Positions 1 to 55,207 of a stretch of DNA of 55,207 nucleotides are shown in pieces. Within the stretch, counting starts at the first letter, position 1. Every line of letters begins with the position of its first letter. The notes under the pieces were generated by a model. That model saw nothing but the letters and a program-made list of their open reading frames with translations. It was not told the DNA's origin and ran no database searches. The stretch is from Acidobacteriota bacterium (GTDB lineage Bacteria; Acidobacteriota; Terriglobia; Acidiferrales; UBA7541): assembly GCA_003224085.1 (NCBI GenBank), contig QHYK01000068.1:1-55207 (forward strand), read 5' to 3'. Both the position numbers and the translations under genes were made by a program.

Positions 1-775
<775 letters not shown>

Positions 776-834
776 TCACCCCTCCCGGGTGATCGAAACG
801 TATTCTCGAGCTCAAAGGCTCTTGCACTAGGAAC

Positions 835-1155
835 CTACTTCTTGCCGGATGCTGCTTTGGCCAGCCCCTTTACCTTCGCCAAGATTTCCTCTTCGCGGAG
901 GATTAGATATTCCTGATCATCGATCTTGATGTCGTTACCAGTGTACTTGCCGAACAGAATCCGGTCGCCGACTTTTACATCGAGAGGCACTCTCTTGCCT
1001 TTTTCAAACTTGCCGGCCCCGGCGGCCATCACCTCGCCCTCCTGCGGCTTTTCTTTCGCCGTGTCCGGGATGATGATACCGCCCTTCGCGGTTTCGTTCT
1101 TTTCCAATCTGCGGACAAGCACGCGGTCATGTAACGGCGTAACATTTACACTCAT
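835..1155 (-). CDS. groS: Co-chaperonin GroES
   Basis: This is a 106-residue GroES (Cpn10), the lid of the GroEL chamber. The family signature [12 protein letters not shown] is at residues 7-18. The mobile-loop segment [17 protein letters not shown] follows, and GDRILFGKY is near residue 64. Length is slightly above the usual 95-97 because of a C-terminal tail rich in lysine and alanine. It precedes groEL, and both are probably read from one promoter. No CIRCE (HrcA) repeat was found in the 70 bases upstream. The only structure seen there is a 6-bp inverted repeat, so the mode of heat-shock control is not evident. Confidence 0.97.
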
Positions 1156-1201
1156 TTTTTCTAGCCTCGCTTAATCATCTCTCTAAATGCGCCCAAGGAT
1201 C

Positions 1202-1224
1202 CCTCGCTACCGTCTAAGGCGAGG
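1202..1224. promoter_or_regulatory. Inverted repeat between the upstream gene and groES
   Basis: CCTCGC at 1202-1207 pairs perfectly with GCGAGG at 1219-1224 across an 11-base loop. It sits in the 70-base gap upstream of groES. It has no T-run, so it is not a clear terminator. It could be a weak attenuator, an operator, or chance. Confidence 0.3.
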
Positions 1225-1225
1225 A

Positions 1226-1900
1226 CTATGGGCGAAAGCTTTTCTGGTTTTTTTGCCGAGTAAGCTCGATCGCATCCGCTTCCTTCTTCTGACGCTCGAT
1301 TGCTTTTTGGGGAGCTGCTTGCTCGTCCACTTTCACTACTTGCGCAAGCGCCGCATCCGCTTCTGCAGCGACTCGTTTGGAGTAAATGACTAGCCCAAAG
1401 CCATTAGAGTACGAAGATCGCAAAAGATTTAGGGAATACTGTGAATCTTCCCAAGAAGCAACCGGCTTTTCTCGCATTGTATATGGCTCGTTCGCACCGG
1501 CGTCAATCTCCACCGCAACGCTTGTTGCCCGGCCATATTTCGCGGAAATCAATTTCACCATATCGTCCGCCGTAAACCCCTCGGTAGAGGCGCGATCATA
1601 GGTAACAACCATCTTGTAGAGCTCGCCTTTGTAGAACGAGAAAACAAGCTCATCCACATTCTCCGAACGGGACGAAACACCGATGCCGTTCGCCGGATGC
1701 CACGTCAACTCCTGAAAAAGCACAGAACCATCGTGGGTAGCCTTTACATCGGGCAACCTCTGGTCCGTGTGCTTTAGAATTGCTGCCAAGTTTGTTCCGA
1801 GTGAAAAATTCCGGTATTTGGCAAAATCCTGTGCGCGGAGCATTGGCGCCGTAAGAAGCAGGACAACCAAGCAAAGAACCGCGCTGCGTATCGTTTTCAT
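1226..1900 (-). CDS. Secreted protein of unknown function
   Basis: This is a 224-residue protein not recognised as a named family. It starts with a clear signal peptide (charged MKTIR, then a leucine-rich core, then an Ala-x-Ala-like site around residues 20-24, LRAQ), so the mature protein is probably periplasmic. The middle carries aromatic and charged strands compatible with a small beta-rich domain. The C-terminal 45 residues are rich in lysine, glutamate, alanine and glutamine and probably helical. It lies upstream of groES on the same strand with a 70-base gap. A link to the chaperonins is not implied. Confidence 0.7.
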   Translation of the reverse strand: MKTIRSAVLCLVVLLLTAPMLRAQDFAKYRNFSLGTNLAAILKHTDQRLPDVKATHDGSVLFQELTWHPANGIGVSSRSENVDELVFSFYKGELYKMVVTYDRASTEGFTADDMVKLISAKYGRATSVAVEIDAGANEPYTMREKPVASWEDSQYSLNLLRSSYSNGFGLVIYSKRVAAEADAALAQVVKVDEQAAPQKAIERQKKEADAIELTRQKNQKSFRP

Positions 1901-1922
1901 TGCACACCTCCAAACATTCTAA

Positions 1923-2441
1923 CTAAGAATTTGAAATAACAGCCGCGTATTGTTTTGCGACCACGTTTCCCTGCTGGCTAGCTCGCGCGGATGGTATTGC
2001 CGTTAAAGATCGTCCAGCGATATCCTTTGCGGGAATCAGAGCAATACCGAGTTGAATATGCCGAGAGTGAGCGGCAATACTCGTGAAAGGGATGCCCAGA
2101 AACCATTTCGAGGCGATCTTGGTAATCTCCAGCGAGTTAAAGCGAAAGCTTTGCCCTTCCTGCTTAGCCACAATACGCTTCACGGCCCGCCGCAGAGTTC
2201 CTAGTCCCCCGCGTCCGAAGACGGTTGTCCGAATTTCGCCGGCCAGGTAGAAAAAGTTCCAGTTGACCGTTTCAATTTCTCGGGTTAGCGCTTGACGATC
2301 TATCTTGAACACTCGCCAGCCAGGCAGAAACGCCTCGCTTTCAATCGAAAGCGCTGTGGGCAATGGCGTGCCCTCTCTAATGAAGACGGTTCTCATTCCA
2401 ATGCTCTCTGACACTTGAAATCCGCATGCCGACTTGACCAT
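1923..2441 (-). CDS. Protein of unknown function
   Basis: This is a 172-residue protein that I do not recognise. It has no signal peptide and no obvious membrane segment. The central stretch has the look of a small mixed alpha/beta domain with an arginine-rich helix near residues 80-95 and a conserved-looking SRHIQLG near residue 125. The start codon at 2441 overlaps the stop of the upstream membrane-protein gene (TAATG), suggesting translational coupling. An initiation point at a later ATG (residue 16, 2396) is also possible. Confidence 0.55.
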   Translation of the reverse strand: MVKSACGFQVSESIGMRTVFIREGTPLPTALSIESEAFLPGWRVFKIDRQALTREIETVNWNFFYLAGEIRTTVFGRGGLGTLRRAVKRIVAKQEGQSFRFNSLEITKIASKWFLGIPFTSIAAHSRHIQLGIALIPAKDIAGRSLTAIPSARASQQGNVVAKQYAAVISNS

Positions 2442-2707
2442 TAGAGCTGTCGAGCGTACATCCTTCTGCCGTTCACGAAACCCGCGAGCAGCGTCACAAG
2501 GACCGCGCCAATCATGGCAACGAGAGTCGTAGCAATAGTTCCCCGGTAGCCGTTAAAGCCGGCGAACTCTATAAGCAGGCCGCCTGCGACGGCTGCGCAG
2601 ATACCCATGGCAACGCCAACAAGCGGACCATAACCGTTACCTTTCATAACTTTGCCAGGCGACCAGCCAGTAACCAATCCCACCAAAATCCACCAAAGCA
2701 ATTGCAT
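2441..2707 (-). CDS. GlsB/YeaQ/YmgE-type small membrane protein
   Basis: This is an 88-residue, very hydrophobic protein with three predicted membrane helices (about residues 2-20, 27-48 and 56-80). The glycine pattern GLVTGWSPGKVMKGNGYGP is typical of the transglycosylase-associated (GlsB/YeaQ/YmgE) stress family. The family is common in soil bacteria and has no firmly known activity. I chose the ATG at 2707 over an upstream in-frame start at 2770 because an AAGGGAG ribosome site lies just before it and the extra residues are not hydrophobic. Its stop overlaps the start of the next gene. Confidence 0.75.
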   Translation of the reverse strand: MQLLWWILVGLVTGWSPGKVMKGNGYGPLVGVAMGICAAVAGGLLIEFAGFNGYRGTIATTLVAMIGAVLVTLLAGFVNGRRMYARQL

Positions 2708-2766
2708 GCATGCTCCCTTTGTCGAAATTCTCGAGAAATTCGCGTCATCCGATCCGGTCAGCAAAA

Positions 2767-3182
2767 TCACGTCGCGGTCAGCAATGCACCTGTCTCAAGT
2801 CGCTTGCGCTCGGTAAGCTTGAAGGCGAAAAGCAGCCTTGCTGCTTTGCCATCAAATTCAACGGCAGTCGCGCTGATTCTCCAGGCCAGCGCTCCTCGTC
2901 ATTTTTCGTAATGGTCCTGACCTCACGTTGCAAAGGGAGTCCGGCTGGTTCTCGACTGTCAGGAAAGACAAGATCCCAGAAACTCATTGAGAAGAGCTCT
3001 TCTCGCAAGTACCCGGTGATTGTCTCTGCGGCGTGATTTACACAGTGCAAAGCGCCTCCGTAACTGATGAATATTGGCGTTGCAATAGCCTCCACTAACG
3101 CGCGGAAGCGGGCCTCGCCTTTTGGGAGCGTCGCACACGTCGCCGGGAAGTCCCTCGCCCGTTTTGTAGCACTCATGAACAT
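2767..3182 (-). pseudogene. PAS-domain protein, frameshifted
   Basis: The first frame gives a single PAS domain: FRALVEAIATPIFISYGG at the start, VNHAAETITGYLREEL in the middle, and a REVRTITKNDEERW strand. After that point the same frame turns into unlikely sequence. The proper PAS ending (WRISATAVEFDGKA, then FAFKLTERKRLE) continues in another frame and stops at 2767. One base missing or two extra near 2875-2890 explains this. PAS domains sense small ligands or redox state, but no output domain follows. A start at 3176 is as likely as 3182. This is either a decayed gene or an indel in the assembly. Confidence 0.65.
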
Positions 3183-3269
3183 CGAGAACCCTTGTTGCAG
3201 CCGTTTTGCGTCCAGACTTAGAGGGGCGAACCAAGCCGCCCCCTCAACAAAGAGAGACCCCCTTGGGTT

Positions 3270-3590
3270 TCAAATCGCAGTCGCAGCCGCGATCCTATGG
3301 AAACTGGAGTTCAGGACCTCGTAGGTTTGTACCCGCGGCACACCCTCAATCACGGACACCAGCAGTTTGGCGACTCCCGCGGAGGCTTCGCGGTTGTAGG
3401 TCTCCGCATCTTCAGCGGTTTCCCACAAACTAAAGGCGTGGACTTCCTTCCCGCTCGGATACAGAAAAGTGATTTCGTCCAGGAACCCCTTTTGCTTGCG
3501 CAACACCGGAATGACGTCGGTTTCTATTTTTTGCTTGAACTCCGCGGCGCCGCCGGGTTTCAAGTGCATCGATACTTTGCGTGCAAACAT
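3270..3590 (-). CDS. Antibiotic biosynthesis monooxygenase (ABM) domain protein
   Basis: This is a 106-residue single-domain protein of the dimeric alpha+beta barrel ABM family. The features are MHLKPGGAAEFKQKIETDV near the N-terminus, a central GFLDEITFL strand, and SLWETAEDAETYNRE with the typical W-x-x-x-x-A-x-x-Y pattern. Members include quinol monooxygenases and heme-degrading enzymes, and the substrate here is unknown. The ATG at 3590 sits five bases after AAGGAGG. A GTG two codons upstream is too close to that site. A likely promoter with overlapping palindromes lies at 3671-3706, so the gene is probably expressed and controlled on its own. Confidence 0.8.
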   Translation of the reverse strand: MFARKVSMHLKPGGAAEFKQKIETDVIPVLRKQKGFLDEITFLYPSGKEVHAFSLWETAEDAETYNREASAGVAKLLVSVIEGVPRVQTYEVLNSSFHRIAAATAI

Positions 3591-3670
3591 GTCCACCTCC
3601 TTGGTTGGCTGCCAAGAGGCGATTCAGATAACTCATTCGGTTACAGATGCCTGAAAGCTCCCTCAGTGCC

Positions 3671-3706
3671 TTAACCACAGTAGGTTAATTAACTTGACGT
3701 GTCAAG
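3671..3706 (-). promoter_or_regulatory. Promoter with two overlapping palindromes, upstream of the ABM gene
   Basis: On the minus strand a perfect -35 TTGACA (3700-3705) and a weak -10 TACTGT (3677-3682) are 17 bases apart. Two inverted repeats cover them: TTAACC/GGTTAA (3671-3676 and 3683-3688) flanking the -10, and CTTGAC/GTCAAG (3693-3698 and 3701-3706) spanning the -35. This is a typical layout for a repressor-controlled promoter. The regulator is not known. Confidence 0.5.
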
Positions 3707-3898
3707 CTCAATCTGGGATTATTTTCCAAAATTAAGCTGATACGGTTAAGCACGCGGAGAACACCAGTGGATGTTTGCCTACTGATCAGGCAGCGGTTGG
3801 AAGAGTTAGGATTAAATAGGACTGGAGCAGCGCACGAACGAGACGGGTGACTCTGGGTACAATAAGGGGACGATATGAAGTGATATACGGTGCCCCGC

Positions 3899-3934
3899 GG
3901 TATCAAAAGATGTCCGCCGACACCGTTTGATATC
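3899..3934. other. Long hairpin inside the tRNA-like locus
   Basis: Bases 3899-3914 pair with 3919-3934 around a four-base CGCC loop, with only two mismatches and one G-T pair in sixteen positions. It lies between the GGGGACG at 3866 and the tRNA-like 3' half that ends at 4003. It may be an inserted element or part of a structured RNA. Confidence 0.5.
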
Positions 3935-3945
3935 AATCAGTTACA

Positions 3946-4003
3946 TCCGCCAGGGGCTCTGTCACGGCAGAGCCCGCGGGTTCGAGTCCCGTCGTCCCCG
4001 CCA
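3946..4003 (+). pseudogene. tRNA-Asp(GTC)-like 3' half, interrupted or remnant
   Basis: Bases 3957-4003 match the 3' part of a tRNA-Asp. The loop CTGTCAC has anticodon GTC, followed by GGCAG, then a T-arm GCGGG-TTCGAGT-CCCGT, acceptor strand CGTCCCC, discriminator G and an encoded CCA. The expected 5' half is not next to it: the bases before the loop (GGGCT) do not pair with GGCAG, and no D-arm is seen. The only perfect partner for the acceptor is GGGGACG at 3866-3872, 138 bases from the CCA end, with a TACAAT -10-like box just before it. This is either a tRNA broken by an insertion or the tRNA-derived end of an integrated element. It is not a normal tRNA gene. Confidence 0.5.
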
Positions 4004-4210
4004 TTTCTTTTCAATCACTTACGCGAAAGAATGGTGGACGCGAAAAATCTCCGACCCCAGATCGACCTTGAGCCGCCCGAATTGTTCGGTTCGCGCCGGG
4101 CTTGACAGGTCAGAAGTCCTACAGCGTCCGCAATTGAGCGAACTCACTTGACCGCATTCCTGGCTCGCCGCGTCGGTGGACGAACGCATCGTCCACGCTG
4201 TGGCTGACTC

Positions 4211-5536
4211 TCACACCGCCGCGAGGTAAACGTAGCGAAGAACGAATAGAACGGTGAGAATCCAGATGAGCGCGTTGATTTCCCGCCATTTTCCCGCGGC
4301 CAGCTTTACGATGGTGAAAGAAATGAGGCCCAGGCTGAGCCCGGTTGCGATGCTGAATGTAAGTGGCGTCGCCAACATGGTGACAAAGGCTGGTAGGGCC
4401 TCGCTGAAGTCGTTCCACTTTACTTGCGCGATCGCTCGGGACATGAAAACGCCCACCAGTATCAATGCGGGCGCTGTTGCGTAAGCGGGAATCGCGGTGG
4501 CCAGCGGCGAGCAGAACATGGCCAGGAGGAACAGCGCGGCGACTGCAAGATTGCTAAGTCCGGTACGCGCCCCGGCTGCGACGCCGGCGGCGCTTTCGAT
4601 GTAACTCGTAACTGTAGAAGTGCCGGTCAAAGAGCCGAAAATCGTCCCGATGGAGTCCGCCAGCAAGACGCGGCCCACACGAGGAATTTTGCCGTTCTTA
4701 ACGAAGCCCCCTTGTTCGCAGACACCGACAAGAGTTCCGACGTTATCGAAGAGGTCTACAAACAGAAATGCGAAGAGAATTTCCAGCAAACCAAGATGCA
4801 ACGCTCCCCGGAAATCCAGACGGAAGAGCGTGGAAGAAGGACACGGCATGGAGAAAAAGGCCGACGGCCAGCCGGAGATGCCGCGGACAATTCCCACCAG
4901 CGTCGTGCCCAGAATGCCCACCACCATGGCGCCACGAAGTTCCTTTGCCAATAGGATCAGTGTGAGAACCAGCCCAAAACACGCGGTCTGGACCTCTTTG
5001 TCAGCGAAGCTGCCGAGACCAACATAAGTCGCGGCGTTCGCCACGACAAGTTTCGCATTGCGCAGGCCCACGAAGGCGATAAACATGCCGATTCCCGCCG
5101 CTGTCGAATGCTTCAAACAATCAGGTATGCCGTTGACGATCTGCTCGCGTACTCGCGTCACCGTGAGAATCAAAAAAAGCACACCGGAAAAGCAAACAAC
5201 CGCGAGCGCGGTTTGCCATGGGACGTGCATGGCCAGGCAAACCGAATAGGTAAAGTACGCGTTTAACGACATTCCCGGCGCAAGAGCGATCGGGTAATTC
5301 GCATACAATCCCATAACGAGCGTAGCAACCGCAGAAGAAAGGCACGTGGCGAACACCACGCCATCAGCCGGCATCCCGGCCTGGGAGAGAATCTGGGGGT
5401 TCACCACGACGATGTAGGCCATGGTGACGAATGTGGTCAGGCCTCCCAGCAGTTCCTGCTTCACCGAAGTCTGGTTCTGGGCTAATTGAAAGTATCGCTC
5501 GAGCAACGTTTTCCCCTTACCCGCAGCGTCCAGCAA
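4211..5536 (-). CDS. AzgA-type purine permease (NCS2 family)
   Basis: This 441-residue inner-membrane carrier has about 12-14 hydrophobic helices. It belongs to the AzgA/PbuG/GhxP branch of nucleobase permeases, which import hypoxanthine, guanine or adenine with protons. The family marks are the N-terminal TTFVTMAYIVVVNP, the ALAPGMSLNAYF segment in helix 3, FLFVDLFDNVGTLVGV near residue 265, and the GTSTVTSYIESAAGVAAGAR stretch. It lies downstream of guanine deaminase on the same strand (177-base gap), so uptake and first deamination are probably co-expressed. The start is a TTG. A second TTG at 5506 is a possible alternative. Exact substrate is inferred from the neighbours. Confidence 0.88.
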   Translation of the reverse strand: MLDAAGKGKTLLERYFQLAQNQTSVKQELLGGLTTFVTMAYIVVVNPQILSQAGMPADGVVFATCLSSAVATLVMGLYANYPIALAPGMSLNAYFTYSVCLAMHVPWQTALAVVCFSGVLFLILTVTRVREQIVNGIPDCLKHSTAAGIGMFIAFVGLRNAKLVVANAATYVGLGSFADKEVQTACFGLVLTLILLAKELRGAMVVGILGTTLVGIVRGISGWPSAFFSMPCPSSTLFRLDFRGALHLGLLEILFAFLFVDLFDNVGTLVGVCEQGGFVKNGKIPRVGRVLLADSIGTIFGSLTGTSTVTSYIESAAGVAAGARTGLSNLAVAALFLLAMFCSPLATAIPAYATAPALILVGVFMSRAIAQVKWNDFSEALPAFVTMLATPLTFSIATGLSLGLISFTIVKLAAGKWREINALIWILTVLFVLRYVYLAAV

Positions 5537-5713
5537 TAGACCGTACTCTCCATGAATCCAACCAGTGAGACGATGCCGCGGAGTTTATCCCCAAAAATGA
5601 AAAATGCAATTGGCGATTCGTGGCTTGCAGGAGGTATTGCGACAGAGAACGAACAAAGACAGCGTATTTTCGACACAAGTTGAAGAAGCGACAGGCAAGC
5701 GGACGTGGAAATC

Positions 5714-6181
5714 TCAGTACGGGATCTTGTCGACTTTGGCAGCCCACGCACGGAATCCGGCAAGCGCTTCTTCACGCATGATCTGGACCGTGGGGATGCG
5801 CCGTTGCAAATGAGGCTTCTTCAATTCGCCGTACAGGAAAGAATCGTCAAATCCGATTTCGGCGGCATCCGCGGCGGTATTGGCGAAATAAAGCCGGGAA
5901 AGGTGAGCCCAGTAGATTGCCCCGAGACACATGGGACAAGGCTCGCAGGAGGTATAGAGCTCACAGTCTTCCAAGTGATACACGCCGAGGTTGGCGCAGG
6001 CCTGCCGGATCGCAAGCACCTCCGCGTGGGCAGTAGGATCATTTGCTGAGGTGACTCGATTCACGCCCTCGGCTATGATCTTGCCGTCTCTCACGACTAC
6101 CGCGCCAAAGGGGCCGCCTCTTCCCGAACGAACATTGTCGATAGAGAGTTGCACGGCTCGTGCCATGAAGGGGTTACTCAT
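5714..6181 (-). CDS. guaD: Guanine deaminase (small cytidine-deaminase-fold type)
   Basis: This 155-residue zinc enzyme hydrolyses guanine to xanthine and ammonia in the cytosol. The zinc site is H52-A-E54, with E54 the proton shuttle, plus P81-C82-x-x-C85. The length and the C-terminal FLYGELKKP...VDKIPY region match the Bacillus GuaD type rather than tRNA adenosine deaminase TadA or the larger amidohydrolase-type guanine deaminase. The genomic context supports this: a purine permease is downstream, and the xanthine-to-glyoxylate genes start divergently 209 bases away. A TATAAC -10-like box at 6211-6216 lies upstream. A closely related deaminase with another base as substrate cannot be excluded by sequence alone. 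Confidence 0.88.
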   Translation of the reverse strand: MSNPFMARAVQLSIDNVRSGRGGPFGAVVVRDGKIIAEGVNRVTSANDPTAHAEVLAIRQACANLGVYHLEDCELYTSCEPCPMCLGAIYWAHLSRLYFANTAADAAEIGFDDSFLYGELKKPHLQRRIPTVQIMREEALAGFRAWAAKVDKIPY

Positions 6182-6210
6182 CGATGGTCATCCCCAATAC
6201 ATTTGTTGGC

Positions 6211-6216
6211 GTTATA
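6211..6216 (-). promoter_or_regulatory. Probable -10 box of guaD
   Basis: Read on the minus strand this is TATAAC. It sits 30 bases before the guaD start. The hexamer 17 bases upstream (TGTTTT) is a poor -35, so an activator may be needed. Confidence 0.35.
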
Positions 6217-6289
6217 CCAGCGCTAGATAACCCAAAACACCGCTTACACATCCGTGGAGACAACCGTGCAAGTATATGCTGAGTTTGTT

Positions 6290-6304
6290 GCCCTGCAGCA
6301 GGGC
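6290..6304. promoter_or_regulatory. Perfect palindrome between guaD and allB (candidate operator)
   Basis: GCCCTGC and GCAGGGC flank a single central A. The site is near the middle of the divergent 209-base intergenic region and ends 13 bases before the proposed -35 of the allantoinase promoter. It could bind a dimeric regulator controlling both directions. No regulator gene is present in the cluster. Confidence 0.4.
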
Positions 6305-6317
6305 TTTCCTGCGCGAG

Positions 6318-6346
6318 TTGAAAAAGTAAAGGCAGACAGCTACGCT
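6318..6346 (+). promoter_or_regulatory. Candidate promoter of the purine-degradation operon
   Basis: TTGAAA (6318-6323) and TACGCT (6341-6346) are separated by 17 bases and lie 45 bases before the allantoinase start. The -10 is weak. It is the best-spaced pair I found in this interval. Confidence 0.35.
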
Positions 6347-6390
6347 CATGCCTCAAACTGAACCTGAAGTTTGCGGAAGCGCCTCGTGCA

Positions 6391-7740
6391 ATGAATTTGC
6401 GCGCCTTTCATTCCCGCCACGTGGTAACTCCAGACGGTGTGCGTCCGGCCACTCTCCTGGTCGAAGGAGAGGTGATCCGGGACGTGGTTGACGCTGAACA
6501 AGTGCCGCCACAGGCGGAAACTCATGACTTTGGAGACGCGACAATCCTTCCCGGGCTAGTGGATTCTCACGTTCACATCAACGACCCTGGCCGAACGGAG
6601 TGGGAGGGATTCGAGACGGCCACGCGGGCGGCTGCAGCGGGAGGATACACTTTGCTGGTTGACATGCCCTTAAATTGCGTGCCCAGCACGACCACCGTGA
6701 AGGCGCTTGAGCTAAAACGGGTGGCTGCGGAAGGCCGATGCCGCGTGGATTGGCTGGCTTGGGGAGGAGTCGTCGCGGACAATCAGGGCGACATCGAGTC
6801 TCTGGCTGCCGCGGGAGTGCCCGGGTTCAAATGCTTTCTCATTCATCCGGGCGTCGACAGCTTTACCATGGTTACGGAGCCGCAGTTGCGCGCGGCTTTG
6901 CCTTCTGTTGCCCGAACCGATCTGCCTCTGCTGGTCCACGCGGAACTTCCCGGCCCCATCGATAGAGCGACGAAAGACCTGGCAGATGCGGATTGGCGTT
7001 GCTATCGAACGTATTTGCAATCACGGCCGGAAGAAGCGGAAGTTTTGGCCATTCGGATGCTGCTATCGCTATGCCGCGAATACCGCCTCCGTTTGCACAT
7101 CGTGCATCTCTCGGCGAGTAGCGCGCTTTCCGAAGTGCGCGCTGCGCGCGCGGAAGGGCTTCCGGTGAGTGTGGAAACGTGCCCGCATTATTTGCACTTT
7201 GCTGCCGAGACTATTCCGAACAGATCCACGCTGCATAAATGCGCGCCGCCGATTCGAAGCCAAGACAACTGCGAACAATTATGGCAGGCCCTTCGAGAGG
7301 GAACGATCGATTTCGTGGTAACCGACCATTCGCCCTGTCCGTCGGAAATGAAACGGCTTTCCGAGGGAAATTTCCGAACAGCCTGGGGCGGCATTGCAAG
7401 CCTGTCCGTGTCCTTGCCGGTGATGTATACCGAGGCGTGCCACCGAGGGTTTGGGCTGACCGATATCGCTCGTTGGATGTCGGAAGGGCCAGCGAAGTTG
7501 GCGGGCTGCGAAAAGCGCAAAGGGCGAATCGCCGCGGGATACGATGCCGACTTCGTCGTATTTGACATGGAGAGTGAGTTGGTTGTGACCAAGGAGCGGC
7601 TGCATTACCGGCATCCGTTCTCTCCGTATTTGGGAGAGAAATTGCGCGGAGTTGTGATGGCCACATACCTTCGAGGAACCCCGGTATTCTCCGAAGGCAA
7701 GTTTCCGGGAAAACCTATCGGACGGGAGTACCGGCGTTAA
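6391..7740 (+). CDS. allB: Allantoinase
   Basis: This 449-residue cytosolic amidohydrolase opens the hydantoin ring of allantoin to give allantoate. The binuclear metal site is visible: H60-x-H62 in DSHVHINDPG, the carbamylated-lysine candidate K147 in VPGFKCFL, H183 in LLVHAE, a histidine in LHIVHLSASS (about 236-239), and D312 in VVTDHSPC. The RTEWEGFETATRAAAAGG stretch following the first motif is characteristic of allantoinases rather than dihydroorotases or dihydropyrimidinases. It is the first gene of the plus-strand cluster. The next gene starts one base after its stop. Length is normal for the family (about 450). Confidence 0.95.
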   Translation: MNLRAFHSRHVVTPDGVRPATLLVEGEVIRDVVDAEQVPPQAETHDFGDATILPGLVDSHVHINDPGRTEWEGFETATRAAAAGGYTLLVDMPLNCVPSTTTVKALELKRVAAEGRCRVDWLAWGGVVADNQGDIESLAAAGVPGFKCFLIHPGVDSFTMVTEPQLRAALPSVARTDLPLLVHAELPGPIDRATKDLADADWRCYRTYLQSRPEEAEVLAIRMLLSLCREYRLRLHIVHLSASSALSEVRAARAEGLPVSVETCPHYLHFAAETIPNRSTLHKCAPPIRSQDNCEQLWQALREGTIDFVVTDHSPCPSEMKRLSEGNFRTAWGGIASLSVSLPVMYTEACHRGFGLTDIARWMSEGPAKLAGCEKRKGRIAAGYDADFVVFDMESELVVTKERLHYRHPFSPYLGEKLRGVVMATYLRGTPVFSEGKFPGKPIGREYRR

Positions 7741-7741
7741 G

Positions 7742-10018
7742 ATGATTGGCGTGAAAGACGAACGCATCGTGGGAACAGCTGTTCCGCGCCTGGAAGGTCG
7801 CGAGAAAATCACCGGACAGGCTCGTTATGTGGACGACATGGTTCTGCCCGGGATGCTGTACGGTGCGACAGTGCGCAGCCGGATTCCGCGCGGCAAGATT
7901 AAAAAAATCACTTTCGGCCCGGAAATCAATTGGCAAGAGTTTGTAATTGTTTCCGCGAAAGACATCCCAGGGAAGAATTGCGTCGCGCTGATCGAAGACG
8001 ACCAGCCATGCCTAGCAGACGAATTCATCAACCACCCCGAAGAGCCAATTCTTTTGCTGGCCCATGAGGACCGGCATCTTCTGCCAAAGGCTGTGGAAGC
8101 AGTGTCGGTCGAGTACCATCCGCTGTCTGCGATTTTCACAATGGAAGAAAGCGAAAGCCGCAGCGAAATCATTTGGGGTGCGAACAACACCTTCAAGACC
8201 ATTCTGATCGACAAGGGCGATGTGCAGGGCGTGTGGGAGAAGGCCCACTATATTGTCGAAGGCGAATACAGGACCGGAGCGCAGGAACAGCTCTACATCG
8301 AGAACAATGGAATGATTGCCGCGTTCGAACCCCAGCAAGGGCTCACGGTGTGGGGTTCGCTTCAATGTCCCTACTACGTGCACAAAGCATTGATGGAACT
8401 TTGCGGGCTGCCCCCGGGTCGCGTACGAGTCGTGCAGATGGAGACAGGCGGAGCGTTTGGTGGCAAGGAGGAATATCCCTCGATGATAGCGGCGCACGCC
8501 GCCCTGCTTGCCCTCAAATCGGGACGGCCAGTGAAAATCATCTACGACCGCATGGAGGACATGGCTGCAACCACCAAGCGCCACCCTTCAAGAACCCGCC
8601 ACCGCACGGCGGTGAGCAAGGATGGAAAGATCCTTGGCGGAACCATAGAATTCACGATTGACGGCGGCGCCTACGCTACTTTGTCCTCCGTTGTTCTCTC
8701 ACGCGGTGCCATTCACGCCGGGGGCCCTTACTATTGGCCCAACGTCCGCATCAACGCGAAAGCCGTAGCCACGAATGCTCCGCCGCATGGCGCGTTTCGC
8801 GGCTTTGGTGCGCCGCAGTCTATTTTTGCGCTGGAGCGGCACATGGACCGCATCGCGCAGGTTGTCGAGCTTTCGCCAATCGAAATCCGGCGGCGGAATT
8901 TCCTCAAGCCGGGACAAACCACGACAACCGGACAAGCGGTAAGCGAACCGATTGATCTTGGCCGGCTGCTCGATCGCGCCCTCGAACTTTCGAACTACTC
9001 TGCAAAGAAAGACGAATTTGCGCGCCAAAATCAAAATGGCAACTGCAAAAGAGGGATTGGCATCGCCTCGTTTTTGCACGGCGCCGGATTCACGGGCGCG
9101 GGGGAGCGGTATCTCAGTTCTGTGGTTGAGGTAGAAGCGTGCGAGGACGGCGGCGTGCGGGTGCTCGTTTCCAGCGCGGAATTTGGTCAAGGGACGAAGA
9201 CCATTCTCTGCCAAATTGCGGCGGAGGCGCTCGGGCTGCGGTATGAAGATGTGCGATTTGCCCAGCCGGATACGCAAGAAGTCCCGAATAGCGGCCCCAC
9301 GGTTGCCTCGCGAACGGCGATGGTGGTTGGAAAACTAGTGCAGTCGGCGGCCATCGGCATTCGGCAGACCCTCAGGGCCAGCGGCCTCCTTGGCGAATCT
9401 TATTCTGCCGAAGAATTCCGCATCGCCTGCCGCAAGTATGTTGCAGCGCACGGAAAGCTGCGTTCGCTAGCGCGTTACGAGCAGCCCGAGGACATTGTCT
9501 GGAATGAAGAAAAATATCGCGGCTCGGCGTACGCAGCGTTTTCGTGGGCCGTCTACATCGCGGCGGTCACTGTAGATCTGACCACGTACAGTGTTAGCGT
9601 GGACGACTTCGTTGCGCTTCAAGAAGTTGGAAGAGTGCTTCATCCGGTGCTGGCAAAAGGCCAGATTATCGGCGGTGTCGCTCAGGCGATTGGTTTTGCC
9701 CTGTACGAGAGAGTCGTTTGGGACAACGGACGCATGCAGAACGCGCAAATGACCAACTACATCATGCCAACTTCCGCCGACTTGCCTCCCATTCGCGTGT
9801 ACTTCGAGGAGATGGGCAACGTGCACGGAGCCTTTGGCGCAAAGGGAATAGGAGAACTGCCGATGGACGGCCCTGCGCCGGCAATTGTCAGTGCCGTGGG
9901 AGACGCGCTGAGGACTTTTTTCAACTCGATTCCTTTGCTTCCCGAAGATATTTTTGATGCGATTGCCGGCAAAGGGGAAAATGCGGAGCACGCAGGTTCG
10001 GCGCGGGGAAATCCATGA
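7742..10018 (+). CDS. xdhA: Xanthine dehydrogenase, molybdopterin-binding subunit
   Basis: This 758-residue catalytic subunit of a three-subunit xanthine dehydrogenase hydroxylates hypoxanthine and xanthine to urate at a molybdenum-cytosine/molybdopterin centre. The sequence shows the N-terminal hammerhead domain (VGTAVPRLEGREKITGQARY), the cofactor motif GGAFGGKEEY at 236-245, GAFRGFGAPQ at 350-359, EFGQGTKT in the third domain, and the C-terminal GAKGIGE motif whose glutamate is the catalytic base. It overlaps the iron-sulfur subunit by four bases. The xdhA name follows E. coli usage. The purine assignment rests on the neighbours, since sequence alone cannot separate all xanthine-oxidase-family substrates. 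Confidence 0.92.
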   Translation: MIGVKDERIVGTAVPRLEGREKITGQARYVDDMVLPGMLYGATVRSRIPRGKIKKITFGPEINWQEFVIVSAKDIPGKNCVALIEDDQPCLADEFINHPEEPILLLAHEDRHLLPKAVEAVSVEYHPLSAIFTMEESESRSEIIWGANNTFKTILIDKGDVQGVWEKAHYIVEGEYRTGAQEQLYIENNGMIAAFEPQQGLTVWGSLQCPYYVHKALMELCGLPPGRVRVVQMETGGAFGGKEEYPSMIAAHAALLALKSGRPVKIIYDRMEDMAATTKRHPSRTRHRTAVSKDGKILGGTIEFTIDGGAYATLSSVVLSRGAIHAGGPYYWPNVRINAKAVATNAPPHGAFRGFGAPQSIFALERHMDRIAQVVELSPIEIRRRNFLKPGQTTTTGQAVSEPIDLGRLLDRALELSNYSAKKDEFARQNQNGNCKRGIGIASFLHGAGFTGAGERYLSSVVEVEACEDGGVRVLVSSAEFGQGTKTILCQIAAEALGLRYEDVRFAQPDTQEVPNSGPTVASRTAMVVGKLVQSAAIGIRQTLRASGLLGESYSAEEFRIACRKYVAAHGKLRSLARYEQPEDIVWNEEKYRGSAYAAFSWAVYIAAVTVDLTTYSVSVDDFVALQEVGRVLHPVLAKGQIIGGVAQAIGFALYERVVWDNGRMQNAQMTNYIMPTSADLPPIRVYFEEMGNVHGAFGAKGIGELPMDGPAPAIVSAVGDALRTFFNSIPLLPEDIFDAIAGKGENAEHAGSARGNP

Positions 10019-10512
10019 GCGAATCTCCGGACGAGAGCTCCAAATGGGAAATCACTCTAACGGTCAACGGAAAGCGCGTTACCGTGCAAGCGTATGCGAT
10101 GGAGCGCCTGCTGGACGTGGTGCGAAATGACCTCGGCTTGAAAGGCACCAAGGAAGGCTGTGGAGAAGGCGAGTGTGGTTCGTGCAGCGTATTGATGGAT
10201 GGAGTGCTGGTGAATAGCTGCCTCATTCCCGTGTTGCAAGCGAAGGACAGCACCATTATTACGATTGAGGGCGTCCAAGCTGACGGGCGCGCTCCAGTGG
10301 TGCAGCAGGCTTTTCTGGAGTATGGCGGCGCTCAATGCGGAATCTGCACTCCTGGAATGATCCTTGCAGCGTGCCACTTACTGCAGAAAAAACCTCAGCC
10401 CACAATAGAAGAGATCCGCGAGGGACTTTCCGGCAATCTGTGCCGCTGCACTGGTTACCTGCAGATCATTGAGGCTGTGAAGGAAGCAGCGCGCCGCGGA
10501 GCGGCAACGTGA
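10015..10512 (+). CDS. xdhC: Xanthine dehydrogenase, [2Fe-2S] subunit
   Basis: This 165-residue electron-transfer subunit carries two [2Fe-2S] clusters. The plant-ferredoxin-type cluster is held by C49, C54, C57 (CGEGECGSC) and C69. The second, all-helical domain holds C108-x-x-C111 (QCGICTPGM) and C143-x-C145 (LCRCTGY). It passes electrons from the molybdenum centre to the FAD subunit. ATGA-type overlaps join it to the large subunit upstream and to the FAD subunit downstream, so the three are translated together. The first ten residues are a short hydrophilic extension. Length is typical (150-170). Confidence 0.95.
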   Translation: MSESPDESSKWEITLTVNGKRVTVQAYAMERLLDVVRNDLGLKGTKEGCGEGECGSCSVLMDGVLVNSCLIPVLQAKDSTIITIEGVQADGRAPVVQQAFLEYGGAQCGICTPGMILAACHLLQKKPQPTIEEIREGLSGNLCRCTGYLQIIEAVKEAARRGAAT

Positions 10513-11387
10513 GAGCTCATCCCGCCAATTATGAGCTCGTTGCGCCTGGTGGCTTGTCCGCGGTCCTTTCCCTTTTGGCCAAGGAGCGCGGCGTGTGGCT
10601 TCCCATTGCCGGAGGTACGGATGTGATGGTCGAGTATGCAGCGGGGAAACTTCCAGCGCGAAAGCTGGTTAGTATCTGGAATCTTCCGGAGCTGCGGCGG
10701 ATCGAAGTTTTTCCGGGTGAGATTCGGATTGGCGCAGGATGCACGTATACCGATCTTCGCGTGCACGATATGGTGGGCCGGGAGTTTCCGCTTTTGGCCA
10801 ACGCGGCGAGCTGGACCGGCGGAATCGCGAACCAAAACCGCGGAACCATCGGAGGCAACATCGTCAACGCGTCGCCAGCGGCCGATTCGCTGCCCGCTTT
10901 GCTGGTTTATGAAGCAGAGCTGATACTTGTTTCGGCGAACGGGGAGCGCCGAGTTCCCTACTCCAATTTCCATGTCGCTTACCGGAAGACACGGCTTGCT
11001 CCCGATGAATTGATTCGTGCCGTATGCCTTCCGAGGTGCTTTTCGCGGTATTATGCGCACGCGCGTAAAGTAGGCCCGCGCAAAGCGCAGGCCATTGCCA
11101 AAGTATGCCTGGCGGCACAAGCCCGACTGGAGAATGGAGTGGTTGAAGATATCCGCGTTGCGATGGGAAGTGTGGCGCCGGTTCCGCTTCGTTTGGTGAG
11201 GACCGAAGACAGCATAAAGAGAAAACCGATTGATGCAGCGCTCCTCCGGTTAGCGAGGCAAACGACGGCTGCGGAGATTCAGCCGATTGACGACATTCGC
11301 TCCACGGCAAGCTATCGGGCGGCGGTGGCGGGAAACTTGGTGGCGGAATTTTTGCAAGCGCTGAGCACGCGTGGAATGCAGGGATGA
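10509..11387 (+). CDS. xdhB: Xanthine dehydrogenase, FAD-binding subunit
   Basis: This 292-residue subunit of the CoxM/XdhB flavoprotein family takes electrons from the iron-sulfur clusters and gives them to NAD or another acceptor. The FAD pyrophosphate-binding motif PIAGGTDVMVEY is near residue 35. The second motif NQNRGTIGGNIVNASPAADSLP is at about 105-127. The start is a GTG at 10509 that overlaps the stop of the iron-sulfur subunit (GTGA). The family also serves CO, nicotinate and aldehyde dehydrogenases, and the purine role comes from context. Confidence 0.93.
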   Translation: MRAHPANYELVAPGGLSAVLSLLAKERGVWLPIAGGTDVMVEYAAGKLPARKLVSIWNLPELRRIEVFPGEIRIGAGCTYTDLRVHDMVGREFPLLANAASWTGGIANQNRGTIGGNIVNASPAADSLPALLVYEAELILVSANGERRVPYSNFHVAYRKTRLAPDELIRAVCLPRCFSRYYAHARKVGPRKAQAIAKVCLAAQARLENGVVEDIRVAMGSVAPVPLRLVRTEDSIKRKPIDAALLRLARQTTAAEIQPIDDIRSTASYRAAVAGNLVAEFLQALSTRGMQG

Positions 11388-11896
11388 ACGGCGTGCTCGC
11401 GCGCTGGAACGCACTGCCTTTCGGGGATGCTGTGGAGGAACTCTTACCCTGCTGCGGTTCGAAGGCGTGGGCGCGCGGGATGGCGTTGCGCCGACCCGTC
11501 CGCGACGAAACTGCTCTTCTGGCAGCGGGCGATGGCCTGTGGAGGCGTCTGCCCGCATGCGATTGGATGGAAGCATTTCGAAGTCATCCGCGGATTGGCG
11601 AATCCCCCGCACTCGCGTCGGCTTCACAACGGTCGGAAGCGTGGTCAAGGACAGAACAACAAGAGGTCAGTGCGGCTGAGGAAGAGGTTAAACGTGCTCT
11701 GGCGGAAGCCAATCGTATCTATGAAAAACGGTTTAATCGCATCTTTATCGTTTGCGCTACGGGGAAGTCAGGGCCAGAAATCCTGGAGATTCTGAGGCGC
11801 CGTCTGAAAAACGATGACAACACGGAGCTCCACGAAACGGCGGAGCAACAACGGCAAATTATGCGCATCCGTCTGACGAAGTGGCTCTCCTCATGA
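11384..11896 (+). CDS. uraD: OHCU decarboxylase
   Basis: This 170-residue all-helical enzyme decarboxylates 2-oxo-4-hydroxy-4-carboxy-5-ureidoimidazoline to S-allantoin. The active-site histidine lies in SHPRIGES near residue 68, and the family motif FNRIFIVCATGKSGPEIL is at about 118-135. The C-terminal block has NDDNTELHETAEQQRQIM followed by RIRLTKWL. It overlaps xdhB upstream (ATGA) and uraH downstream (ATGA). Without it, the intermediate decays to racemic allantoin, so its presence beside PuuD and HIU hydrolase fits a complete urate-to-S-allantoin module. Confidence 0.95.
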   Translation: MNGVLARWNALPFGDAVEELLPCCGSKAWARGMALRRPVRDETALLAAGDGLWRRLPACDWMEAFRSHPRIGESPALASASQRSEAWSRTEQQEVSAAEEEVKRALAEANRIYEKRFNRIFIVCATGKSGPEILEILRRRLKNDDNTELHETAEQQRQIMRIRLTKWLSS

Positions 11897-12237
11897 AACG
11901 GATCTCCACCCACGTGTTGGACATCGCTCAAGGAAAGCCGGCGCGAGACGTCGCCGTACGGCTGGAGAGACGGGAGATCACGGGCGACTGGGTGGTCCTA
12001 GGTTCTGCGCGCACGGATGCTGACGGTCGCTGTGCGCAATTGTTTCCCGGCGAGGATGCTCTTCCTGCCGGGCTCTACCGTTTGAGCTTCGATACTGCAA
12101 GCTACCAGCACGCGCAAAGGATCGAGGGTTTCTTTCCTGTCGTGGAGGTGACATTTCAAGTACGCGAGGGAGAATCGCAATTTCACATTCCGCTGCTGCT
12201 CAGCCCGCATGGGTATACGACGTATCGGGGGAGCTAA
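11893..12237 (+). CDS. uraH: 5-hydroxyisourate hydrolase (transthyretin-like)
   Basis: This 114-residue transthyretin-fold enzyme hydrolyses 5-hydroxyisourate, the direct product of urate oxidation, to OHCU. The N-terminal STHVLDIAQGKPA contains the active-site histidine. An RTDADGRC stretch follows in mid-sequence, and the protein ends in the diagnostic YRGS. I chose the ATG at 11893, which overlaps the uraD stop as ATGA, over an in-frame GTG at 11881. No signal peptide is seen, so it acts in the cytosol, where it would meet the product of the membrane urate oxidase. Confidence 0.95.
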   Translation: MKRISTHVLDIAQGKPARDVAVRLERREITGDWVVLGSARTDADGRCAQLFPGEDALPAGLYRLSFDTASYQHAQRIEGFFPVVEVTFQVREGESQFHIPLLLSPHGYTTYRGS

Positions 12238-12270
12238 TCGAATGACTGCGCGGGCGGGGGAGGTGAGAGC

Positions 12271-13086
12271 GTGAGCTCTGCCATCCGCGAATGGCTCAAC
12301 CTGGGCGTGCGCTGGTTCCACGTCTTCGCGGGCATCCTTTGGGTCGGGCAAACGTATTATTTCACGTGGTTGGACGGACAGTTCAGCAGAGCCGAAAAGA
12401 GCGCGGCGGACGGAAAGCCATCCCCAGTCTGGATGGTCCACAGCGGAGGCTTTTACGCGGTCGATAAGCAGAAGTCGCTTGGGGTGAACCCCGGGCAGGT
12501 CCGCTGGTTTCGTTGGGAAGCGATGATGACATGGCTGAGCGGGTTGGTGTTGCTGACGCTTGTCTATTACGCTAGTTCCGGGCTCACTGACCCGGACGTC
12601 GCGGAAATCTCTCAGGGACGCGCGATTGCCATTGGAGTCGCAGTCCTGGTGGGCGGATGGGCGATTTACGATTTCGCGGTGCGTTCGTTTCTGGGCAAGT
12701 CAGAAACGGTGTTTGCCGCATTTGCGTTTCTAATGACAGCTGCCATTTCTTGGGGATTGTTGCGCGTCTTCAGCGCGCGGGCCGCATATCTTCATGTAGG
12801 AGCGCTGTTCGGTACCATCATGACCCTCAATGTGTGGGAGAGAATTTTGCCGGCACAACGCAAGATGATCGCTGCAGCGGAAAAGGGAGCTGTGTTTGAC
12901 GCCAAGCTCAGCGCCCAAGCAAAGCTTCGGTCCAAGCACAATACGTTCGTGGCCGTTCCCGTAGTTTTTCTCATGATCAGCAATCACTTCCCGGTAGCAA
13001 CGTATGGAAACCGCTACAGTTGGGAAATCCTGGTGGGTCTTACGGTGACCGGCTGGGCAGCAGCAAAGGTAATTCGTTCCGCCTAG
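12271..13086 (+). CDS. puuD: PuuD-type membrane urate oxidase, without cytochrome c domain
   Basis: This 271-residue integral membrane protein matches the N-terminal membrane region of PuuD (Urate_ox_N/DUF989), which oxidises urate to 5-hydroxyisourate and passes electrons to the respiratory chain. About seven hydrophobic helices are visible, starting with VRWFHVFAGILWVG, with histidines in helices 1, 5 and 6. Described PuuD proteins are about 400 residues and end in a cytochrome c domain. Here there is no CxxCH and the protein stops after the last helix, so the electron acceptor must be separate. The GTG start has a GGGGGAGGTGAG ribosome site. It lies 33 bases after uraH. Confidence 0.88.
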   Translation: MSSAIREWLNLGVRWFHVFAGILWVGQTYYFTWLDGQFSRAEKSAADGKPSPVWMVHSGGFYAVDKQKSLGVNPGQVRWFRWEAMMTWLSGLVLLTLVYYASSGLTDPDVAEISQGRAIAIGVAVLVGGWAIYDFAVRSFLGKSETVFAAFAFLMTAAISWGLLRVFSARAAYLHVGALFGTIMTLNVWERILPAQRKMIAAAEKGAVFDAKLSAQAKLRSKHNTFVAVPVVFLMISNHFPVATYGNRYSWEILVGLTVTGWAAAKVIRSA

Positions 13087-13124
13087 AGGGCGGACAACAT
13101 TGACGTTCCGAGTACTGATACTCA

Positions 13125-14390
13125 GTGCAGAAGACCTTCAACACGGCAAATCTCGCGAGCGAAGTGGTGGCTCGGTGCCAGAGGCTGGCACAATTTAGCG
13201 AGGATGCCAATGGCACGCGGCGGACGTTTCTCTCGCCGCCCATGCGGGATTGCCATGCGGAAATTGCCAAGTGGCTGAAAGCCGTGGGCGCGGAAGTCTC
13301 CGTGGATGCTGCAGGAAATTTGCGCGGTTACTATCCTGGCGTTCGGCGCCCAGGGCCGCGATTGCTTTTGGGCTCGCACCTCGACACTGTACCGAATGCA
13401 GGAGCCTATGATGGCGTTCTCGGAGTAGTTGTTGGGGTCGCGCTACTCGAAGCCCTCGAAGGGCGGCGGCTTCCGTTTGCGATTGAAGTTATTGGATTTT
13501 CCGAAGAAGAAGGAATCCGGTTTGGCACGCCCTTTATCGGCAGTCGCGCTCTGGTCGGCAGCCTGGATGCGGAGCTTTTGAGCTGCCGGGACAAGAATGG
13601 CGTCTCGGTCGAGAAAGCGATTGAAGAGTTTGGATTGAGGCCCGCGGAGATTCCGCGCGCCGCCCTGCGCGAGGATTGCTTGGGCTACATTGAGTTTCAC
13701 ATTGAACAAGGCCCGGTGCTGGAGAAACTCGGGTGCCAGCTCGCGGCCGTTGATGCCATCGTCGGACAGAACCGTCTGGAATTCTCATTTTCCGGCCACG
13801 CAAATCATGCGGGAACAACGCCGATGCATCTCCGCAATGACGCACTCGCCGGCGCGGCGGAGTGGGTCGTGGGCGTGGAGAGCCTCGCGCAGCACAGCCC
13901 GGGTTTGGTTGCGACCGTTGGATTTATCGAAGCAAAGCCGGGGGCCACGAACGTGATCGCTGGAGAGGCGCGCGCAACGTTGGATCTTCGCCACGCGTCG
14001 GACAGCGCACGATTGCAGGCTGTAGAAGAGTTGACCCGTGCGGCAGAAAGTATCGCTGTGAAGCGCGGCTTATCGCTGAGGTCGAGAACCCTTTTGCAGC
14101 AACGCGCCGTTACGATGGACCCTTTTCTGGTGGATCAAATTGCACAAGCCATTCGAAAAGCGGGCTGCAAGCCCCAGCGCATGGCCAGCGGCGCAGGGCA
14201 CGACGCCATGATTCTGGCGGAAAAGGTTCCGGCGGCGATGATTTTCTTGCGGACGCCGGGGGGCATCAGCCATGATCCCGCCGAATCAGTGCATCTCCAA
14301 GACGTGGCCAGCGCTGTGGAGTGCGGAGTGCATTTGCTCGAACAATTGGCGTGGTCGCAAGAATTTCTGACAAGGACGCAACGTGGATAA
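13125..14390 (+). CDS. allC: Allantoate amidohydrolase
   Basis: This 421-residue M20-family metallo-amidohydrolase converts allantoate to ureidoglycine, CO2 and ammonia. The two-metal site is H85-x-D87 (GSHLDTV), D96 (AYDGVLG), E128/E129 (SEEEG), H192 (EFHIEQGP) and H383 (GISHDPAE). The dimer-domain block SGHANHAGTTPM near 223-234 and MASGAGHDAMI near 353-363 resemble E. coli AllC and bacterial allantoate/N-carbamoyl amidohydrolases. The start is a GTG with a poor ribosome site. An in-frame stop nine bases upstream rules out a longer form. It shares eight bases with the next gene, supporting coupling. N-carbamoyl-amino-acid hydrolase is the main alternative and context disfavours it. Confidence 0.88.
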   Translation: MQKTFNTANLASEVVARCQRLAQFSEDANGTRRTFLSPPMRDCHAEIAKWLKAVGAEVSVDAAGNLRGYYPGVRRPGPRLLLGSHLDTVPNAGAYDGVLGVVVGVALLEALEGRRLPFAIEVIGFSEEEGIRFGTPFIGSRALVGSLDAELLSCRDKNGVSVEKAIEEFGLRPAEIPRAALREDCLGYIEFHIEQGPVLEKLGCQLAAVDAIVGQNRLEFSFSGHANHAGTTPMHLRNDALAGAAEWVVGVESLAQHSPGLVATVGFIEAKPGATNVIAGEARATLDLRHASDSARLQAVEELTRAAESIAVKRGLSLRSRTLLQQRAVTMDPFLVDQIAQAIRKAGCKPQRMASGAGHDAMILAEKVPAAMIFLRTPGGISHDPAESVHLQDVASAVECGVHLLEQLAWSQEFLTRTQRG

Positions 14391-15129
14391 TCCTGGTCAA
14401 ACGCGCAGCTCGCATCAGCCCCATCATCTGCTGCTTACTCCGGACACTTTTGTGCGCACGACACTTCCGGGAATGAAGAATGCTTCCGCCATCGTGCACA
14501 TTGGACCGGCGCTCGGCGCCCGGTTCACTGAGTACAGCGTCGAGTTTGAGTCCAATGGCGAATTGGGACCGGCGAGTGCGCAAAGATTCTTGTACGTCAT
14601 CGAAGGAGCGATCGTCCTGGAAACCGATGGGAAGCGGCACGAACTTTGCCCGCGCGGCTATGCCTATCTCGGCCAAGGGTTGGCACATCGGTTGGTCGGG
14701 AAACAAAAAGGTCGGATGGCGGTCATTGAAAAACAATACCTGCCCGTCGATGGCGTCATCGCACCGAGGTTGCTGGTTTCGAGTGAAGACGCAATCAAAT
14801 CACATCCGCTCGATGAAGATCTGGATTTGCAAGTGAAATGCTTGCTCCCTGACGATTGCCAATTCGATTTCGCCGTGAATACGATGGTCTATCAACCGGG
14901 GGCCGCACTGAGCATGGTGGAAATGCACGTGATGGAGCACGGGCTGCTGATGATCGAGGGCGGTGGCATCTACCGGCTGGGGGATTCCTGGTATCCCGTA
15001 AAGGCGGGAGATTTCATCTGGATGGGGCCTTGGTGCCCGCAGTGGTTTGGCGCGATCGGCAAGACGCCGGCGAAGTACCTCATCTATAAAGACTGGAATC
15101 GGCATCCTCTAACGAGCCAGGCACGATGA
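14383..15129 (+). CDS. allE: (S)-ureidoglycine aminohydrolase
   Basis: This 248-residue bicupin manganese enzyme releases ammonia from (S)-ureidoglycine to give (S)-ureidoglycolate. The C-terminal cupin has the full metal set E180-x-H182 and H186 (SMVEMHVMEHG) and Q220 (WCPQWFG). The N-terminal cupin (residues about 40-115) keeps the fold but not the metal ligands, as in the family. The GTG start at 14383 overlaps the allC stop, and its own stop overlaps the next gene (ATGA). Its position between the two M20 hydrolases matches its place in the pathway. Confidence 0.93.
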   Translation: MDNPGQTRSSHQPHHLLLTPDTFVRTTLPGMKNASAIVHIGPALGARFTEYSVEFESNGELGPASAQRFLYVIEGAIVLETDGKRHELCPRGYAYLGQGLAHRLVGKQKGRMAVIEKQYLPVDGVIAPRLLVSSEDAIKSHPLDEDLDLQVKCLLPDDCQFDFAVNTMVYQPGAALSMVEMHVMEHGLLMIEGGGIYRLGDSWYPVKAGDFIWMGPWCPQWFGAIGKTPAKYLIYKDWNRHPLTSQAR

Positions 15130-16364
15130 ATCTTGACGTTGACCGGGATCGCCTGATCCAGGAAATCGAAGAACTAGCGCAGATTTCCGATGCGGAAGCT
15201 CCTGCGGTAACGCGAATTGTATTTACTCCGACGGACCTTAAAGCGCGGGCCTGGCTGATAACCCGATGCGAAAAAGCCGGGCTCGCAGTGCGACAGGACC
15301 CCATCGGAAACATCTTTGCTCGTTGGACCGGCTCCGATTCGAATGCTCCAGCAGTAGGAGCGGGTTCGCACATGGATGCGATTCCCAACGCAGGAAAATT
15401 TGACGGCGTTGTCGGCGTGCTCGGGGGGCTTGAGGCGATCCGCTCCCTGAAACGCAGCGGCTTTCGCCCTAGGCACTCGATCGAGTTGCTCGTTTTTACT
15501 TCGGAAGAGCCCACGCGATTCGGAATTGGATGTCTTGGCAGCCGGTTGCTTTCGGGAAGCTTGTCTCCGGACGAAGCAAAAAAACTGGTTGATAAAGATG
15601 GCGCCTCGCTTGAAGAGGTTCGCCGGAAAGCAGGATTCGAAGGAGAACTCGAGGAAGTAAAGCTGCCGCGGGGCCACTACAAGGCATTTGTTGAAATGCA
15701 CATCGAGCAAGGCCCCTTGCTGGAACGCCAGAAAGTTCCCCTCGGGATTGTGAGGCGGATCGCCGCTCCAGCGAGCCTTCGAATTTCCGTCGAAGGTGTC
15801 GGCGGACATGCAGGGGGAGTCTTGATGCCCGACCGCAGAGACGCCCTTTGTGCGGCGGCGGAACTCATTCTTGCCATCGAAAACGCTGCAAAAACAAGCG
15901 GTGCCGTCGATACCGTGGCAACTGTGGGTATCTGCGAAGTGTTTCCCGGCGCCGTGAATAGCATCCCGAGCCGGGTAAACCTGATCGTGGACTTGCGCGA
16001 CACCGATCTTCGTCGTCGCGATGCCGTCATGGGCAAGGTGAAGGCCGCGCAGGAAATGATCGCCGCGAAGCGGCTGGTCTCGATTCAGGAAACCTTGTTA
16101 AACGCAGATGCGCCTGCAGAATGCACTCCAGAGATTATCGGTGCGCTTTCGCAAGCGTGCGCGAAGCACAGGCAGAAATCTATGCCCATGGTCAGTCGCG
16201 CCTACCACGACTCGCTGTTTATGTCGCGCCTGGCTCCGGTTGCCATGCTGTTTATTCCGTGCCGCAATGGGTACAGCCATCGGCCTGACGAATATGCGTC
16301 GCCTGAGGACATCGCGCGCGGAGTTGCGGTTCTCGCTGAAACTCTCGCGAACTTGGCAGAGTAA
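15126..16364 (+). CDS. Ureidoglycolate amidohydrolase (plant UAH-like, M20 family)
   Basis: This 412-residue second M20 amidohydrolase probably hydrolyses ureidoglycolate to glyoxylate, two ammonia and CO2. Metal ligands are H82-x-D84, D93, E127/E128 (TSEEPTRFG), H192 (EMHIEQGP) and H385 (YSHRPDEY). As I recall the plant ureidoglycolate amidohydrolase sequence, it shares with this protein the SEEPTRFG form and the C-terminal SRAYHDSLFM and GYSHRPDEYASPED blocks. These differ from the SGAGHD and SHDPAE forms in the allC product next door. It ends the pathway without ureidoglycolate lyase or oxamate steps. A terminator hairpin follows 25 bases later. Confidence 0.85.
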   Translation: MNLDVDRDRLIQEIEELAQISDAEAPAVTRIVFTPTDLKARAWLITRCEKAGLAVRQDPIGNIFARWTGSDSNAPAVGAGSHMDAIPNAGKFDGVVGVLGGLEAIRSLKRSGFRPRHSIELLVFTSEEPTRFGIGCLGSRLLSGSLSPDEAKKLVDKDGASLEEVRRKAGFEGELEEVKLPRGHYKAFVEMHIEQGPLLERQKVPLGIVRRIAAPASLRISVEGVGGHAGGVLMPDRRDALCAAAELILAIENAAKTSGAVDTVATVGICEVFPGAVNSIPSRVNLIVDLRDTDLRRRDAVMGKVKAAQEMIAAKRLVSIQETLLNADAPAECTPEIIGALSQACAKHRQKSMPMVSRAYHDSLFMSRLAPVAMLFIPCRNGYSHRPDEYASPEDIARGVAVLAETLANLAE

Positions 16365-16388
16365 GCCCCACTGTTTTTTGTAATCCGC

Positions 16389-16413
16389 ACTTCCAAGAAG
16401 GAAGTTAGTTTTT
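16389..16413 (+). terminator. Rho-independent terminator of the purine operon
   Basis: ACTTCC (16389-16394) pairs with GGAAGT (16400-16405) around an AAGAA loop, followed by three bases and a five-T run (16409-16413). It lies just after the last plus-strand gene and overlaps the end of the convergent adenosine deaminase gene. The stem is short, so efficiency is uncertain. Confidence 0.55.
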
Positions 16414-17502
16414 CCCGGCGGCGGTTGCACCCAAAGAAGCGCGAACCTTGGCGCAGCCCGGTTTGATAACGGAATAGATGAACTCGATTCGTTTGTCGTA
16501 GGGGAGGAAGGCGCTCTTCATGGCGTTGATGGTGAGCTTCTCAAAGTCGTCAAGCCCGAGTCCAAAGGTTTCCGCAGCCGCCGCAAACTCTTTGGACATC
16601 GAGGTGTCGCTCATCAAGCGGTTATCCGTATTGAGAGTCACGCGAAATTTGGCCTGGTAAAAGATTTTGAAAGGATGCTCCTCAAGGCTTTTGGCGGCCC
16701 CGGTGTGGACGTTGCTGATCAGGCAGATTTCCAGGGGGATGCGCTTGTCCAGAACGTATTGGGCCAGGTCGCCCAATTTCACGGCCTTGCCATCCGCCAC
16801 AGCAATGTCATCAATTAGCCGGGTGCCATGTCCGATGCGGTGCGCTCCGCAGTATTGGATGGCCTGCCAGATAGACTCTTTGCCGAAACCTTCCCCAGCG
16901 TGAATGGTGATGTTGAAGTTTTCGCGCTGGATGTAGTGAAAAGCGTCCACGTGCTTCTTAGGAGGGTAGCCGCCTTCTTCGCCGGCCAGATCGAATCCAA
17001 CGACGCCGCGCCCGCGGAAGTCCACCGCCAATTCCGCCATTTCGAGTGAAACGTCCATATTGCGCATCGCGCAGATAATGAGGCTGGAAGAAATACCAAA
17101 GTCTTTGCGCCCACGCTCCAAACCCTTCAACACGGCGGAAACGACTTGCTGATGGGTCAGGCCCTTCCAGGTGTGAAAAACCGGCGCAAAGCGTGTCTCG
17201 AAGTAAACTACACCGTCGCGGTTCAGGTCTTCCGCCTGCTCATAGGCGACGCGCTCCAGCGCCTCCTCGGTCTGCATCACGGCGATCGTATGGGCAAAGC
17301 CCTCGAGGTATTTCGGCAGACTCCCCTGGTTCGCGCCCTGGTGGAACCATTTTGCCAGTTGTTCGGGATCTCGGCTCGGAAGCTCGGTGTAGTGGCTGTC
17401 TTTTGCCAGCTCAATCACCGTCTCCGGCCTGAGGACGCCATCCAGATGTTCGTGCAACAACACTTTGGGGAGTCTCTTCAGGATAGCCGGGTCCAGTTTC
17501 AT
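16405..17502 (-). CDS. add: Adenosine deaminase
   Basis: This 365-residue zinc TIM-barrel enzyme deaminates adenosine (or adenine) to inosine (or hypoxanthine), which feeds the xanthine dehydrogenase made from the opposite strand. The zinc and catalytic residues are H17-x-H19 in LLHEHLDG, the histidine and glutamate of TIHAGEGFGKES, the histidine of HRIGHGTRL, and the aspartate pair region LNTDNRLMSDTS. SNVHTGA is the usual following motif. I chose the ATG at 17502, which has GGAGG six bases upstream. An earlier start would add 16 residues that do not match the family. It is convergent with the purine operon. Confidence 0.92.
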   Translation of the reverse strand: MKLDPAILKRLPKVLLHEHLDGVLRPETVIELAKDSHYTELPSRDPEQLAKWFHQGANQGSLPKYLEGFAHTIAVMQTEEALERVAYEQAEDLNRDGVVYFETRFAPVFHTWKGLTHQQVVSAVLKGLERGRKDFGISSSLIICAMRNMDVSLEMAELAVDFRGRGVVGFDLAGEEGGYPPKKHVDAFHYIQRENFNITIHAGEGFGKESIWQAIQYCGAHRIGHGTRLIDDIAVADGKAVKLGDLAQYVLDKRIPLEICLISNVHTGAAKSLEEHPFKIFYQAKFRVTLNTDNRLMSDTSMSKEFAAAAETFGLGLDDFEKLTINAMKSAFLPYDKRIEFIYSVIKPGCAKVRASLGATAAGKN

Positions 17503-17820
17503 TACCGCCTCCGCGATCTTTGCCCTTCGCGAGCACATCGAGAATAACAAAGTGTCCGCTGAAATTCGCGCGGCGAGGCGAATTACGGTTCGACGAGGAC
17601 AGCCTGTGGAAATCTAAGAAATAAATTCGTGCAAACAAAAAAATTTGTTTTAGATTCTTGCGCAAATCGGAGTAGTTTCCTTTGCATTGTCCCCGGGGGG
17701 CGTGGCAGGCCGTGTATAGCGGCTGGCAACAATTTGGCGACCACAAGAAAAATACGTTCGCAGTGTCAAGTTTTGAGTCGGGCTAAGTGGACATCGATAT
17801 TCGGAGGAGGTTGGCGCTGA
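17503..17820. promoter_or_regulatory. Divergent region between add and the TonB-dependent receptor
   Basis: No gene is seen in these 318 bases. The region holds an AT-rich inverted repeat, AAACAAA/TTTGTTT (17633-17650, four-base spacer), and the palindrome TTGCGCAA (17658-17665). Both are candidate operators for one or both flanking genes. A strong GGAGG site precedes the receptor start. No convincing -35/-10 pair was found for the receptor. Confidence 0.35.
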
Positions 17821-20800
17821 ATGCTCAAGAACTTACGGATTCACCGTTTCCTCGTAGTTTCTTTCCCCGCTCTGGCTGGCTTCCTGGCCGCGCTTTTCCT
17901 CTCCCTCCCTGCTGCAAAGTCCCAACAAACGCTGGGGGGCATCACCGGTACGGTCACGGACAGCTCTGGGGGCGCGGTTGTCGGAGCGACCGTTTCGCTG
18001 GTCAGTGATGAAACGAAACTGACACGCGCGCAGACGACGAATTCGAGCGGTTCCTACTTCTTTGTGAACTTGCCCATCGGGCACTACACGCTGACGTTCA
18101 CAAAGCAAGGCTTCCAGGTACAAAACATTCCTTCCATCCTGGTGCAGGCCAACCGCACCGTGACCGTCAAAGCCGAGTTGAAAGTTGGAAATGTGAGTCA
18201 AACGGTCACGGTTGAGGAAACGCCACTTCTGAACTCCGTGGATACCACCAATGGGTACGTACTGGACAAATTGCAGATTGATTCGGTTCCGCTGGCGACA
18301 GGTTCCTTTACCGGGCTGGCCATTCTATCTCCCGGGGTCAATGCCGAACTTTCCAGTGGAACCGGAGCGAACGCCGGATTGGGAAATGCGCCCGTCTGGG
18401 CCAATGGCCAGCGGGATACGAGCAACTCCTATTTGCTGAACGGCGTGGATGCACGGAGCCTGTTCAATGGCAAGAGCACAAGCCAGGTGGCTTCAGCCCG
18501 GGTGGTGAATAACACAGGCATCGGCAGCACCAGCGCCCTCAGCTCCGTTCCGGTGCAAAGCAGCGCGGCGGTATATCTTGCTATCGGCGAATCGATTCCT
18601 TCCCCCGCTCCAGAAACCATCACGGAAGTGCGCGTGAACACTTCGATGTATGACGCGCAGCAAGGGGCCACCAGCGGCGCGCACATCGACATGAGCACGG
18701 CTTCGGGCGCAAACATTGTCCACGGCAGCGCTTACGTGCATCGCGGGACGAATTGGATAAACGCCCATCCCTATTTTTATAACGCGGACCCCAATATCCC
18801 GGCGAACGAGAAGAACCCGGCTCTGCACCGATACACTGCCGGTGGGGCTTTCGGCGCGCCGATCAAGAAAGACAAACTCTTCTTTTATGGCGGTTACCAA
18901 TACACACATGCTTCGGACGAGGAAATCGGCATCTCCCGGGCGTTTGTTCCGCCGAACCTGGGCGCCGCTTCATGTCCCGATCGTTCAGCCACATGCCTCG
19001 CGGCCATCGCGAACAACGATAACTTGGCGAGCGCCCTGCAGCTTAACGATTCGATGGTCAACCCAACTATCGGCACGGCGCCAGGCGATATCAACCCCAT
19101 CGCTTATACGTTGTTCTCTTACAAGCTGCCGAATGGTCACTATCTGATTCCTTCCGCAAATCCGAATGCGGTGGTCAACAATCCTGCCTCCACCGGCGCT
19201 ATGGTGGAGGCGTTCCCGGAGGACGCCGAAGTGCCGGGTACAGCGTATTTCTTTGCCCACCAAGCGGTCGCTAATTTGGACTGGAATCCGAATTCGAAGC
19301 ATTCCTTGTTTGCGAAGTATTACTACCAGCACGACCCGACCATCGCCCCTTATGCGTATTCGATGGTCGAGGGTTTCTCCCAGCACTTGGATGCCGGCAG
19401 CCAGGTGGTCTCGCTCAGCCATACGCAGCTCGCAAAGTCCAATTTGAGCGTTACGGAAGTCTTTGGCTTCATCCGCGAAAAGGCCTACTCCACGATCGAC
19501 CAGCCGTTTAGCATGTCGCAGTTCACGTCTGCATGTATGGGATTTACCGGAGCATCGGCTGCCGATTGCACGATCAACACATTTGGTTCGCCCGTCTTTC
19601 CTGGAATTAGCGTCGTGTGGGCCGGACCGGTCTTTCCCTCGTATCCCTACACCATGAATCTCGGCGCCGGAGCAGCTTCTCAAGGCGCCTTTACGGGCGC
19701 TTTTCAGAACCGATTCAATCCCTCGGCCAGCGCCATCTGGACACTGGGCAAGCACGCCGTGACGTTCGGCGGCAACTTCGCTCACACGCAACTCAACACA
19801 CGAGACCGGCGAAACGAATTGGGAATGATTACGGCGCAGTCCATCAACCAGTTCATCCAAGGCGTGCTTAACGACGACTACTTGTACAGCGGTACGTTGT
19901 TTCTCGTGGGCAACCCCAATCGTTATTGGCGCGCCAAGGAGACGGGTGAATACATCCAGGACAAATTTCAGTTCCGTTCGAATCTTGCTCTCACCGCGGG
20001 AGTGCGCTTCGATTGGGACGGTGCCCTGACGGAAAAGTATGGGCACTTAATCAACTTCGATCCGTCCAAGTATTCCTATGATCCCACCACGGACGCGATC
20101 AATTCGAATGGCCTGATTGTCGCGGGCAAAAATGGCGCGAGCAACTCCACTTTGACAGGACGTCAGTGGGGAGTTGCCCCCCGTTTTGGAGTGGCCTGGA
20201 GCCCGAAGCCGTTTAACAGCAAAGTGGTTGTCCGCGCCGGTTGGGGAATGTACTACGACCGCGGCGAACTGTACGCCTATCTGTCGCCAGGCGTGACCCA
20301 GACTATCTCGGCAGGCGGCCCATTCGGCATCAACCAGCAGCGGCCCTTCGTGAATACTCAATTTTGTCCAACGCAGTTCCCGGGAACCTTTCAGACTTGT
20401 ACGAGCACGCCTTCGAACCCGTGGGGCACGACGCTGGGGCCTCAACCAACTGGAGATCCGTCAAGCGTAATCCTGCCCAACGCGTCGGCGATTGAGGGGG
20501 GCGCCATACCCTTCTACCTGGGCGTTTATGCGCCAAAGAACAAGCTTCCCTATACAATGAATGGCACGCTCGATATTCAGTGGCAGCCGCGCAATGACCT
20601 GGCAGTTGACATCGGATTTGTGAATGGCCTTGGCCGGCATGAAATCATCCCCATTCCGTTTAATCAGGCGAGGATCGCGTCTCCGAGCAAGCCGCTGTGC
20701 GGACCAGCAGCGGTGTGCGCGAATCCTACAGGGTCGCCGTTTGTTCAGTCTTACACGTATGGGTACACGGTGCAGTCATGCCCGCCTCCAGCGGGATCAT

Positions 20801-21858
20801 TTGACCCGTGCCCGTTGATGCTGCCCGCAGCCAATGGCCAGCCGTCCCAGCCGGTGCAATTCACGTCGGAGGGTGGCAATGTCGACTTGCGAGTTCCTTA
20901 CATTGGATACGCGGGTGAGTCCGAGGCCTACACCGCGATCGGGATATCGGCTTACAACGCGCTCCAGGCGCACGTCGAAAAGCGCCTCAGCCATGGACTC
21001 CAAGGGGGAGTTTCCTACACATTTTCCCGCTCGCTGGACGAGCAGAGCGCCCTGGGTCTGTTTTACAATGGAAACAACCCGCTCAACCTGCGGAACGGTT
21101 ACGGCCCTTCGGACTTCGATCGCACGCACGTCTTCAACATCGATTATCACTATGAACTGCCGAAGTTCGTTTCGGCTAATTCCTTTGCGGGTAAAGTCGC
21201 GAATGGGTGGGCGATCCAGGGCATTATCGTGCTCCAAAGCGGTCAGCCCTACAGCGTGATTGATTACTCGGGCGCGGTGGGAAGCCTGTTCTACAGCATC
21301 AACGACGGAATCACCAATCCCATTGTGCCGCTCAATTTTGCCGCCGGTTGCACGCCGCAGAACGCAGTCACTGGCGCAACCGGAAACAATTTTAATGCTC
21401 CGGCGCTAAAAGCTTCCTGCTTCACCGTGCCGGTGCTGAGTCCCGGCGACTTGAACGGCGCGATTCCGCCAGGGGACATTTACGAAACCAATTTCACTTC
21501 GGGGCAGCGCAACATCTTCCGGCAGGCGTGGCAGAAACGCGCGGACGCGTCGCTGGTGAAAGTCACGCAGCTCACCGAGCGGTTTTCCCTAAAATATAGC
21601 CTCGATGTCTACAACCTGACCAACCATCCCAGTTTCGACATCCCCATCGACAATGTTTCACAGAACTTGGCTTTCAACCCATTTCCATCGATAGCCAGCG
21701 ATCCGAATGCCGTGCCTTCACCGTCAGCATGTGCGGCGAACGGAGGCAACCCCTTCGTGACCAATTACTTTTATGCTTGTCCGACCGGACTCGGGCAGGT
21801 GACCAAAACAATCGGCAGCTCCCGCCAGATTCAGATGACGCTTCGATTCGTCTTCTAG
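17821..21858 (+). CDS. TonB-dependent receptor with N-terminal carboxypeptidase-regulatory-like domain
   Basis: This 1345-residue outer-membrane protein has a signal peptide (residues 1-34, ending near AAKSQQ). A beta-sandwich domain follows at about 38-125, starting GGITGTVTDSSGGAVVGA. Then come a plug-like region and a long C-terminal region of alternating beta strands that ends in aromatic LRFVF, as expected for a barrel closed by BamA. This architecture is a large paralogous family in Acidobacteriota, thought to import large or scarce substrates with TonB energy. The ligand is not evident. Placement beside adenosine deaminase makes a nucleoside or purine source possible, but that is only inference. 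GGAGG lies ten bases before the ATG. Confidence 0.88.
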   Translation: MLKNLRIHRFLVVSFPALAGFLAALFLSLPAAKSQQTLGGITGTVTDSSGGAVVGATVSLVSDETKLTRAQTTNSSGSYFFVNLPIGHYTLTFTKQGFQVQNIPSILVQANRTVTVKAELKVGNVSQTVTVEETPLLNSVDTTNGYVLDKLQIDSVPLATGSFTGLAILSPGVNAELSSGTGANAGLGNAPVWANGQRDTSNSYLLNGVDARSLFNGKSTSQVASARVVNNTGIGSTSALSSVPVQSSAAVYLAIGESIPSPAPETITEVRVNTSMYDAQQGATSGAHIDMSTASGANIVHGSAYVHRGTNWINAHPYFYNADPNIPANEKNPALHRYTAGGAFGAPIKKDKLFFYGGYQYTHASDEEIGISRAFVPPNLGAASCPDRSATCLAAIANNDNLASALQLNDSMVNPTIGTAPGDINPIAYTLFSYKLPNGHYLIPSANPNAVVNNPASTGAMVEAFPEDAEVPGTAYFFAHQAVANLDWNPNSKHSLFAKYYYQHDPTIAPYAYSMVEGFSQHLDAGSQVVSLSHTQLAKSNLSVTEVFGFIREKAYSTIDQPFSMSQFTSACMGFTGASAADCTINTFGSPVFPGISVVWAGPVFPSYPYTMNLGAGAASQGAFTGAFQNRFNPSASAIWTLGKHAVTFGGNFAHTQLNTRDRRNELGMITAQSINQFIQGVLNDDYLYSGTLFLVGNPNRYWRAKETGEYIQDKFQFRSNLALTAGVRFDWDGALTEKYGHLINFDPSKYSYDPTTDAINSNGLIVAGKNGASNSTLTGRQWGVAPRFGVAWSPKPFNSKVVVRAGWGMYYDRGELYAYLSPGVTQTISAGGPFGINQQRPFVNTQFCPTQFPGTFQTCTSTPSNPWGTTLGPQPTGDPSSVILPNASAIEGGAIPFYLGVYAPKNKLPYTMNGTLDIQWQPRNDLAVDIGFVNGLGRHEIIPIPFNQARIASPSKPLCGPAAVCANPTGSPFVQSYTYGYTVQSCPPPAGSFDPCPLMLPAANGQPSQPVQFTSEGGNVDLRVPYIGYAGESEAYTAIGISAYNALQAHVEKRLSHGLQGGVSYTFSRSLDEQSALGLFYNGNNPLNLRNGYGPSDFDRTHVFNIDYHYELPKFVSANSFAGKVANGWAIQGIIVLQSGQPYSVIDYSGAVGSLFYSINDGITNPIVPLNFAAGCTPQNAVTGATGNNFNAPALKASCFTVPVLSPGDLNGAIPPGDIYETNFTSGQRNIFRQAWQKRADASLVKVTQLTERFSLKYSLDVYNLTNHPSFDIPIDNVSQNLAFNPFPSIASDPNAVPSPSACAANGGNPFVTNYFYACPTGLGQVTKTIGSSRQIQMTLRFVF

Positions 21859-21865
21859 GCTCACT

Positions 21866-22933
21866 TCACGCAGCGAGCCAGGAGTCCAGATGCTCACAGA
21901 CGAAGTTGTCGTCGTTGAGATGAGGATACGCAGCATAAACGCGGGAGATTTCCTCAAGCTGGCCGGGGCTGAGCGTCTGGTTGGGATCAAGGCACCAGAC
22001 GCCTTCGAGTAGTCCCTGGCGGCGCAGAACTTCGTGCAGACCGGCGATGCAGCCGGAAAAATGATTGGCGGCGTCAAAGAACGCTGCGTTGGAATCCGTG
22101 ACTTCAACGCTTCTGCGAACAAGCTCCGGTGGAATACCCCTTTGAGCCTGCACCGCTCCGTGGCACTCGTCGAGGAGTTGCACTGCTTTGCGGGTCCAGA
22201 CAGCCCAATGACCGAGAAGGCCGCCGACGATGCGGCGTTCGATGATGCGGCCGTTCGACGGGAAAACAAACGGAGTGAGCAAATCCATCACGATGTTGTC
22301 ATCGTTGCCGGTATATAAGGCGATGTCGCGGCCGGATTCGGCGACAGCACGCACGACATCGAGGGTTTGGTATCGGTTGAAAGGTGCGATTTTGATGGCG
22401 ACGACGTTTTCGATCTCCGCGAATTGGCGCCAGAATTTGTAGGAGAGAACGCGGCCGCCGACGGCGGGCTGCAAATAGAAACCAATAACTGGCAGAATTT
22501 GCGCGACTGCGCGGGAATGGGAGAGAAGCTCTGCGTCGCTCGCATCCTCAAGAGCAGGGAGGCTCAAAAGGCCTGCGTGGTAGCCAAGATCAGCGAGGAT
22601 GCCGGCTTCGCAACTAGCTTGCGACGTGTCTCCGCAGATTCCTCCGATGCGCAAAAGGGGAACGGAACGGCTGCGATCAGCACGATCCATTTCCTCAGCG
22701 GCGATTTTTAAGACCGGTTTGAACAGGCCGATGCGCGGCTCGCGGATGGCGAATTGCGTTGTGTGAACGCCGATGGCCAGTCCGCACGCGCCGGCCGCAA
22801 CGTAGTAGCGAGTGAGGGCTCGCTGGCGGCGTTCGTCGAGGCGGCGACGCGCATCAAGCGCGAGGGGATGCGCTGGGATGACGGTGCCGCGGGCGAAGAG
22901 TTGGCGAAGCTCGAGTCGGAGTGGCACAGGCAT
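21866..22933 (-). CDS. DapA-like (dihydrodipicolinate synthase family) lyase or aldolase
   Basis: This 355-residue class I aldolase-fold protein of the DapA/NanA/KDG-aldolase superfamily keeps the Schiff-base lysine K181 (VVAIKIAPF) and the catalytic tyrosine Y153 (GFYLQP). The N-terminal glycine-rich loop is CGLAIGVHTTQF instead of the GTTGE loop of true DapA, so the substrate is unlikely to be aspartate semialdehyde. A keto-acid or sugar-acid substrate is likely. Its stop is only seven bases from the stop of the convergent receptor gene. It follows the epimerase-like gene on the same strand (83-base gap), so the two probably form a small catabolic operon. Confidence 0.78.
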   Translation of the reverse strand: MPVPLRLELRQLFARGTVIPAHPLALDARRRLDERRQRALTRYYVAAGACGLAIGVHTTQFAIREPRIGLFKPVLKIAAEEMDRADRSRSVPLLRIGGICGDTSQASCEAGILADLGYHAGLLSLPALEDASDAELLSHSRAVAQILPVIGFYLQPAVGGRVLSYKFWRQFAEIENVVAIKIAPFNRYQTLDVVRAVAESGRDIALYTGNDDNIVMDLLTPFVFPSNGRIIERRIVGGLLGHWAVWTRKAVQLLDECHGAVQAQRGIPPELVRRSVEVTDSNAAFFDAANHFSGCIAGLHEVLRRQGLLEGVWCLDPNQTLSPGQLEEISRVYAAYPHLNDDNFVCEHLDSWLAA

Positions 22934-23016
22934 AGTCTAGAATTCCTTCAGAAAGCGCTCTCTGGGGGCCTGCAGCGCTCCCCGGATGAACTTTTCGGAG
23001 CGACTAGAGCGACCAG

Positions 23017-24057
23017 CTAAAAACGGCCTGCACGCTCTTCAAAATGAGTTGGCTTCGCAAGCGTCTCGCCGCCGCGTTCGATCCAATCCGCGATCCAAGC
23101 GGTCATCTGTTCATAACAGACGCGTAGTTTGCCGAAGAGTTGAAACGCCTTTGCCGCATTGCTGAGTAACGCGTCGGGCGCCTCCACTCCGTCGAACTGC
23201 ACGGCCTTGCCGAAGCGCTCGGCAAAATCTTCGGCTACGCGGCGTACGCTGAGCACTTCCGGGCCGGTGATGTTAACAACAAAGGGCGGCGAGGAGGCGT
23301 GAAGCAAGGATGCCAGAGCGACGGCGGAAGCGTCGGCTTGCCAGATGGCGTTGAGATAGCCCATGGAAATCTCAACCGACCTGCCCGAATAAACGTGTTG
23401 GGCGATATCCAGGAGAACCCCGTAGCGAAGCTCCGTGGCATAGTTGAGGCGAAGGATGGACACCTTGGTGTTTGCAGTGCGGCTGAAATGCTCCAAGATG
23501 CGTTCGCGGCCGAGACAACTCATGGCGTATTCGCCGGCGGGATTCGGCGCATCACTTTCGAGTGAGCCGCCGCGAGAAACCGGAGTCAGGCCGTAAATAT
23601 TTCCGGTGGAAAATGCGGCAATCCGGCTGTGGCGGAACCGGTCGCTGACAAGCCCGGGCAAAAAAGAATTCACAGCCCAAGTGAGCGGTTCATTCCCTGT
23701 TGAGCCAAATTTTCTTCCGGCCATGTAGATGACATTCGGCGCATCGGGTAGATTGGTGAGCGATGCGGGATCGAGCAGATCGCAACGAATGGTTTCAAGG
23801 CCCCAAGACTGCAAACGCTGCGGAAGCTGCGGAGAAGAAAAGCGAGAAACGGCAATGACCCGGCGAGGAGTAGCCGCCAGGTCCGAGGCCCTCTTGGCCA
23901 TGCGCGCGAGAGTTGGTCCCATCTTGCCGCCCGCACCAAGGACGAGAACGTCACCGGGGAGTTGGGCGAGCGCGCGGACCGTGGATTCCTGGGGTTCGCT
24001 GAGGAGAAGCTCGAGTTCGTCAACGCTAGCGATGGACTTTTCACTGTGTGCAATCAC
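23017..24057 (-). CDS. NAD-dependent epimerase/dehydratase-like protein
   Basis: This 346-residue protein has an extended-SDR Rossmann fold. VLVLGAGGKMGPTLARMAKR near residue 38 is the nucleotide-binding glycine motif, NVIYMAGRKFG is the usual strand 4, and AAFSTGNIYG is the active-site strand. The catalytic YxxxK is altered: the tyrosine of GEYAMSCLGRER is followed by cysteine at the lysine position, so catalysis may be changed or lost. The start is a GTG. It is upstream of the DapA-like gene and probably co-transcribed, which suggests a shared sugar-acid pathway. Confidence 0.75.
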   Translation of the reverse strand: MIAHSEKSIASVDELELLLSEPQESTVRALAQLPGDVLVLGAGGKMGPTLARMAKRASDLAATPRRVIAVSRFSSPQLPQRLQSWGLETIRCDLLDPASLTNLPDAPNVIYMAGRKFGSTGNEPLTWAVNSFLPGLVSDRFRHSRIAAFSTGNIYGLTPVSRGGSLESDAPNPAGEYAMSCLGRERILEHFSRTANTKVSILRLNYATELRYGVLLDIAQHVYSGRSVEISMGYLNAIWQADASAVALASLLHASSPPFVVNITGPEVLSVRRVAEDFAERFGKAVQFDGVEAPDALLSNAAKAFQLFGKLRVCYEQMTAWIADWIERGGETLAKPTHFEERAGRF

Positions 24058-24208
24058 GCGCGCTTCCCGCTTGCAAGAGAGCAGAGACGGAATTGTACTC
24101 GAATGGACAAAGAAACATTAGCGGCATTTGAGGGAATGCTGCAAAATCCCTCTTTCGCTTTGCCGCGACTTTTGTGAAACAGCGGCGCGCTTAAGCAGGC
24201 AACGGCTG

Positions 24209-25066
24209 ATGCAGATTCGAACCATGACGGAGGAGGATATTCCTGCGGGAATGCGACTGAAGGACATCGCCGGATGGAACCAGACCGAGGCGGATTGGCG
24301 GATATTTCTGAATGCCAGCCGCGATGGGTGTTTTGTGGCCGAGGTAGGTGGAGTCGTGCGCGGAACTGCCACGACGATCGTATATGAAGGACGTTTTGCT
24401 TGGGTGGGCATGGTTCTGGTGGATCCGGAACATAGAGGCCAGGGGATGGGAACAGCGCTTTTGAAGAAAAGCATTGCCTATCTCGATTCCATTCAAGCGC
24501 CGTGCATCAAATTGGACGCGACGCCGCTGGGAAAACCAATTTATGAAAAGCTCGGCTTTGCAACTGAGTATGAACTCGAGCGATGGGCGTTGAAGAGAAA
24601 GAAAGAGGATTTAACAGGTCGAGTTCAAATGGATACGCACGAGTCCATGCTCACGCCTCTACTGGAACACGTTTTGCAAGCCGATCGCAAGGCGTTTGGC
24701 GCAGACCGAAGTGGAATATTGAGAGCCATGGATCGCGCTGAACCACGTTTCACGGATGGCCTGTGGAGTGCGAGCGGTATGGAAGGGTACGCGTTCGGAA
24801 GGCGAGGTTCGTTTGCAGATCACCTTGGGCCGTGGATCGCAAAGGATGAGACGACCTGTCAAAGAATTCTTGAAAGATTTCTTGCGCAATCCTCGAGAGA
24901 AACTGTAGTGACAGATTGCTGTACGGCGAACCCGTTTATAAAGAGCATTCTGCAGGCTCGCGGGTTCGAGTATTCGCGGCCGCTCACGAGAATGTTTCGG
25001 GGACGAAATCAGTATCCGGGCCGGCCAGAGATGGTTTGCGCGATTCTGGGACCGGAATTTGGATAG
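24209..25066 (+). CDS. GNAT-family N-acetyltransferase with duplicated domain
   Basis: This 285-residue protein has a standard GNAT domain at about residues 1-130. MTEEDIPAGMRL is the first strand-helix, and VLVDPEHRGQGMGTALLKKS is the acetyl-CoA loop (motif A, Q/R-x-x-G-x-G). A degenerate second GNAT-like half follows to the C-terminus. The substrate is unknown. The ATG at 24209 begins the domain directly; an upstream in-frame start at 24128 would add a cysteine-rich stretch unlike the family. It is divergent from the epimerase gene, with the MFS gene 37 bases downstream on the same strand. Confidence 0.78.
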   Translation: MQIRTMTEEDIPAGMRLKDIAGWNQTEADWRIFLNASRDGCFVAEVGGVVRGTATTIVYEGRFAWVGMVLVDPEHRGQGMGTALLKKSIAYLDSIQAPCIKLDATPLGKPIYEKLGFATEYELERWALKRKKEDLTGRVQMDTHESMLTPLLEHVLQADRKAFGADRSGILRAMDRAEPRFTDGLWSASGMEGYAFGRRGSFADHLGPWIAKDETTCQRILERFLAQSSRETVVTDCCTANPFIKSILQARGFEYSRPLTRMFRGRNQYPGRPEMVCAILGPEFG

Positions 25067-25103
25067 GAGATAGTGGTTCCTCTATGACCAAGGATGAAGC
25101 CTC

Positions 25104-26351
25104 ATGACCAACGCCGAAAACGGCCGGATCTTTTACGGTTGGTGGGTGGTGGCGGCGGCGTTTCTGAATCTTTTTTTCGCAGTGGGAATTATTTTCTATG
25201 GCTTTCCGGTTTTTTACGCTTCATTTGTGGAATCCCTGGGATTTAGTCGCGCGCAGGTCACGCAGGGATTTTTTCTGGGATTTTTGCTCATCGGACTGCC
25301 CTTTGGGTTGCTCGCGGGAGCAGTCATTGACCGCATCGGGGCTCAATGGGTGATTGTTGCAGGCGTGGGATTCGTCGGGATTTCGCTACTGTTGATGGCG
25401 AAGATGACAAAGTTGTGGCAGTACGAGGCGCTCTGCGTGCTGGAAGTGCTCGGATATGTATTTGCAGGGCCGATTGCGAATCAGGTGCTGGTGTCGAAGT
25501 GGTTTCGGGCGCGACGCGGGCGAGCGATGGGTCTCGCCTATTTGGGGCTTGGTGCGGGCGGAGTGGTTGCACCGCTGCTAGTGAACTATCTAATTCGAAC
25601 CTGCGGCTGGCGCCATGCGGTGGAAATCGTCGCGCTTGCGCTGATGGCAGTATTACTCCCCGTGGGAATCTGGATTACTCGGTCGACTCCGGAAAGCTTC
25701 GGCCTGCTGCCGGATGGAGAGTCCTCGAGTAACTCTGCGAGCATTGCGGCAGCGGCCATGACTTCGAGCAGCGTGACGGAGGCCGTGGGAACGAGAAATT
25801 TCTGGCTGATTCTACTGGGATCGACATCAGCAATTGGCGCCATTGGGGCGGTAATTCAGCACTTCATCTTGTTTTTGAAAGATCAAGGCTATTCGGCCAC
25901 GGTGGCGTCACGCTTTTCCACCGGGCTGCTGGCGGCGAGCCTGGCTGGAAGAATTCTTGTTGGGTATGCGGTGGATCACGTGCGAAAGAAGAATGCGATG
26001 GCATTTTTTTATTTTTTAATGGGCGCGTCGGTGCTTTTGCTCGGAATGGCAAGCCGACCGGCGGCGACATGGACGTTCGCATTCATTTTCGGATTTTCGA
26101 TGGGGGCGGATTACATGCTTGTTCCGTTGGTTACGGCAGAGAGCTTCGGAACGGCTTCGCTCGGCAAACTGCTTGGGCTGATCATCATGGGATATTCGCT
26201 TGGGCAATGGGGATTGCCGTGGATTGTCGGGAGGCTGTTTGATGCAAGGCACACTTACGATTTGGCGTGGAAGATTACGGCCCTCGCCGGAATGATTGGC
26301 GGGCTGGCGATTTACGCTGTCTCTCCGAGCGGAGAAAAAATCCAGGCTTAG
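25104..26351 (+). CDS. MFS transporter (monocarboxylate/oxalate-formate type)
   Basis: This 415-residue protein has about 12 membrane helices and a cytoplasmic loop near residue 205 between the two six-helix halves. The N-terminus FYGWWVVAAAFLNLFFAVGIIFYGFPVFYASF resembles the monocarboxylate porter branch (oxalate/formate antiporter-like). The loop between helices 2 and 3 has GAVIDRIGAQWVI, and KWFRARRGRAMGLA follows helix 4. The substrate is probably a small organic acid. It follows the acetyltransferase by 37 bases and may share its transcript. Confidence 0.85.
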   Translation: MTNAENGRIFYGWWVVAAAFLNLFFAVGIIFYGFPVFYASFVESLGFSRAQVTQGFFLGFLLIGLPFGLLAGAVIDRIGAQWVIVAGVGFVGISLLLMAKMTKLWQYEALCVLEVLGYVFAGPIANQVLVSKWFRARRGRAMGLAYLGLGAGGVVAPLLVNYLIRTCGWRHAVEIVALALMAVLLPVGIWITRSTPESFGLLPDGESSSNSASIAAAAMTSSSVTEAVGTRNFWLILLGSTSAIGAIGAVIQHFILFLKDQGYSATVASRFSTGLLAASLAGRILVGYAVDHVRKKNAMAFFYFLMGASVLLLGMASRPAATWTFAFIFGFSMGADYMLVPLVTAESFGTASLGKLLGLIIMGYSLGQWGLPWIVGRLFDARHTYDLAWKITALAGMIGGLAIYAVSPSGEKIQA

Positions 26352-26575
26352 AGCCGAGGGGCTGTTCCGCAATGGTTGTGTCTGCTCGATTCCTGCATGC
26401 AGCCCTCGCGCGTCTGAGGTTTGGCTTAGTCGGCGACGACAGGCGCTGTCACCAACAATTCTTGAGAGGCGCCAGGTCAAACCGGGCGCCGGTGACGTCA
26501 AAGCTTTTGCTGGTCTCCGTCTATGGGGCTCGGCATCTTTTTTTCCGGCGCGACATCCTTAACGGATAATTGAAT

Positions 26576-28378
26576 TTAATTCCGCTTGGTTGGAGCTTGA
26601 TGACTGAGGCTCCACACATAGGCTGCGACCGCTGATACTTGTTCGGGCGTGAGCTGCGCGCCACCCTTCGGTGGCATGGGGCTGCGATATTGCTTCGGCT
26701 GCGCGACGCCTTCCGTTATCGTTTTCTTGATTCCAGCAAGGCTGCCATCGCTCCAGAGCCACTTCTTTCCGGTTAGCGCGGGCCCTAAAGGAGTGCCCTC
26801 ACCGCTATCGCCATGGCATCCAACGCATGCTGCTCCGCCTACCTGGCCGTGGTAGATGCGATCCCCCAGTGCCACCATCTTTGCCGTCGCTCCTCGGGGA
26901 ACCGGCACACTTGCCGCTTTGCCAGCATTGGGATGCGTGCCCTCTGGTGGTTTGGCCGGTTGTTCTACGATCTCGCCAGCCGCAGCCGTTGGACTGGGAC
27001 ACGCAGTAACATTCGCGCCAGCGTTTGAGCTCGCGTGATAGACAATTTTGTAGATACGGCCGCGTATGTCGTCGGAAACATAGAGCGAACCATCCGGGCC
27101 GACTGCCAAGCCTGAAGGACGATGCTCAGCTTTGGCTGGCGACTTCACTGCTCCCGCAAAGCCATCCGCAAAAATTTCGCACTGGCCGGATGCATGATCC
27201 CCATCGAGCGGCTGATAAACCACATTGTAACCACCTTGCGCATAGGGCGCACGGTTCCATGAGCCGTGGAACGCGATGAATACGCCGCCACGATAACGCT
27301 CCGGAAACTGCGTTTTGTCGTAGAGCACCATGGCATTGGGCGCCCAATGCGCGGGAAATACAGCAGCCGGGCCAGTTTTTCCCGCGCATACGCCAATTTT
27401 CATGCCACCGTCGCCGCCGTATTCCGGCGCCAAAACGAGTTTTTGCACGAACGCGTCGTAATAACATTCGGGCCAGCCGTAGTCTCCGCCCTGCTTCAAA
27501 AGCAACACCTCTTCCGCCGGCAGCGTGGCCTCCTGGTCGGGCTTATACAACTCGGGCCAATTCGTGTACAGCTGGTCCCGCCCGTGTTGCGTTGCAAACA
27601 CTCGGCCGCTTGCGTCGATGGCAAAACCTTCCGCGTTGCGAATTCCCGTGGCGAAACGGTCCGCCGGGGAGAAGGTTTGGTTCGTCTTATTCGCGTCATA
27701 GAGCCATACGCCGCCACGAGTCTCCAGTTCCGCGCAGGGATCCGCGCCGGGCGAGTGGGGCGTCCGATTTTTCAGCTGGCACGCATTGGTTGCGCTGGCG
27801 ACATCGACGTACATGGATCCTTTGTCATCGATGATGAATGGATGCATGGGATGGTCGCCGCCGAGAGGCAATCCGGAAACGATGGTTTCGGCAGGTCCGC
27901 TGGGCACGATGGCTTCGTCGGACAAGGAATATCGCAAAATGCGATCATTGATCTCGGCGTAAAGCGATCCCTTGTACATGCCGATGCCCGTGCCGCCTTT
28001 GCCACCGCTTTGGACGGTTTCGCCAAAGCGCTCATTCACGTCGGCCCTTCCTGCGCCGCTCTGGTCTTGCAGTGCTACGAGGAAACCGCCGGCATGCGGC
28101 GTGTCGTTGCCGTAGTACCGGCCCGACCACGTGTTGACGTAAAGAACTCCGCTCGGCGATGCAACCATGTGGCGAGCGTGACCAATGCCCTCCGCGAAGA
28201 TCGTCGCACAAAAACCAGGGGGCAGCGTCAAGCCGGTGTCATCGTTCGGGCAGGCCTGGCTCTTGGCTTCCGCAGCGGTGTTAGATGGTTTGTGCGCCGG
28301 GGCCAATAAACTGACCGCGCAGATTGCAGCCAGCGCCACGACGGCAGGCACCAGAATTCGCGTTAGTTTATTCCACAT
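26576..28378 (-). CDS. Secreted PQQ sugar-dehydrogenase-like beta-propeller fused to cytochrome c
   Basis: This 600-residue periplasmic protein has a signal segment (residues about 9-28). A six-bladed propeller at about 40-450 is of the sorbosone/glucose dehydrogenase type (TLPPGFCATIFAEGIGHARHM at the start, later FIAFHGSWNRAPYAQGGYNV and HRPSGLAVGPDGSLYVSDD). A C-terminal monohaem cytochrome c domain follows, with ACVGCH near residue 520 and a methionine ligand candidate in RSPMPP. It probably oxidises a sugar or alcohol and passes electrons through its own haem. Cofactor use is inferred from the fold. No pqq synthesis gene is in the window. Confidence 0.85.
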   Translation of the reverse strand: MWNKLTRILVPAVVALAAICAVSLLAPAHKPSNTAAEAKSQACPNDDTGLTLPPGFCATIFAEGIGHARHMVASPSGVLYVNTWSGRYYGNDTPHAGGFLVALQDQSGAGRADVNERFGETVQSGGKGGTGIGMYKGSLYAEINDRILRYSLSDEAIVPSGPAETIVSGLPLGGDHPMHPFIIDDKGSMYVDVASATNACQLKNRTPHSPGADPCAELETRGGVWLYDANKTNQTFSPADRFATGIRNAEGFAIDASGRVFATQHGRDQLYTNWPELYKPDQEATLPAEEVLLLKQGGDYGWPECYYDAFVQKLVLAPEYGGDGGMKIGVCAGKTGPAAVFPAHWAPNAMVLYDKTQFPERYRGGVFIAFHGSWNRAPYAQGGYNVVYQPLDGDHASGQCEIFADGFAGAVKSPAKAEHRPSGLAVGPDGSLYVSDDIRGRIYKIVYHASSNAGANVTACPSPTAAAGEIVEQPAKPPEGTHPNAGKAASVPVPRGATAKMVALGDRIYHGQVGGAACVGCHGDSGEGTPLGPALTGKKWLWSDGSLAGIKKTITEGVAQPKQYRSPMPPKGGAQLTPEQVSAVAAYVWSLSHQAPTKRN

Positions 28379-28496
28379 CGTATGACTCCCTTGCGCTTAA
28401 ACTGTTCGCCTCTGGCAACGAAAGGCCCTGCTGGGGATGCTATCGTTTCATTGAAGGATTTCTCCACCGCTTCGTAAGCGATGTCCGTCCAACTCA

Positions 28497-29378
28497 TTAT
28501 CCTCGGGTCGCCGCCAATTGAGGCACCTGGGAAAGCCTTTGATATTCTTCGTCGCTCAGCTGCATGGACGCCGCGGCAACGTTCTCCTCTAGATGCTTGA
28601 CCGACGAGGTTCCGGGAATGGGCAGCATGATGGGCGACCGTTTCAACAGCCAAGCAATCGCTACCTGGTGGGGCGTGGCTTGGTGTGCTCGCGCGATCTG
28701 ATCGAGTGTCTGCCCCGCAACCCGGCCTGCCCCCAGTGGAAACCACGGGATGAAGGCGATTCCATTTTGCAGGCAATAATCCGCCACATAATCCCACTCA
28801 CGATCGGCGAAGCTATAACGGTTCTGCACCGAAACAATGGGGACGATCCGGCGCGCCCGCTCGATGTGCTCCTGAGTGACGTTCGACAATCCGACAAGCC
28901 GAATCTTTCCTTCGCTCTTGAGTTGCGCCAAGGTTCCCACCGAATCCTCGAGAGATACGACTGGATCCGGATGATGCAGTTGATAGACGTCAATACGTTC
29001 CACTCGCAGCCTCTTCAGGCTGCCCTCGACCGCTTTCCGCAGATGCGCCGGAGTGGCATCGTGAGTCCATTGGTTCGGTCCAGGCCGGTTCCAGCCTCCC
29101 TTGGTCGCAACCACAAGGTCGTTCGGATAAGGGTGCAGCGCCTCCGCGATGAGCTCTTCACTCACATTGGGGCCATAGGAATCAGCAGTGTCAATGAAAT
29201 TCACGCCAAGCTCAACCGCCCGGCGCAGAACCTTCACCGCTTCGGTGCGATTCTTGGGAGGGCCCCAGATGCCATCCCCGGTAAGACGCATCGCCCCGAA
29301 CCCGAGACGATGTACGGAAACCTCACCACCAAGTGAAACCCTCCCCGCCAGTCTTGCAGACACTTCTCTTGCACTCAT
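28497..29378 (-). CDS. Aldo/keto reductase
   Basis: This 293-residue TIM-barrel NADPH oxidoreductase has a complete catalytic tetrad: aspartate and tyrosine in FIDTADSYGPNVSE, lysine in VVATKGGW, and histidine in YQLHHPDP. The GLSNVTQEHIE and PIPGTSSVKHLEEN motifs are standard for the family, the latter for the NADP phosphate site. It resembles YdbC/YajO-type general aldehyde reductases. It lies 118 bases upstream of the sugar-dehydrogenase gene on the same strand, but each could have its own promoter. Confidence 0.88.
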   Translation of the reverse strand: MSAREVSARLAGRVSLGGEVSVHRLGFGAMRLTGDGIWGPPKNRTEAVKVLRRAVELGVNFIDTADSYGPNVSEELIAEALHPYPNDLVVATKGGWNRPGPNQWTHDATPAHLRKAVEGSLKRLRVERIDVYQLHHPDPVVSLEDSVGTLAQLKSEGKIRLVGLSNVTQEHIERARRIVPIVSVQNRYSFADREWDYVADYCLQNGIAFIPWFPLGAGRVAGQTLDQIARAHQATPHQVAIAWLLKRSPIMLPIPGTSSVKHLEENVAAASMQLSDEEYQRLSQVPQLAATRG

Positions 29379-29797
29379 AAATTCCCTCCACAGTTCTTAT
29401 TCTACTTCCGATGCGCCAAATCCTGTCTTGGACACGAACAGCGCGAGATTTGGAGCTCCGGGAGGGTTTAGCTGATCTTCCGAATCAGGTGAGTTTCAGT
29501 GAAGCTGCCGGTCAACTTGAAGCTAAGGTTAAGACAAAAAAGTATCAGGCCGCTCATCCAGTTCAGGCATTTGCCGAGAGGTTGGCTGTTCAGCGCACAC
29601 CAAAGGGAAAACAATAAGAACGCGCTACTAGAGAGTTTATACGCCCAACTTTCGATTGCGCTTGCTCCCTTGCGGGCGTCAAATGCTGGTTGTGCATAGA
29701 TTTATCTCAGCCGCGTAACGGAAAGCCTCGAAAACGAATATCCAAGTAAGATTTGCCCAGCAGTGTTTGCGTTTTGATCTGCGGGGCAACCAGCCGG
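29379..29797. other. Intergenic stretch with a possible gene remnant
   Basis: No convincing gene is seen in these 419 bases. On the minus strand, 29468-29703 is an open frame of about 78 codons without a usual start. Its translation contains a hydrophobic, membrane-like segment (FLLFSLWCALNSQPLG, then SGLILFCLNLSFKL). It may be the C-terminal scrap of a membrane protein. No repeats or strong hairpins were noticed. Confidence 0.3.
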
Positions 29798-30871
29798 TTA
29801 GAATGGCGGCGTGATGCCGGTATAGTCGCCGATCACATAGGCGCTGTACGGCCCGTTCATCTTCGTAAGCGCGCTGTTCGGACTGAAACCAGGATCGTTG
29901 ATGGTGCCATAGCTGGCTACGATGACGGCCGGCATGGTATGCGTGATTTCAATCACTTGGTTGTTGAATTGGTCGCTGATCAGGACATTGCCATTAGCGA
30001 GCTGCACGGCCCGCGTCGGCAGCGGCGAAGGATTGCTGCCCGGTCGCGCGTTCGTGAAGAAGTGCCAGAAATCCGCGCCGTTCTCGTCGGTTTCCACGAT
30101 GCGGCTGTTGTTGGAATCCGTAATGAGCGTGTGGCCGTTGGGAAGCCGGCTCGAAAAGGCCAGGCCGCTGAAGGCCACGCCGCCGGCAGTCGTGTATGTG
30201 TGCACGACGGTGCTAGGCATGGTGTGTGTGACCTCAAGTGCCTGGTTGTTGTTCTCGTCAGAGATGAGGATGTCGCCGGTCACCAGAAGCTCGGCGGAAT
30301 TTGGATTATTCAGCCCGTCGTATTCCCACACGATGGCTTTATCTGAGCGTCGCACCTCGATGATCCGTCCGTTGCCCTGATCGGTAATCAGCACGTGATC
30401 GTCCCCGCTGGATTCAGGTACATAAGTGTTCTGTACCGGCGTGTTGAGCTGGTTGGGCCCGGATCCGGTCACGCGGAACTGCCCGTATTGCCAAACGATG
30501 TTGCCGTGACGGTCTATGAGAAGCACACGATTGTCGGGGCAGCCTGCTCTGCAAAATTTCGTGACACCCGCGGGGATGCCGGTGCCTGACATCAGCGTCA
30601 GGTCTCCGACGCGCTCGGCGTCATTCGTGCCCACGATAGCGTTCGCCGCGATATCGGCCGGTCCATTTCCAAACTGCCAGACGATATTCCCGGAGGAATC
30701 GATCTCCATGACGCGGTTATTAAACTGATCGGTGAGGAGAATGTTTCCGGGCTGATTAAATTTGCTGTTCTGCCCTTTGGCAGTCCCGTCCATTAGTATG
30801 TTACCGGCTGCGACCAGCACGGCAATGCAAATCAAATGCGTCAAAAGCCCTTTGGAGGTCATTTCTTTCAT
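29798..30871 (-). CDS. Secreted NHL-type beta-propeller protein
   Basis: This 357-residue protein has an N-terminal signal segment (about residues 10-32) and at least six propeller blades. Each blade carries a version of NGNVLISDQFNNQVIEI: residues-to-sequence examples are GNILLTDQFNNRVMEI, NRVLLIDRHGNIVWQY, DILISDENNNQALEV and HTLITDSNNSRIVET. Four of these end in a bulky W-x-Y or W-x-F pair that packs the blade. No catalytic motif is visible, and it is likely a periplasmic or surface binding protein. The ATG at 30871 has GGAGAACCTCC before it. An upstream in-frame start would add 25 charged residues before the signal. It is divergent from the two-component operon. Confidence 0.75.
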   Translation of the reverse strand: MKEMTSKGLLTHLICIAVLVAAGNILMDGTAKGQNSKFNQPGNILLTDQFNNRVMEIDSSGNIVWQFGNGPADIAANAIVGTNDAERVGDLTLMSGTGIPAGVTKFCRAGCPDNRVLLIDRHGNIVWQYGQFRVTGSGPNQLNTPVQNTYVPESSGDDHVLITDQGNGRIIEVRRSDKAIVWEYDGLNNPNSAELLVTGDILISDENNNQALEVTHTMPSTVVHTYTTAGGVAFSGLAFSSRLPNGHTLITDSNNSRIVETDENGADFWHFFTNARPGSNPSPLPTRAVQLANGNVLISDQFNNQVIEITHTMPAVIVASYGTINDPGFSPNSALTKMNGPYSAYVIGDYTGITPPF

Positions 30872-31021
30872 GGAGGTTCTCCTTCTCTGGCAGAAGATTT
30901 CAATTCTGGTTTCCGGACCTGCCGGCAGCGTCAACCGTGGGGACAACGGGAAGCCGGGCGGATCAGACTGGCCTTCGGTCTCTTTTCCCGGAGGGAATAT
31001 AGATGAACGAGGTGCTAGGGG

Positions 31022-31038
31022 TTGTCACGGAATTGTCT
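31022..31038 (+). promoter_or_regulatory. Pho-box-like direct repeat, copy 1
   Basis: TTGTC occurs twice at an 11-base period within TTGTCACGGAATTGTCT. This is the geometry used by PhoB/OmpR-class regulators, and the half-site resembles the Pho-box half CTGTCAT. The second copy is 77 bases downstream and differs at one base of 17. Confidence 0.5.
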
Positions 31039-31098
31039 TGGCACGGTCAACTTTCCGTCTTTGTTTGGTGACTCGCAAAGCGGTACCGGATCTGAAAA

Positions 31099-31115
31099 TT
31101 GTCACGAAATTGTCT
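31099..31115 (+). promoter_or_regulatory. Pho-box-like direct repeat, copy 2
   Basis: TTGTCACGAAATTGTCT is nearly identical to the copy at 31022. It lies 177 bases upstream of the response-regulator start and 228 bases upstream of the divergent propeller gene, so either or both could be controlled. A perfect -35-like TTGACA follows at 31134-31139, but no matching -10 was found. Confidence 0.5.
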
Positions 31116-31291
31116 CCCGGGTGTCTCTCTGTTTTGACAAAAAATGACCAAGGCAACGACGGCAAGAGATTTATTTCTATCCTGGGCTTTGATAGCTTGA
31201 AAACAGGTCCTTGACTGCGGACGGGAACCATGGCGGGGACACGGACTTCGCCTATCCGAACAATCAAAGATCAGCTCGTGTAAGGTTACCG

Positions 31292-31969
<678 letters not shown>

Positions 31970-31978
31970 GCGGGAGTT

Positions 31979-33763
31979 ATGTTCGCGGAAAAAAACCGCC
32001 GAGGAAGAGTTGTGAGACTCCGCTTGCGGACGAAATTGCTGCTCTCCCTCGCGCTCATTTCATCCGGCCTCACCTGCGCTACGCTGTGGATGGTTCGCCG
32101 AAGTGTTCGCATCCAGTTACGCAACGAAATCGCGGAGGACCTTCGCAATTCCGTGGCCGTCTTCGGCAACGTACAGCGGCAGCGGGAAGTCGGCCTCACC
32201 CGCTCCGCCGAGCTGCTTGCGAATCTACCCAGCCTTAAGGCACTCATGACAACGCAGGACGCGGCAACGATTCAGGACGCGTCAGCCGACATTTGGCATC
32301 TAGCGTCCAGCGATCTGTTCGTTCTTGCGAACCCCACCGGCAAAGTGCTGGCGATTCATACAACATTCCCGGGAATTACTCGTAGCGCGGCCCAAGACCT
32401 GTTGAAGAACTCGCTGGGAGCGGATCAGCCGAGCTTTTGGTGGTATGGCGCGGGGCGTCTCTATGAAGTCTTCTTGCAGCCAATTTATTTTGGGCCAGCC
32501 AAAGACGGCAATGCATTAGGGGTATTGGGCGTAGGCCACGAAATTTCGGACGCGGTGGCCATGGACCTTAGCCGCATTGCTTCGAGCCAAGTGGCTTTCT
32601 ATTACGGCAAAGTGCTTGTCGTGAGTACATTACAACGAGAGCAAGAATCGGACTTTGCTAATTTCGTGCGCGATGCGCATAACTTTTCAGTTTCTGGCCC
32701 CAAGGAAATTCGGCTGGGCGGAGAGGAGTTTCTTGCCACCACGGTTGAGTTGACTCCGAGTGTTGCTCCATTTGTTCGTCTCAGCGTTCTGAAATCGTTT
32801 GACAAAGCGGCTGTTTTCCTCGGTGCCTTGAACCGGCTTCTTCTCGTGCTTGGCCTGATAGCGATCTTGGCGGGAGGTGTGCTGGTCTTTTTCATCTCTG
32901 GAACGTTTATGAGGCCATTGGCGAGGTTAGTTGGCGGTGTTCGCGCGCTTGAGAAAGGAGATTTTGCCTATCCCGTGGCAAGCCGCAGCGGCGATGAGGT
33001 TGCAGAACTTACTGCGGCTTTTGAACGCATGCGCGACAGTCTTCAGCGCACGCAGCAAGAGCTTCTGCGAGCCGAACGCCTTGCTACCATTGGACGGATG
33101 GCCAGCTCCATTTCGCACGACCTGCGTCACCCTCTAACCGCGGTTGTGGCGAACGCCGAGTTTTTGTGCGACCCGAAGCTCGGAGTCAGCCAGCGGGAAG
33201 AATTGTATCGGGAGATTCGTTCTGCGGTTGATCAGCTAACGGACCTCGTAGATTCCCTGCTGGAGTTCTCCCAGGCACGCGAGTCCCTCCGGCGGGTTTT
33301 CGGGCCGGTCGCGGACGCCGTGGAACGCGCCATCCACACCGTGCGCGCTCGTCCGGAGTTTCAGGGCGTGAACATTTCTGTGTGCCGAGAGGGCCGATGT
33401 GAAACCTGGTTTGACCACAAAAAGGTGGAGCGCGTTTTCGCCAACATGCTGCTCAATGCTTGCGAGGTGGTGCCTCTGGAATCGGGAAAAATCGAAGTTA
33501 AACTCCGCGAGTGCGAGAGTGGAGTCGAGATTCGTATTGCGGACAACGGACCCGGCGTGGCGGAGCCGATCCGAGCCAAGTTATTTCAGCCGTTCACGAG
33601 CTTCGGAAAGCGCAATGGAATCGGACTGGGGCTTGCGATTAGCCAGAAGATTATCTGCGATCACGGAGGCAGCGCCTCTCTGGAGAGCACGGGCGCGGGA
33701 AAAACAGTGTTCAAACTCGTCCTCCCTATCCCCGTTTCCGGAGACCCAGTTTTGTCGAATTGA
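31979..33763 (+). CDS. Membrane sensor histidine kinase
   Basis: This 594-residue kinase has a first membrane helix at about 18-38, a periplasmic sensor of about 240 residues, and a second helix at about 285-305. A HAMP linker, the HisKA dimerisation helix with the phosphorylated histidine in SSISHDLRHPL, and a catalytic domain follow. The catalytic domain shows the N box NMLLNACEV, G1 box ADNGPGVAEP, and G2 box GIGLGLAISQKI. The sensor resembles a double-Cache/CHASE-like module by size and hydrophobicity, but its ligand is unknown. The phospho-histidine region of the NtrB-like type is followed by a normal ATPase. It pairs with the response regulator just upstream. Confidence 0.92.
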   Translation: MFAEKNRRGRVVRLRLRTKLLLSLALISSGLTCATLWMVRRSVRIQLRNEIAEDLRNSVAVFGNVQRQREVGLTRSAELLANLPSLKALMTTQDAATIQDASADIWHLASSDLFVLANPTGKVLAIHTTFPGITRSAAQDLLKNSLGADQPSFWWYGAGRLYEVFLQPIYFGPAKDGNALGVLGVGHEISDAVAMDLSRIASSQVAFYYGKVLVVSTLQREQESDFANFVRDAHNFSVSGPKEIRLGGEEFLATTVELTPSVAPFVRLSVLKSFDKAAVFLGALNRLLLVLGLIAILAGGVLVFFISGTFMRPLARLVGGVRALEKGDFAYPVASRSGDEVAELTAAFERMRDSLQRTQQELLRAERLATIGRMASSISHDLRHPLTAVVANAEFLCDPKLGVSQREELYREIRSAVDQLTDLVDSLLEFSQARESLRRVFGPVADAVERAIHTVRARPEFQGVNISVCREGRCETWFDHKKVERVFANMLLNACEVVPLESGKIEVKLRECESGVEIRIADNGPGVAEPIRAKLFQPFTSFGKRNGIGLGLAISQKIICDHGGSASLESTGAGKTVFKLVLPIPVSGDPVLSN

Positions 33764-33817
33764 ATTTCCGCCAAATGGACTTGTCTCCACAAGTTTTTCC
33801 TCAAAAGGGGGTGAGCA

Positions 33818-35413
33818 ATGCGTCTTCTGAATCTTCTCCCGGGAACGGCAAGAGTCTTTATTGCAGCCGCAGTTCTCATCACCGGCACCCCATGCCGGGG
33901 CCAAAACACAGGCAAATTGACCGCACCGTCGAGCACGGAACGTACCGACGACAGTTTGCTTGCCTTGCAAAAGCAGATGATCGAATTGAAGTCCATGCTC
34001 GAGGAGATGCGTACTGAGGTGGTGCGCTCACGTATGGAAACGATTGAACTTCGCAAGGAATTAGACGCCACTCGGCAGCAACTGGCTGCCGCCGCGGCAC
34101 AGTCGAACGCCACTCCAAGCAAAGTCACAGCAGAAGCACAGGGGGAACCGGGTGCGTCCGTATCATCGCGACAGGGCACCACCGGGGAAGCCGTCAACAA
34201 GCTGGAAGAAGATCAACAATTGACCAACGCCAAGTTGGCAGACCTGTATCAAACAAAAGTTGCAAGCGCATCCAAGTACCGTGTCCGGCTTTCCGGGATA
34301 GCGCTTCTCAATCTCTTCAGCAATAAAGGCGTCGTGGACAACATGGACTTCCCCAGCCTTGCGGCGGCAGACAACTCCATCAATTCTGGCGGCAGCTTTG
34401 GGGGTACGCTTCGACAATCGATGCTAGGCTTTGAAGTATTTGGCCCAGAGGTCAAAGCGGCCAAAGTCAGTGCCGATGTGCAACTGGACTTCGCCGGAGG
34501 ACTCTCCTATGCGCCTAATGGTGTAACTTTCGGCTTGCCTCGTCTTCGCACGGGTGTGATTCGCATGACCTGGCCAAGCACAACGCTGGTGGCGGGACAA
34601 GACGCTCCATTCTTTTCTCCGCTCTCCCCCACGTCCGTGGCATCGCTCGCCATTCCGGCATTCTCCTACGCCGGAAATCTCTGGAACTGGACTCCCCAAA
34701 TGCGCCTCGAGCACCGCGTGAATATCACGGAAAACTCTAGTTTTATCTTCCAAGGGGGGATCCTGGATCCATTAACAGGAGAACCGCCGACTTCGCCGTA
34801 TTTGCGAACGCCACAGGCAGGCGAAGCATCCAGACAACCCGCCTACGCGGCGCACATCGTCTGGAACCGGCGCGCATTGGGTCATGATCTCGCTTTAGGA
34901 ATCGGCGGCTATTACAGCCGGCAGGACTGGGGTCTCGGTCGGCTTGTGGACGGCTGGGCCGGAACTTCGGATCTGACCCTGCCCCTGGGCAACCGGTGGG
35001 AGCTTACCGGAGAATTTTATCGAGGCCGAGCCCTGGGCGGTTTAGGTGGTGGCATTGGCCGCAGCGTCCTGTTCAGCGGACCGATCACGGTTCCCGCGAC
35101 GCAGGTCCGAGGTTTAAATGCCGCTGGAGGCTGGGCTCAACTAAAATTCCGGCAAACCGAGAAGCTCGAGTGGAACGGCGCTTTTGGAGAAGACGATGCT
35201 TTTGCCCGAGACCTGTGCTATTTCCCCCCTGTACAACAGAGCTACTTTGATCCCACTCTGGCCCGCAACCGCAGCTCGTTCCTAAACTTCATATACCGTC
35301 CGCGCTCGAATCTGTTTTTTTCTCCGGAGTTCCGCCGGTTGCGAACCTTTTCCGTTCTCGGAAATTCTGAGACCGCCGATCAGCTTAACCTAAGTATGGG
35401 CGTGCTCTTTTGA
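33818..35413 (+). CDS. Outer-membrane porin-like protein with N-terminal coiled coil
   Basis: This 531-residue protein starts with a signal peptide (residues 1-28, ending CRGQ). A coiled coil at about 45-95 is rich in heptad leucines and methionines (LLALQKQMIELKSMLEEM). From about 155 to the end there are alternating amphipathic strands that finish in the aromatic LNLSMGVLF. The plan resembles trimeric porins of the OprO/OprP or DcaP type, in which an N-terminal coiled coil precedes a 16-strand barrel. A GGGGGTG ribosome site lies just upstream. It follows the kinase by 54 bases and overlaps the codon frame of the next gene, so it is probably the main target of the two-component system. Confidence 0.75.
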   Translation: MRLLNLLPGTARVFIAAAVLITGTPCRGQNTGKLTAPSSTERTDDSLLALQKQMIELKSMLEEMRTEVVRSRMETIELRKELDATRQQLAAAAAQSNATPSKVTAEAQGEPGASVSSRQGTTGEAVNKLEEDQQLTNAKLADLYQTKVASASKYRVRLSGIALLNLFSNKGVVDNMDFPSLAAADNSINSGGSFGGTLRQSMLGFEVFGPEVKAAKVSADVQLDFAGGLSYAPNGVTFGLPRLRTGVIRMTWPSTTLVAGQDAPFFSPLSPTSVASLAIPAFSYAGNLWNWTPQMRLEHRVNITENSSFIFQGGILDPLTGEPPTSPYLRTPQAGEASRQPAYAAHIVWNRRALGHDLALGIGGYYSRQDWGLGRLVDGWAGTSDLTLPLGNRWELTGEFYRGRALGGLGGGIGRSVLFSGPITVPATQVRGLNAAGGWAQLKFRQTEKLEWNGAFGEDDAFARDLCYFPPVQQSYFDPTLARNRSSFLNFIYRPRSNLFFSPEFRRLRTFSVLGNSETADQLNLSMGVLF

Positions 35414-35433
35414 TTGACGGAATAGCGTTCGTA

Positions 35434-36195
35434 ATGAAGCCCCCATTGCCATCGAGAATCAAGAGACGGCACTTCAGGATCGTCTCCTCCGCGTTGTTGT
35501 CTTTGGCTCTGCTGGGGGCTCCTTCGGTTTCCCGCACTCAGTCGCTTGAAGTAACAGGGAGAATCCAACTTACCGGCACGGCATCCTCACGAACTGTGGA
35601 CCCGTCTGAAGCAGTTGTTTGGCTCGCGAGACTTGGCGATTCAACGGAGACACACACTTCTCGCAGTCCACTACGCCTCCAACTCGTGCAGAAAAACAAA
35701 AGTTTCTCGCCCCATGTCCTCGTGGTTTCAGTCGGAGCGCCAGTAGAGTTCCCGAACCATGACCCATTCTTCCATAACGTGTTTTCTCTTTTCGAGGGAA
35801 AGCGATTTGATCTTGGGTTGTATGAGGCGGGAAGCAGCCGCACCGTGATTTTCGACCGCGAAGGCATTAGCTATATCTTCTGCAACATTCACCCGGAAAT
35901 GAGCGCGGTGGTCGTGGCTCTTAGAACCCCGTGCTACGGAATTTCAGACCGCAAAGGCATGATTGCCATTCCCAACGTCGCGCCCGGACGCTACGAGATG
36001 CATGTCTGGGACGAGCGGGCATTACCGGAAGACCTCATCGCGCTTACACGCACGCTGGTTATCTCCGAATCGGCTCACTCCCTGGGAGTCCTCCGTCTCC
36101 CTGAACAGCGGAGCGTGTTGCTTAGCCACAAGAATAAGTATGGTCAGGACTACGAGACACCCACGCCGAATTGGCCGGTTTATGTTCATCCTTAA
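35434..36195 (+). CDS. Secreted cupredoxin-like protein
   Basis: This 253-residue periplasmic protein has an arginine-rich signal peptide (residues about 1-37). The first part holds a plastocyanin-like fold with the copper ligands apparently intact: a histidine in FPNHDPFFHNVFS and the C-x-x-H-x-x-M set in YIFCNIHPEMSAVV. The C-terminal half (about 165-225) is a carboxypeptidase-regulatory-like beta domain with GMIAIPNVAPGRYEMHVWDE. The protein is related to those called methylamine-utilisation or plastocyanin-like. I chose the ATG at 35434, because a TTG start at 35410 overlapping the porin stop would only add eight residues. It may carry electrons or copper at the cell surface. Confidence 0.78.
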   Translation: MKPPLPSRIKRRHFRIVSSALLSLALLGAPSVSRTQSLEVTGRIQLTGTASSRTVDPSEAVVWLARLGDSTETHTSRSPLRLQLVQKNKSFSPHVLVVSVGAPVEFPNHDPFFHNVFSLFEGKRFDLGLYEAGSSRTVIFDREGISYIFCNIHPEMSAVVVALRTPCYGISDRKGMIAIPNVAPGRYEMHVWDERALPEDLIALTRTLVISESAHSLGVLRLPEQRSVLLSHKNKYGQDYETPTPNWPVYVHP

Positions 36196-36304
36196 GGGAC
36201 TTATCATTGCGTAGTCAGGAAGTCACTGCCGGCCCTGCAGTCTACGAAATCGCCAGAATTCAAGTGGGGTGGCAAAGTCCCAAGGTTTGAAGGGAAAAGT
36301 CACT

Positions 36305-36683
36305 TCAAAAGTCTGTAAGAAACCGCGGCGGGAATGCTACGCGTACAGCATTGAGAACCGCGGCGAGACCAGCCCTTGGCGGTGCTGGTCGCTGATTACC
36401 GGCGGAACCTTCCACCTGAACTCGAAAGTTATTCAACCTCGCGGGATTTTGCGCCATTTCCGCGGAAACTCGGACCATCGTTCCCTCCGTGGCAAGATGG
36501 TGTTTCCTCAAGTACTGCGCCGCGTAGAAGCCCGCGCAGGATCCCAAAGATGCAAGCAGGAGTTCCGGCGGCGTCATTCCCTCATCGAAGCCTCCGTTCT
36601 CTTCAGGTTGATCGCAGGCAATGCGGTGATGACGCTGTGATGGCGAACTGCACGCCTCCCTGGTGTTCAACCAGGACTTCCAT
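36305..36683 (-). pseudogene. OsmC-family protein, broken by several frameshifts
   Basis: The pieces of an OsmC-like peroxide-reductase or thiol-stress protein lie in different frames. MEVLVEHQGGVQFAITA starts at 36683 in one frame. RHHRIACDQPEENGGFDEG and the family core TPPELLLASLGSCAGFYAAQ with its active cysteine are in a second. VPPVISDQHRQGL is in a third near 36390, after which AAVLNA returns to the second. At least three indels are needed. The usual second cysteine near the C-terminus is no longer in the core frame. This is a decayed gene, or a stretch of poor assembly since the neighbour is also frameshifted. Confidence 0.65.
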
Positions 36684-36833
36684 GAATGCCCTCCTCGCAA
36701 AGGACGCAGGCGGCGCGGAATCGAGTTCTCCATCAAGACCCGCGCTCGCTGGGGGGATCTGAAGGCCCTTCCCGTAATAACGGTACTTAAACTTAAGTGC
36801 CGTGCCTCTTGTCACCTTGTTTTGTGATGTACG

Positions 36834-37535
36834 TCACGACGGCTGGCTTCTAGCAGCAGCGTTGCTTAATTTCGCGTGTGGGGTAGCCCCCTGATCCAGA
36901 TTAAGAATGCCAAGCAAAGCAGTTGGGTCTTCGTCCTGACTCAGCGTAAAGTGAAAGTGCCTTGCCAGCCTGAGCATCGCTTGATTCTCAGAGAGGATGT
37001 GCGCAATGACGCGCTGAACTTTTTCCTTGCGCGCGACCTCGATGAGCCGCGCTAACAACTCCGTCCCCAGGCCGCCTCCTTGACAATGATCCGTCACCAA
37101 AATCCCGAGTTCCGCGTCCCGGAAATTAGGTTGCCGCGTCAAGCGGCCCACACCAAGAAGCTCGTGTCGGCCCGTCTCCGCTTCGACACGGTCGGCGACC
37201 AGCGCGATTTCACGGTCGTAGTCGACAAAACATTTCCGGATGAGCCGCTCATGAGCGATCCGGGCATCCAGCCTCTGCATGTGAAAGTAGCGCAAGTACA
37301 CGGTGCTGTCCGAGAGTGTTTCATGAAATCGCACCATCAACGGCTCGTCTTCGGGGCGAATCGGACGGATCGAGACTTCTTTTCCGTCTTTCATTTTCCA
37401 GCGGGAGCTGTACTGCGCGGGATATGGCCGCCGGCCTCGGGAGGGCTTCGTCCCGCACCTGGCTGTCAAACACCACGATTCGTGCATCCAGCGCGACGAG
37501 TCCCTCGGGAGACACAAGAAGCGGATTGATGTCAA
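36834..37535 (-). CDS. GNAT acetyltransferase part of a frameshifted Pat-like protein
   Basis: From about residue 38, the sequence [12 protein letters not shown] onwards, this frame encodes the C-terminal GNAT domain normally fused to an ADP-forming acyl-CoA synthetase. [19 protein letters not shown] is the N-terminal strand-helix. [18 protein letters not shown] is the acetyl-CoA loop. [20 protein letters not shown] follows. The first about 37 residues are out-of-frame sequence of the upstream gene. One extra base near 37428-37436 separates the two halves. Together they would give a protein of about 930 residues, the usual size of Pat/YfiQ-like enzymes that acetylate lysines, often of acetyl-CoA synthetase. 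Confidence 0.72.
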
Positions 37536-39636
37536 TCTCGCGGATGCGCGGCTGCTCGATGACCAGTTCGCTGAACCGCACCAGCAGAGTCTCGAGCGCT
37601 TTCAAATCCACCGGAGCACGGCCGCGAACGCCTTGCAGCGCCGTGTAGACGCGGGTCTGCTCCGTCAGGCGCTGCGCGAGAGTCGTGTTCAGCGGCGGCA
37701 GCGCCAGTGCCCGGTCTCGGTATACCTCCACCAGCTGTCCGCCCGAGCCAAATATCATCACCGGGCCAAACTGTGAATCCACGCTGCTTCCGAGAATCAA
37801 CTCATATCCCTGCATCCGGATCATCGGTTGAACGGTCACACCGAGAAAGGCCTTCTCGCCTTCTTTAGAAATGACCGAGGACCGAATGGCCTGATAAGCG
37901 CTACGCACCTGTTCCGGGCTTGTGAGGTTCAGCTGGACGCCGCCGACGTCGGTTTTATGCGTGATCGTCTCCGAGTGAAGTTTGAGAACGACCGGGAAGC
38001 CCAGCTCCTTGGCTATGCGCGCGGCTTCCTGTCCGCTTTTTGCCAGCCGCGTTGGAACGGTGGGAATCCCATAGACTTCGAGGATTTCTTTGGACTCGAT
38101 TTCCGTAAGTAAGGTTCTGCCCCTGGCTACGGCACGATTGATCAGACCTCTGGCCTTATCGCGTCTCTTGCTTGCACCAGCCAAGTCATCCGTCACAAAC
38201 GGCGTCTCATATAAGGCGCGCAGGTTGTACGTGTAGCGCCACATCGACATAAATGCGCGTGCAGCGGTATCGGGGTAGGAGAAAGTCGGGATGGCGGAGG
38301 CATTCAGGATTTTCACACCTTCGGCCACAGCCCTGCCTCCCATCCAGCTGGCGAGCAGAGGTTTGCCATAACCTTTGGCGTACAGCTTCAACCGGTCCGC
38401 CACTTGCGCAGGGTCCGTCATTCCTTGAGGCGCCAGGACGGCGAGCAGCCCGTCGCAGTTCGGGTCCTGCATCACGATTTCTAGTGCCCGGGCGTACCGC
38501 TCCGGGTCGGCGTCGCCGAGAATATCGACAGGATTGCCATGGCTCCAATGAGGCGGAAGAATCGCATTGAGCGCATCCCGCGAAGTCTCGGAGACAGGTG
38601 CGAGTTGCCCCCCGCTCCCAATCAAGGCATCTGTGGCCAGAACTCCGGGGCCGCCGGCGTTTGTGAGAATCGTGAGCCGCGGCCCTTTTGGCCGCGGCTG
38701 TTTGCTGAGAGCCTCCGCCATGTGAAAGATGTCGGCAATGTTCTGCACGCGAAGAACGCCGCATCGGCGAAACGCTGCGTCATAAATTTCGTCGGCTCCC
38801 GTCAAGGCGCCGGTATGCGATGCCGCCGCCGCGGAAGCCGCTTCTGACCTGCCGGCTTTGATGACGATGATTGGTTTGCTAAAGGCTACTTCCCTGGCCG
38901 CAGATAGAAAGTCCCGTGCATCGTTGATCGATTCCATGTACACAAGAATGCTTTCCGTTTTCGCGTCCTCGCCGAAGTGAGAAATCAGATCGCCCCAACC
39001 CACCTCGAGCATCGACCCGGTGGAAACGATGGCGCTGAATCCCACCTGTTCAACCAGGCTCCAATCCAGGATCGCGGTTAACAGCGCGCCGCTTTGGCTC
39101 AGAAAAGCTACATTCCCCGGCCGCACCGTGTCTTGAGCAAACGTTGCGTTCAGGCCGGCCCACGGATTCATCAGTCCCAGGCAATTCGGGCCAATCAGGC
39201 GCGTCTCGCTTCCCCACAAGATCGACCGGATTTGCTGTTCCAGCGCCACCCCTTCCGCACCCTTTTCCTTGAAACCTGCCGAAATGACCACGATTCCTTT
39301 GGTCTTGGCCTTCACACATTCCGCAACAATTCCCGGCACCGTAGCTGCTGGGGTCACGACGATAACAAGGTCAACGGTCTCAGCCACCTGGCCAATGGCC
39401 GCGTAGCAGCGCCTTCCGAATAGTTCCTCCCGGCCAGGATTTATGGGATAGACCCTGCCTTTATAGCTGCCCTGCAATAGATTGCATAAGACCGTTCGGC
39501 CAACGCTGCGTTCGCGGTCCGTCGCGCCAACCACGGCAACGCTGTCAGGCGAGAACAGCTTATCCAGAGTTGAGCCTTGCGTCCGCCATCCAGCCGTTGC
39601 AGGAGATGAGCGCTCGTCCAAGTCGATTGCAGGCAT
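37321..39636 (-). CDS. ADP-forming acyl-CoA synthetase part of a frameshifted Pat-like protein
   Basis: This 771-residue product holds the synthetase-type half: a CoA-binding Rossmann domain ([16 protein letters not shown] near residue 30), a succinyl-CoA-ligase-like domain ([13 protein letters not shown]), and [10 protein letters not shown] with the histidine that is phosphorylated in active ligases. An ATP-grasp domain follows at about 490-715 ([41 protein letters not shown]). After LPRPA near residue 745 the frame leaves the family, and the GNAT half continues in the other frame (36834-37535). The histidine is kept, so ligase activity is possible. A split or fused form cannot be told from an indel error without reads. 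Confidence 0.8.
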
Positions 39637-40053
39637 GTTCCACCCCGTGCCGGGAACATTGTTGCGCGAATGCGCGCCGGAAGGGGGTAGCTAAAATCAC
39701 CAGGCGCGGTGATATTCGTCAGGAAACTATGAAACACCACAAACGATACGTCAAGCGCTTGGCGACCGCTCCGACCGCTCGCAAGTGACCTTGCGATGAC
39801 TCGATCCAGCCTTGCTAATTCGTCCTTTGTGATCCTGGTCTTCGTAAGTCTTTAACTAAGGCGTCGTGATATCCTGTCTGTGCAGAGGCAGCGGTTCGGC
39901 TCTCGTCGTCCCGCCATTTTCGAGAAATGCAGAATTTCCGGGTATCCTTGCGGCCTGACCAAGAACGATCAATCCACCAGTCCTGATTGTTTTCCCGACT
40001 CCGCAGCGATCCGCGAGCGCCCCAAAGAATTTGGCAGTTAGATATCTTGCAGA
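39637..40053. other. Intergenic stretch
   Basis: No gene is supported in these 417 bases. The only notable content is the tRNA-like 3' end listed at 39873. Open frames here are short and have no ribosome site or family resemblance. Confidence 0.4.
39873..39919 (+). repeat. Degenerate second copy of the tRNA-Asp-like 3' end
   Basis: By eye about 80 percent of positions match 3957-4008, in the same orientation. Shared blocks are CTGTC, GCAGAG, GCGG-TTCG, CGTCGTCCC and GCCATTT. One base is missing in the T-arm and one in the acceptor. No 5' half is seen. The two copies, 36 kb apart in direct orientation, could be old attachment-site ends of an integrated segment, or unrelated decayed tRNA pieces. 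Confidence 0.4.
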
Positions 40054-41319
40054 ATGGAGAGATGCATCTTGGCGCAAGATACATCGTGTCAACCCGAATC
40101 CAATCTAAGCTCTGAGGACTTGTTGCGCATTGTGCGCGGCGACGACCCCAACCGTCCGCCCATGTGGAACGGCTTGCCTCGCATGACCACTCCGCCTGAG
40201 GCGCCCTCTAAACCGATGGCCGAAGACGGCCAGCTCTTCGAGTTTCTCTTCCCTTATCCAATTCATATCTTTGACTCGGCCGATTGGCCGCCGCTACGAA
40301 TTGCTGGTGACGGAATCGAGATTCATCTACTAAAGCCAATCTCCACGCCCGTAACCGCCAAGGAACAACTTGCCGTGGGCAATGAGAGCCCTGATCTGTT
40401 TTGCAGCAATCTGCGCGCCGTCGTTTTGAAAACATCTCCTGGCTTCCCCGCCGATCACGACCACGTATTCGAGATTGTCCGGCACGCGCTGCAATGGATG
40501 AGAGTGCTGAGCCGGCAATTCTGGATTGGCACGGGAGCGGCGGGCGTGGCCGCTGCCTCCCGCGGCTCTGCTTTCCACATCGAAGGCGGCATCGTCAGCC
40601 AGATGAATTATGCCCTGTACGGTTCCACGATTTTGGTTCGCGCGCTTCCACTGCGATTCTGGGAGCCTCTGGGTCAATGCGTGTCGGGTGGCGTTCCCGT
40701 GCCTGTTTCGGAATCCATTTACTGCGATGCCCTTGCCAGTTTTGCCAGCGGCGACAGCGTTCGTTGCCTCGTCGAGCTGGGCGTCGCCGTGGAGATCGAG
40801 CTGAACAACCTTCTGGACGACATCGCTGCCGTGCAGCCCAATTCGAGTGGCGCGGCCAGGTACCAAAAGGAAAAGCGCAAGCTGCGCTTCGAGCAAAAGC
40901 TGCTGACCTCCACGTCGTGGCTGCGCACCACGAACCCCAAACAGTTTGTCGTCCCCAACATGCCCGCCGACTGGGCCGATCACATCGTTTCGCTCTACAA
41001 GTTCCGCAGCAAGGCCGCCCACGAAGGCCGTGCCGTGATCACCGACAGCTCCACTGGTCCTCGTCCGCTCGCTGCGGGCGAGCTGCAGTCGTTCATTTTC
41101 TCCACGGAAGCACTTTATCGCTGGTCCAATGCCCAACGGCTGAAATTCCGCCTTCCTGCTCCCGCCGCCTCCGTCGATCGTTCCAATCAAATCATTGCCA
41201 TTCTCGGCGATCCTTTGGACCGCCGGGGCTTCGTCATCGGCACCTCGGAATCCTCAAGCTCTATAGAAGGCGACGCCCCGGTTTCAAGTCTCAGCCGTCA
41301 GCAGGCGTCATCGGAATGA
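40054..41319 (+). CDS. Unknown protein with a HEPN-like C-terminal region
   Basis: This 421-residue protein is not recognised as a whole. The C-terminal helical part (about 225-375) has two long helices and the motif LYKFRSKAAHEGRA, giving R318-x4-H323. That is the arginine-x4-6-histidine pattern of HEPN ribonuclease and related Apea-like domains. The N-terminal 220 residues show mixed strands and a tryptophan-rich core, and could be a sensing or regulatory domain. No partner nucleotidyltransferase or antitoxin is adjacent, as the next gene is a GAF protein 160 bases on. A defence or stress-response role is possible but not shown. Confidence 0.6.
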   Translation: MERCILAQDTSCQPESNLSSEDLLRIVRGDDPNRPPMWNGLPRMTTPPEAPSKPMAEDGQLFEFLFPYPIHIFDSADWPPLRIAGDGIEIHLLKPISTPVTAKEQLAVGNESPDLFCSNLRAVVLKTSPGFPADHDHVFEIVRHALQWMRVLSRQFWIGTGAAGVAAASRGSAFHIEGGIVSQMNYALYGSTILVRALPLRFWEPLGQCVSGGVPVPVSESIYCDALASFASGDSVRCLVELGVAVEIELNNLLDDIAAVQPNSSGAARYQKEKRKLRFEQKLLTSTSWLRTTNPKQFVVPNMPADWADHIVSLYKFRSKAAHEGRAVITDSSTGPRPLAAGELQSFIFSTEALYRWSNAQRLKFRLPAPAASVDRSNQIIAILGDPLDRRGFVIGTSESSSSIEGDAPVSSLSRQQASSE

Positions 41320-41479
41320 CCGCTCTCATCGCATGATTCAACGCTCCGGTAGGTGATGCCCCTCAAAGATTCCTGCATTCGCTTTATGTCATAAGACATA
41401 GGGACGTCTTGCGATTGCTCGTAGACACCATCGTCTGGTTGTCGTAGATTACTTGCAAACGCTTTCTGCAACGAACGCC

Positions 41480-42166
41480 ATGGCTGAGTACGCCCCTATC
41501 CACGGCATTGAGGATGCCCAATATTGCTTGGAGCAGGCCAAGTCCATGCTCAAGCGCGCCCGCTCCATGTGGCTTAAAGCTCGAGAGTCTCTGGAAGAGG
41601 CCGTGAGAATGGGTGCAACCCTTCACACACAGATCGAGGAACTGGCCAAGCACGGCCCCTTTCGTCCCCGGTTCACGTCTACGCTCCTTTCGGGAATCCT
41701 GGATGCTGTCATCGAAGGCACCGGCGCCGACATGGGCAACATCCAGCTTTTTCATCCCAAAACAGGACAGTTGCTCATCTATGTTGACCGTGGCTTTGAC
41801 GAACCCTTCCTGCGGTTTTTCACCTCAGTCCACGCTGGCCAAGCCCCGTGCAGCACGGCCTTGAAACGGGGGCGGCGTGTCATCGTTCTTGACGTGGCTA
41901 ACAGTCCCCTCTTTTCTGGGACTCGCCTGACGGAAGTCATGCTGGATGCCGGCGTCCGCGCCGTCCAGTCCACCCCGCTCATCGGCAAATCGGGGCACAT
42001 CTGGGGCATGCTTTCCACTCACTACCGCAAAGTGCGTCAGCCTGGCAAGAAGGATCTTCGCTTGATCGATTATTTCGCGGCTTGGGCCGCGGACATCCTT
42101 GAGGCGGAGTACCACGCTGCTCATCGTCGCCCCGATTCTGCTTCCACGGTTCGCAATGGTTTCTGA
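41480..42166 (+). CDS. GAF-domain protein
   Basis: This 228-residue cytosolic protein has a helical, probably coiled N-terminus (residues 1-65) and a GAF domain at about 72-210. The features are LLSGILDAVIEGTGADMGNIQLFHPKTGQLLI, then GRRVIVLDVANSPLF and VRAVQSTPLIGKSGHIWGMLSTHY. GAF domains bind small ligands or chromophores and regulate signalling partners. No output domain is present, so it probably works in trans. I chose ATG 41480 over an upstream start at 41453 because the latter adds nine residues without a domain. The duplicated CheB-CheR gene start lies just downstream. Confidence 0.8.
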   Translation: MAEYAPIHGIEDAQYCLEQAKSMLKRARSMWLKARESLEEAVRMGATLHTQIEELAKHGPFRPRFTSTLLSGILDAVIEGTGADMGNIQLFHPKTGQLLIYVDRGFDEPFLRFFTSVHAGQAPCSTALKRGRRVIVLDVANSPLFSGTRLTEVMLDAGVRAVQSTPLIGKSGHIWGMLSTHYRKVRQPGKKDLRLIDYFAAWAADILEAEYHAAHRRPDSASTVRNGF

Positions 42167-42184
42167 CCGATTGGGAGGCTTAAG

Positions 42185-42213
42185 TTGCTACCTGTCAGGG
42201 GAAAGACTAGAAT
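42185..42213 (+). promoter_or_regulatory. Promoter, copy shared with the CheB-CheR gene
   Basis: TTGCTA (42185-42190) and TAGAAT (42208-42213) are 17 bases apart. About 45 bases around them match the promoter upstream of the complete CheB-CheR gene at 47499-47527. Conservation of both boxes in the two copies supports function. Confidence 0.6.
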
Positions 42214-42352
42214 CGGCTGGTGGTCATCCAGGCAGCTGAAGCCCAGGCCAAAGCGATTGCGATTCCGTTATTTCTCGCGTAGCGGCGCTTTACAACACGC
42301 TCTCCACTCTGCCGGGGGAATACCCGGGCCGTTCATACGATTTGGAGAGAAA

Positions 42353-42481
42353 ATGAAATCGAGATCTTCGGGGCGTAACCACCCTCGAAATTCTTCCGAG
42401 CAAGACCCTGCGGCCCCTTCCGAACGCCAGAATGATCTCTTGATCTTCGCCATGGGCACTTCCGCAGGCGGCATCGAAGCT
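42353..42481 (+). pseudogene. Truncated duplicate of the CheB-CheR gene start
   Basis: The first 43 codons match the start of the CheB-CheR protein at 47666 (MKSRSSGRNHPR against MKSKSSGRNHPR, and MGTSAGGIEA against IGASAGGIEA, the CheB nucleophile loop). Similarity ends after GGIEA. Bases beyond that run in frame into the next gene without a stop. The copy carries its own upstream promoter. It is probably a leftover of a duplication or deletion and may serve as a leader for the downstream gene. Confidence 0.65.
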
Positions 42482-42562
42482 TGCGAAACGCCCTGGCTAT
42501 CCTCTTCGGTTCACTTTATTGTCGAAGACCAAATCACCGTCTTCCATCAAAGGAGACCAAGC

Positions 42563-43690
42563 ATGTCCCTTCGACGCTCGGCAAATTCAGCCGTCCTTGT
42601 TTTTGGTTCGCTGCTTGTCGGCATGGGAGCAATCTTGGCAACCAATGCATCGCTTGCGGTGTCGGCGACGCAATCTTCCGCCCTGCCATCCGATTCGACG
42701 CCCCCTCCGGTTTCCCCTCTCGGCGCTCGCAACGACCTTCCCAATCCGTATCTTGCTGGTGTAAGCTGGGGCCAGCTTCCCGACCACAGGAAATGGGGCT
42801 CCACCGCCGGCATTGCTGTCGGTCTGGATGGCAACATCTGGGCCATCGATCGCTGCGGCGTCTCCGGTTCTCAAGGAACCAACTGCGCCGGCTCCCCGCT
42901 CGATCCCATCCTTGAATTTGATCCTTCCGGCAAATTCCTCAAAGGCTTTGGCAAAGGCCTCTTCGTCAGCCCTCACAAGATCACCGTGGACAAAGATGGT
43001 TACCTCTGGGTCGCCGACAACGGAATCAAAGGCGGCCAGGGCCAGCAGGTTTTCAAGTTCGACCAGAACGGTAAAATCCTGATGACCCTTGGTAAGGCCG
43101 GGGTAGCCGAACCAGGGCTCGACACTTTCGATCAACCCACCGAAGTCGCCGTCGCTCCCAATGGCGACATCTTCGTGGCCGATGGCCACGGCGCCAAGCC
43201 AACAAACAATGCCCGCATCATGAAATTTGATGCCCGCGGCAAGTTCCTCAAAACTTGGGGCAAAAAAGGCACCGGCATTGGTGAATTTGATTGCCCGCAC
43301 ACGCTGGCCTTCGATTCGCAAGGGCGCCTTTTCGTCGGCGATCGCCAGAACAATCGCATCCAGATCTTCGACCAGGATGGCCACTTCATCGCCGAGTGGA
43401 AACAATTCGGCCGTCCCAGCGGAATTTACATTGACAAAAATGACGTGATTTACGTGAGCGATTCGGAGTCACGCAATGGCGAGCCCGGCTACGGCTACAA
43501 TCCCGGCTGCCGCCGCGGCATTCGTATCGGCAGCGCGAAAGACGGCTCGGTCAAATACTTCGTGCCCGATGCCGCGCCTTACTCGAGTGCTGACGATTCC
43601 ACGGGACCGGAAGGCATCACGGCAGACGCTAGTGGAAACATGTATGGCGCCGAATTCACCATGGACGTCAAGAAATACGTCCGCAAGTAG
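42563..43690 (+). CDS. Secreted NHL-repeat protein
   Basis: This 375-residue protein has a signal peptide (residues 1-31, SLRRSANSAVLVFGSLL core). It carries five or six NHL propeller blades of the form GIAVGLDGNIWAIDR, KITVDKDGYLWVADNG, EVAVAPNGDIFVADG, TLAFDSQGRLFVGDRQNNRIQIFD and GITADASGNMYGAE. It is likely a periplasmic binding or scaffold protein. No catalytic residues are visible. The ATG at 42563 has AAAGGAGA eight bases before it. The same frame stays open 126 codons upstream through the CheB-CheR remnant, so a fused form cannot be fully excluded. It is convergent with the quinoprotein gene. Confidence 0.8.
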   Translation: MSLRRSANSAVLVFGSLLVGMGAILATNASLAVSATQSSALPSDSTPPPVSPLGARNDLPNPYLAGVSWGQLPDHRKWGSTAGIAVGLDGNIWAIDRCGVSGSQGTNCAGSPLDPILEFDPSGKFLKGFGKGLFVSPHKITVDKDGYLWVADNGIKGGQGQQVFKFDQNGKILMTLGKAGVAEPGLDTFDQPTEVAVAPNGDIFVADGHGAKPTNNARIMKFDARGKFLKTWGKKGTGIGEFDCPHTLAFDSQGRLFVGDRQNNRIQIFDQDGHFIAEWKQFGRPSGIYIDKNDVIYVSDSESRNGEPGYGYNPGCRRGIRIGSAKDGSVKYFVPDAAPYSSADDSTGPEGITADASGNMYGAEFTMDVKKYVRK

Positions 43691-43827
43691 TTGCTTTAAG
43701 AGGATGGGAAAGCGGCCGCACCTTGGCCGAAGGAGAGGAGCACGGCAATTCCTGCTGAAAATGCCCTCGTGGACCCCAGACTTCTACCGCTGCAACAGGG
43801 ATCCTCAGGTAATGGCGCAGTTTCGGT

Positions 43828-45435
43828 CTAGTGGGGGCGACCTTGTTGCTTTCCGGCATGGGGCATTTCCGGAAGGGTCCACGCATACAGCGTCCCGCCG
43901 CTGCCTACAAGAACGTATTGCTTTTCATCCAGCTCGTAGGTGATGGGGGAGTTCGCTACATGCCCGATGCGCGAATGCCAAAGCGTTTTTCCGTCGCTGG
44001 TGCGAAGCGCCAGGACGTTTCCTGCGGAATCACCGGTGAAGGTCAATCCCGAATCCGTGGTCAGAACTCCTGCGCTTGCGCCTCCCCCGCCCAGGTCGTG
44101 GGTCCAGCGCAATTTCCCCGTTTGATAATCGATCGCCTCCAGCTTTGCCTCTCCAAAAAGGCCGTAATCCGCGCCAGCCCAGCCATATTCGCCGTGCTCC
44201 GGCTTGGAGAAATAAATGCCGTAGCTATCGCGCGCGCTAACGAGAAACAAACCGGTCTGGGGATCGAAACTTGGCGAGCGATAATTGGTCGCGCCTCCTT
44301 CGTCAGGCGAAATCAATCGGCCATCGCGCGCCGGCTCCTTCGCCGGATTAGGAATGGGGCGTCCGCTCTTGTCCACGCCCGTGGACCAATTGACCGCAGC
44401 AAATGTCGTCGTGAGAAGGCTCTTCCCGGTCGTGCGGTCCAGCACAAAGAAATAACCATTTCGCGAAGCCTGCAGCAGCATCTTGCGCGGAGTCCCTTTG
44501 AATTTTCCATCGACCAAAACCGGAACTTCGACGGCATCCCAGTCGTGCGTGTCGTGAGGCGACGCTTGGAAACCCCAGACCAACTTGCCGGTGTCGGGAT
44601 TGAGGGCCACAATGCTGCAGGTCCAGGGATTGTCGCCGGGGCGATCCTGGGCGGCCAGCACGGGCGTGGGATTTCCGGTTCCGAAGTAAACAAGATTGAG
44701 TTCCGGATCGTACGTCCCCGTGATCCACATGTTTCCGCCGGTAGCGCCGCCGCTAAAGGCCTCCGGGGATTCTCGAGGAAGCGTGCTGTAAAAGGTCCAT
44801 TGCGTGTCGCCCGTTTCCGGATCAAACGATTTCAGCACGCCTGGAAGGTTGTCGAAATCTCCGGAGGTGCCAACCAGAACGTGGTTCCGAACTACGAGGG
44901 GCGCCACCGTCGTCCAATAGCCCTTCTTCACGTCCGCGACCTCTACATTCCACTTCATGTTTCCGTCTCTTGCATCGAGGCGGATCAGGTGTGCGTCCGG
45001 AGTCGTGAAGTACACGGAATCCTTGTACAGAGCAACGCCCCGATGACCGATGTGCAGACCCTCGTTGAGCGGATAAGTGTAGTGCCACACGGTATTCGCG
45101 GAACGAGCATCGAGGGCCCATACGTTATCCGGAGTCGTTACGTACAGAATGCCGTGGAAAAGGATGGGCGTGGACTTAATCTCCATAGCCTGGCCGGTTG
45201 GGAAAGCCCAGGCCAGCGTGAGCTGGTAGACATTCGCCGGAGTAATTTGCGTCAAGGGGCTGTGGCGCTGGCCGGAATACGTTCCATGATACGTTGGCCA
45301 ACTGTCTGCCGTGGGCTTCAACAATGTGGCGGAGTCCAGCCCTGCGTCCGCACTTTGGGCGTGGACCGCGCCTTGAAGCATGAACTGCAAAATCAGACTC
45401 GCCGTGAGGCACGACCCATTGCATCTAAGTTTCAT
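43828..45435 (-). CDS. PQQ-dependent alcohol-dehydrogenase-like quinoprotein
   Basis: This 535-residue periplasmic beta-propeller has a signal peptide (about residues 1-27, ending AVHAQ). The eight-bladed quinoprotein pattern is visible: STPILFHGILYVTTPDNVWALDA near the N-terminus, GGNMWITGTYDPELNLVYFGTGNPTP in the centre, the D-x-D-like HDTHDWDAVEVPVL, and ASAGVLTTDSGLTFTGDSAGNV near the end. No haem site is present, so electrons must go to a partner. The cytochrome c gene 66 bases upstream on the same strand is the obvious one. Substrate is probably an alcohol, but PQQ binding itself is inferred, and acidobacterial relatives of uncertain cofactor are known. Confidence 0.85.
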   Translation of the reverse strand: MKLRCNGSCLTASLILQFMLQGAVHAQSADAGLDSATLLKPTADSWPTYHGTYSGQRHSPLTQITPANVYQLTLAWAFPTGQAMEIKSTPILFHGILYVTTPDNVWALDARSANTVWHYTYPLNEGLHIGHRGVALYKDSVYFTTPDAHLIRLDARDGNMKWNVEVADVKKGYWTTVAPLVVRNHVLVGTSGDFDNLPGVLKSFDPETGDTQWTFYSTLPRESPEAFSGGATGGNMWITGTYDPELNLVYFGTGNPTPVLAAQDRPGDNPWTCSIVALNPDTGKLVWGFQASPHDTHDWDAVEVPVLVDGKFKGTPRKMLLQASRNGYFFVLDRTTGKSLLTTTFAAVNWSTGVDKSGRPIPNPAKEPARDGRLISPDEGGATNYRSPSFDPQTGLFLVSARDSYGIYFSKPEHGEYGWAGADYGLFGEAKLEAIDYQTGKLRWTHDLGGGGASAGVLTTDSGLTFTGDSAGNVLALRTSDGKTLWHSRIGHVANSPITYELDEKQYVLVGSGGTLYAWTLPEMPHAGKQQGRPH

Positions 45436-45501
45436 TTTTGAGCCTTATTCAAAATCGGCGCGTCACCATATGACGCCATCCCCTACCGCGGAAATTACGC
45501 C

Positions 45502-46389
45502 TCAGCGCAGCGTCTGCAGATAGGCCAAGACGTCGTGCATGGTTTCATCGGTATATTTTCCGAGCAGCTGGCTATGCGCTTCCAGCGGATTGTTTACTGT
45601 GAACTTCAGTCCGCTCTTGAACCAGGAACGGTACTGGCCGGACGAGTCCGCGAGTCCAATCACGAACTCATCTTGATACGCCAGTTTCCCAGTGAACGTC
45701 TGGCCGGAAGGCAACTTCACTGTGACCGTTGCGGGCGAGTCGGCAGGACCTCCTCTGCGCGGTCTGGGATACAGCATGCGCTCCAAGAGTGACAATCCTC
45801 TGTGGCGGCTGGCGACACCTGCCAAGTCTCCGGTCGGAGAATGGCACGTCGAGCAGCCTCCTACGCCATTGAAATACTGCTTTCCCTCCTCGGCGTTGCC
45901 AGTTTGGAGATCTTCCTCTTGAACGCTGCGGCGTCGGCCTGGCTTCGCGTCGGCCTTTGCCTTCACTTCGTGGAGGAATGCAACAATGGCCGCCAGATCC
46001 GTATCTGGGAGATTGAACGACGGCATTCCTTTATCCAGGCGCCCGGTGCGAACAACCGGGCCAATCTCGTTCCCGCCGACGTCTTTTTCAACGATTTCGG
46101 AGCTGGTTAGGTCCGGCCCCGTTTCGCCGCCGGCAGCGTCGCGTCCATGGCAAAACGCACACCGCGCCGCGAACAGGGATTGCCCAGCTTGCACCTCTGG
46201 CGAAGGACCTGCCTTTGCTGCTGGTGGCTGAGGTGGCGTCTGGCTTTGGCCGGGCAGATCTTTCGCGAAGCCGCCGGCAAAACTCCGGCTGCCCCAGAAA
46301 GCGACAGCGCACAAACCAAATGTAATTAGCACAACGGAACGCGCGTCTCTCACGCTCGCTCTTGCTGGCCTCGGGTGCACAGGCGTCAT
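45502..46389 (-). CDS. Dihaem cytochrome c, partner of the quinoprotein
   Basis: This 295-residue protein has a hydrophobic N-terminal helix (about 20-40) that may act as a membrane anchor or signal. The first haem site is CAFCH near residue 77, with a methionine-ligand candidate in DKGMPSF. The second is CSTCH near residue 179. The last part (about 205-290) is a beta region with TVTVKLPSGQTFTGKLAYQDEF, found after cytochrome domains in Acidobacteriota and related phyla. It lies directly upstream of the quinoprotein gene on the same strand. It probably takes electrons from that enzyme into the respiratory chain. Confidence 0.88.
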   Translation of the reverse strand: MTPVHPRPARASVRDARSVVLITFGLCAVAFWGSRSFAGGFAKDLPGQSQTPPQPPAAKAGPSPEVQAGQSLFAARCAFCHGRDAAGGETGPDLTSSEIVEKDVGGNEIGPVVRTGRLDKGMPSFNLPDTDLAAIVAFLHEVKAKADAKPGRRRSVQEEDLQTGNAEEGKQYFNGVGGCSTCHSPTGDLAGVASRHRGLSLLERMLYPRPRRGGPADSPATVTVKLPSGQTFTGKLAYQDEFVIGLADSSGQYRSWFKSGLKFTVNNPLEAHSQLLGKYTDETMHDVLAYLQTLR

Positions 46390-46652
46390 AAGAATCTTGA
46401 CTGCTAACTAACTAGAAAGCAGTATCGGCTCGGCTTTCCTCAAAATTAACCCTAATCTATAAACTAACGCAGTCCAATTTTATAGGTGGAAGTCAGCAGT
46501 ACAATCAGGTTTTTTCTGGAGCGGGCGATGGGGATTGAAGGCCAAAAAGTCGCTCAGATTTGGGGGCAATTGGGCGCAATTCCGCCCTGCGCGAAACTGT
46601 CGAGAAATTCACGCAGTAAAGTGACCATCAACTTCAGCTCGCGGCTCTTTGC
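46390..46652. other. Intergenic region upstream of the cytochrome gene
   Basis: No gene is seen. The first 80 bases are AT-rich (46430-46500) and are the likely promoter area for the minus-strand cytochrome-quinoprotein pair. No clean -35/-10 pair was singled out. The right end borders the transposase remnant. Confidence 0.3.
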
Positions 46653-47407
46653 TTAAGCTATCAGAGGGTCCAAAGAGGTGTCAGGAAAACGCCGTGCAAA
46701 TTCATCCCGAAGCTCAACGAGATCGCTTCTTTTCACGCGGTCAACCGGTTTCTTCGTCGTTGCGTCGTATACAATTCGCGGGCTCTTCTGCGCGTCCCAG
46801 CACCGACAGCGATTCCGTCCAGGTGGTGTGCATGTCGGTGACGTTGAGCGTGTGCGCGAATTCTCCGCTGGCTGAATGGCCCGAATGCGAAACCAGATCG
46901 GGTTCTGTGAAACCAGGAGTCTGGACGTCCCAGCGATCCGTTTTCACCGGAATGTGATGCTTGAGCAGATAGCCGGCCTTGGTGCGCCCGTAGAGGCGCC
47001 GGCGCCGCTGCGTCTTTTGCGCTTTCAACCGCCGGTACATCTGCCGCGGGCTAATCTTCAGCAATTGCTTAGCGATCCCCGCCCGCAATCGGAAGCGTTT
47101 GCGGATCCATGGCACCACTCTCAGGCAATAGGGCCTTCCGCCGCATCGACCACGGATAGCCAGCGGCCTCCCATACCGCTTTCAGCACGGAAAGCGTTTC
47201 CTGGCTATTGCTCAGCCCGCGCCGCCGCTCCCGCCGCGGCCGCTGCTTCTCGGGCGGCGGTCCGCTCAGCAAGCGGATGGCGTACTTCCGGTGGTACCCG
47301 GTGTTCTCGCAAAATTCATCCAAGATTACCTTCTTGGCCTTTCGCCCCGCCTTCTGGTAGCGCTCATAAATCGCCCGCAGATACTCCCATCGCCCCTTGC
47401 TCCCCAA
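46653..47407 (-). pseudogene. Integrase-type (rve) transposase, frameshifted and truncated
   Basis: The N-terminal part runs from a TTG at 47407: GSKGRWEYLRAIYERYQKAG, FCENTGYHRKYAIRLLSGPP and AAGYPWSMRRKALLP. A frameshift near 47105-47115 moves the gene to the frame starting WIRKRFRLRAG, then RLYGRTKAGYLLKHHIPVKT and EPDLVSHSGH with a catalytic aspartate. Similarity to the transposase stops near 46800 at SLSVLGRA. Beyond it the third frame encodes an unrelated tail (DAQKSPRIVYDATTKKP to SLDPLIA) that stops at 46653. It is a dead copy missing most of the catalytic domain, joined to an unidentified gene end. Confidence 0.7.
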
Positions 47408-47438
47408 CCTGGTGGTCTCCTTTTCTCTGTTTTGGTTG

Positions 47439-47474
47439 GGTTACAATGGTGCGACGTTGTCCCCTTCGGTTACA
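47439..47474. repeat. Direct GGTTACA repeats at the transposase end
   Basis: GGTTACA occurs at 47439-47445 and 47468-47474, just outside the transposase start. Repeats of this kind are typical of insertion-sequence ends bound by the transposase. The other end was not found, in keeping with a truncated element. Confidence 0.45.
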
Positions 47475-47498
47475 TTCTAGACGGCGCGATTCCAAAGG

Positions 47499-47527
47499 TT
47501 GTTACCTGCCGGTGGAAAGACTAGAAT
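47499..47527 (+). promoter_or_regulatory. Promoter of the CheB-CheR gene
   Basis: TTGTTA (47499-47504) and TAGAAT (47522-47527) have the ideal 17-base spacing. The block is conserved in the duplicate at 42185-42213. It lies 139 bases upstream of the start codon, leaving a long leader. Confidence 0.6.
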
Positions 47528-47665
47528 CGGCTAGGCGGTCATCCCGGCAGCAGAACCATAGAAAGTCCGAAGAAAGCAACGTCTTCCGCAGCCAGCGCGC
47601 AGATCCAGCCTTTCCTTCGGCCAGGGGATCAACTCAGGCTCCTCGAACAAGCTTGGGGAGAATAT

Positions 47666-50308
47666 ATGAAATCGAAATCGTCGGGGCGTAACCATCCGCG
47701 TAGTTCTGCGAAGGAAGACGGTCCCGCAACTCTCGAGCGCAGTAACGAGCTCTTGATTGCCGCCATCGGCGCGTCTGCCGGCGGAATCGAAGCCTTCACC
47801 GAACTGGTCACTAGCCTTCCTAACGATACCGGCATGGCCTTCGTTCTGATTCAGCATCTGGATCCCGAACACAAAAGCCTGCTGACCGAACTCATTTCCA
47901 AGAAGACGGCCATGCGGGTCAAGGAAGTGACCAATGGCATGACCGTCGAGCCCAACCATGTTTACGTCATTCCCGCAAACGCCACGATGTCAATTTCCAA
48001 TCACACCTTGCAGCTCGGACCTCGCGAGGAATCGCGCGGCGTGCACATGTCCATCGACCATTTCATGCGCGCCCTGGCCGAACAACAGGGGAATCGTGCC
48101 ATTGGCGTCCTCCTCTCCGGCTCAGGCACGGACGGAACGGCAGGCCTTGCGGAAATTCAGGGCCACGGCGGCGTTACCTTCGCCCAAGACGAAGCTTCAG
48201 CGAAATATCACAGTATGCCCGCAAGCGCGGTCGCTGCAGGCTGCGTCGACTATATCCTTTCACCAAAAGCAATCGCCCGCGAACTTACGCGCATTGCCAG
48301 TCACCCCTATCTGGCGCGCGACCACGCCGCCGAGACTGTTGCTATCGCCCCGGCGGAGAACACCGGATTGACCCTGGTTTTCCAGCTTCTGCGAAAAACC
48401 ACCGGCGTGGATTTCACGCATTACCGCAAGACCACAATTCTCCGGCGCATCCAACGCCGCATGGTCGTTCACAAAATCGAGAAAATGGAAGAGTACCTCA
48501 AGTACATTCAGACCAACCCCGCGGAGATCAAGGCCCTTTACCAGGACATGCTCATCAACGTGACCAGCTTCTTCCGCAATCCGCGTGTTTTCGACGCCCT
48601 CAAGTCCCATGTATTCCCCGCCATTCTGAAGAACCGTCCCGCGGACGCCGGCATTCGCATCTGGACTCCCGGATGCGCCTCAGGCGAAGAAACCTATTCT
48701 GTCGCCATTGCCCTGCTCGAACTTCTCGGCGAAAAGGCCTCCCAGACAAACATTCAATTTTTTGGAACCGACGTTAGCGAATCGAGCGTTGCCAAGGCTC
48801 GCAGCGGCGTTTACCCCGAAAACATTCAGTCTGACGTCTCCCCCGACCGCCTCCGCCGCTTCTTTACCAAGGCCGAGGGCCGCTACCGCATCACCAAGAA
48901 CATTCGCGATATGTGCATTTTCGCCCAGCACAACGTTCTCAATGATCCGCCCTTTTCTCAGATGGACCTCATCGTCTGCCGCAATCTCCTCATTTATCTC
49001 GAACCCGTTCTTCAGGCCAAGGCCATCTCCCTATTTCACTATGCGCTCCGTCCGGGCGGCTATCTGCTTCTGGGAACTTCCGAGGGCGTGGGCGCGGCTA
49101 GCCATTTGTTCTCCGCGGAGGACCGCGCCAACAAGATTTTCATCAATAAGGCTACTGCTGTGCGTCAGGCCGTCACCTTTAGCATGCATCAACCCGCGGA
49201 ACGCGAGGAATACAGGGGCTTGCGCGTTCCCGCAAGCCTGCCCGATTCCAGTTGGAACTATCTCGAAGCCCAGAAGGAATTCGACCGCCGCCTGCTCAGC
49301 CAATATGCTCCAGCCACGGTCTTCATCAATGAGGACATGGAGATTATCCACACCCGTGGCAGCGTGAATCGCTATCTCAAACTGGCGCCCGGCCGCGCCA
49401 GTCTCAGCATCATGAAGATGGCCCGTGAAGGCCTGCTCCCCGATCTGCGCAATGCCATCGCCAAAGCCAAAAAAGAAAACGTCACCGTTCGCAAGCACAA
49501 TATCCAGATCAAGAACGGCAACGGCAATGGCGCGTCCCGCCCCGATTCCACGCGATTCGTGAACTTCGAAGTGGTGCCAGTCAACTTGGGGAATCTGAAG
49601 GAATTGTATTTCATGATCGTTTTTGAGGATTCTCCCGCCATCGCCCGCCCTGCGCCGGCTTCGCATTCCGCCCGCGCCACGCGCGAATCGGAGGCTGTGT
49701 CCGGAAAAATCACCAGGCTCGAACAGGAACTCGCGGCCACCAAGGAGTACCTCCAATCGGTCATCGAAACCCAGCAAGCCACCAACGAAGAGTTGCAGTC
49801 CGCCAACGAAGAAATCCTTTCCAGTAACGAAGAGCTCCAAAGCACCAACGAAGAGCTGGAAACAGCCAAGGAAGAGCTACAGTCGGCCAACGAGGAGTTG
49901 AGCACCGTCAACGATGAGTTGCGCAGCCGCAATCAGGAAGTCAATCAGATCAATAACGATCTGACCAACCTCTTTGCCAGCATTTATTTCGCCGTGGTCA
50001 TGGTCGGCAGCGATCTCACCATTCGCCGCTTCACGCCGCAGGCCCAAAAATTTCTCGGCCTCATTCCGGCAGATGTTGGCCGGCCGCTGACAAACCTCAA
50101 TCCTCCCGCCGAGATCCCCGACTTCCAGTCTCTGGTTTTGCAAGTGATGTCCACCTCCAATCAGATAGATCGCGAGTTTACGGATCGCCAGGGTGGGCGC
50201 TATCAACTCAGAATCCTTCCTTACCGAACGGTGGACAACAAGATTGACGGCGCGGTCATCACCATCGTGGACATTTCCTCCCGGGCGGCCGCGAGCGAAA
50301 CAGCCTAG
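47666..50308 (+). CDS. CheB-CheR fusion with coiled coil and PAS domain
   Basis: This 880-residue cytosolic signalling protein has these domains in order. A CheB methylesterase domain (about 28-220) holds the catalytic triad S37 (GASAGG), H64 (IQHLDP) and D156 (SGTDG). A CheR methyltransferase domain (about 240-500) has RIWTPGCASGEETYS as the S-adenosylmethionine site. A region with TVRKHNIQ follows, then a coiled coil (about 690-780) of near-repeated NEELQSANEE units, and a C-terminal PAS domain (about 785-875). Many relatives end in a histidine kinase; this one does not. It has no receiver domain, so phosphorylation does not control CheB. It may modify receptor-like proteins in a non-flagellar pathway. 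Confidence 0.9.
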   Translation: MKSKSSGRNHPRSSAKEDGPATLERSNELLIAAIGASAGGIEAFTELVTSLPNDTGMAFVLIQHLDPEHKSLLTELISKKTAMRVKEVTNGMTVEPNHVYVIPANATMSISNHTLQLGPREESRGVHMSIDHFMRALAEQQGNRAIGVLLSGSGTDGTAGLAEIQGHGGVTFAQDEASAKYHSMPASAVAAGCVDYILSPKAIARELTRIASHPYLARDHAAETVAIAPAENTGLTLVFQLLRKTTGVDFTHYRKTTILRRIQRRMVVHKIEKMEEYLKYIQTNPAEIKALYQDMLINVTSFFRNPRVFDALKSHVFPAILKNRPADAGIRIWTPGCASGEETYSVAIALLELLGEKASQTNIQFFGTDVSESSVAKARSGVYPENIQSDVSPDRLRRFFTKAEGRYRITKNIRDMCIFAQHNVLNDPPFSQMDLIVCRNLLIYLEPVLQAKAISLFHYALRPGGYLLLGTSEGVGAASHLFSAEDRANKIFINKATAVRQAVTFSMHQPAEREEYRGLRVPASLPDSSWNYLEAQKEFDRRLLSQYAPATVFINEDMEIIHTRGSVNRYLKLAPGRASLSIMKMAREGLLPDLRNAIAKAKKENVTVRKHNIQIKNGNGNGASRPDSTRFVNFEVVPVNLGNLKELYFMIVFEDSPAIARPAPASHSARATRESEAVSGKITRLEQELAATKEYLQSVIETQQATNEELQSANEEILSSNEELQSTNEELETAKEELQSANEELSTVNDELRSRNQEVNQINNDLTNLFASIYFAVVMVGSDLTIRRFTPQAQKFLGLIPADVGRPLTNLNPPAEIPDFQSLVLQVMSTSNQIDREFTDRQGGRYQLRILPYRTVDNKIDGAVITIVDISSRAAASETA

Positions 50309-50329
50309 CCTGCCTAGCCAGCCTAGCCC
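50303..50329. repeat. Three tandem 9-base repeats across a stop codon
   Basis: GCCTAGCCN is repeated three times without gaps. The stop codon of the CheB-CheR gene is the TAG of the first unit. All three units contain an in-register TAG, so loss of one repeat would still leave a stop. Confidence 0.7.
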
Positions 50330-50396
50330 GCACCTTTATGCTTCCGGCACTTTACCCGCGAAGTTAACGTTCTCTTTTTCGATAATTCAATGGATG

Positions 50397-50425
50397 TTGA
50401 CGGGAACAGAATCCTGCGTTAGCAT
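50397..50425 (+). promoter_or_regulatory. Promoter of the following unknown gene
   Basis: TTGACG (50397-50402) and TAGCAT (50420-50425) are 17 bases apart. The next start codon is 31 bases downstream of the -10 box. Confidence 0.5.
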
Positions 50426-50455
50426 GTTCTTGGTTTACTCCGAGCTCTTGACGTT

Positions 50456-50992
50456 ATGAACGGCCGATTTGCCTTTACCGCGCAGTTTTGGGGCGACCGG
50501 GCTGTGGTGTGCCGCGCCGTCGAAGATCGGCCCGGACCGATTGTCGAGCAGCAATTTGGTCCCTTCGCTACTTGGACGCAGGCCAACGCCTTTGCCGCTA
50601 AACTCAATGAAGGTTTGGATCTCGACCCCCTCGAAGTCCGGCAAATCGTAACAAGCTCCATTCTGTCCACAGCCTGCGTGGTCCAAGCAGCGCTGGCCTC
50701 CAACTTGTCGTGGATGAACTCCCCCTTGAGGCTGGCAACCCGCGCAGTTCACATGCGGTTCGTGCTGGCAGAGTTATCTCTGGCGCTGACTTTTTGCCGG
50801 ACTGCTCGCCACTTCGCCAGTGAAAACACCGACCGCCTCATTCGCCACATCCAAAATGCTGTTGTGCATGCCCGGCAGTTCATGGCGCTCTTCGATGGCG
50901 ATTATCGCGAACTGGAAGATGTTTCTAGGTCTCTGAGCACGCTCAACGCCGCCCTCCAAGTCCCGCCCCTGTCTGCACTGATGAGTAAGTAA
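50456..50992 (+). CDS. Protein of unknown function
   Basis: This is a 178-residue cytosolic protein that I do not recognise. The N-terminal 55 residues look like a small beta domain (FTAQFWGDRAVVCRAVED, FGPFATWTQANAFAAKLNEG), similar in style to short single-stranded sheet proteins. The rest is helical with basic patches. No signal peptide, metal motif or membrane segment is seen. It has its own promoter, so it is probably independent of the CheB-CheR gene 147 bases upstream. A role in the same signalling network is only guessed from proximity. Confidence 0.6.
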   Translation: MNGRFAFTAQFWGDRAVVCRAVEDRPGPIVEQQFGPFATWTQANAFAAKLNEGLDLDPLEVRQIVTSSILSTACVVQAALASNLSWMNSPLRLATRAVHMRFVLAELSLALTFCRTARHFASENTDRLIRHIQNAVVHARQFMALFDGDYRELEDVSRSLSTLNAALQVPPLSALMSK

Positions 50993-51729
50993 GAGATAAC
51001 ACTTGAAGGCATCCGTTGCGGCTGGTGAGCGCCGACCGACCAACTACAACCAGCTCTGTAGAACAGGCTTTCGTTCGCGTCAACTGCGACGCCGTCCTAG
51101 CAATCGAAGCTTCCGGTCATTGAAGGTTAGGTATTCAGGAGTATATACTGTCCTGTGCAATATAATGACTTCCCGCCGAATGCGCGTTAGTTCCCGTGAT
51201 CAGATCCTCGCGATACCTGCCCTTCCACTTGTCACCGTCCAGGTACACAAAACCTTCTGGTAACGCTTCCTTGTCATCGAGCCTCCATTGCTCGATGCCC
51301 TTGCGTCTGAAAGACTGCGAACTCTTTTTCGCCGCGCGCAACGGCTCTCAATCTGCCAACTTGCCCGGCAAAAAGCTGTGCAAGGCTAAGCCTTAGCGAG
51401 CCACTTACGTTGGCGCGGAGCCAACGGGTGAACGAGGCCTCGTCAATAGCTCCGGCTTTACAAAGCTTTTACACCCTGCTTGCCCCCGCGCATTTAAGGC
51501 AACTGCGATGCCACTATACTGCGGTGATGGATTCTTGCAGGATTGTGCTCGACGTAGCGTTGGCATTCTGCCGGGCGCTTGATCGTGCGCCGCGAAGGCT
51601 CTGGAGGACAGAGCGTTTCTGTTGACCATCACTTGGCCGGAACAGAGTAAGAGGCATTTAACCGAATATTAAGCCGCAACTCTAGCATTTCACGTTGTGC
51701 AGGTTGGTTCTGCACGAAGATAGGGATTG
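50993..51729. other. Intergenic region with an integrase remnant
   Basis: No intact gene is seen in these 737 bases. The only coding-like content is the fragment at 51135-51341 on the minus strand. The remainder has short open frames without ribosome sites. No tRNA or strong inverted repeat was noticed. Confidence 0.4.
51135..51341 (-). pseudogene. Possible N-terminal scrap of a tyrosine recombinase
   Basis: A 68-codon frame contains FRRKGIEQWRLDDKEALPEG and FVYLDGDKWKGRYREDLITG. A glycine-tyrosine or valine-tyrosine-x-x-G-D-x-W-x-G-R-Y-R-E-D string is like the arm-binding start of site-specific integrases in soil bacteria. The catalytic part is absent. It is a weak match from memory, so it could also be chance. 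Confidence 0.3.
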
Positions 51730-53058
51730 ATGACTTCCTCCGTTCGAGTTCTTCTTCCTGACAAACCAGTTGAATCGCTCGATGCCTACCTCGCCGGTGG
51801 GGGCGGGGAGGCCTTGAAAAAAGCGCTGGCGATGCCCGGCCAGGAAATCATTGCTGAAGTAAAAGTATCCGGCCTCCGGGGGCGGGGCGGCGCTGGGTTC
51901 CCCACTGGTATGAAGTGGGCAAGCGTGGCCCAAGACTCATGTCCGACGAAGTATTTTGTGTGCAACGGAGCCGAAGGAGAGCCCGGCACTTTTAAGGATC
52001 ACATGCTGATGCGCAGGAATCCTTACCAGCTTTTGGAAGGAATCGCCATCGGGGCGTATGCCATCGGCGCGAAGAGGGCTTTTCTCGGCGTGAAGAGTAG
52101 TGCGCAGAAAGAAGTGGCAGCGCTCCAGCGCGCACTAGAAGAAATGTCGGATCGCAGCTGCCTCGGACCGGTCCCCATCGAGTTAGCCCTGGGGCCGGAA
52201 GATTATCTGTTCGGTGAGGAGAAAGCGCTCTTGGCGGTGATCGAAGAAAAGGATGCCATGCCGCGAGGGGCAGATTTTCCGCCTTACGTGATGGGTCTTT
52301 TTGTACGACATCCGTCCCAACTGAATCCCGCCGTGGTCAACAACGTGGAGACGATTTCCAACGTTCCCCACATCGTGCTGCGGGGGGCTTCCTGGTTCCG
52401 CTCCATCGGGACTTCGGATTCACCGGGAACAATGGTTTTTACTCTGTCCGGAGACGTTCAGAAGCCAGGAATCTACGAGCTGCCGATGGGGACCCCTTTG
52501 CGCGAGCTTCTGAACGACTGCGGCGGCGGGGTCCGACCGGGAAGAAAGTTGAAAGCGATTCTTTCGGGGGTTGCCAACCCGATAGCTCTGCCTTCTCACC
52601 TCGACTCGCCTATGGATTTCGGTTCCATGAGCCGAATCGGATCGGGTCTGGGCTCGGGCGGTTTCATCGTCTATGACGACACAGCTTGCATGGTACAAGT
52701 AACACACCTTTTTTCCCGGTTCCTGTGGTTGGAATCGTGCAACCAGTGTACTTCGTGCAAGCAGGGGACGGCTCAGTCCACAGGGTGTCTGACCCAACTC
52801 ATCGAAGGATCGGGCGACGAAATGGACTTGGACCTTGTTATTAATGGCGCGATGATGGCACCCCAAGCCAACCGCTGCTACCTGCCGGTGGAGCATTCGC
52901 TGCTTACACCCAGCATTATCCGGAACTTTTCGCAGGAATTCATCAGGCACTATCATCGGGGCTGCCGTAACTGCCGCGAGGCTGTGCTGCCGGTGATGCG
53001 CGATTTCGACGAGGCAACGAGGGTCTTCACTTATTCACTAGGTCGTGCGATTCCCTAA
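51730..53058 (+). CDS. nuoF: NuoF-like NADH dehydrogenase 51-kDa subunit (orphan)
   Basis: This 442-residue flavin and iron-sulfur protein of the complex I or NAD-hydrogenase diaphorase family has these parts. The FMN loop is RGRGGAGFPTG at 50-60, the NADH-site block is CNGAEGEPGTFKDHMLM at 78-94, an SLBB domain lies at about 235-320, and the [4Fe-4S] cluster ligands are C337, C340, C343 (SCNQCTSC) and C383. All binding motifs are intact. It lacks neighbouring NuoE or NuoG, so it may be a stray paralog or part of another NADH-linked enzyme. I chose ATG 51730, next to a TTG. Its stop codon overlaps that of a minus-strand transposase scrap. Confidence 0.85.
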   Translation: MTSSVRVLLPDKPVESLDAYLAGGGGEALKKALAMPGQEIIAEVKVSGLRGRGGAGFPTGMKWASVAQDSCPTKYFVCNGAEGEPGTFKDHMLMRRNPYQLLEGIAIGAYAIGAKRAFLGVKSSAQKEVAALQRALEEMSDRSCLGPVPIELALGPEDYLFGEEKALLAVIEEKDAMPRGADFPPYVMGLFVRHPSQLNPAVVNNVETISNVPHIVLRGASWFRSIGTSDSPGTMVFTLSGDVQKPGIYELPMGTPLRELLNDCGGGVRPGRKLKAILSGVANPIALPSHLDSPMDFGSMSRIGSGLGSGGFIVYDDTACMVQVTHLFSRFLWLESCNQCTSCKQGTAQSTGCLTQLIEGSGDEMDLDLVINGAMMAPQANRCYLPVEHSLLTPSIIRNFSQEFIRHYHRGCRNCREAVLPVMRDFDEATRVFTYSLGRAIP

Positions 53059-53250
53059 GCCAGTCCGGGTCCGAAAAGGCTGCGGTCCGGGAACTCCGGC
53101 CGATATTTCATGGTTCGGAATTGGCTCTCGGAAAAGGGATTGTCGTCCGAGACGTGCGGCCGACTATGCGTTTTGGTGACACGCAGATCGGCGAGTAAAA
53201 GAGCCACCGGCCTGGACCTCATCGACGCGCCGCGGCATGCAGGGTGAGTT
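53055..53250 (-). pseudogene. C-terminal scrap of an integrase-type transposase
   Basis: The minus strand encodes VALLLADLRVTKTHSRPHVS, then DDNPFSESQFRTMKYRPEFP, a characteristic end of rve-type transposases. The catalytic glutamate may be the one after the serine in FSES. It stops at 53055 inside the nuoF stop codon. Upstream, LTLHA followed by RGASMRSRP suggests a small deletion at the position where HADRG is expected, so a catalytic aspartate is lost. The rest of the transposase is not found. Confidence 0.6.
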
Positions 53251-54070
53251 GACCGGCGTTTTGTTGTTGGGATAGAGCTCGGGCGCGCCGGTGTACAGGT
53301 GGAGGGTTACCATCCTCGCCCTTTCGGTATGCGAGGTGGGTGCACAATTCCACCCTGGCCACTTTTCCCGAGGCCCCCCGATAATCCCGGACGGCCGAAT
53401 TTCTCGAGGTCCGGTTTGGAACCTTGGCCTATCCTCCATGAGCCTTCCCAGACGCCGCGAGGTTTAAGCGCTGATCGGATGACGAAACCACCAAGTGTTC
53501 AGAGCCCCTTTGCCCCACGACCGGTGTTACCGGCGCGGGGGAGGCGTGTTCCGCCTCCTGGGTGAGCGTTACCTCACCGTCTTCGCTCCTACGGCTCATG
53601 CGCCGATCCCGCCATCTCAACCTCTCCTCAGCTCATCGCCTCGTTCGAGGTGTCTTTGCCGGTTGCTATCAGCCCCGGCTGCTAGCAGGATCTTCTCGAC
53701 GTTATTGTCTGCGAGTCTTTCCTCGGATGCCTAAGTTCGGCGGGAGGGCAATCATAGCAGTTTGTATATTCGCCTTTTATTCGCCTACGGCTAGATTCTC
53801 ATCTTCCATGGAAGAGTTGTCAAGGGGCCAGAGCTGGATGGAGCTAGAGAGCGACGCAGTTGCTCAGTTTCCGACCCGTTACACGTCCGATTGCCCGCCG
53901 GAGTGGAACCATAACAGGTGGTCGATTACGGGACGAACCGTCTCGGAATCGTTCACAGACACTTTGGCACCGGCAACACTCCCGCCGTAAGTTCCGGCCT
54001 GACATGCATTTCCAAGCAGACCGGTATGGAAAGGGACGTGCTCATATCGCATTCCGATAAGAGAGGCCGA
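53251..54070. other. Intergenic region upstream of the PadR gene
   Basis: No gene is supported in this 820-base stretch. It contains the hairpin array at 53521-53578. The last 150 bases before the PadR start are the likely promoter and operator region of the padR-permease pair. No convincing hexamers were found there. Confidence 0.35.
53521..53578. other. Array of three adjacent perfect hairpins
   Basis: CCGGT/ACCGG (53521-53533, three-base loop), GGAGGCG/CGCCTCC (53540-53558, five-base loop) and GGTGAG/CTCACC (53561-53578, six-base loop) follow one another with gaps of six and two bases. The loops share GTT followed by a C-rich strand. Stacked stems like these are typical of structured RNA or transposon ends. 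None is followed by a T-run. Confidence 0.55.
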
Positions 54071-54403
54071 ATGGGTAGGGAACGAACCGATCTTCTGCGT
54101 GGCACGTTAGACCTCCTGATCTTGAAAGCGCTGGCACTGGAACCATTGCATGGAGTCGGTGTGTCCCGACGCATCACACAGATTACTGCCGGCGCCTTTC
54201 GAGTGAGTTTTGGCTCGCTCTTTCCCGCTTTGCACCGCATGGAAGAGAAGGGTTGGGTCGAAGCCGAATGGCGCGCCTCGGAGAACAATCGCCGGGCCAA
54301 GTACTACCGCCTGACTTCCTCCGGTCGGGCACAGCTCAGGGCCGAGGAACGGGATTGGAGCCAGGTGGTTAAGATCATGACGGCGGCGGTCGAATCCACC
54401 TGA
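54071..54403 (+). CDS. PadR-family transcriptional regulator
   Basis: This 110-residue winged-helix protein has the PadR signature: LLRGTLDLLILKALALEPLHG at the N-terminus, then FGSLFPALHRMEEKGWVEAEW as the recognition helix and wing, and RAKYYRLTSSGRAQL. PadR proteins bind as dimers near their own promoter and usually repress a neighbouring transporter gene. Here the target is the permease gene 18 bases downstream. I chose ATG 54071 with an AGAGG site. An in-frame start at 53918 would add 51 residues not seen in the family. Confidence 0.9.
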   Translation: MGRERTDLLRGTLDLLILKALALEPLHGVGVSRRITQITAGAFRVSFGSLFPALHRMEEKGWVEAEWRASENNRRAKYYRLTSSGRAQLRAEERDWSQVVKIMTAAVEST

Positions 54404-54421
54404 GTTCGGATGGGAGGCGTC

Positions 54422-55207
54422 ATGCCAGGCCGAATTGCCAGTTTCTTCCGAAACCTCCTGCGCAAACGCGCGATCGAGCAAGCACTGGACGATGAGCTGA
54501 AATCCGCGGTGGAACTGCTGGCCCAGGAGAAGATGAAGCAGGGGCTTTCACATCCAGAAGCCCGCAGGCAAGCGCTCATCGAACTTGGCGGCGTCGAGCA
54601 AGTTAAAGAAGAGGTGCGAGCCATTCGTTCCGGTATGTTCCTCGAGACCTTCGCCCAAGACCTACGCTACACCCTCCGCCTTTTGCGCAAATCTCCCGGG
54701 TTCACGACCGTAGCTGTCCTCACTCTCGCGCTCGGGATTGGCGCAAATGCCGCAATATTCAGCTACATCGACGCTTGGTTTATCAAACCGCTGCCTTACC
54801 CACAACCAGACCGGCTGGTGATCTTCGAGACCCAGGACAAGAAACACGGATGGACAAGCGGGGGAGTTACTTCCGCGGCGGACTATTTCGATTTTCAGAA
54901 GCAAAACACTTCGTTTGAGCAAACCGTGGCTTGGGGCGGTGCGAGTCTCAATCTAACTGGGGATGGCCTTCCCGAACTAGTCGACGGCGGCCGAGTGAGT
55001 TGGAATTTTTTTGATACGTTCGGCACCAAGCCCATCTTGGGGCGAACCTTCACGGCGGAGGATGATCGCTCGGGCGCGCCGCACGTGGCTATTCTAAGCC
55101 AGGGACTATGGCAAGGCCGCTACGCCGGGGACCCAAAAATCATCGGACGCAACATCGCCATCGGCGGCGAAGCGTACACAGTAGTCGGGGTTATGCCCGG
55201 AACTTTT
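54422..55207 (+). CDS. Acidobacterial duplicated orphan permease (ADOP), N-terminal part (runs off right edge)
   Basis: The first 262 residues show a helical leader (residues 1-65, IEQALDDELKSAVELLAQ), then LRKSPGFTTVAVLTLALGIGANAAIFS near residue 90, the first membrane helix and FtsX/MacB-type signature. The following MacB-like periplasmic domain includes GVTSAADYFDF and GRTFTAEDDR. These permeases have two FtsX-like halves, no ATPase, and are encoded beside PadR regulators in Acidobacteriota. ATG 54422 has GGAGG four bases upstream; a second in-frame ATG at 54410 is possible. The exported substrate is unknown. Confidence 0.88.
   Translation, partial: MPGRIASFFRNLLRKRAIEQALDDELKSAVELLAQEKMKQGLSHPEARRQALIELGGVEQVKEEVRAIRSGMFLETFAQDLRYTLRLLRKSPGFTTVAVLTLALGIGANAAIFSYIDAWFIKPLPYPQPDRLVIFETQDKKHGWTSGGVTSAADYFDFQKQNTSFEQTVAWGGASLNLTGDGLPELVDGGRVSWNFFDTFGTKPILGRTFTAEDDRSGAPHVAILSQGLWQGRYAGDPKIIGRNIAIGGEAYTVVGVMPGTF

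Follow-up and report, generated by a model that had tools for sequence, protein, structure and literature searches.

How is urate oxidized in a bacterium whose PuuD-type urate oxidase appears to consist of its membrane domain and nothing else? In the sections of the PuuD study on which we draw (PMC4562309), the C-terminal cytochrome c is called invariant and probably essential, and the fused cytochrome has been the main mechanistic handle on PuuD so far. What is new here is a predicted urate oxidase of the PuuD family that has no cytochrome tail, a part that earlier publications treated as essential. It is encoded in a 55,207-nt contig (QHYK01000068.1, GCA_003224085.1; hereafter the window, meaning the whole stretch of DNA analysed) of an Acidobacteriota bacterium of the lineage UBA7541, whose genome is 97% complete. 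We consider it likely that the surrounding genes form an operon for scavenging purine nitrogen, in which the urate step would be carried out by this carrier-free PuuD with an unattached electron carrier. Between positions 4211 and 17550, 13 intact open reading frames (ORFs) are found, all where the initial annotation had placed them, and ten of these form a compact run on the plus strand:

4211..5536, minus strand, AzgA-type NCS2 purine permease, predicted adenine/guanine/hypoxanthine importer (PF00860, 153.5 bits)
5714..6181, minus strand, guanine deaminase of the cytidine-deaminase fold (best PDB matches 1tiy and 1wkq, 195 bits)
6391..7740, plus strand, allantoinase AllB (TIGR03178, 534.8 bits, cut-off 357.85)
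7742..10018, plus strand, xanthine dehydrogenase molybdopterin subunit, divergent (Pfam domains; motifs aligned with 1fiq)
10015..10512, plus strand, xanthine dehydrogenase 2Fe-2S subunit (PF01799, PF00111)
10509..11387, plus strand, xanthine dehydrogenase FAD subunit (PF00941, PF03450)
11384..11896, plus strand, OHCU decarboxylase (NF010372 and TIGR03180, above cut-off)
11881..12237, plus strand, 5-hydroxyisourate (HIU) hydrolase (TIGR02962, 132.4 bits, cut-off 87.45)
12271..13086, plus strand, urate oxidase of PuuD type, carrier-free and reduced to the membrane domain (PF06181, 285 bits)
13125..14390, plus strand, allantoate amidohydrolase (NF006775, 539.5 bits, cut-off 479)
14383..15129, plus strand, (S)-ureidoglycine aminohydrolase (TIGR03214, 287.5 bits, cut-off 200)
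15126..16364, plus strand, ureidoglycolate amidohydrolase, plant type (phmmer, 445.5 bits to 4pxe)
16389..16405, plus strand, weak terminator-like hairpin (equally frequent in shuffled sequence)
16405..17550, minus strand, adenosine deaminase (NF006847, 494.6 bits, cut-off 412)

The cluster had been thought to end at 17502, but this is an ATG inside the adenosine deaminase ORF; the frame stays open to 17550. Likewise, nine of the ten plus-strand genes had been described as joined; in fact all ten are, with junctions of −16 to +38 nt (in order, +1, −4, −4, −4, −16, +33, +38, −8 and −4 nt). Comparison with the purine clusters of relatives, as had been suggested, shows the identical ten-gene order in three other loci (L038, L071, L072), and the order is thus not due to chance. 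It is the overlaps and this conserved order that speak for a single transcript; that the gene order departs from the pathway order, the argument first given, is no evidence for it. The single terminator proposed for the end of the run exists as a hairpin at 16389–16405, although a weak one, as such hairpins number 24 against 22.7 (sd 5.4) in shuffled sequence. A search of positions 1–22000 of the window against Rfam returned no family above threshold, and control by a riboswitch or another RNA was rejected; five sigma-70-type promoters were found in 2500–19000, with 6.4 expected by chance.

The predicted functions provide good support for a complete, ammonia-only purine-ring operon leading from guanine to glyoxylate. 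In the route that we propose, guanine, as well as adenosine by way of a phosphorylase encoded elsewhere, would be converted to glyoxylate, CO2 and ammonia, without urea. The initial annotation had every step from guanine or adenosine encoded within 13 kb; this holds for the guanine branch, but not for the adenosine branch, since the conversion of inosine to hypoxanthine needs a nucleoside phosphorylase, which is absent from the cluster and for which three PNP_UDP_1 matches elsewhere in the genome are candidates. XdhC is also encoded outside the cluster, on another contig. All three PDB sequence matches of the permease are the adenine/guanine permeases AZG1 and AZG2, and the next PDB match of the guanine deaminase, at 115 bits, is a guanosine deaminase. 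The route ends with three enzymes predicted to release ammonia, allantoate amidohydrolase (its NHAGTTPM and SGAGHDA motifs align with 1z2l), ureidoglycine aminohydrolase and a plant-type ureidoglycolate amidohydrolase. The claim that all nitrogen leaves as ammonia is well supported by the likeness of this last enzyme to the plant one and by genome searches in which urease, AllA (ureidoglycolate lyase), allantoicase (matched in two relatives used as positive controls) and the uricase family PF01014 (zero matches; two control genomes matched) were not found.

The identity of the last enzyme, the second of the M20 type in the operon, matters to this conclusion, because if it were a second allantoate amidohydrolase or a carbamoylase, part of the nitrogen would be lost as ureide. 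It lies barely above the cut-off of NF006771, a subfamily named allantoate amidohydrolase (405.5 against 399 bits). By phmmer, however, it scores 445.5 bits with the plant ureidoglycolate amidohydrolase 4pxe, its nearest relative among solved structures, against 276.6 bits with the carbamoylase 3n5f and 178 bits with the allantoate amidohydrolase 1z2l; moreover, a separate allantoate amidohydrolase is encoded two genes upstream, and the genome lacks AllA. Its GSHMDAIP, TSEEP, EMHIEQGP, SRAYHDSLFM and GYSHRPDE motifs align with 4pxe, and we take them to be the intact metal-ligand motifs. The alternative is thus very unlikely, and 15126..16364 is best assigned as a plant-type ureidoglycolate amidohydrolase, predicted to release two ammonia.

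The molybdopterin, 2Fe-2S and FAD subunits of xanthine dehydrogenase are all present and match their Pfam domains, whereas none reaches an NCBIfam equivalog cut-off (for the large subunit, the best score is 436.2 bits against 783.65). The two best-scoring solved structures for the large subunit, nicotinate dehydrogenase (248.1 bits) and xanthine oxidase (247.9 bits), are practically level, but in place of the GGKL of the former it has GGKE, as in xanthine oxidase 1fiq. Its GGKE, AFRGFG and GAKGIGE motifs align with 1fiq, and presumably hold the substrate Glu, the Arg and the base Glu of xanthine oxidase.

The PuuD of the locus has 271 residues and matches positions 3–262 of the 295 of the PF06181 profile (Urate_ox_N/DUF989); the end left unmatched is where the eighth helix, missing here, would lie. 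Its AlphaFold model (mean pLDDT 90.2) has seven long helices and ends after the seventh. Published PuuD is described with eight transmembrane helices, N-out and C-out, genetics assigns urate oxidation to the family, and the active side is proposed to lie in the cytosol (sections of PMC4562309). The locus PuuD shares with it the PF06181 membrane domain, the conserved loops and residues and the adjoining HIU hydrolase and OHCU decarboxylase genes, with no second urate oxidase as far as the genome search for uricase shows, but it lacks the C-terminal cytochrome c, with its CXXCH, and the eighth helix. The Pseudomonas putida enzyme (L117), in comparison, has 442 residues, with an extra helix at 279–294 and a cytochrome domain. 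The same sections report a ccmC phenotype in Sinorhizobium meliloti (PMC4562309), which fits an essential cytochrome in the fused enzymes. The missing electron-transfer domain is the surprising part of the locus, and was overlooked in the initial annotation. A tail hidden by a frameshift or placed in a neighbouring gene was looked for and rejected: no ORF of at least 60 codons in positions 1–26000 of the window encodes CXXCH, and tblastn found no remnant of a cytochrome tail in the window.

Absence of a domain called invariant in the published definition could also mean that puuD is degenerate, truncated or an assembly artefact, and that the strain does not oxidize urate. This is most improbable, because the ORF ends 0–16 residues past the aligned domain in 35 of 35 carrier-free loci, the conserved residues are retained, the next gene follows after just 38 nt, no remnant of the tail is left in the window, and the four nearest puuD genes have dN of 0.13–0.24 against dS of 0.97–3.78. 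With a dN of 0.17 and a dS of 1.84 relative to the gene of L038, the puuD of the locus is, as judged from these substitutions, under purifying selection. W54, H57, Y62 and E83 are conserved in 97–100% of 102 tailed and untailed PuuD sequences and in none of 19 paralogues, while H17 and H239 are invariant throughout both sets; several His, Arg, Trp, Asn and Met residues of the membrane bundle are invariant in PuuD. Lys and Arg together average 5.1, 1.0, 2.8 and 0.5 residues in the would-be cytosolic parts of a sequence and 0.1, 0.5, 0 and 0.2 in the others, with the qualification that the first loop is long and carries 5.9 acidic residues as well. No sequence relative of PuuD was found in the PDB at E values up to 1 and no clear solved relative by fold (best Foldseek E value, 0.57). 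The best VIA match was 6w6x (Z 9.0; rmsd 2.9 over 120 residues); fumarate reductase subunit C was matched with a Z of 7.5 (rmsd 6.0 over 192 residues), and the tool rates such values as uninformative for helical bundles. Neither a haem site nor a quinone site was recognizable in these sequence and fold searches.

The carrier-free form is recurrent. Thirty-five carrier-free PuuD genes were collected, as well as 65 with a cytochrome tail, mostly from Pseudomonadota (56 of 61 named tailed loci), and two with a blue-copper-like tail (L031, L032); the sampling included 36 fetched PF06181 loci and the best 80 of at least 584 relatives of a carrier-free query. Nineteen of those best 80 relatives are carrier-free, a proportion that is not a frequency, because the sample was drawn with a carrier-free query; they belong to Acidobacteriota (11), Fidelibacterota (3), Myxococcota (2), Ignavibacteriota, Verrucomicrobiota and Elusimicrobiota (one each). 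HIU hydrolase or OHCU decarboxylase is encoded in the fetched flanks of 27 of the 35 carrier-free loci and of none of 19 paralogue loci, counts that are lower bounds (blastp with the window's proteins as queries, E value 1e-8; an annotated uraD in L154 was missed, and four plasmid loci have flanks of only 3–5 kb). Speaking against the proposed reading, the fetched flanks of eight carrier-free loci encode neither, namely those of L040, L041, L047, L080, L081, L084, L087 and L109. Some of these eight are near contig ends. In L109, which is among them, the carrier-free puuD is preceded by a separate dihaem cytochrome gene. The L031 tail matches the type-1 copper protein 5fc9 (E value 2.4e-4) and, alone of the two, Pfam Copper-bind (E value 0.01, below its cut-off); the putative type-1 copper pattern of both tails (His ... 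Cys-x2-His-x2-Met) is based on ligands read by eye. The electron carrier of PuuD appears to be swappable, being a cytochrome c in 65 loci, a blue-copper-like tail in L031 and L032 and a separate dihaem cytochrome in L109.

Relatives with the ammonia-route operon but without PuuD show what may take its place. Among 21 such genomes, with a ureidoglycolate amidohydrolase of at least 57% identity, 11 loci were examined, and all 11 carry a uricase gene, which in nine lies between those for HIU hydrolase and allantoate amidohydrolase; Pfam confirmed uricase in six of six tested. Conversely, no uricase gene was found in the 36 PuuD loci tested or in the window. L183, from a related Acidobacteriota, has the order AllB-XdhMo-XdhFeS-XdhFAD-UraD-HIUH-X-AAH-UGlyAH-UAH in common with the locus, and X is uricase (Uox, PF01014) in the former and carrier-free PuuD in the latter, two families unrelated in sequence. 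The slot shared with uricase, the recurrence with partner genes and the tree described below make it probable that the membrane domain alone works as a urate oxidase whose electron acceptor is detached, and perhaps is the ancestral form.

In a tree rooted on the paralogues, which are carrier-free, the tailed PuuD forms make up one clade and are probably derived, although the deep nodes are weak: the key fork has a support of 82/47 and monophyly of the carrier-free forms is not rejected (p-AU 0.081), so that their basal branching is not proven. As the paralogues are carrier-free too, a single gain of the carrier requires the fewest changes. The quick tree omitted 25 near-duplicate cytochrome rows and the careful tree included 22 of the 65 cytochrome rows and 11 of the 19 paralogues; sequences had been labelled as paralogues before any tree was built, on the grounds of their profile match and their lack of the hairpin stretch. 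There is about an even chance that the bare seven-helix domain was the original urate oxidase, with a free acceptor, that it was fused once together with an eighth helix, and that the cytochrome was later swapped for a blue-copper domain in one lineage.

In those sections of the PuuD study that we cite (PMC4562309), neither the active site nor the acceptor is demonstrated experimentally. We infer that urate would be oxidized at the cytosolic face, the expected site of the conserved hairpin W54-H57-Y62 and of E83, and that electrons would traverse the membrane domain to the periplasmic side and pass to a carrier without a covalent link to PuuD. The most likely acceptor would be a blue-copper protein or c-type cytochrome that is diffusible and belongs to the general respiratory chain; the genome has a pool of c-type cytochromes, with 33 PF13442 stretches, 30 above the cut-off. 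The fused cytochrome of other PuuD proteins may then be a later attachment, for which the added eighth helix would be needed to reach the periplasm. A periplasmic carrier has, in our estimate, roughly one chance in two. It is possible, if doubtful, that carrier-free PuuD is instead a urate:quinone oxidoreductase, delivering electrons directly to the membrane quinone pool, and that the use of periplasmic carriers is confined to the fused forms, which came later. In favour of this, the invariant residues of the PuuD membrane bundle include several of His, Arg, Trp, Asn and Met, 33 of the 35 carrier-free loci have no CXXCH ORF of at least 60 codons within 5 kb (on one side of nine of the 35, the fetched stretch is shorter than that), and the neighbouring genes show no recurrent carrier family. 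Yet the tails that were added are one-electron carriers of periplasmic type, the dihaem cytochrome beside the gene in L109 fits a periplasmic exit better, a quinone site is not recognizable, and the likeness to fumarate reductase subunit C is in the uninformative range. Reduction of oxygen, which would make an acceptor protein unnecessary, would suit the fact that PuuD and the oxygen-dependent uricase occupy one slot in operons that are alike in all else; it is unlikely, as it would leave no purpose for placing the enzyme in the membrane or for joining it repeatedly to electron carriers in relatives, and catalase did not rise on urate in cells with a fused PuuD, unlike in cells with uricase (sections of PMC4562309).

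It speaks against a periplasmic carrier that, among ORFs of at least 100 codons within 7 kb of PuuD in the 35 carrier-free and two copper-tailed loci, no carrier gene recurs; allantoicase recurs most often, in 13 loci, followed by a DUF6986 protein in 11 loci (Pfam named a single member of either group), and then by groups of three to six loci each without a Pfam identity. When all 67 tails were compared by tblastn with the 35 carrier-free loci, seven matches resulted, none beside PuuD: two are of the copper tails to a separate, cupredoxin-like gene of the window at 35.6 kb (35410–36195), and five are of cytochrome tails in L045, the best lying 6 kb from PuuD (21% identity, E value 2e-5). The carrier-free form separates the catalytic domain from the carrier, making the question of the acceptor testable with a 271-residue protein. 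It may also be of interest to work on gout enzymes, as a compact urate oxidase that might form no hydrogen peroxide.

For the ecology of Acidobacteriota, the locus adds a complete, predicted ammonia-only purine route, of which our literature searches found no description in this phylum. Three ammonia-releasing steps are in common with the plant ureide pathway (EC 3.5.3.19; sections of PMC3793230), but the locus is bacterial and its single operon also holds the urate and xanthine steps. Two other Acidobacteriota clusters (L034, L077) likewise encode carrier-free PuuD, xanthine dehydrogenase, allantoinase, OHCU decarboxylase and HIU hydrolase; they differ in that the three ammonia-releasing enzymes are absent from the fetched stretch and allantoicase is present, which points to a urea-releasing route there.

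The urate oxidase gene of the purine cluster (12271–13086) encodes the PuuD membrane domain alone: the chain stops at residue 271, the next gene follows 38 nt on, and positions 1–26000 of the window hold no ORF of at least 60 aa that bears a CXXCH motif. In contrast, the PuuD report (PMC4562309) assigns a C-terminal cytochrome c to all full-length members of the family, terms its presence invariant, argues that the fused cytochrome is essential, and proposes that PuuD originated when the membrane domain was fused to a cytochrome. Among open-licence papers, we found no description of a carrier-free PuuD, that is, of the membrane domain lacking an electron-carrier tail, in purine clusters. The window protein is under purifying selection, with dN of 0.17 to 0.24 against dS of 1.5 to 3.8 in comparisons with the three nearest sequences, the dS values being near or beyond saturation.

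Of 396 genomes, 23 encode a ureidoglycolate amidohydrolase with identity of 57% or higher, and 21 of the 23 lack PuuD. We examined 11 of these 21 (L182–L192, loci of related Acidobacteriota), and all 11 carry uricase, a urate oxidase unrelated in sequence to PuuD (PF01014, confirmed in the six uricases tested). In nine of them, uricase takes the place that PuuD has in the window, flanked by the genes for HIU hydrolase and allantoate amidohydrolase; in the other two, a uricase of about 30% identity adjoins HIU hydrolase. The L183 operon has the same ten-gene order as the window, but with uricase (L183:6573–7454) where the window has carrier-free PuuD. No uricase was found in the 36 PuuD loci tested, or in the window. 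Of the evidence that carrier-free PuuD carries out the urate step, this swap of unrelated genes at a single operon position is the strongest.

The PF06181 family occurs in 55 of 396 genomes of the phylum Acidobacteriota. The 36 places fetched from these genomes, sorted by ORF anatomy and neighbours, comprise 15 carrier-free PuuD, two PuuD with another kind of tail and 19 paralogues, which are missing the hairpin stretch and none of which (0 of 19) has urate genes in its vicinity. These paralogues (L048–L066), at about 260 aa, constitute a family of their own among PuuD-like membrane proteins, in which the W-x-V-H-G-G-F-Y hairpin is absent. Among the best 80 matches to a carrier-free query in genome_contigs, a set that gives no frequency, 19 are carrier-free (11 Acidobacteriota, three Fidelibacterota, two Myxococcota, and one each from Ignavibacteriota, Verrucomicrobiota and Elusimicrobiota) and the remaining 61 bear a CXXCH tail (56 Pseudomonadota, two Rokuibacteriota, two Gemmatimonadota and one Melainabacteria). 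All four plasmid loci have a CXXCH tail; the 65 cytochrome tails span 125–187 residues. HIU hydrolase or OHCU decarboxylase is encoded near carrier-free PuuD at 27 of 35 loci, the window included, and was not found within the fetched flanks of the other eight. As far as each stretch reaches, 33 of the 35 have no CXXCH ORF within 5 kb, the exceptions being L039 and L109.

At L109 (Elusimicrobia; 9319–10801), carrier-free PuuD comes directly after a separate gene for a dihaem cytochrome c; no urate genes were found in the fetched flanks. The PuuD proteins of L031 (9996–11594) and L032 (9952–11544) have tails that lack CXXCH, and carry a C-terminal blue-copper-like domain and a CarboxypepD_reg-like domain where others have cytochrome c; the L031 tail matches a type-1 copper protein of solved structure (5fc9, E 2.4e-4) and, weakly, Pfam Copper-bind. 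Thus, the same membrane domain is found in four settings: with a fused cytochrome, with a fused blue-copper-like domain, beside a separate cytochrome gene, or with none of these. The genome of the window has a pool of c-type cytochromes (33 PF13442 stretches, 30 above the cut-off), and the window itself encodes a relative of the copper tail:

35410–36195, + strand: stand-alone protein homologous to the L031/L032 copper tail (31% identity to the L031 tail across 148 residues, E 1e-17)

This protein, whose N-terminus looks by eye like a signal sequence and which contains a C-x2-H-x2-M pattern, is probably secreted and matches copper proteins only weakly. It is a candidate free electron carrier, but may be unrelated to urate, because its gene sits about 18 kb past that of the adenosine deaminase and follows a sensor kinase (31979–33763) and another gene. 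Two cytochrome c proteins, with one and two CXXCH motifs respectively, are encoded in the window on the − strand, at 26579–28396 and 45505–46407, distant from the purine operon.

In trees rooted on the paralogues, the cytochrome-fused and copper-tailed PuuD form a single clade (SH-aLRT 100 in the quick tree of 96 rows; 100/99 in the careful tree of 70 rows), lying among carrier-free forms, although support deep in the tree is weak (82/47 at the key fork). None of 200 bootstrap trees (0%) unites the carrier-free forms in a single group, but the AU test does not reject that grouping (p 0.081). Since the paralogues are themselves carrier-free, the most parsimonious account in both cases is that a carrier was acquired once. 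In the careful tree, the copper-tailed pair falls inside the cytochrome clade (93/74), which hints that the copper tail replaced a cytochrome tail; the quick tree does not resolve the position of the pair.

In its model (pLDDT 90.2), the window PuuD comprises seven long helices, with a beta hairpin formed by residues 53–64; when a cytochrome-fused relative is modelled on its own alignment, all seven helices recur and an extra helix (279–294) precedes the cytochrome (pLDDT 78.5). Under the N-out topology given in PMC4562309, basic residues concentrate in the would-be cytosolic parts, the long first loop being equally rich in acidic residues. By this distribution, the short form should end on the cytosolic side, and we infer that it is the eighth helix that would bring a fused tail across to the periplasm. 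Carrier-free PuuD, tailed PuuD and the paralogues all share an invariant H17 and H239; W54, H57, Y62 and E83 are retained in PuuD with or without a tail and absent from the paralogues. From helix positions and the published topology, the two histidines would lie towards the periplasm and the other four residues at the cytosolic face, with a putative urate site on the cytosolic face and a putative electron exit on the periplasmic side, leading in the carrier-free form to a free carrier. No cofactor was identified, and fold searches with PuuD returned no clear relative.

As a purine operon, the cluster is ordinary in kind. It is real and mostly as the initial annotation read it: 4211–17550 holds 13 intact ORFs, with a permease and guanine deaminase on the − strand, ten genes on the + strand (spaced, in order, by +1, −4, −4, −4, −16, +33, +38, −8 and −4 nt) and adenosine deaminase convergent from the far side. 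Two parts are encoded elsewhere in the genome: XdhC, and the nucleoside phosphorylase that the adenosine branch needs, for which three PNP_UDP_1 matches are candidates, so the claim that every step from adenosine lies within the 13 kb does not hold. The proposed single terminator corresponds to a hairpin 3' of the last + gene, but such hairpins are as common in shuffled sequence. Allantoinase, OHCU decarboxylase, HIU hydrolase, allantoate amidohydrolase, ureidoglycine aminohydrolase and adenosine deaminase score above curated cut-offs; the closest solved structure to guanine deaminase is a guanine deaminase (1tiy), and the permease is closest to the AZG1/AZG2 purine permeases. The xanthine dehydrogenase is divergent, none of its three subunits passing an equivalog cut-off, and its large subunit scores equally against nicotinate dehydrogenase and xanthine oxidase. 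In alignment, this subunit retains three xanthine oxidase motifs, which carry the substrate glutamate, the arginine and the catalytic glutamate respectively; the first motif differs in nicotinate dehydrogenase. The gene at 17821–21858 (+), whose start adjoins the adenosine deaminase gene, encodes an outer-membrane beta-barrel protein of 1345 aa that includes a CarboxypepD_reg domain; the protein could be an uptake channel, but no tie to purines was seen.

The last + gene product scores 445 bits against plant ureidoglycolate amidohydrolase (4pxe), 276 against carbamoylase and 178 against allantoate amidohydrolase, the gene for the latter enzyme lying two upstream. A contrary result is its score of 405.5 with an NCBIfam subfamily called allantoate amidohydrolase, narrowly above the cut-off of 399. 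The five nitrogens of guanine would leave as ammonia over four steps, one each at guanine deaminase, allantoate amidohydrolase and ureidoglycine aminohydrolase, and the rest at ureidoglycolate amidohydrolase. The last enzyme frees two ammonia, according to PMC3793230. In the 97%-complete genome we found no urease alpha subunit, ureidoglycolate lyase AllA, uricase or allantoicase, the search for the latter giving positive control matches in two relatives. Other Acidobacteriota purine clusters (L034, L077 and relatives) have carrier-free PuuD as in the window, but encode allantoicase, a urea-releasing route, and lack, within the fetched stretch, the three ammonia-releasing enzymes present in the window. 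A malate synthase-type gene in the genome would take up glyoxylate. A DUF6986 (PF22484) protein, encoded at 1050–2486 in L088 and also beside PuuD clusters at ten further loci, is weakly similar to malate synthase and HpcH/HpaI and a candidate for handling the glyoxylate of the pathway.
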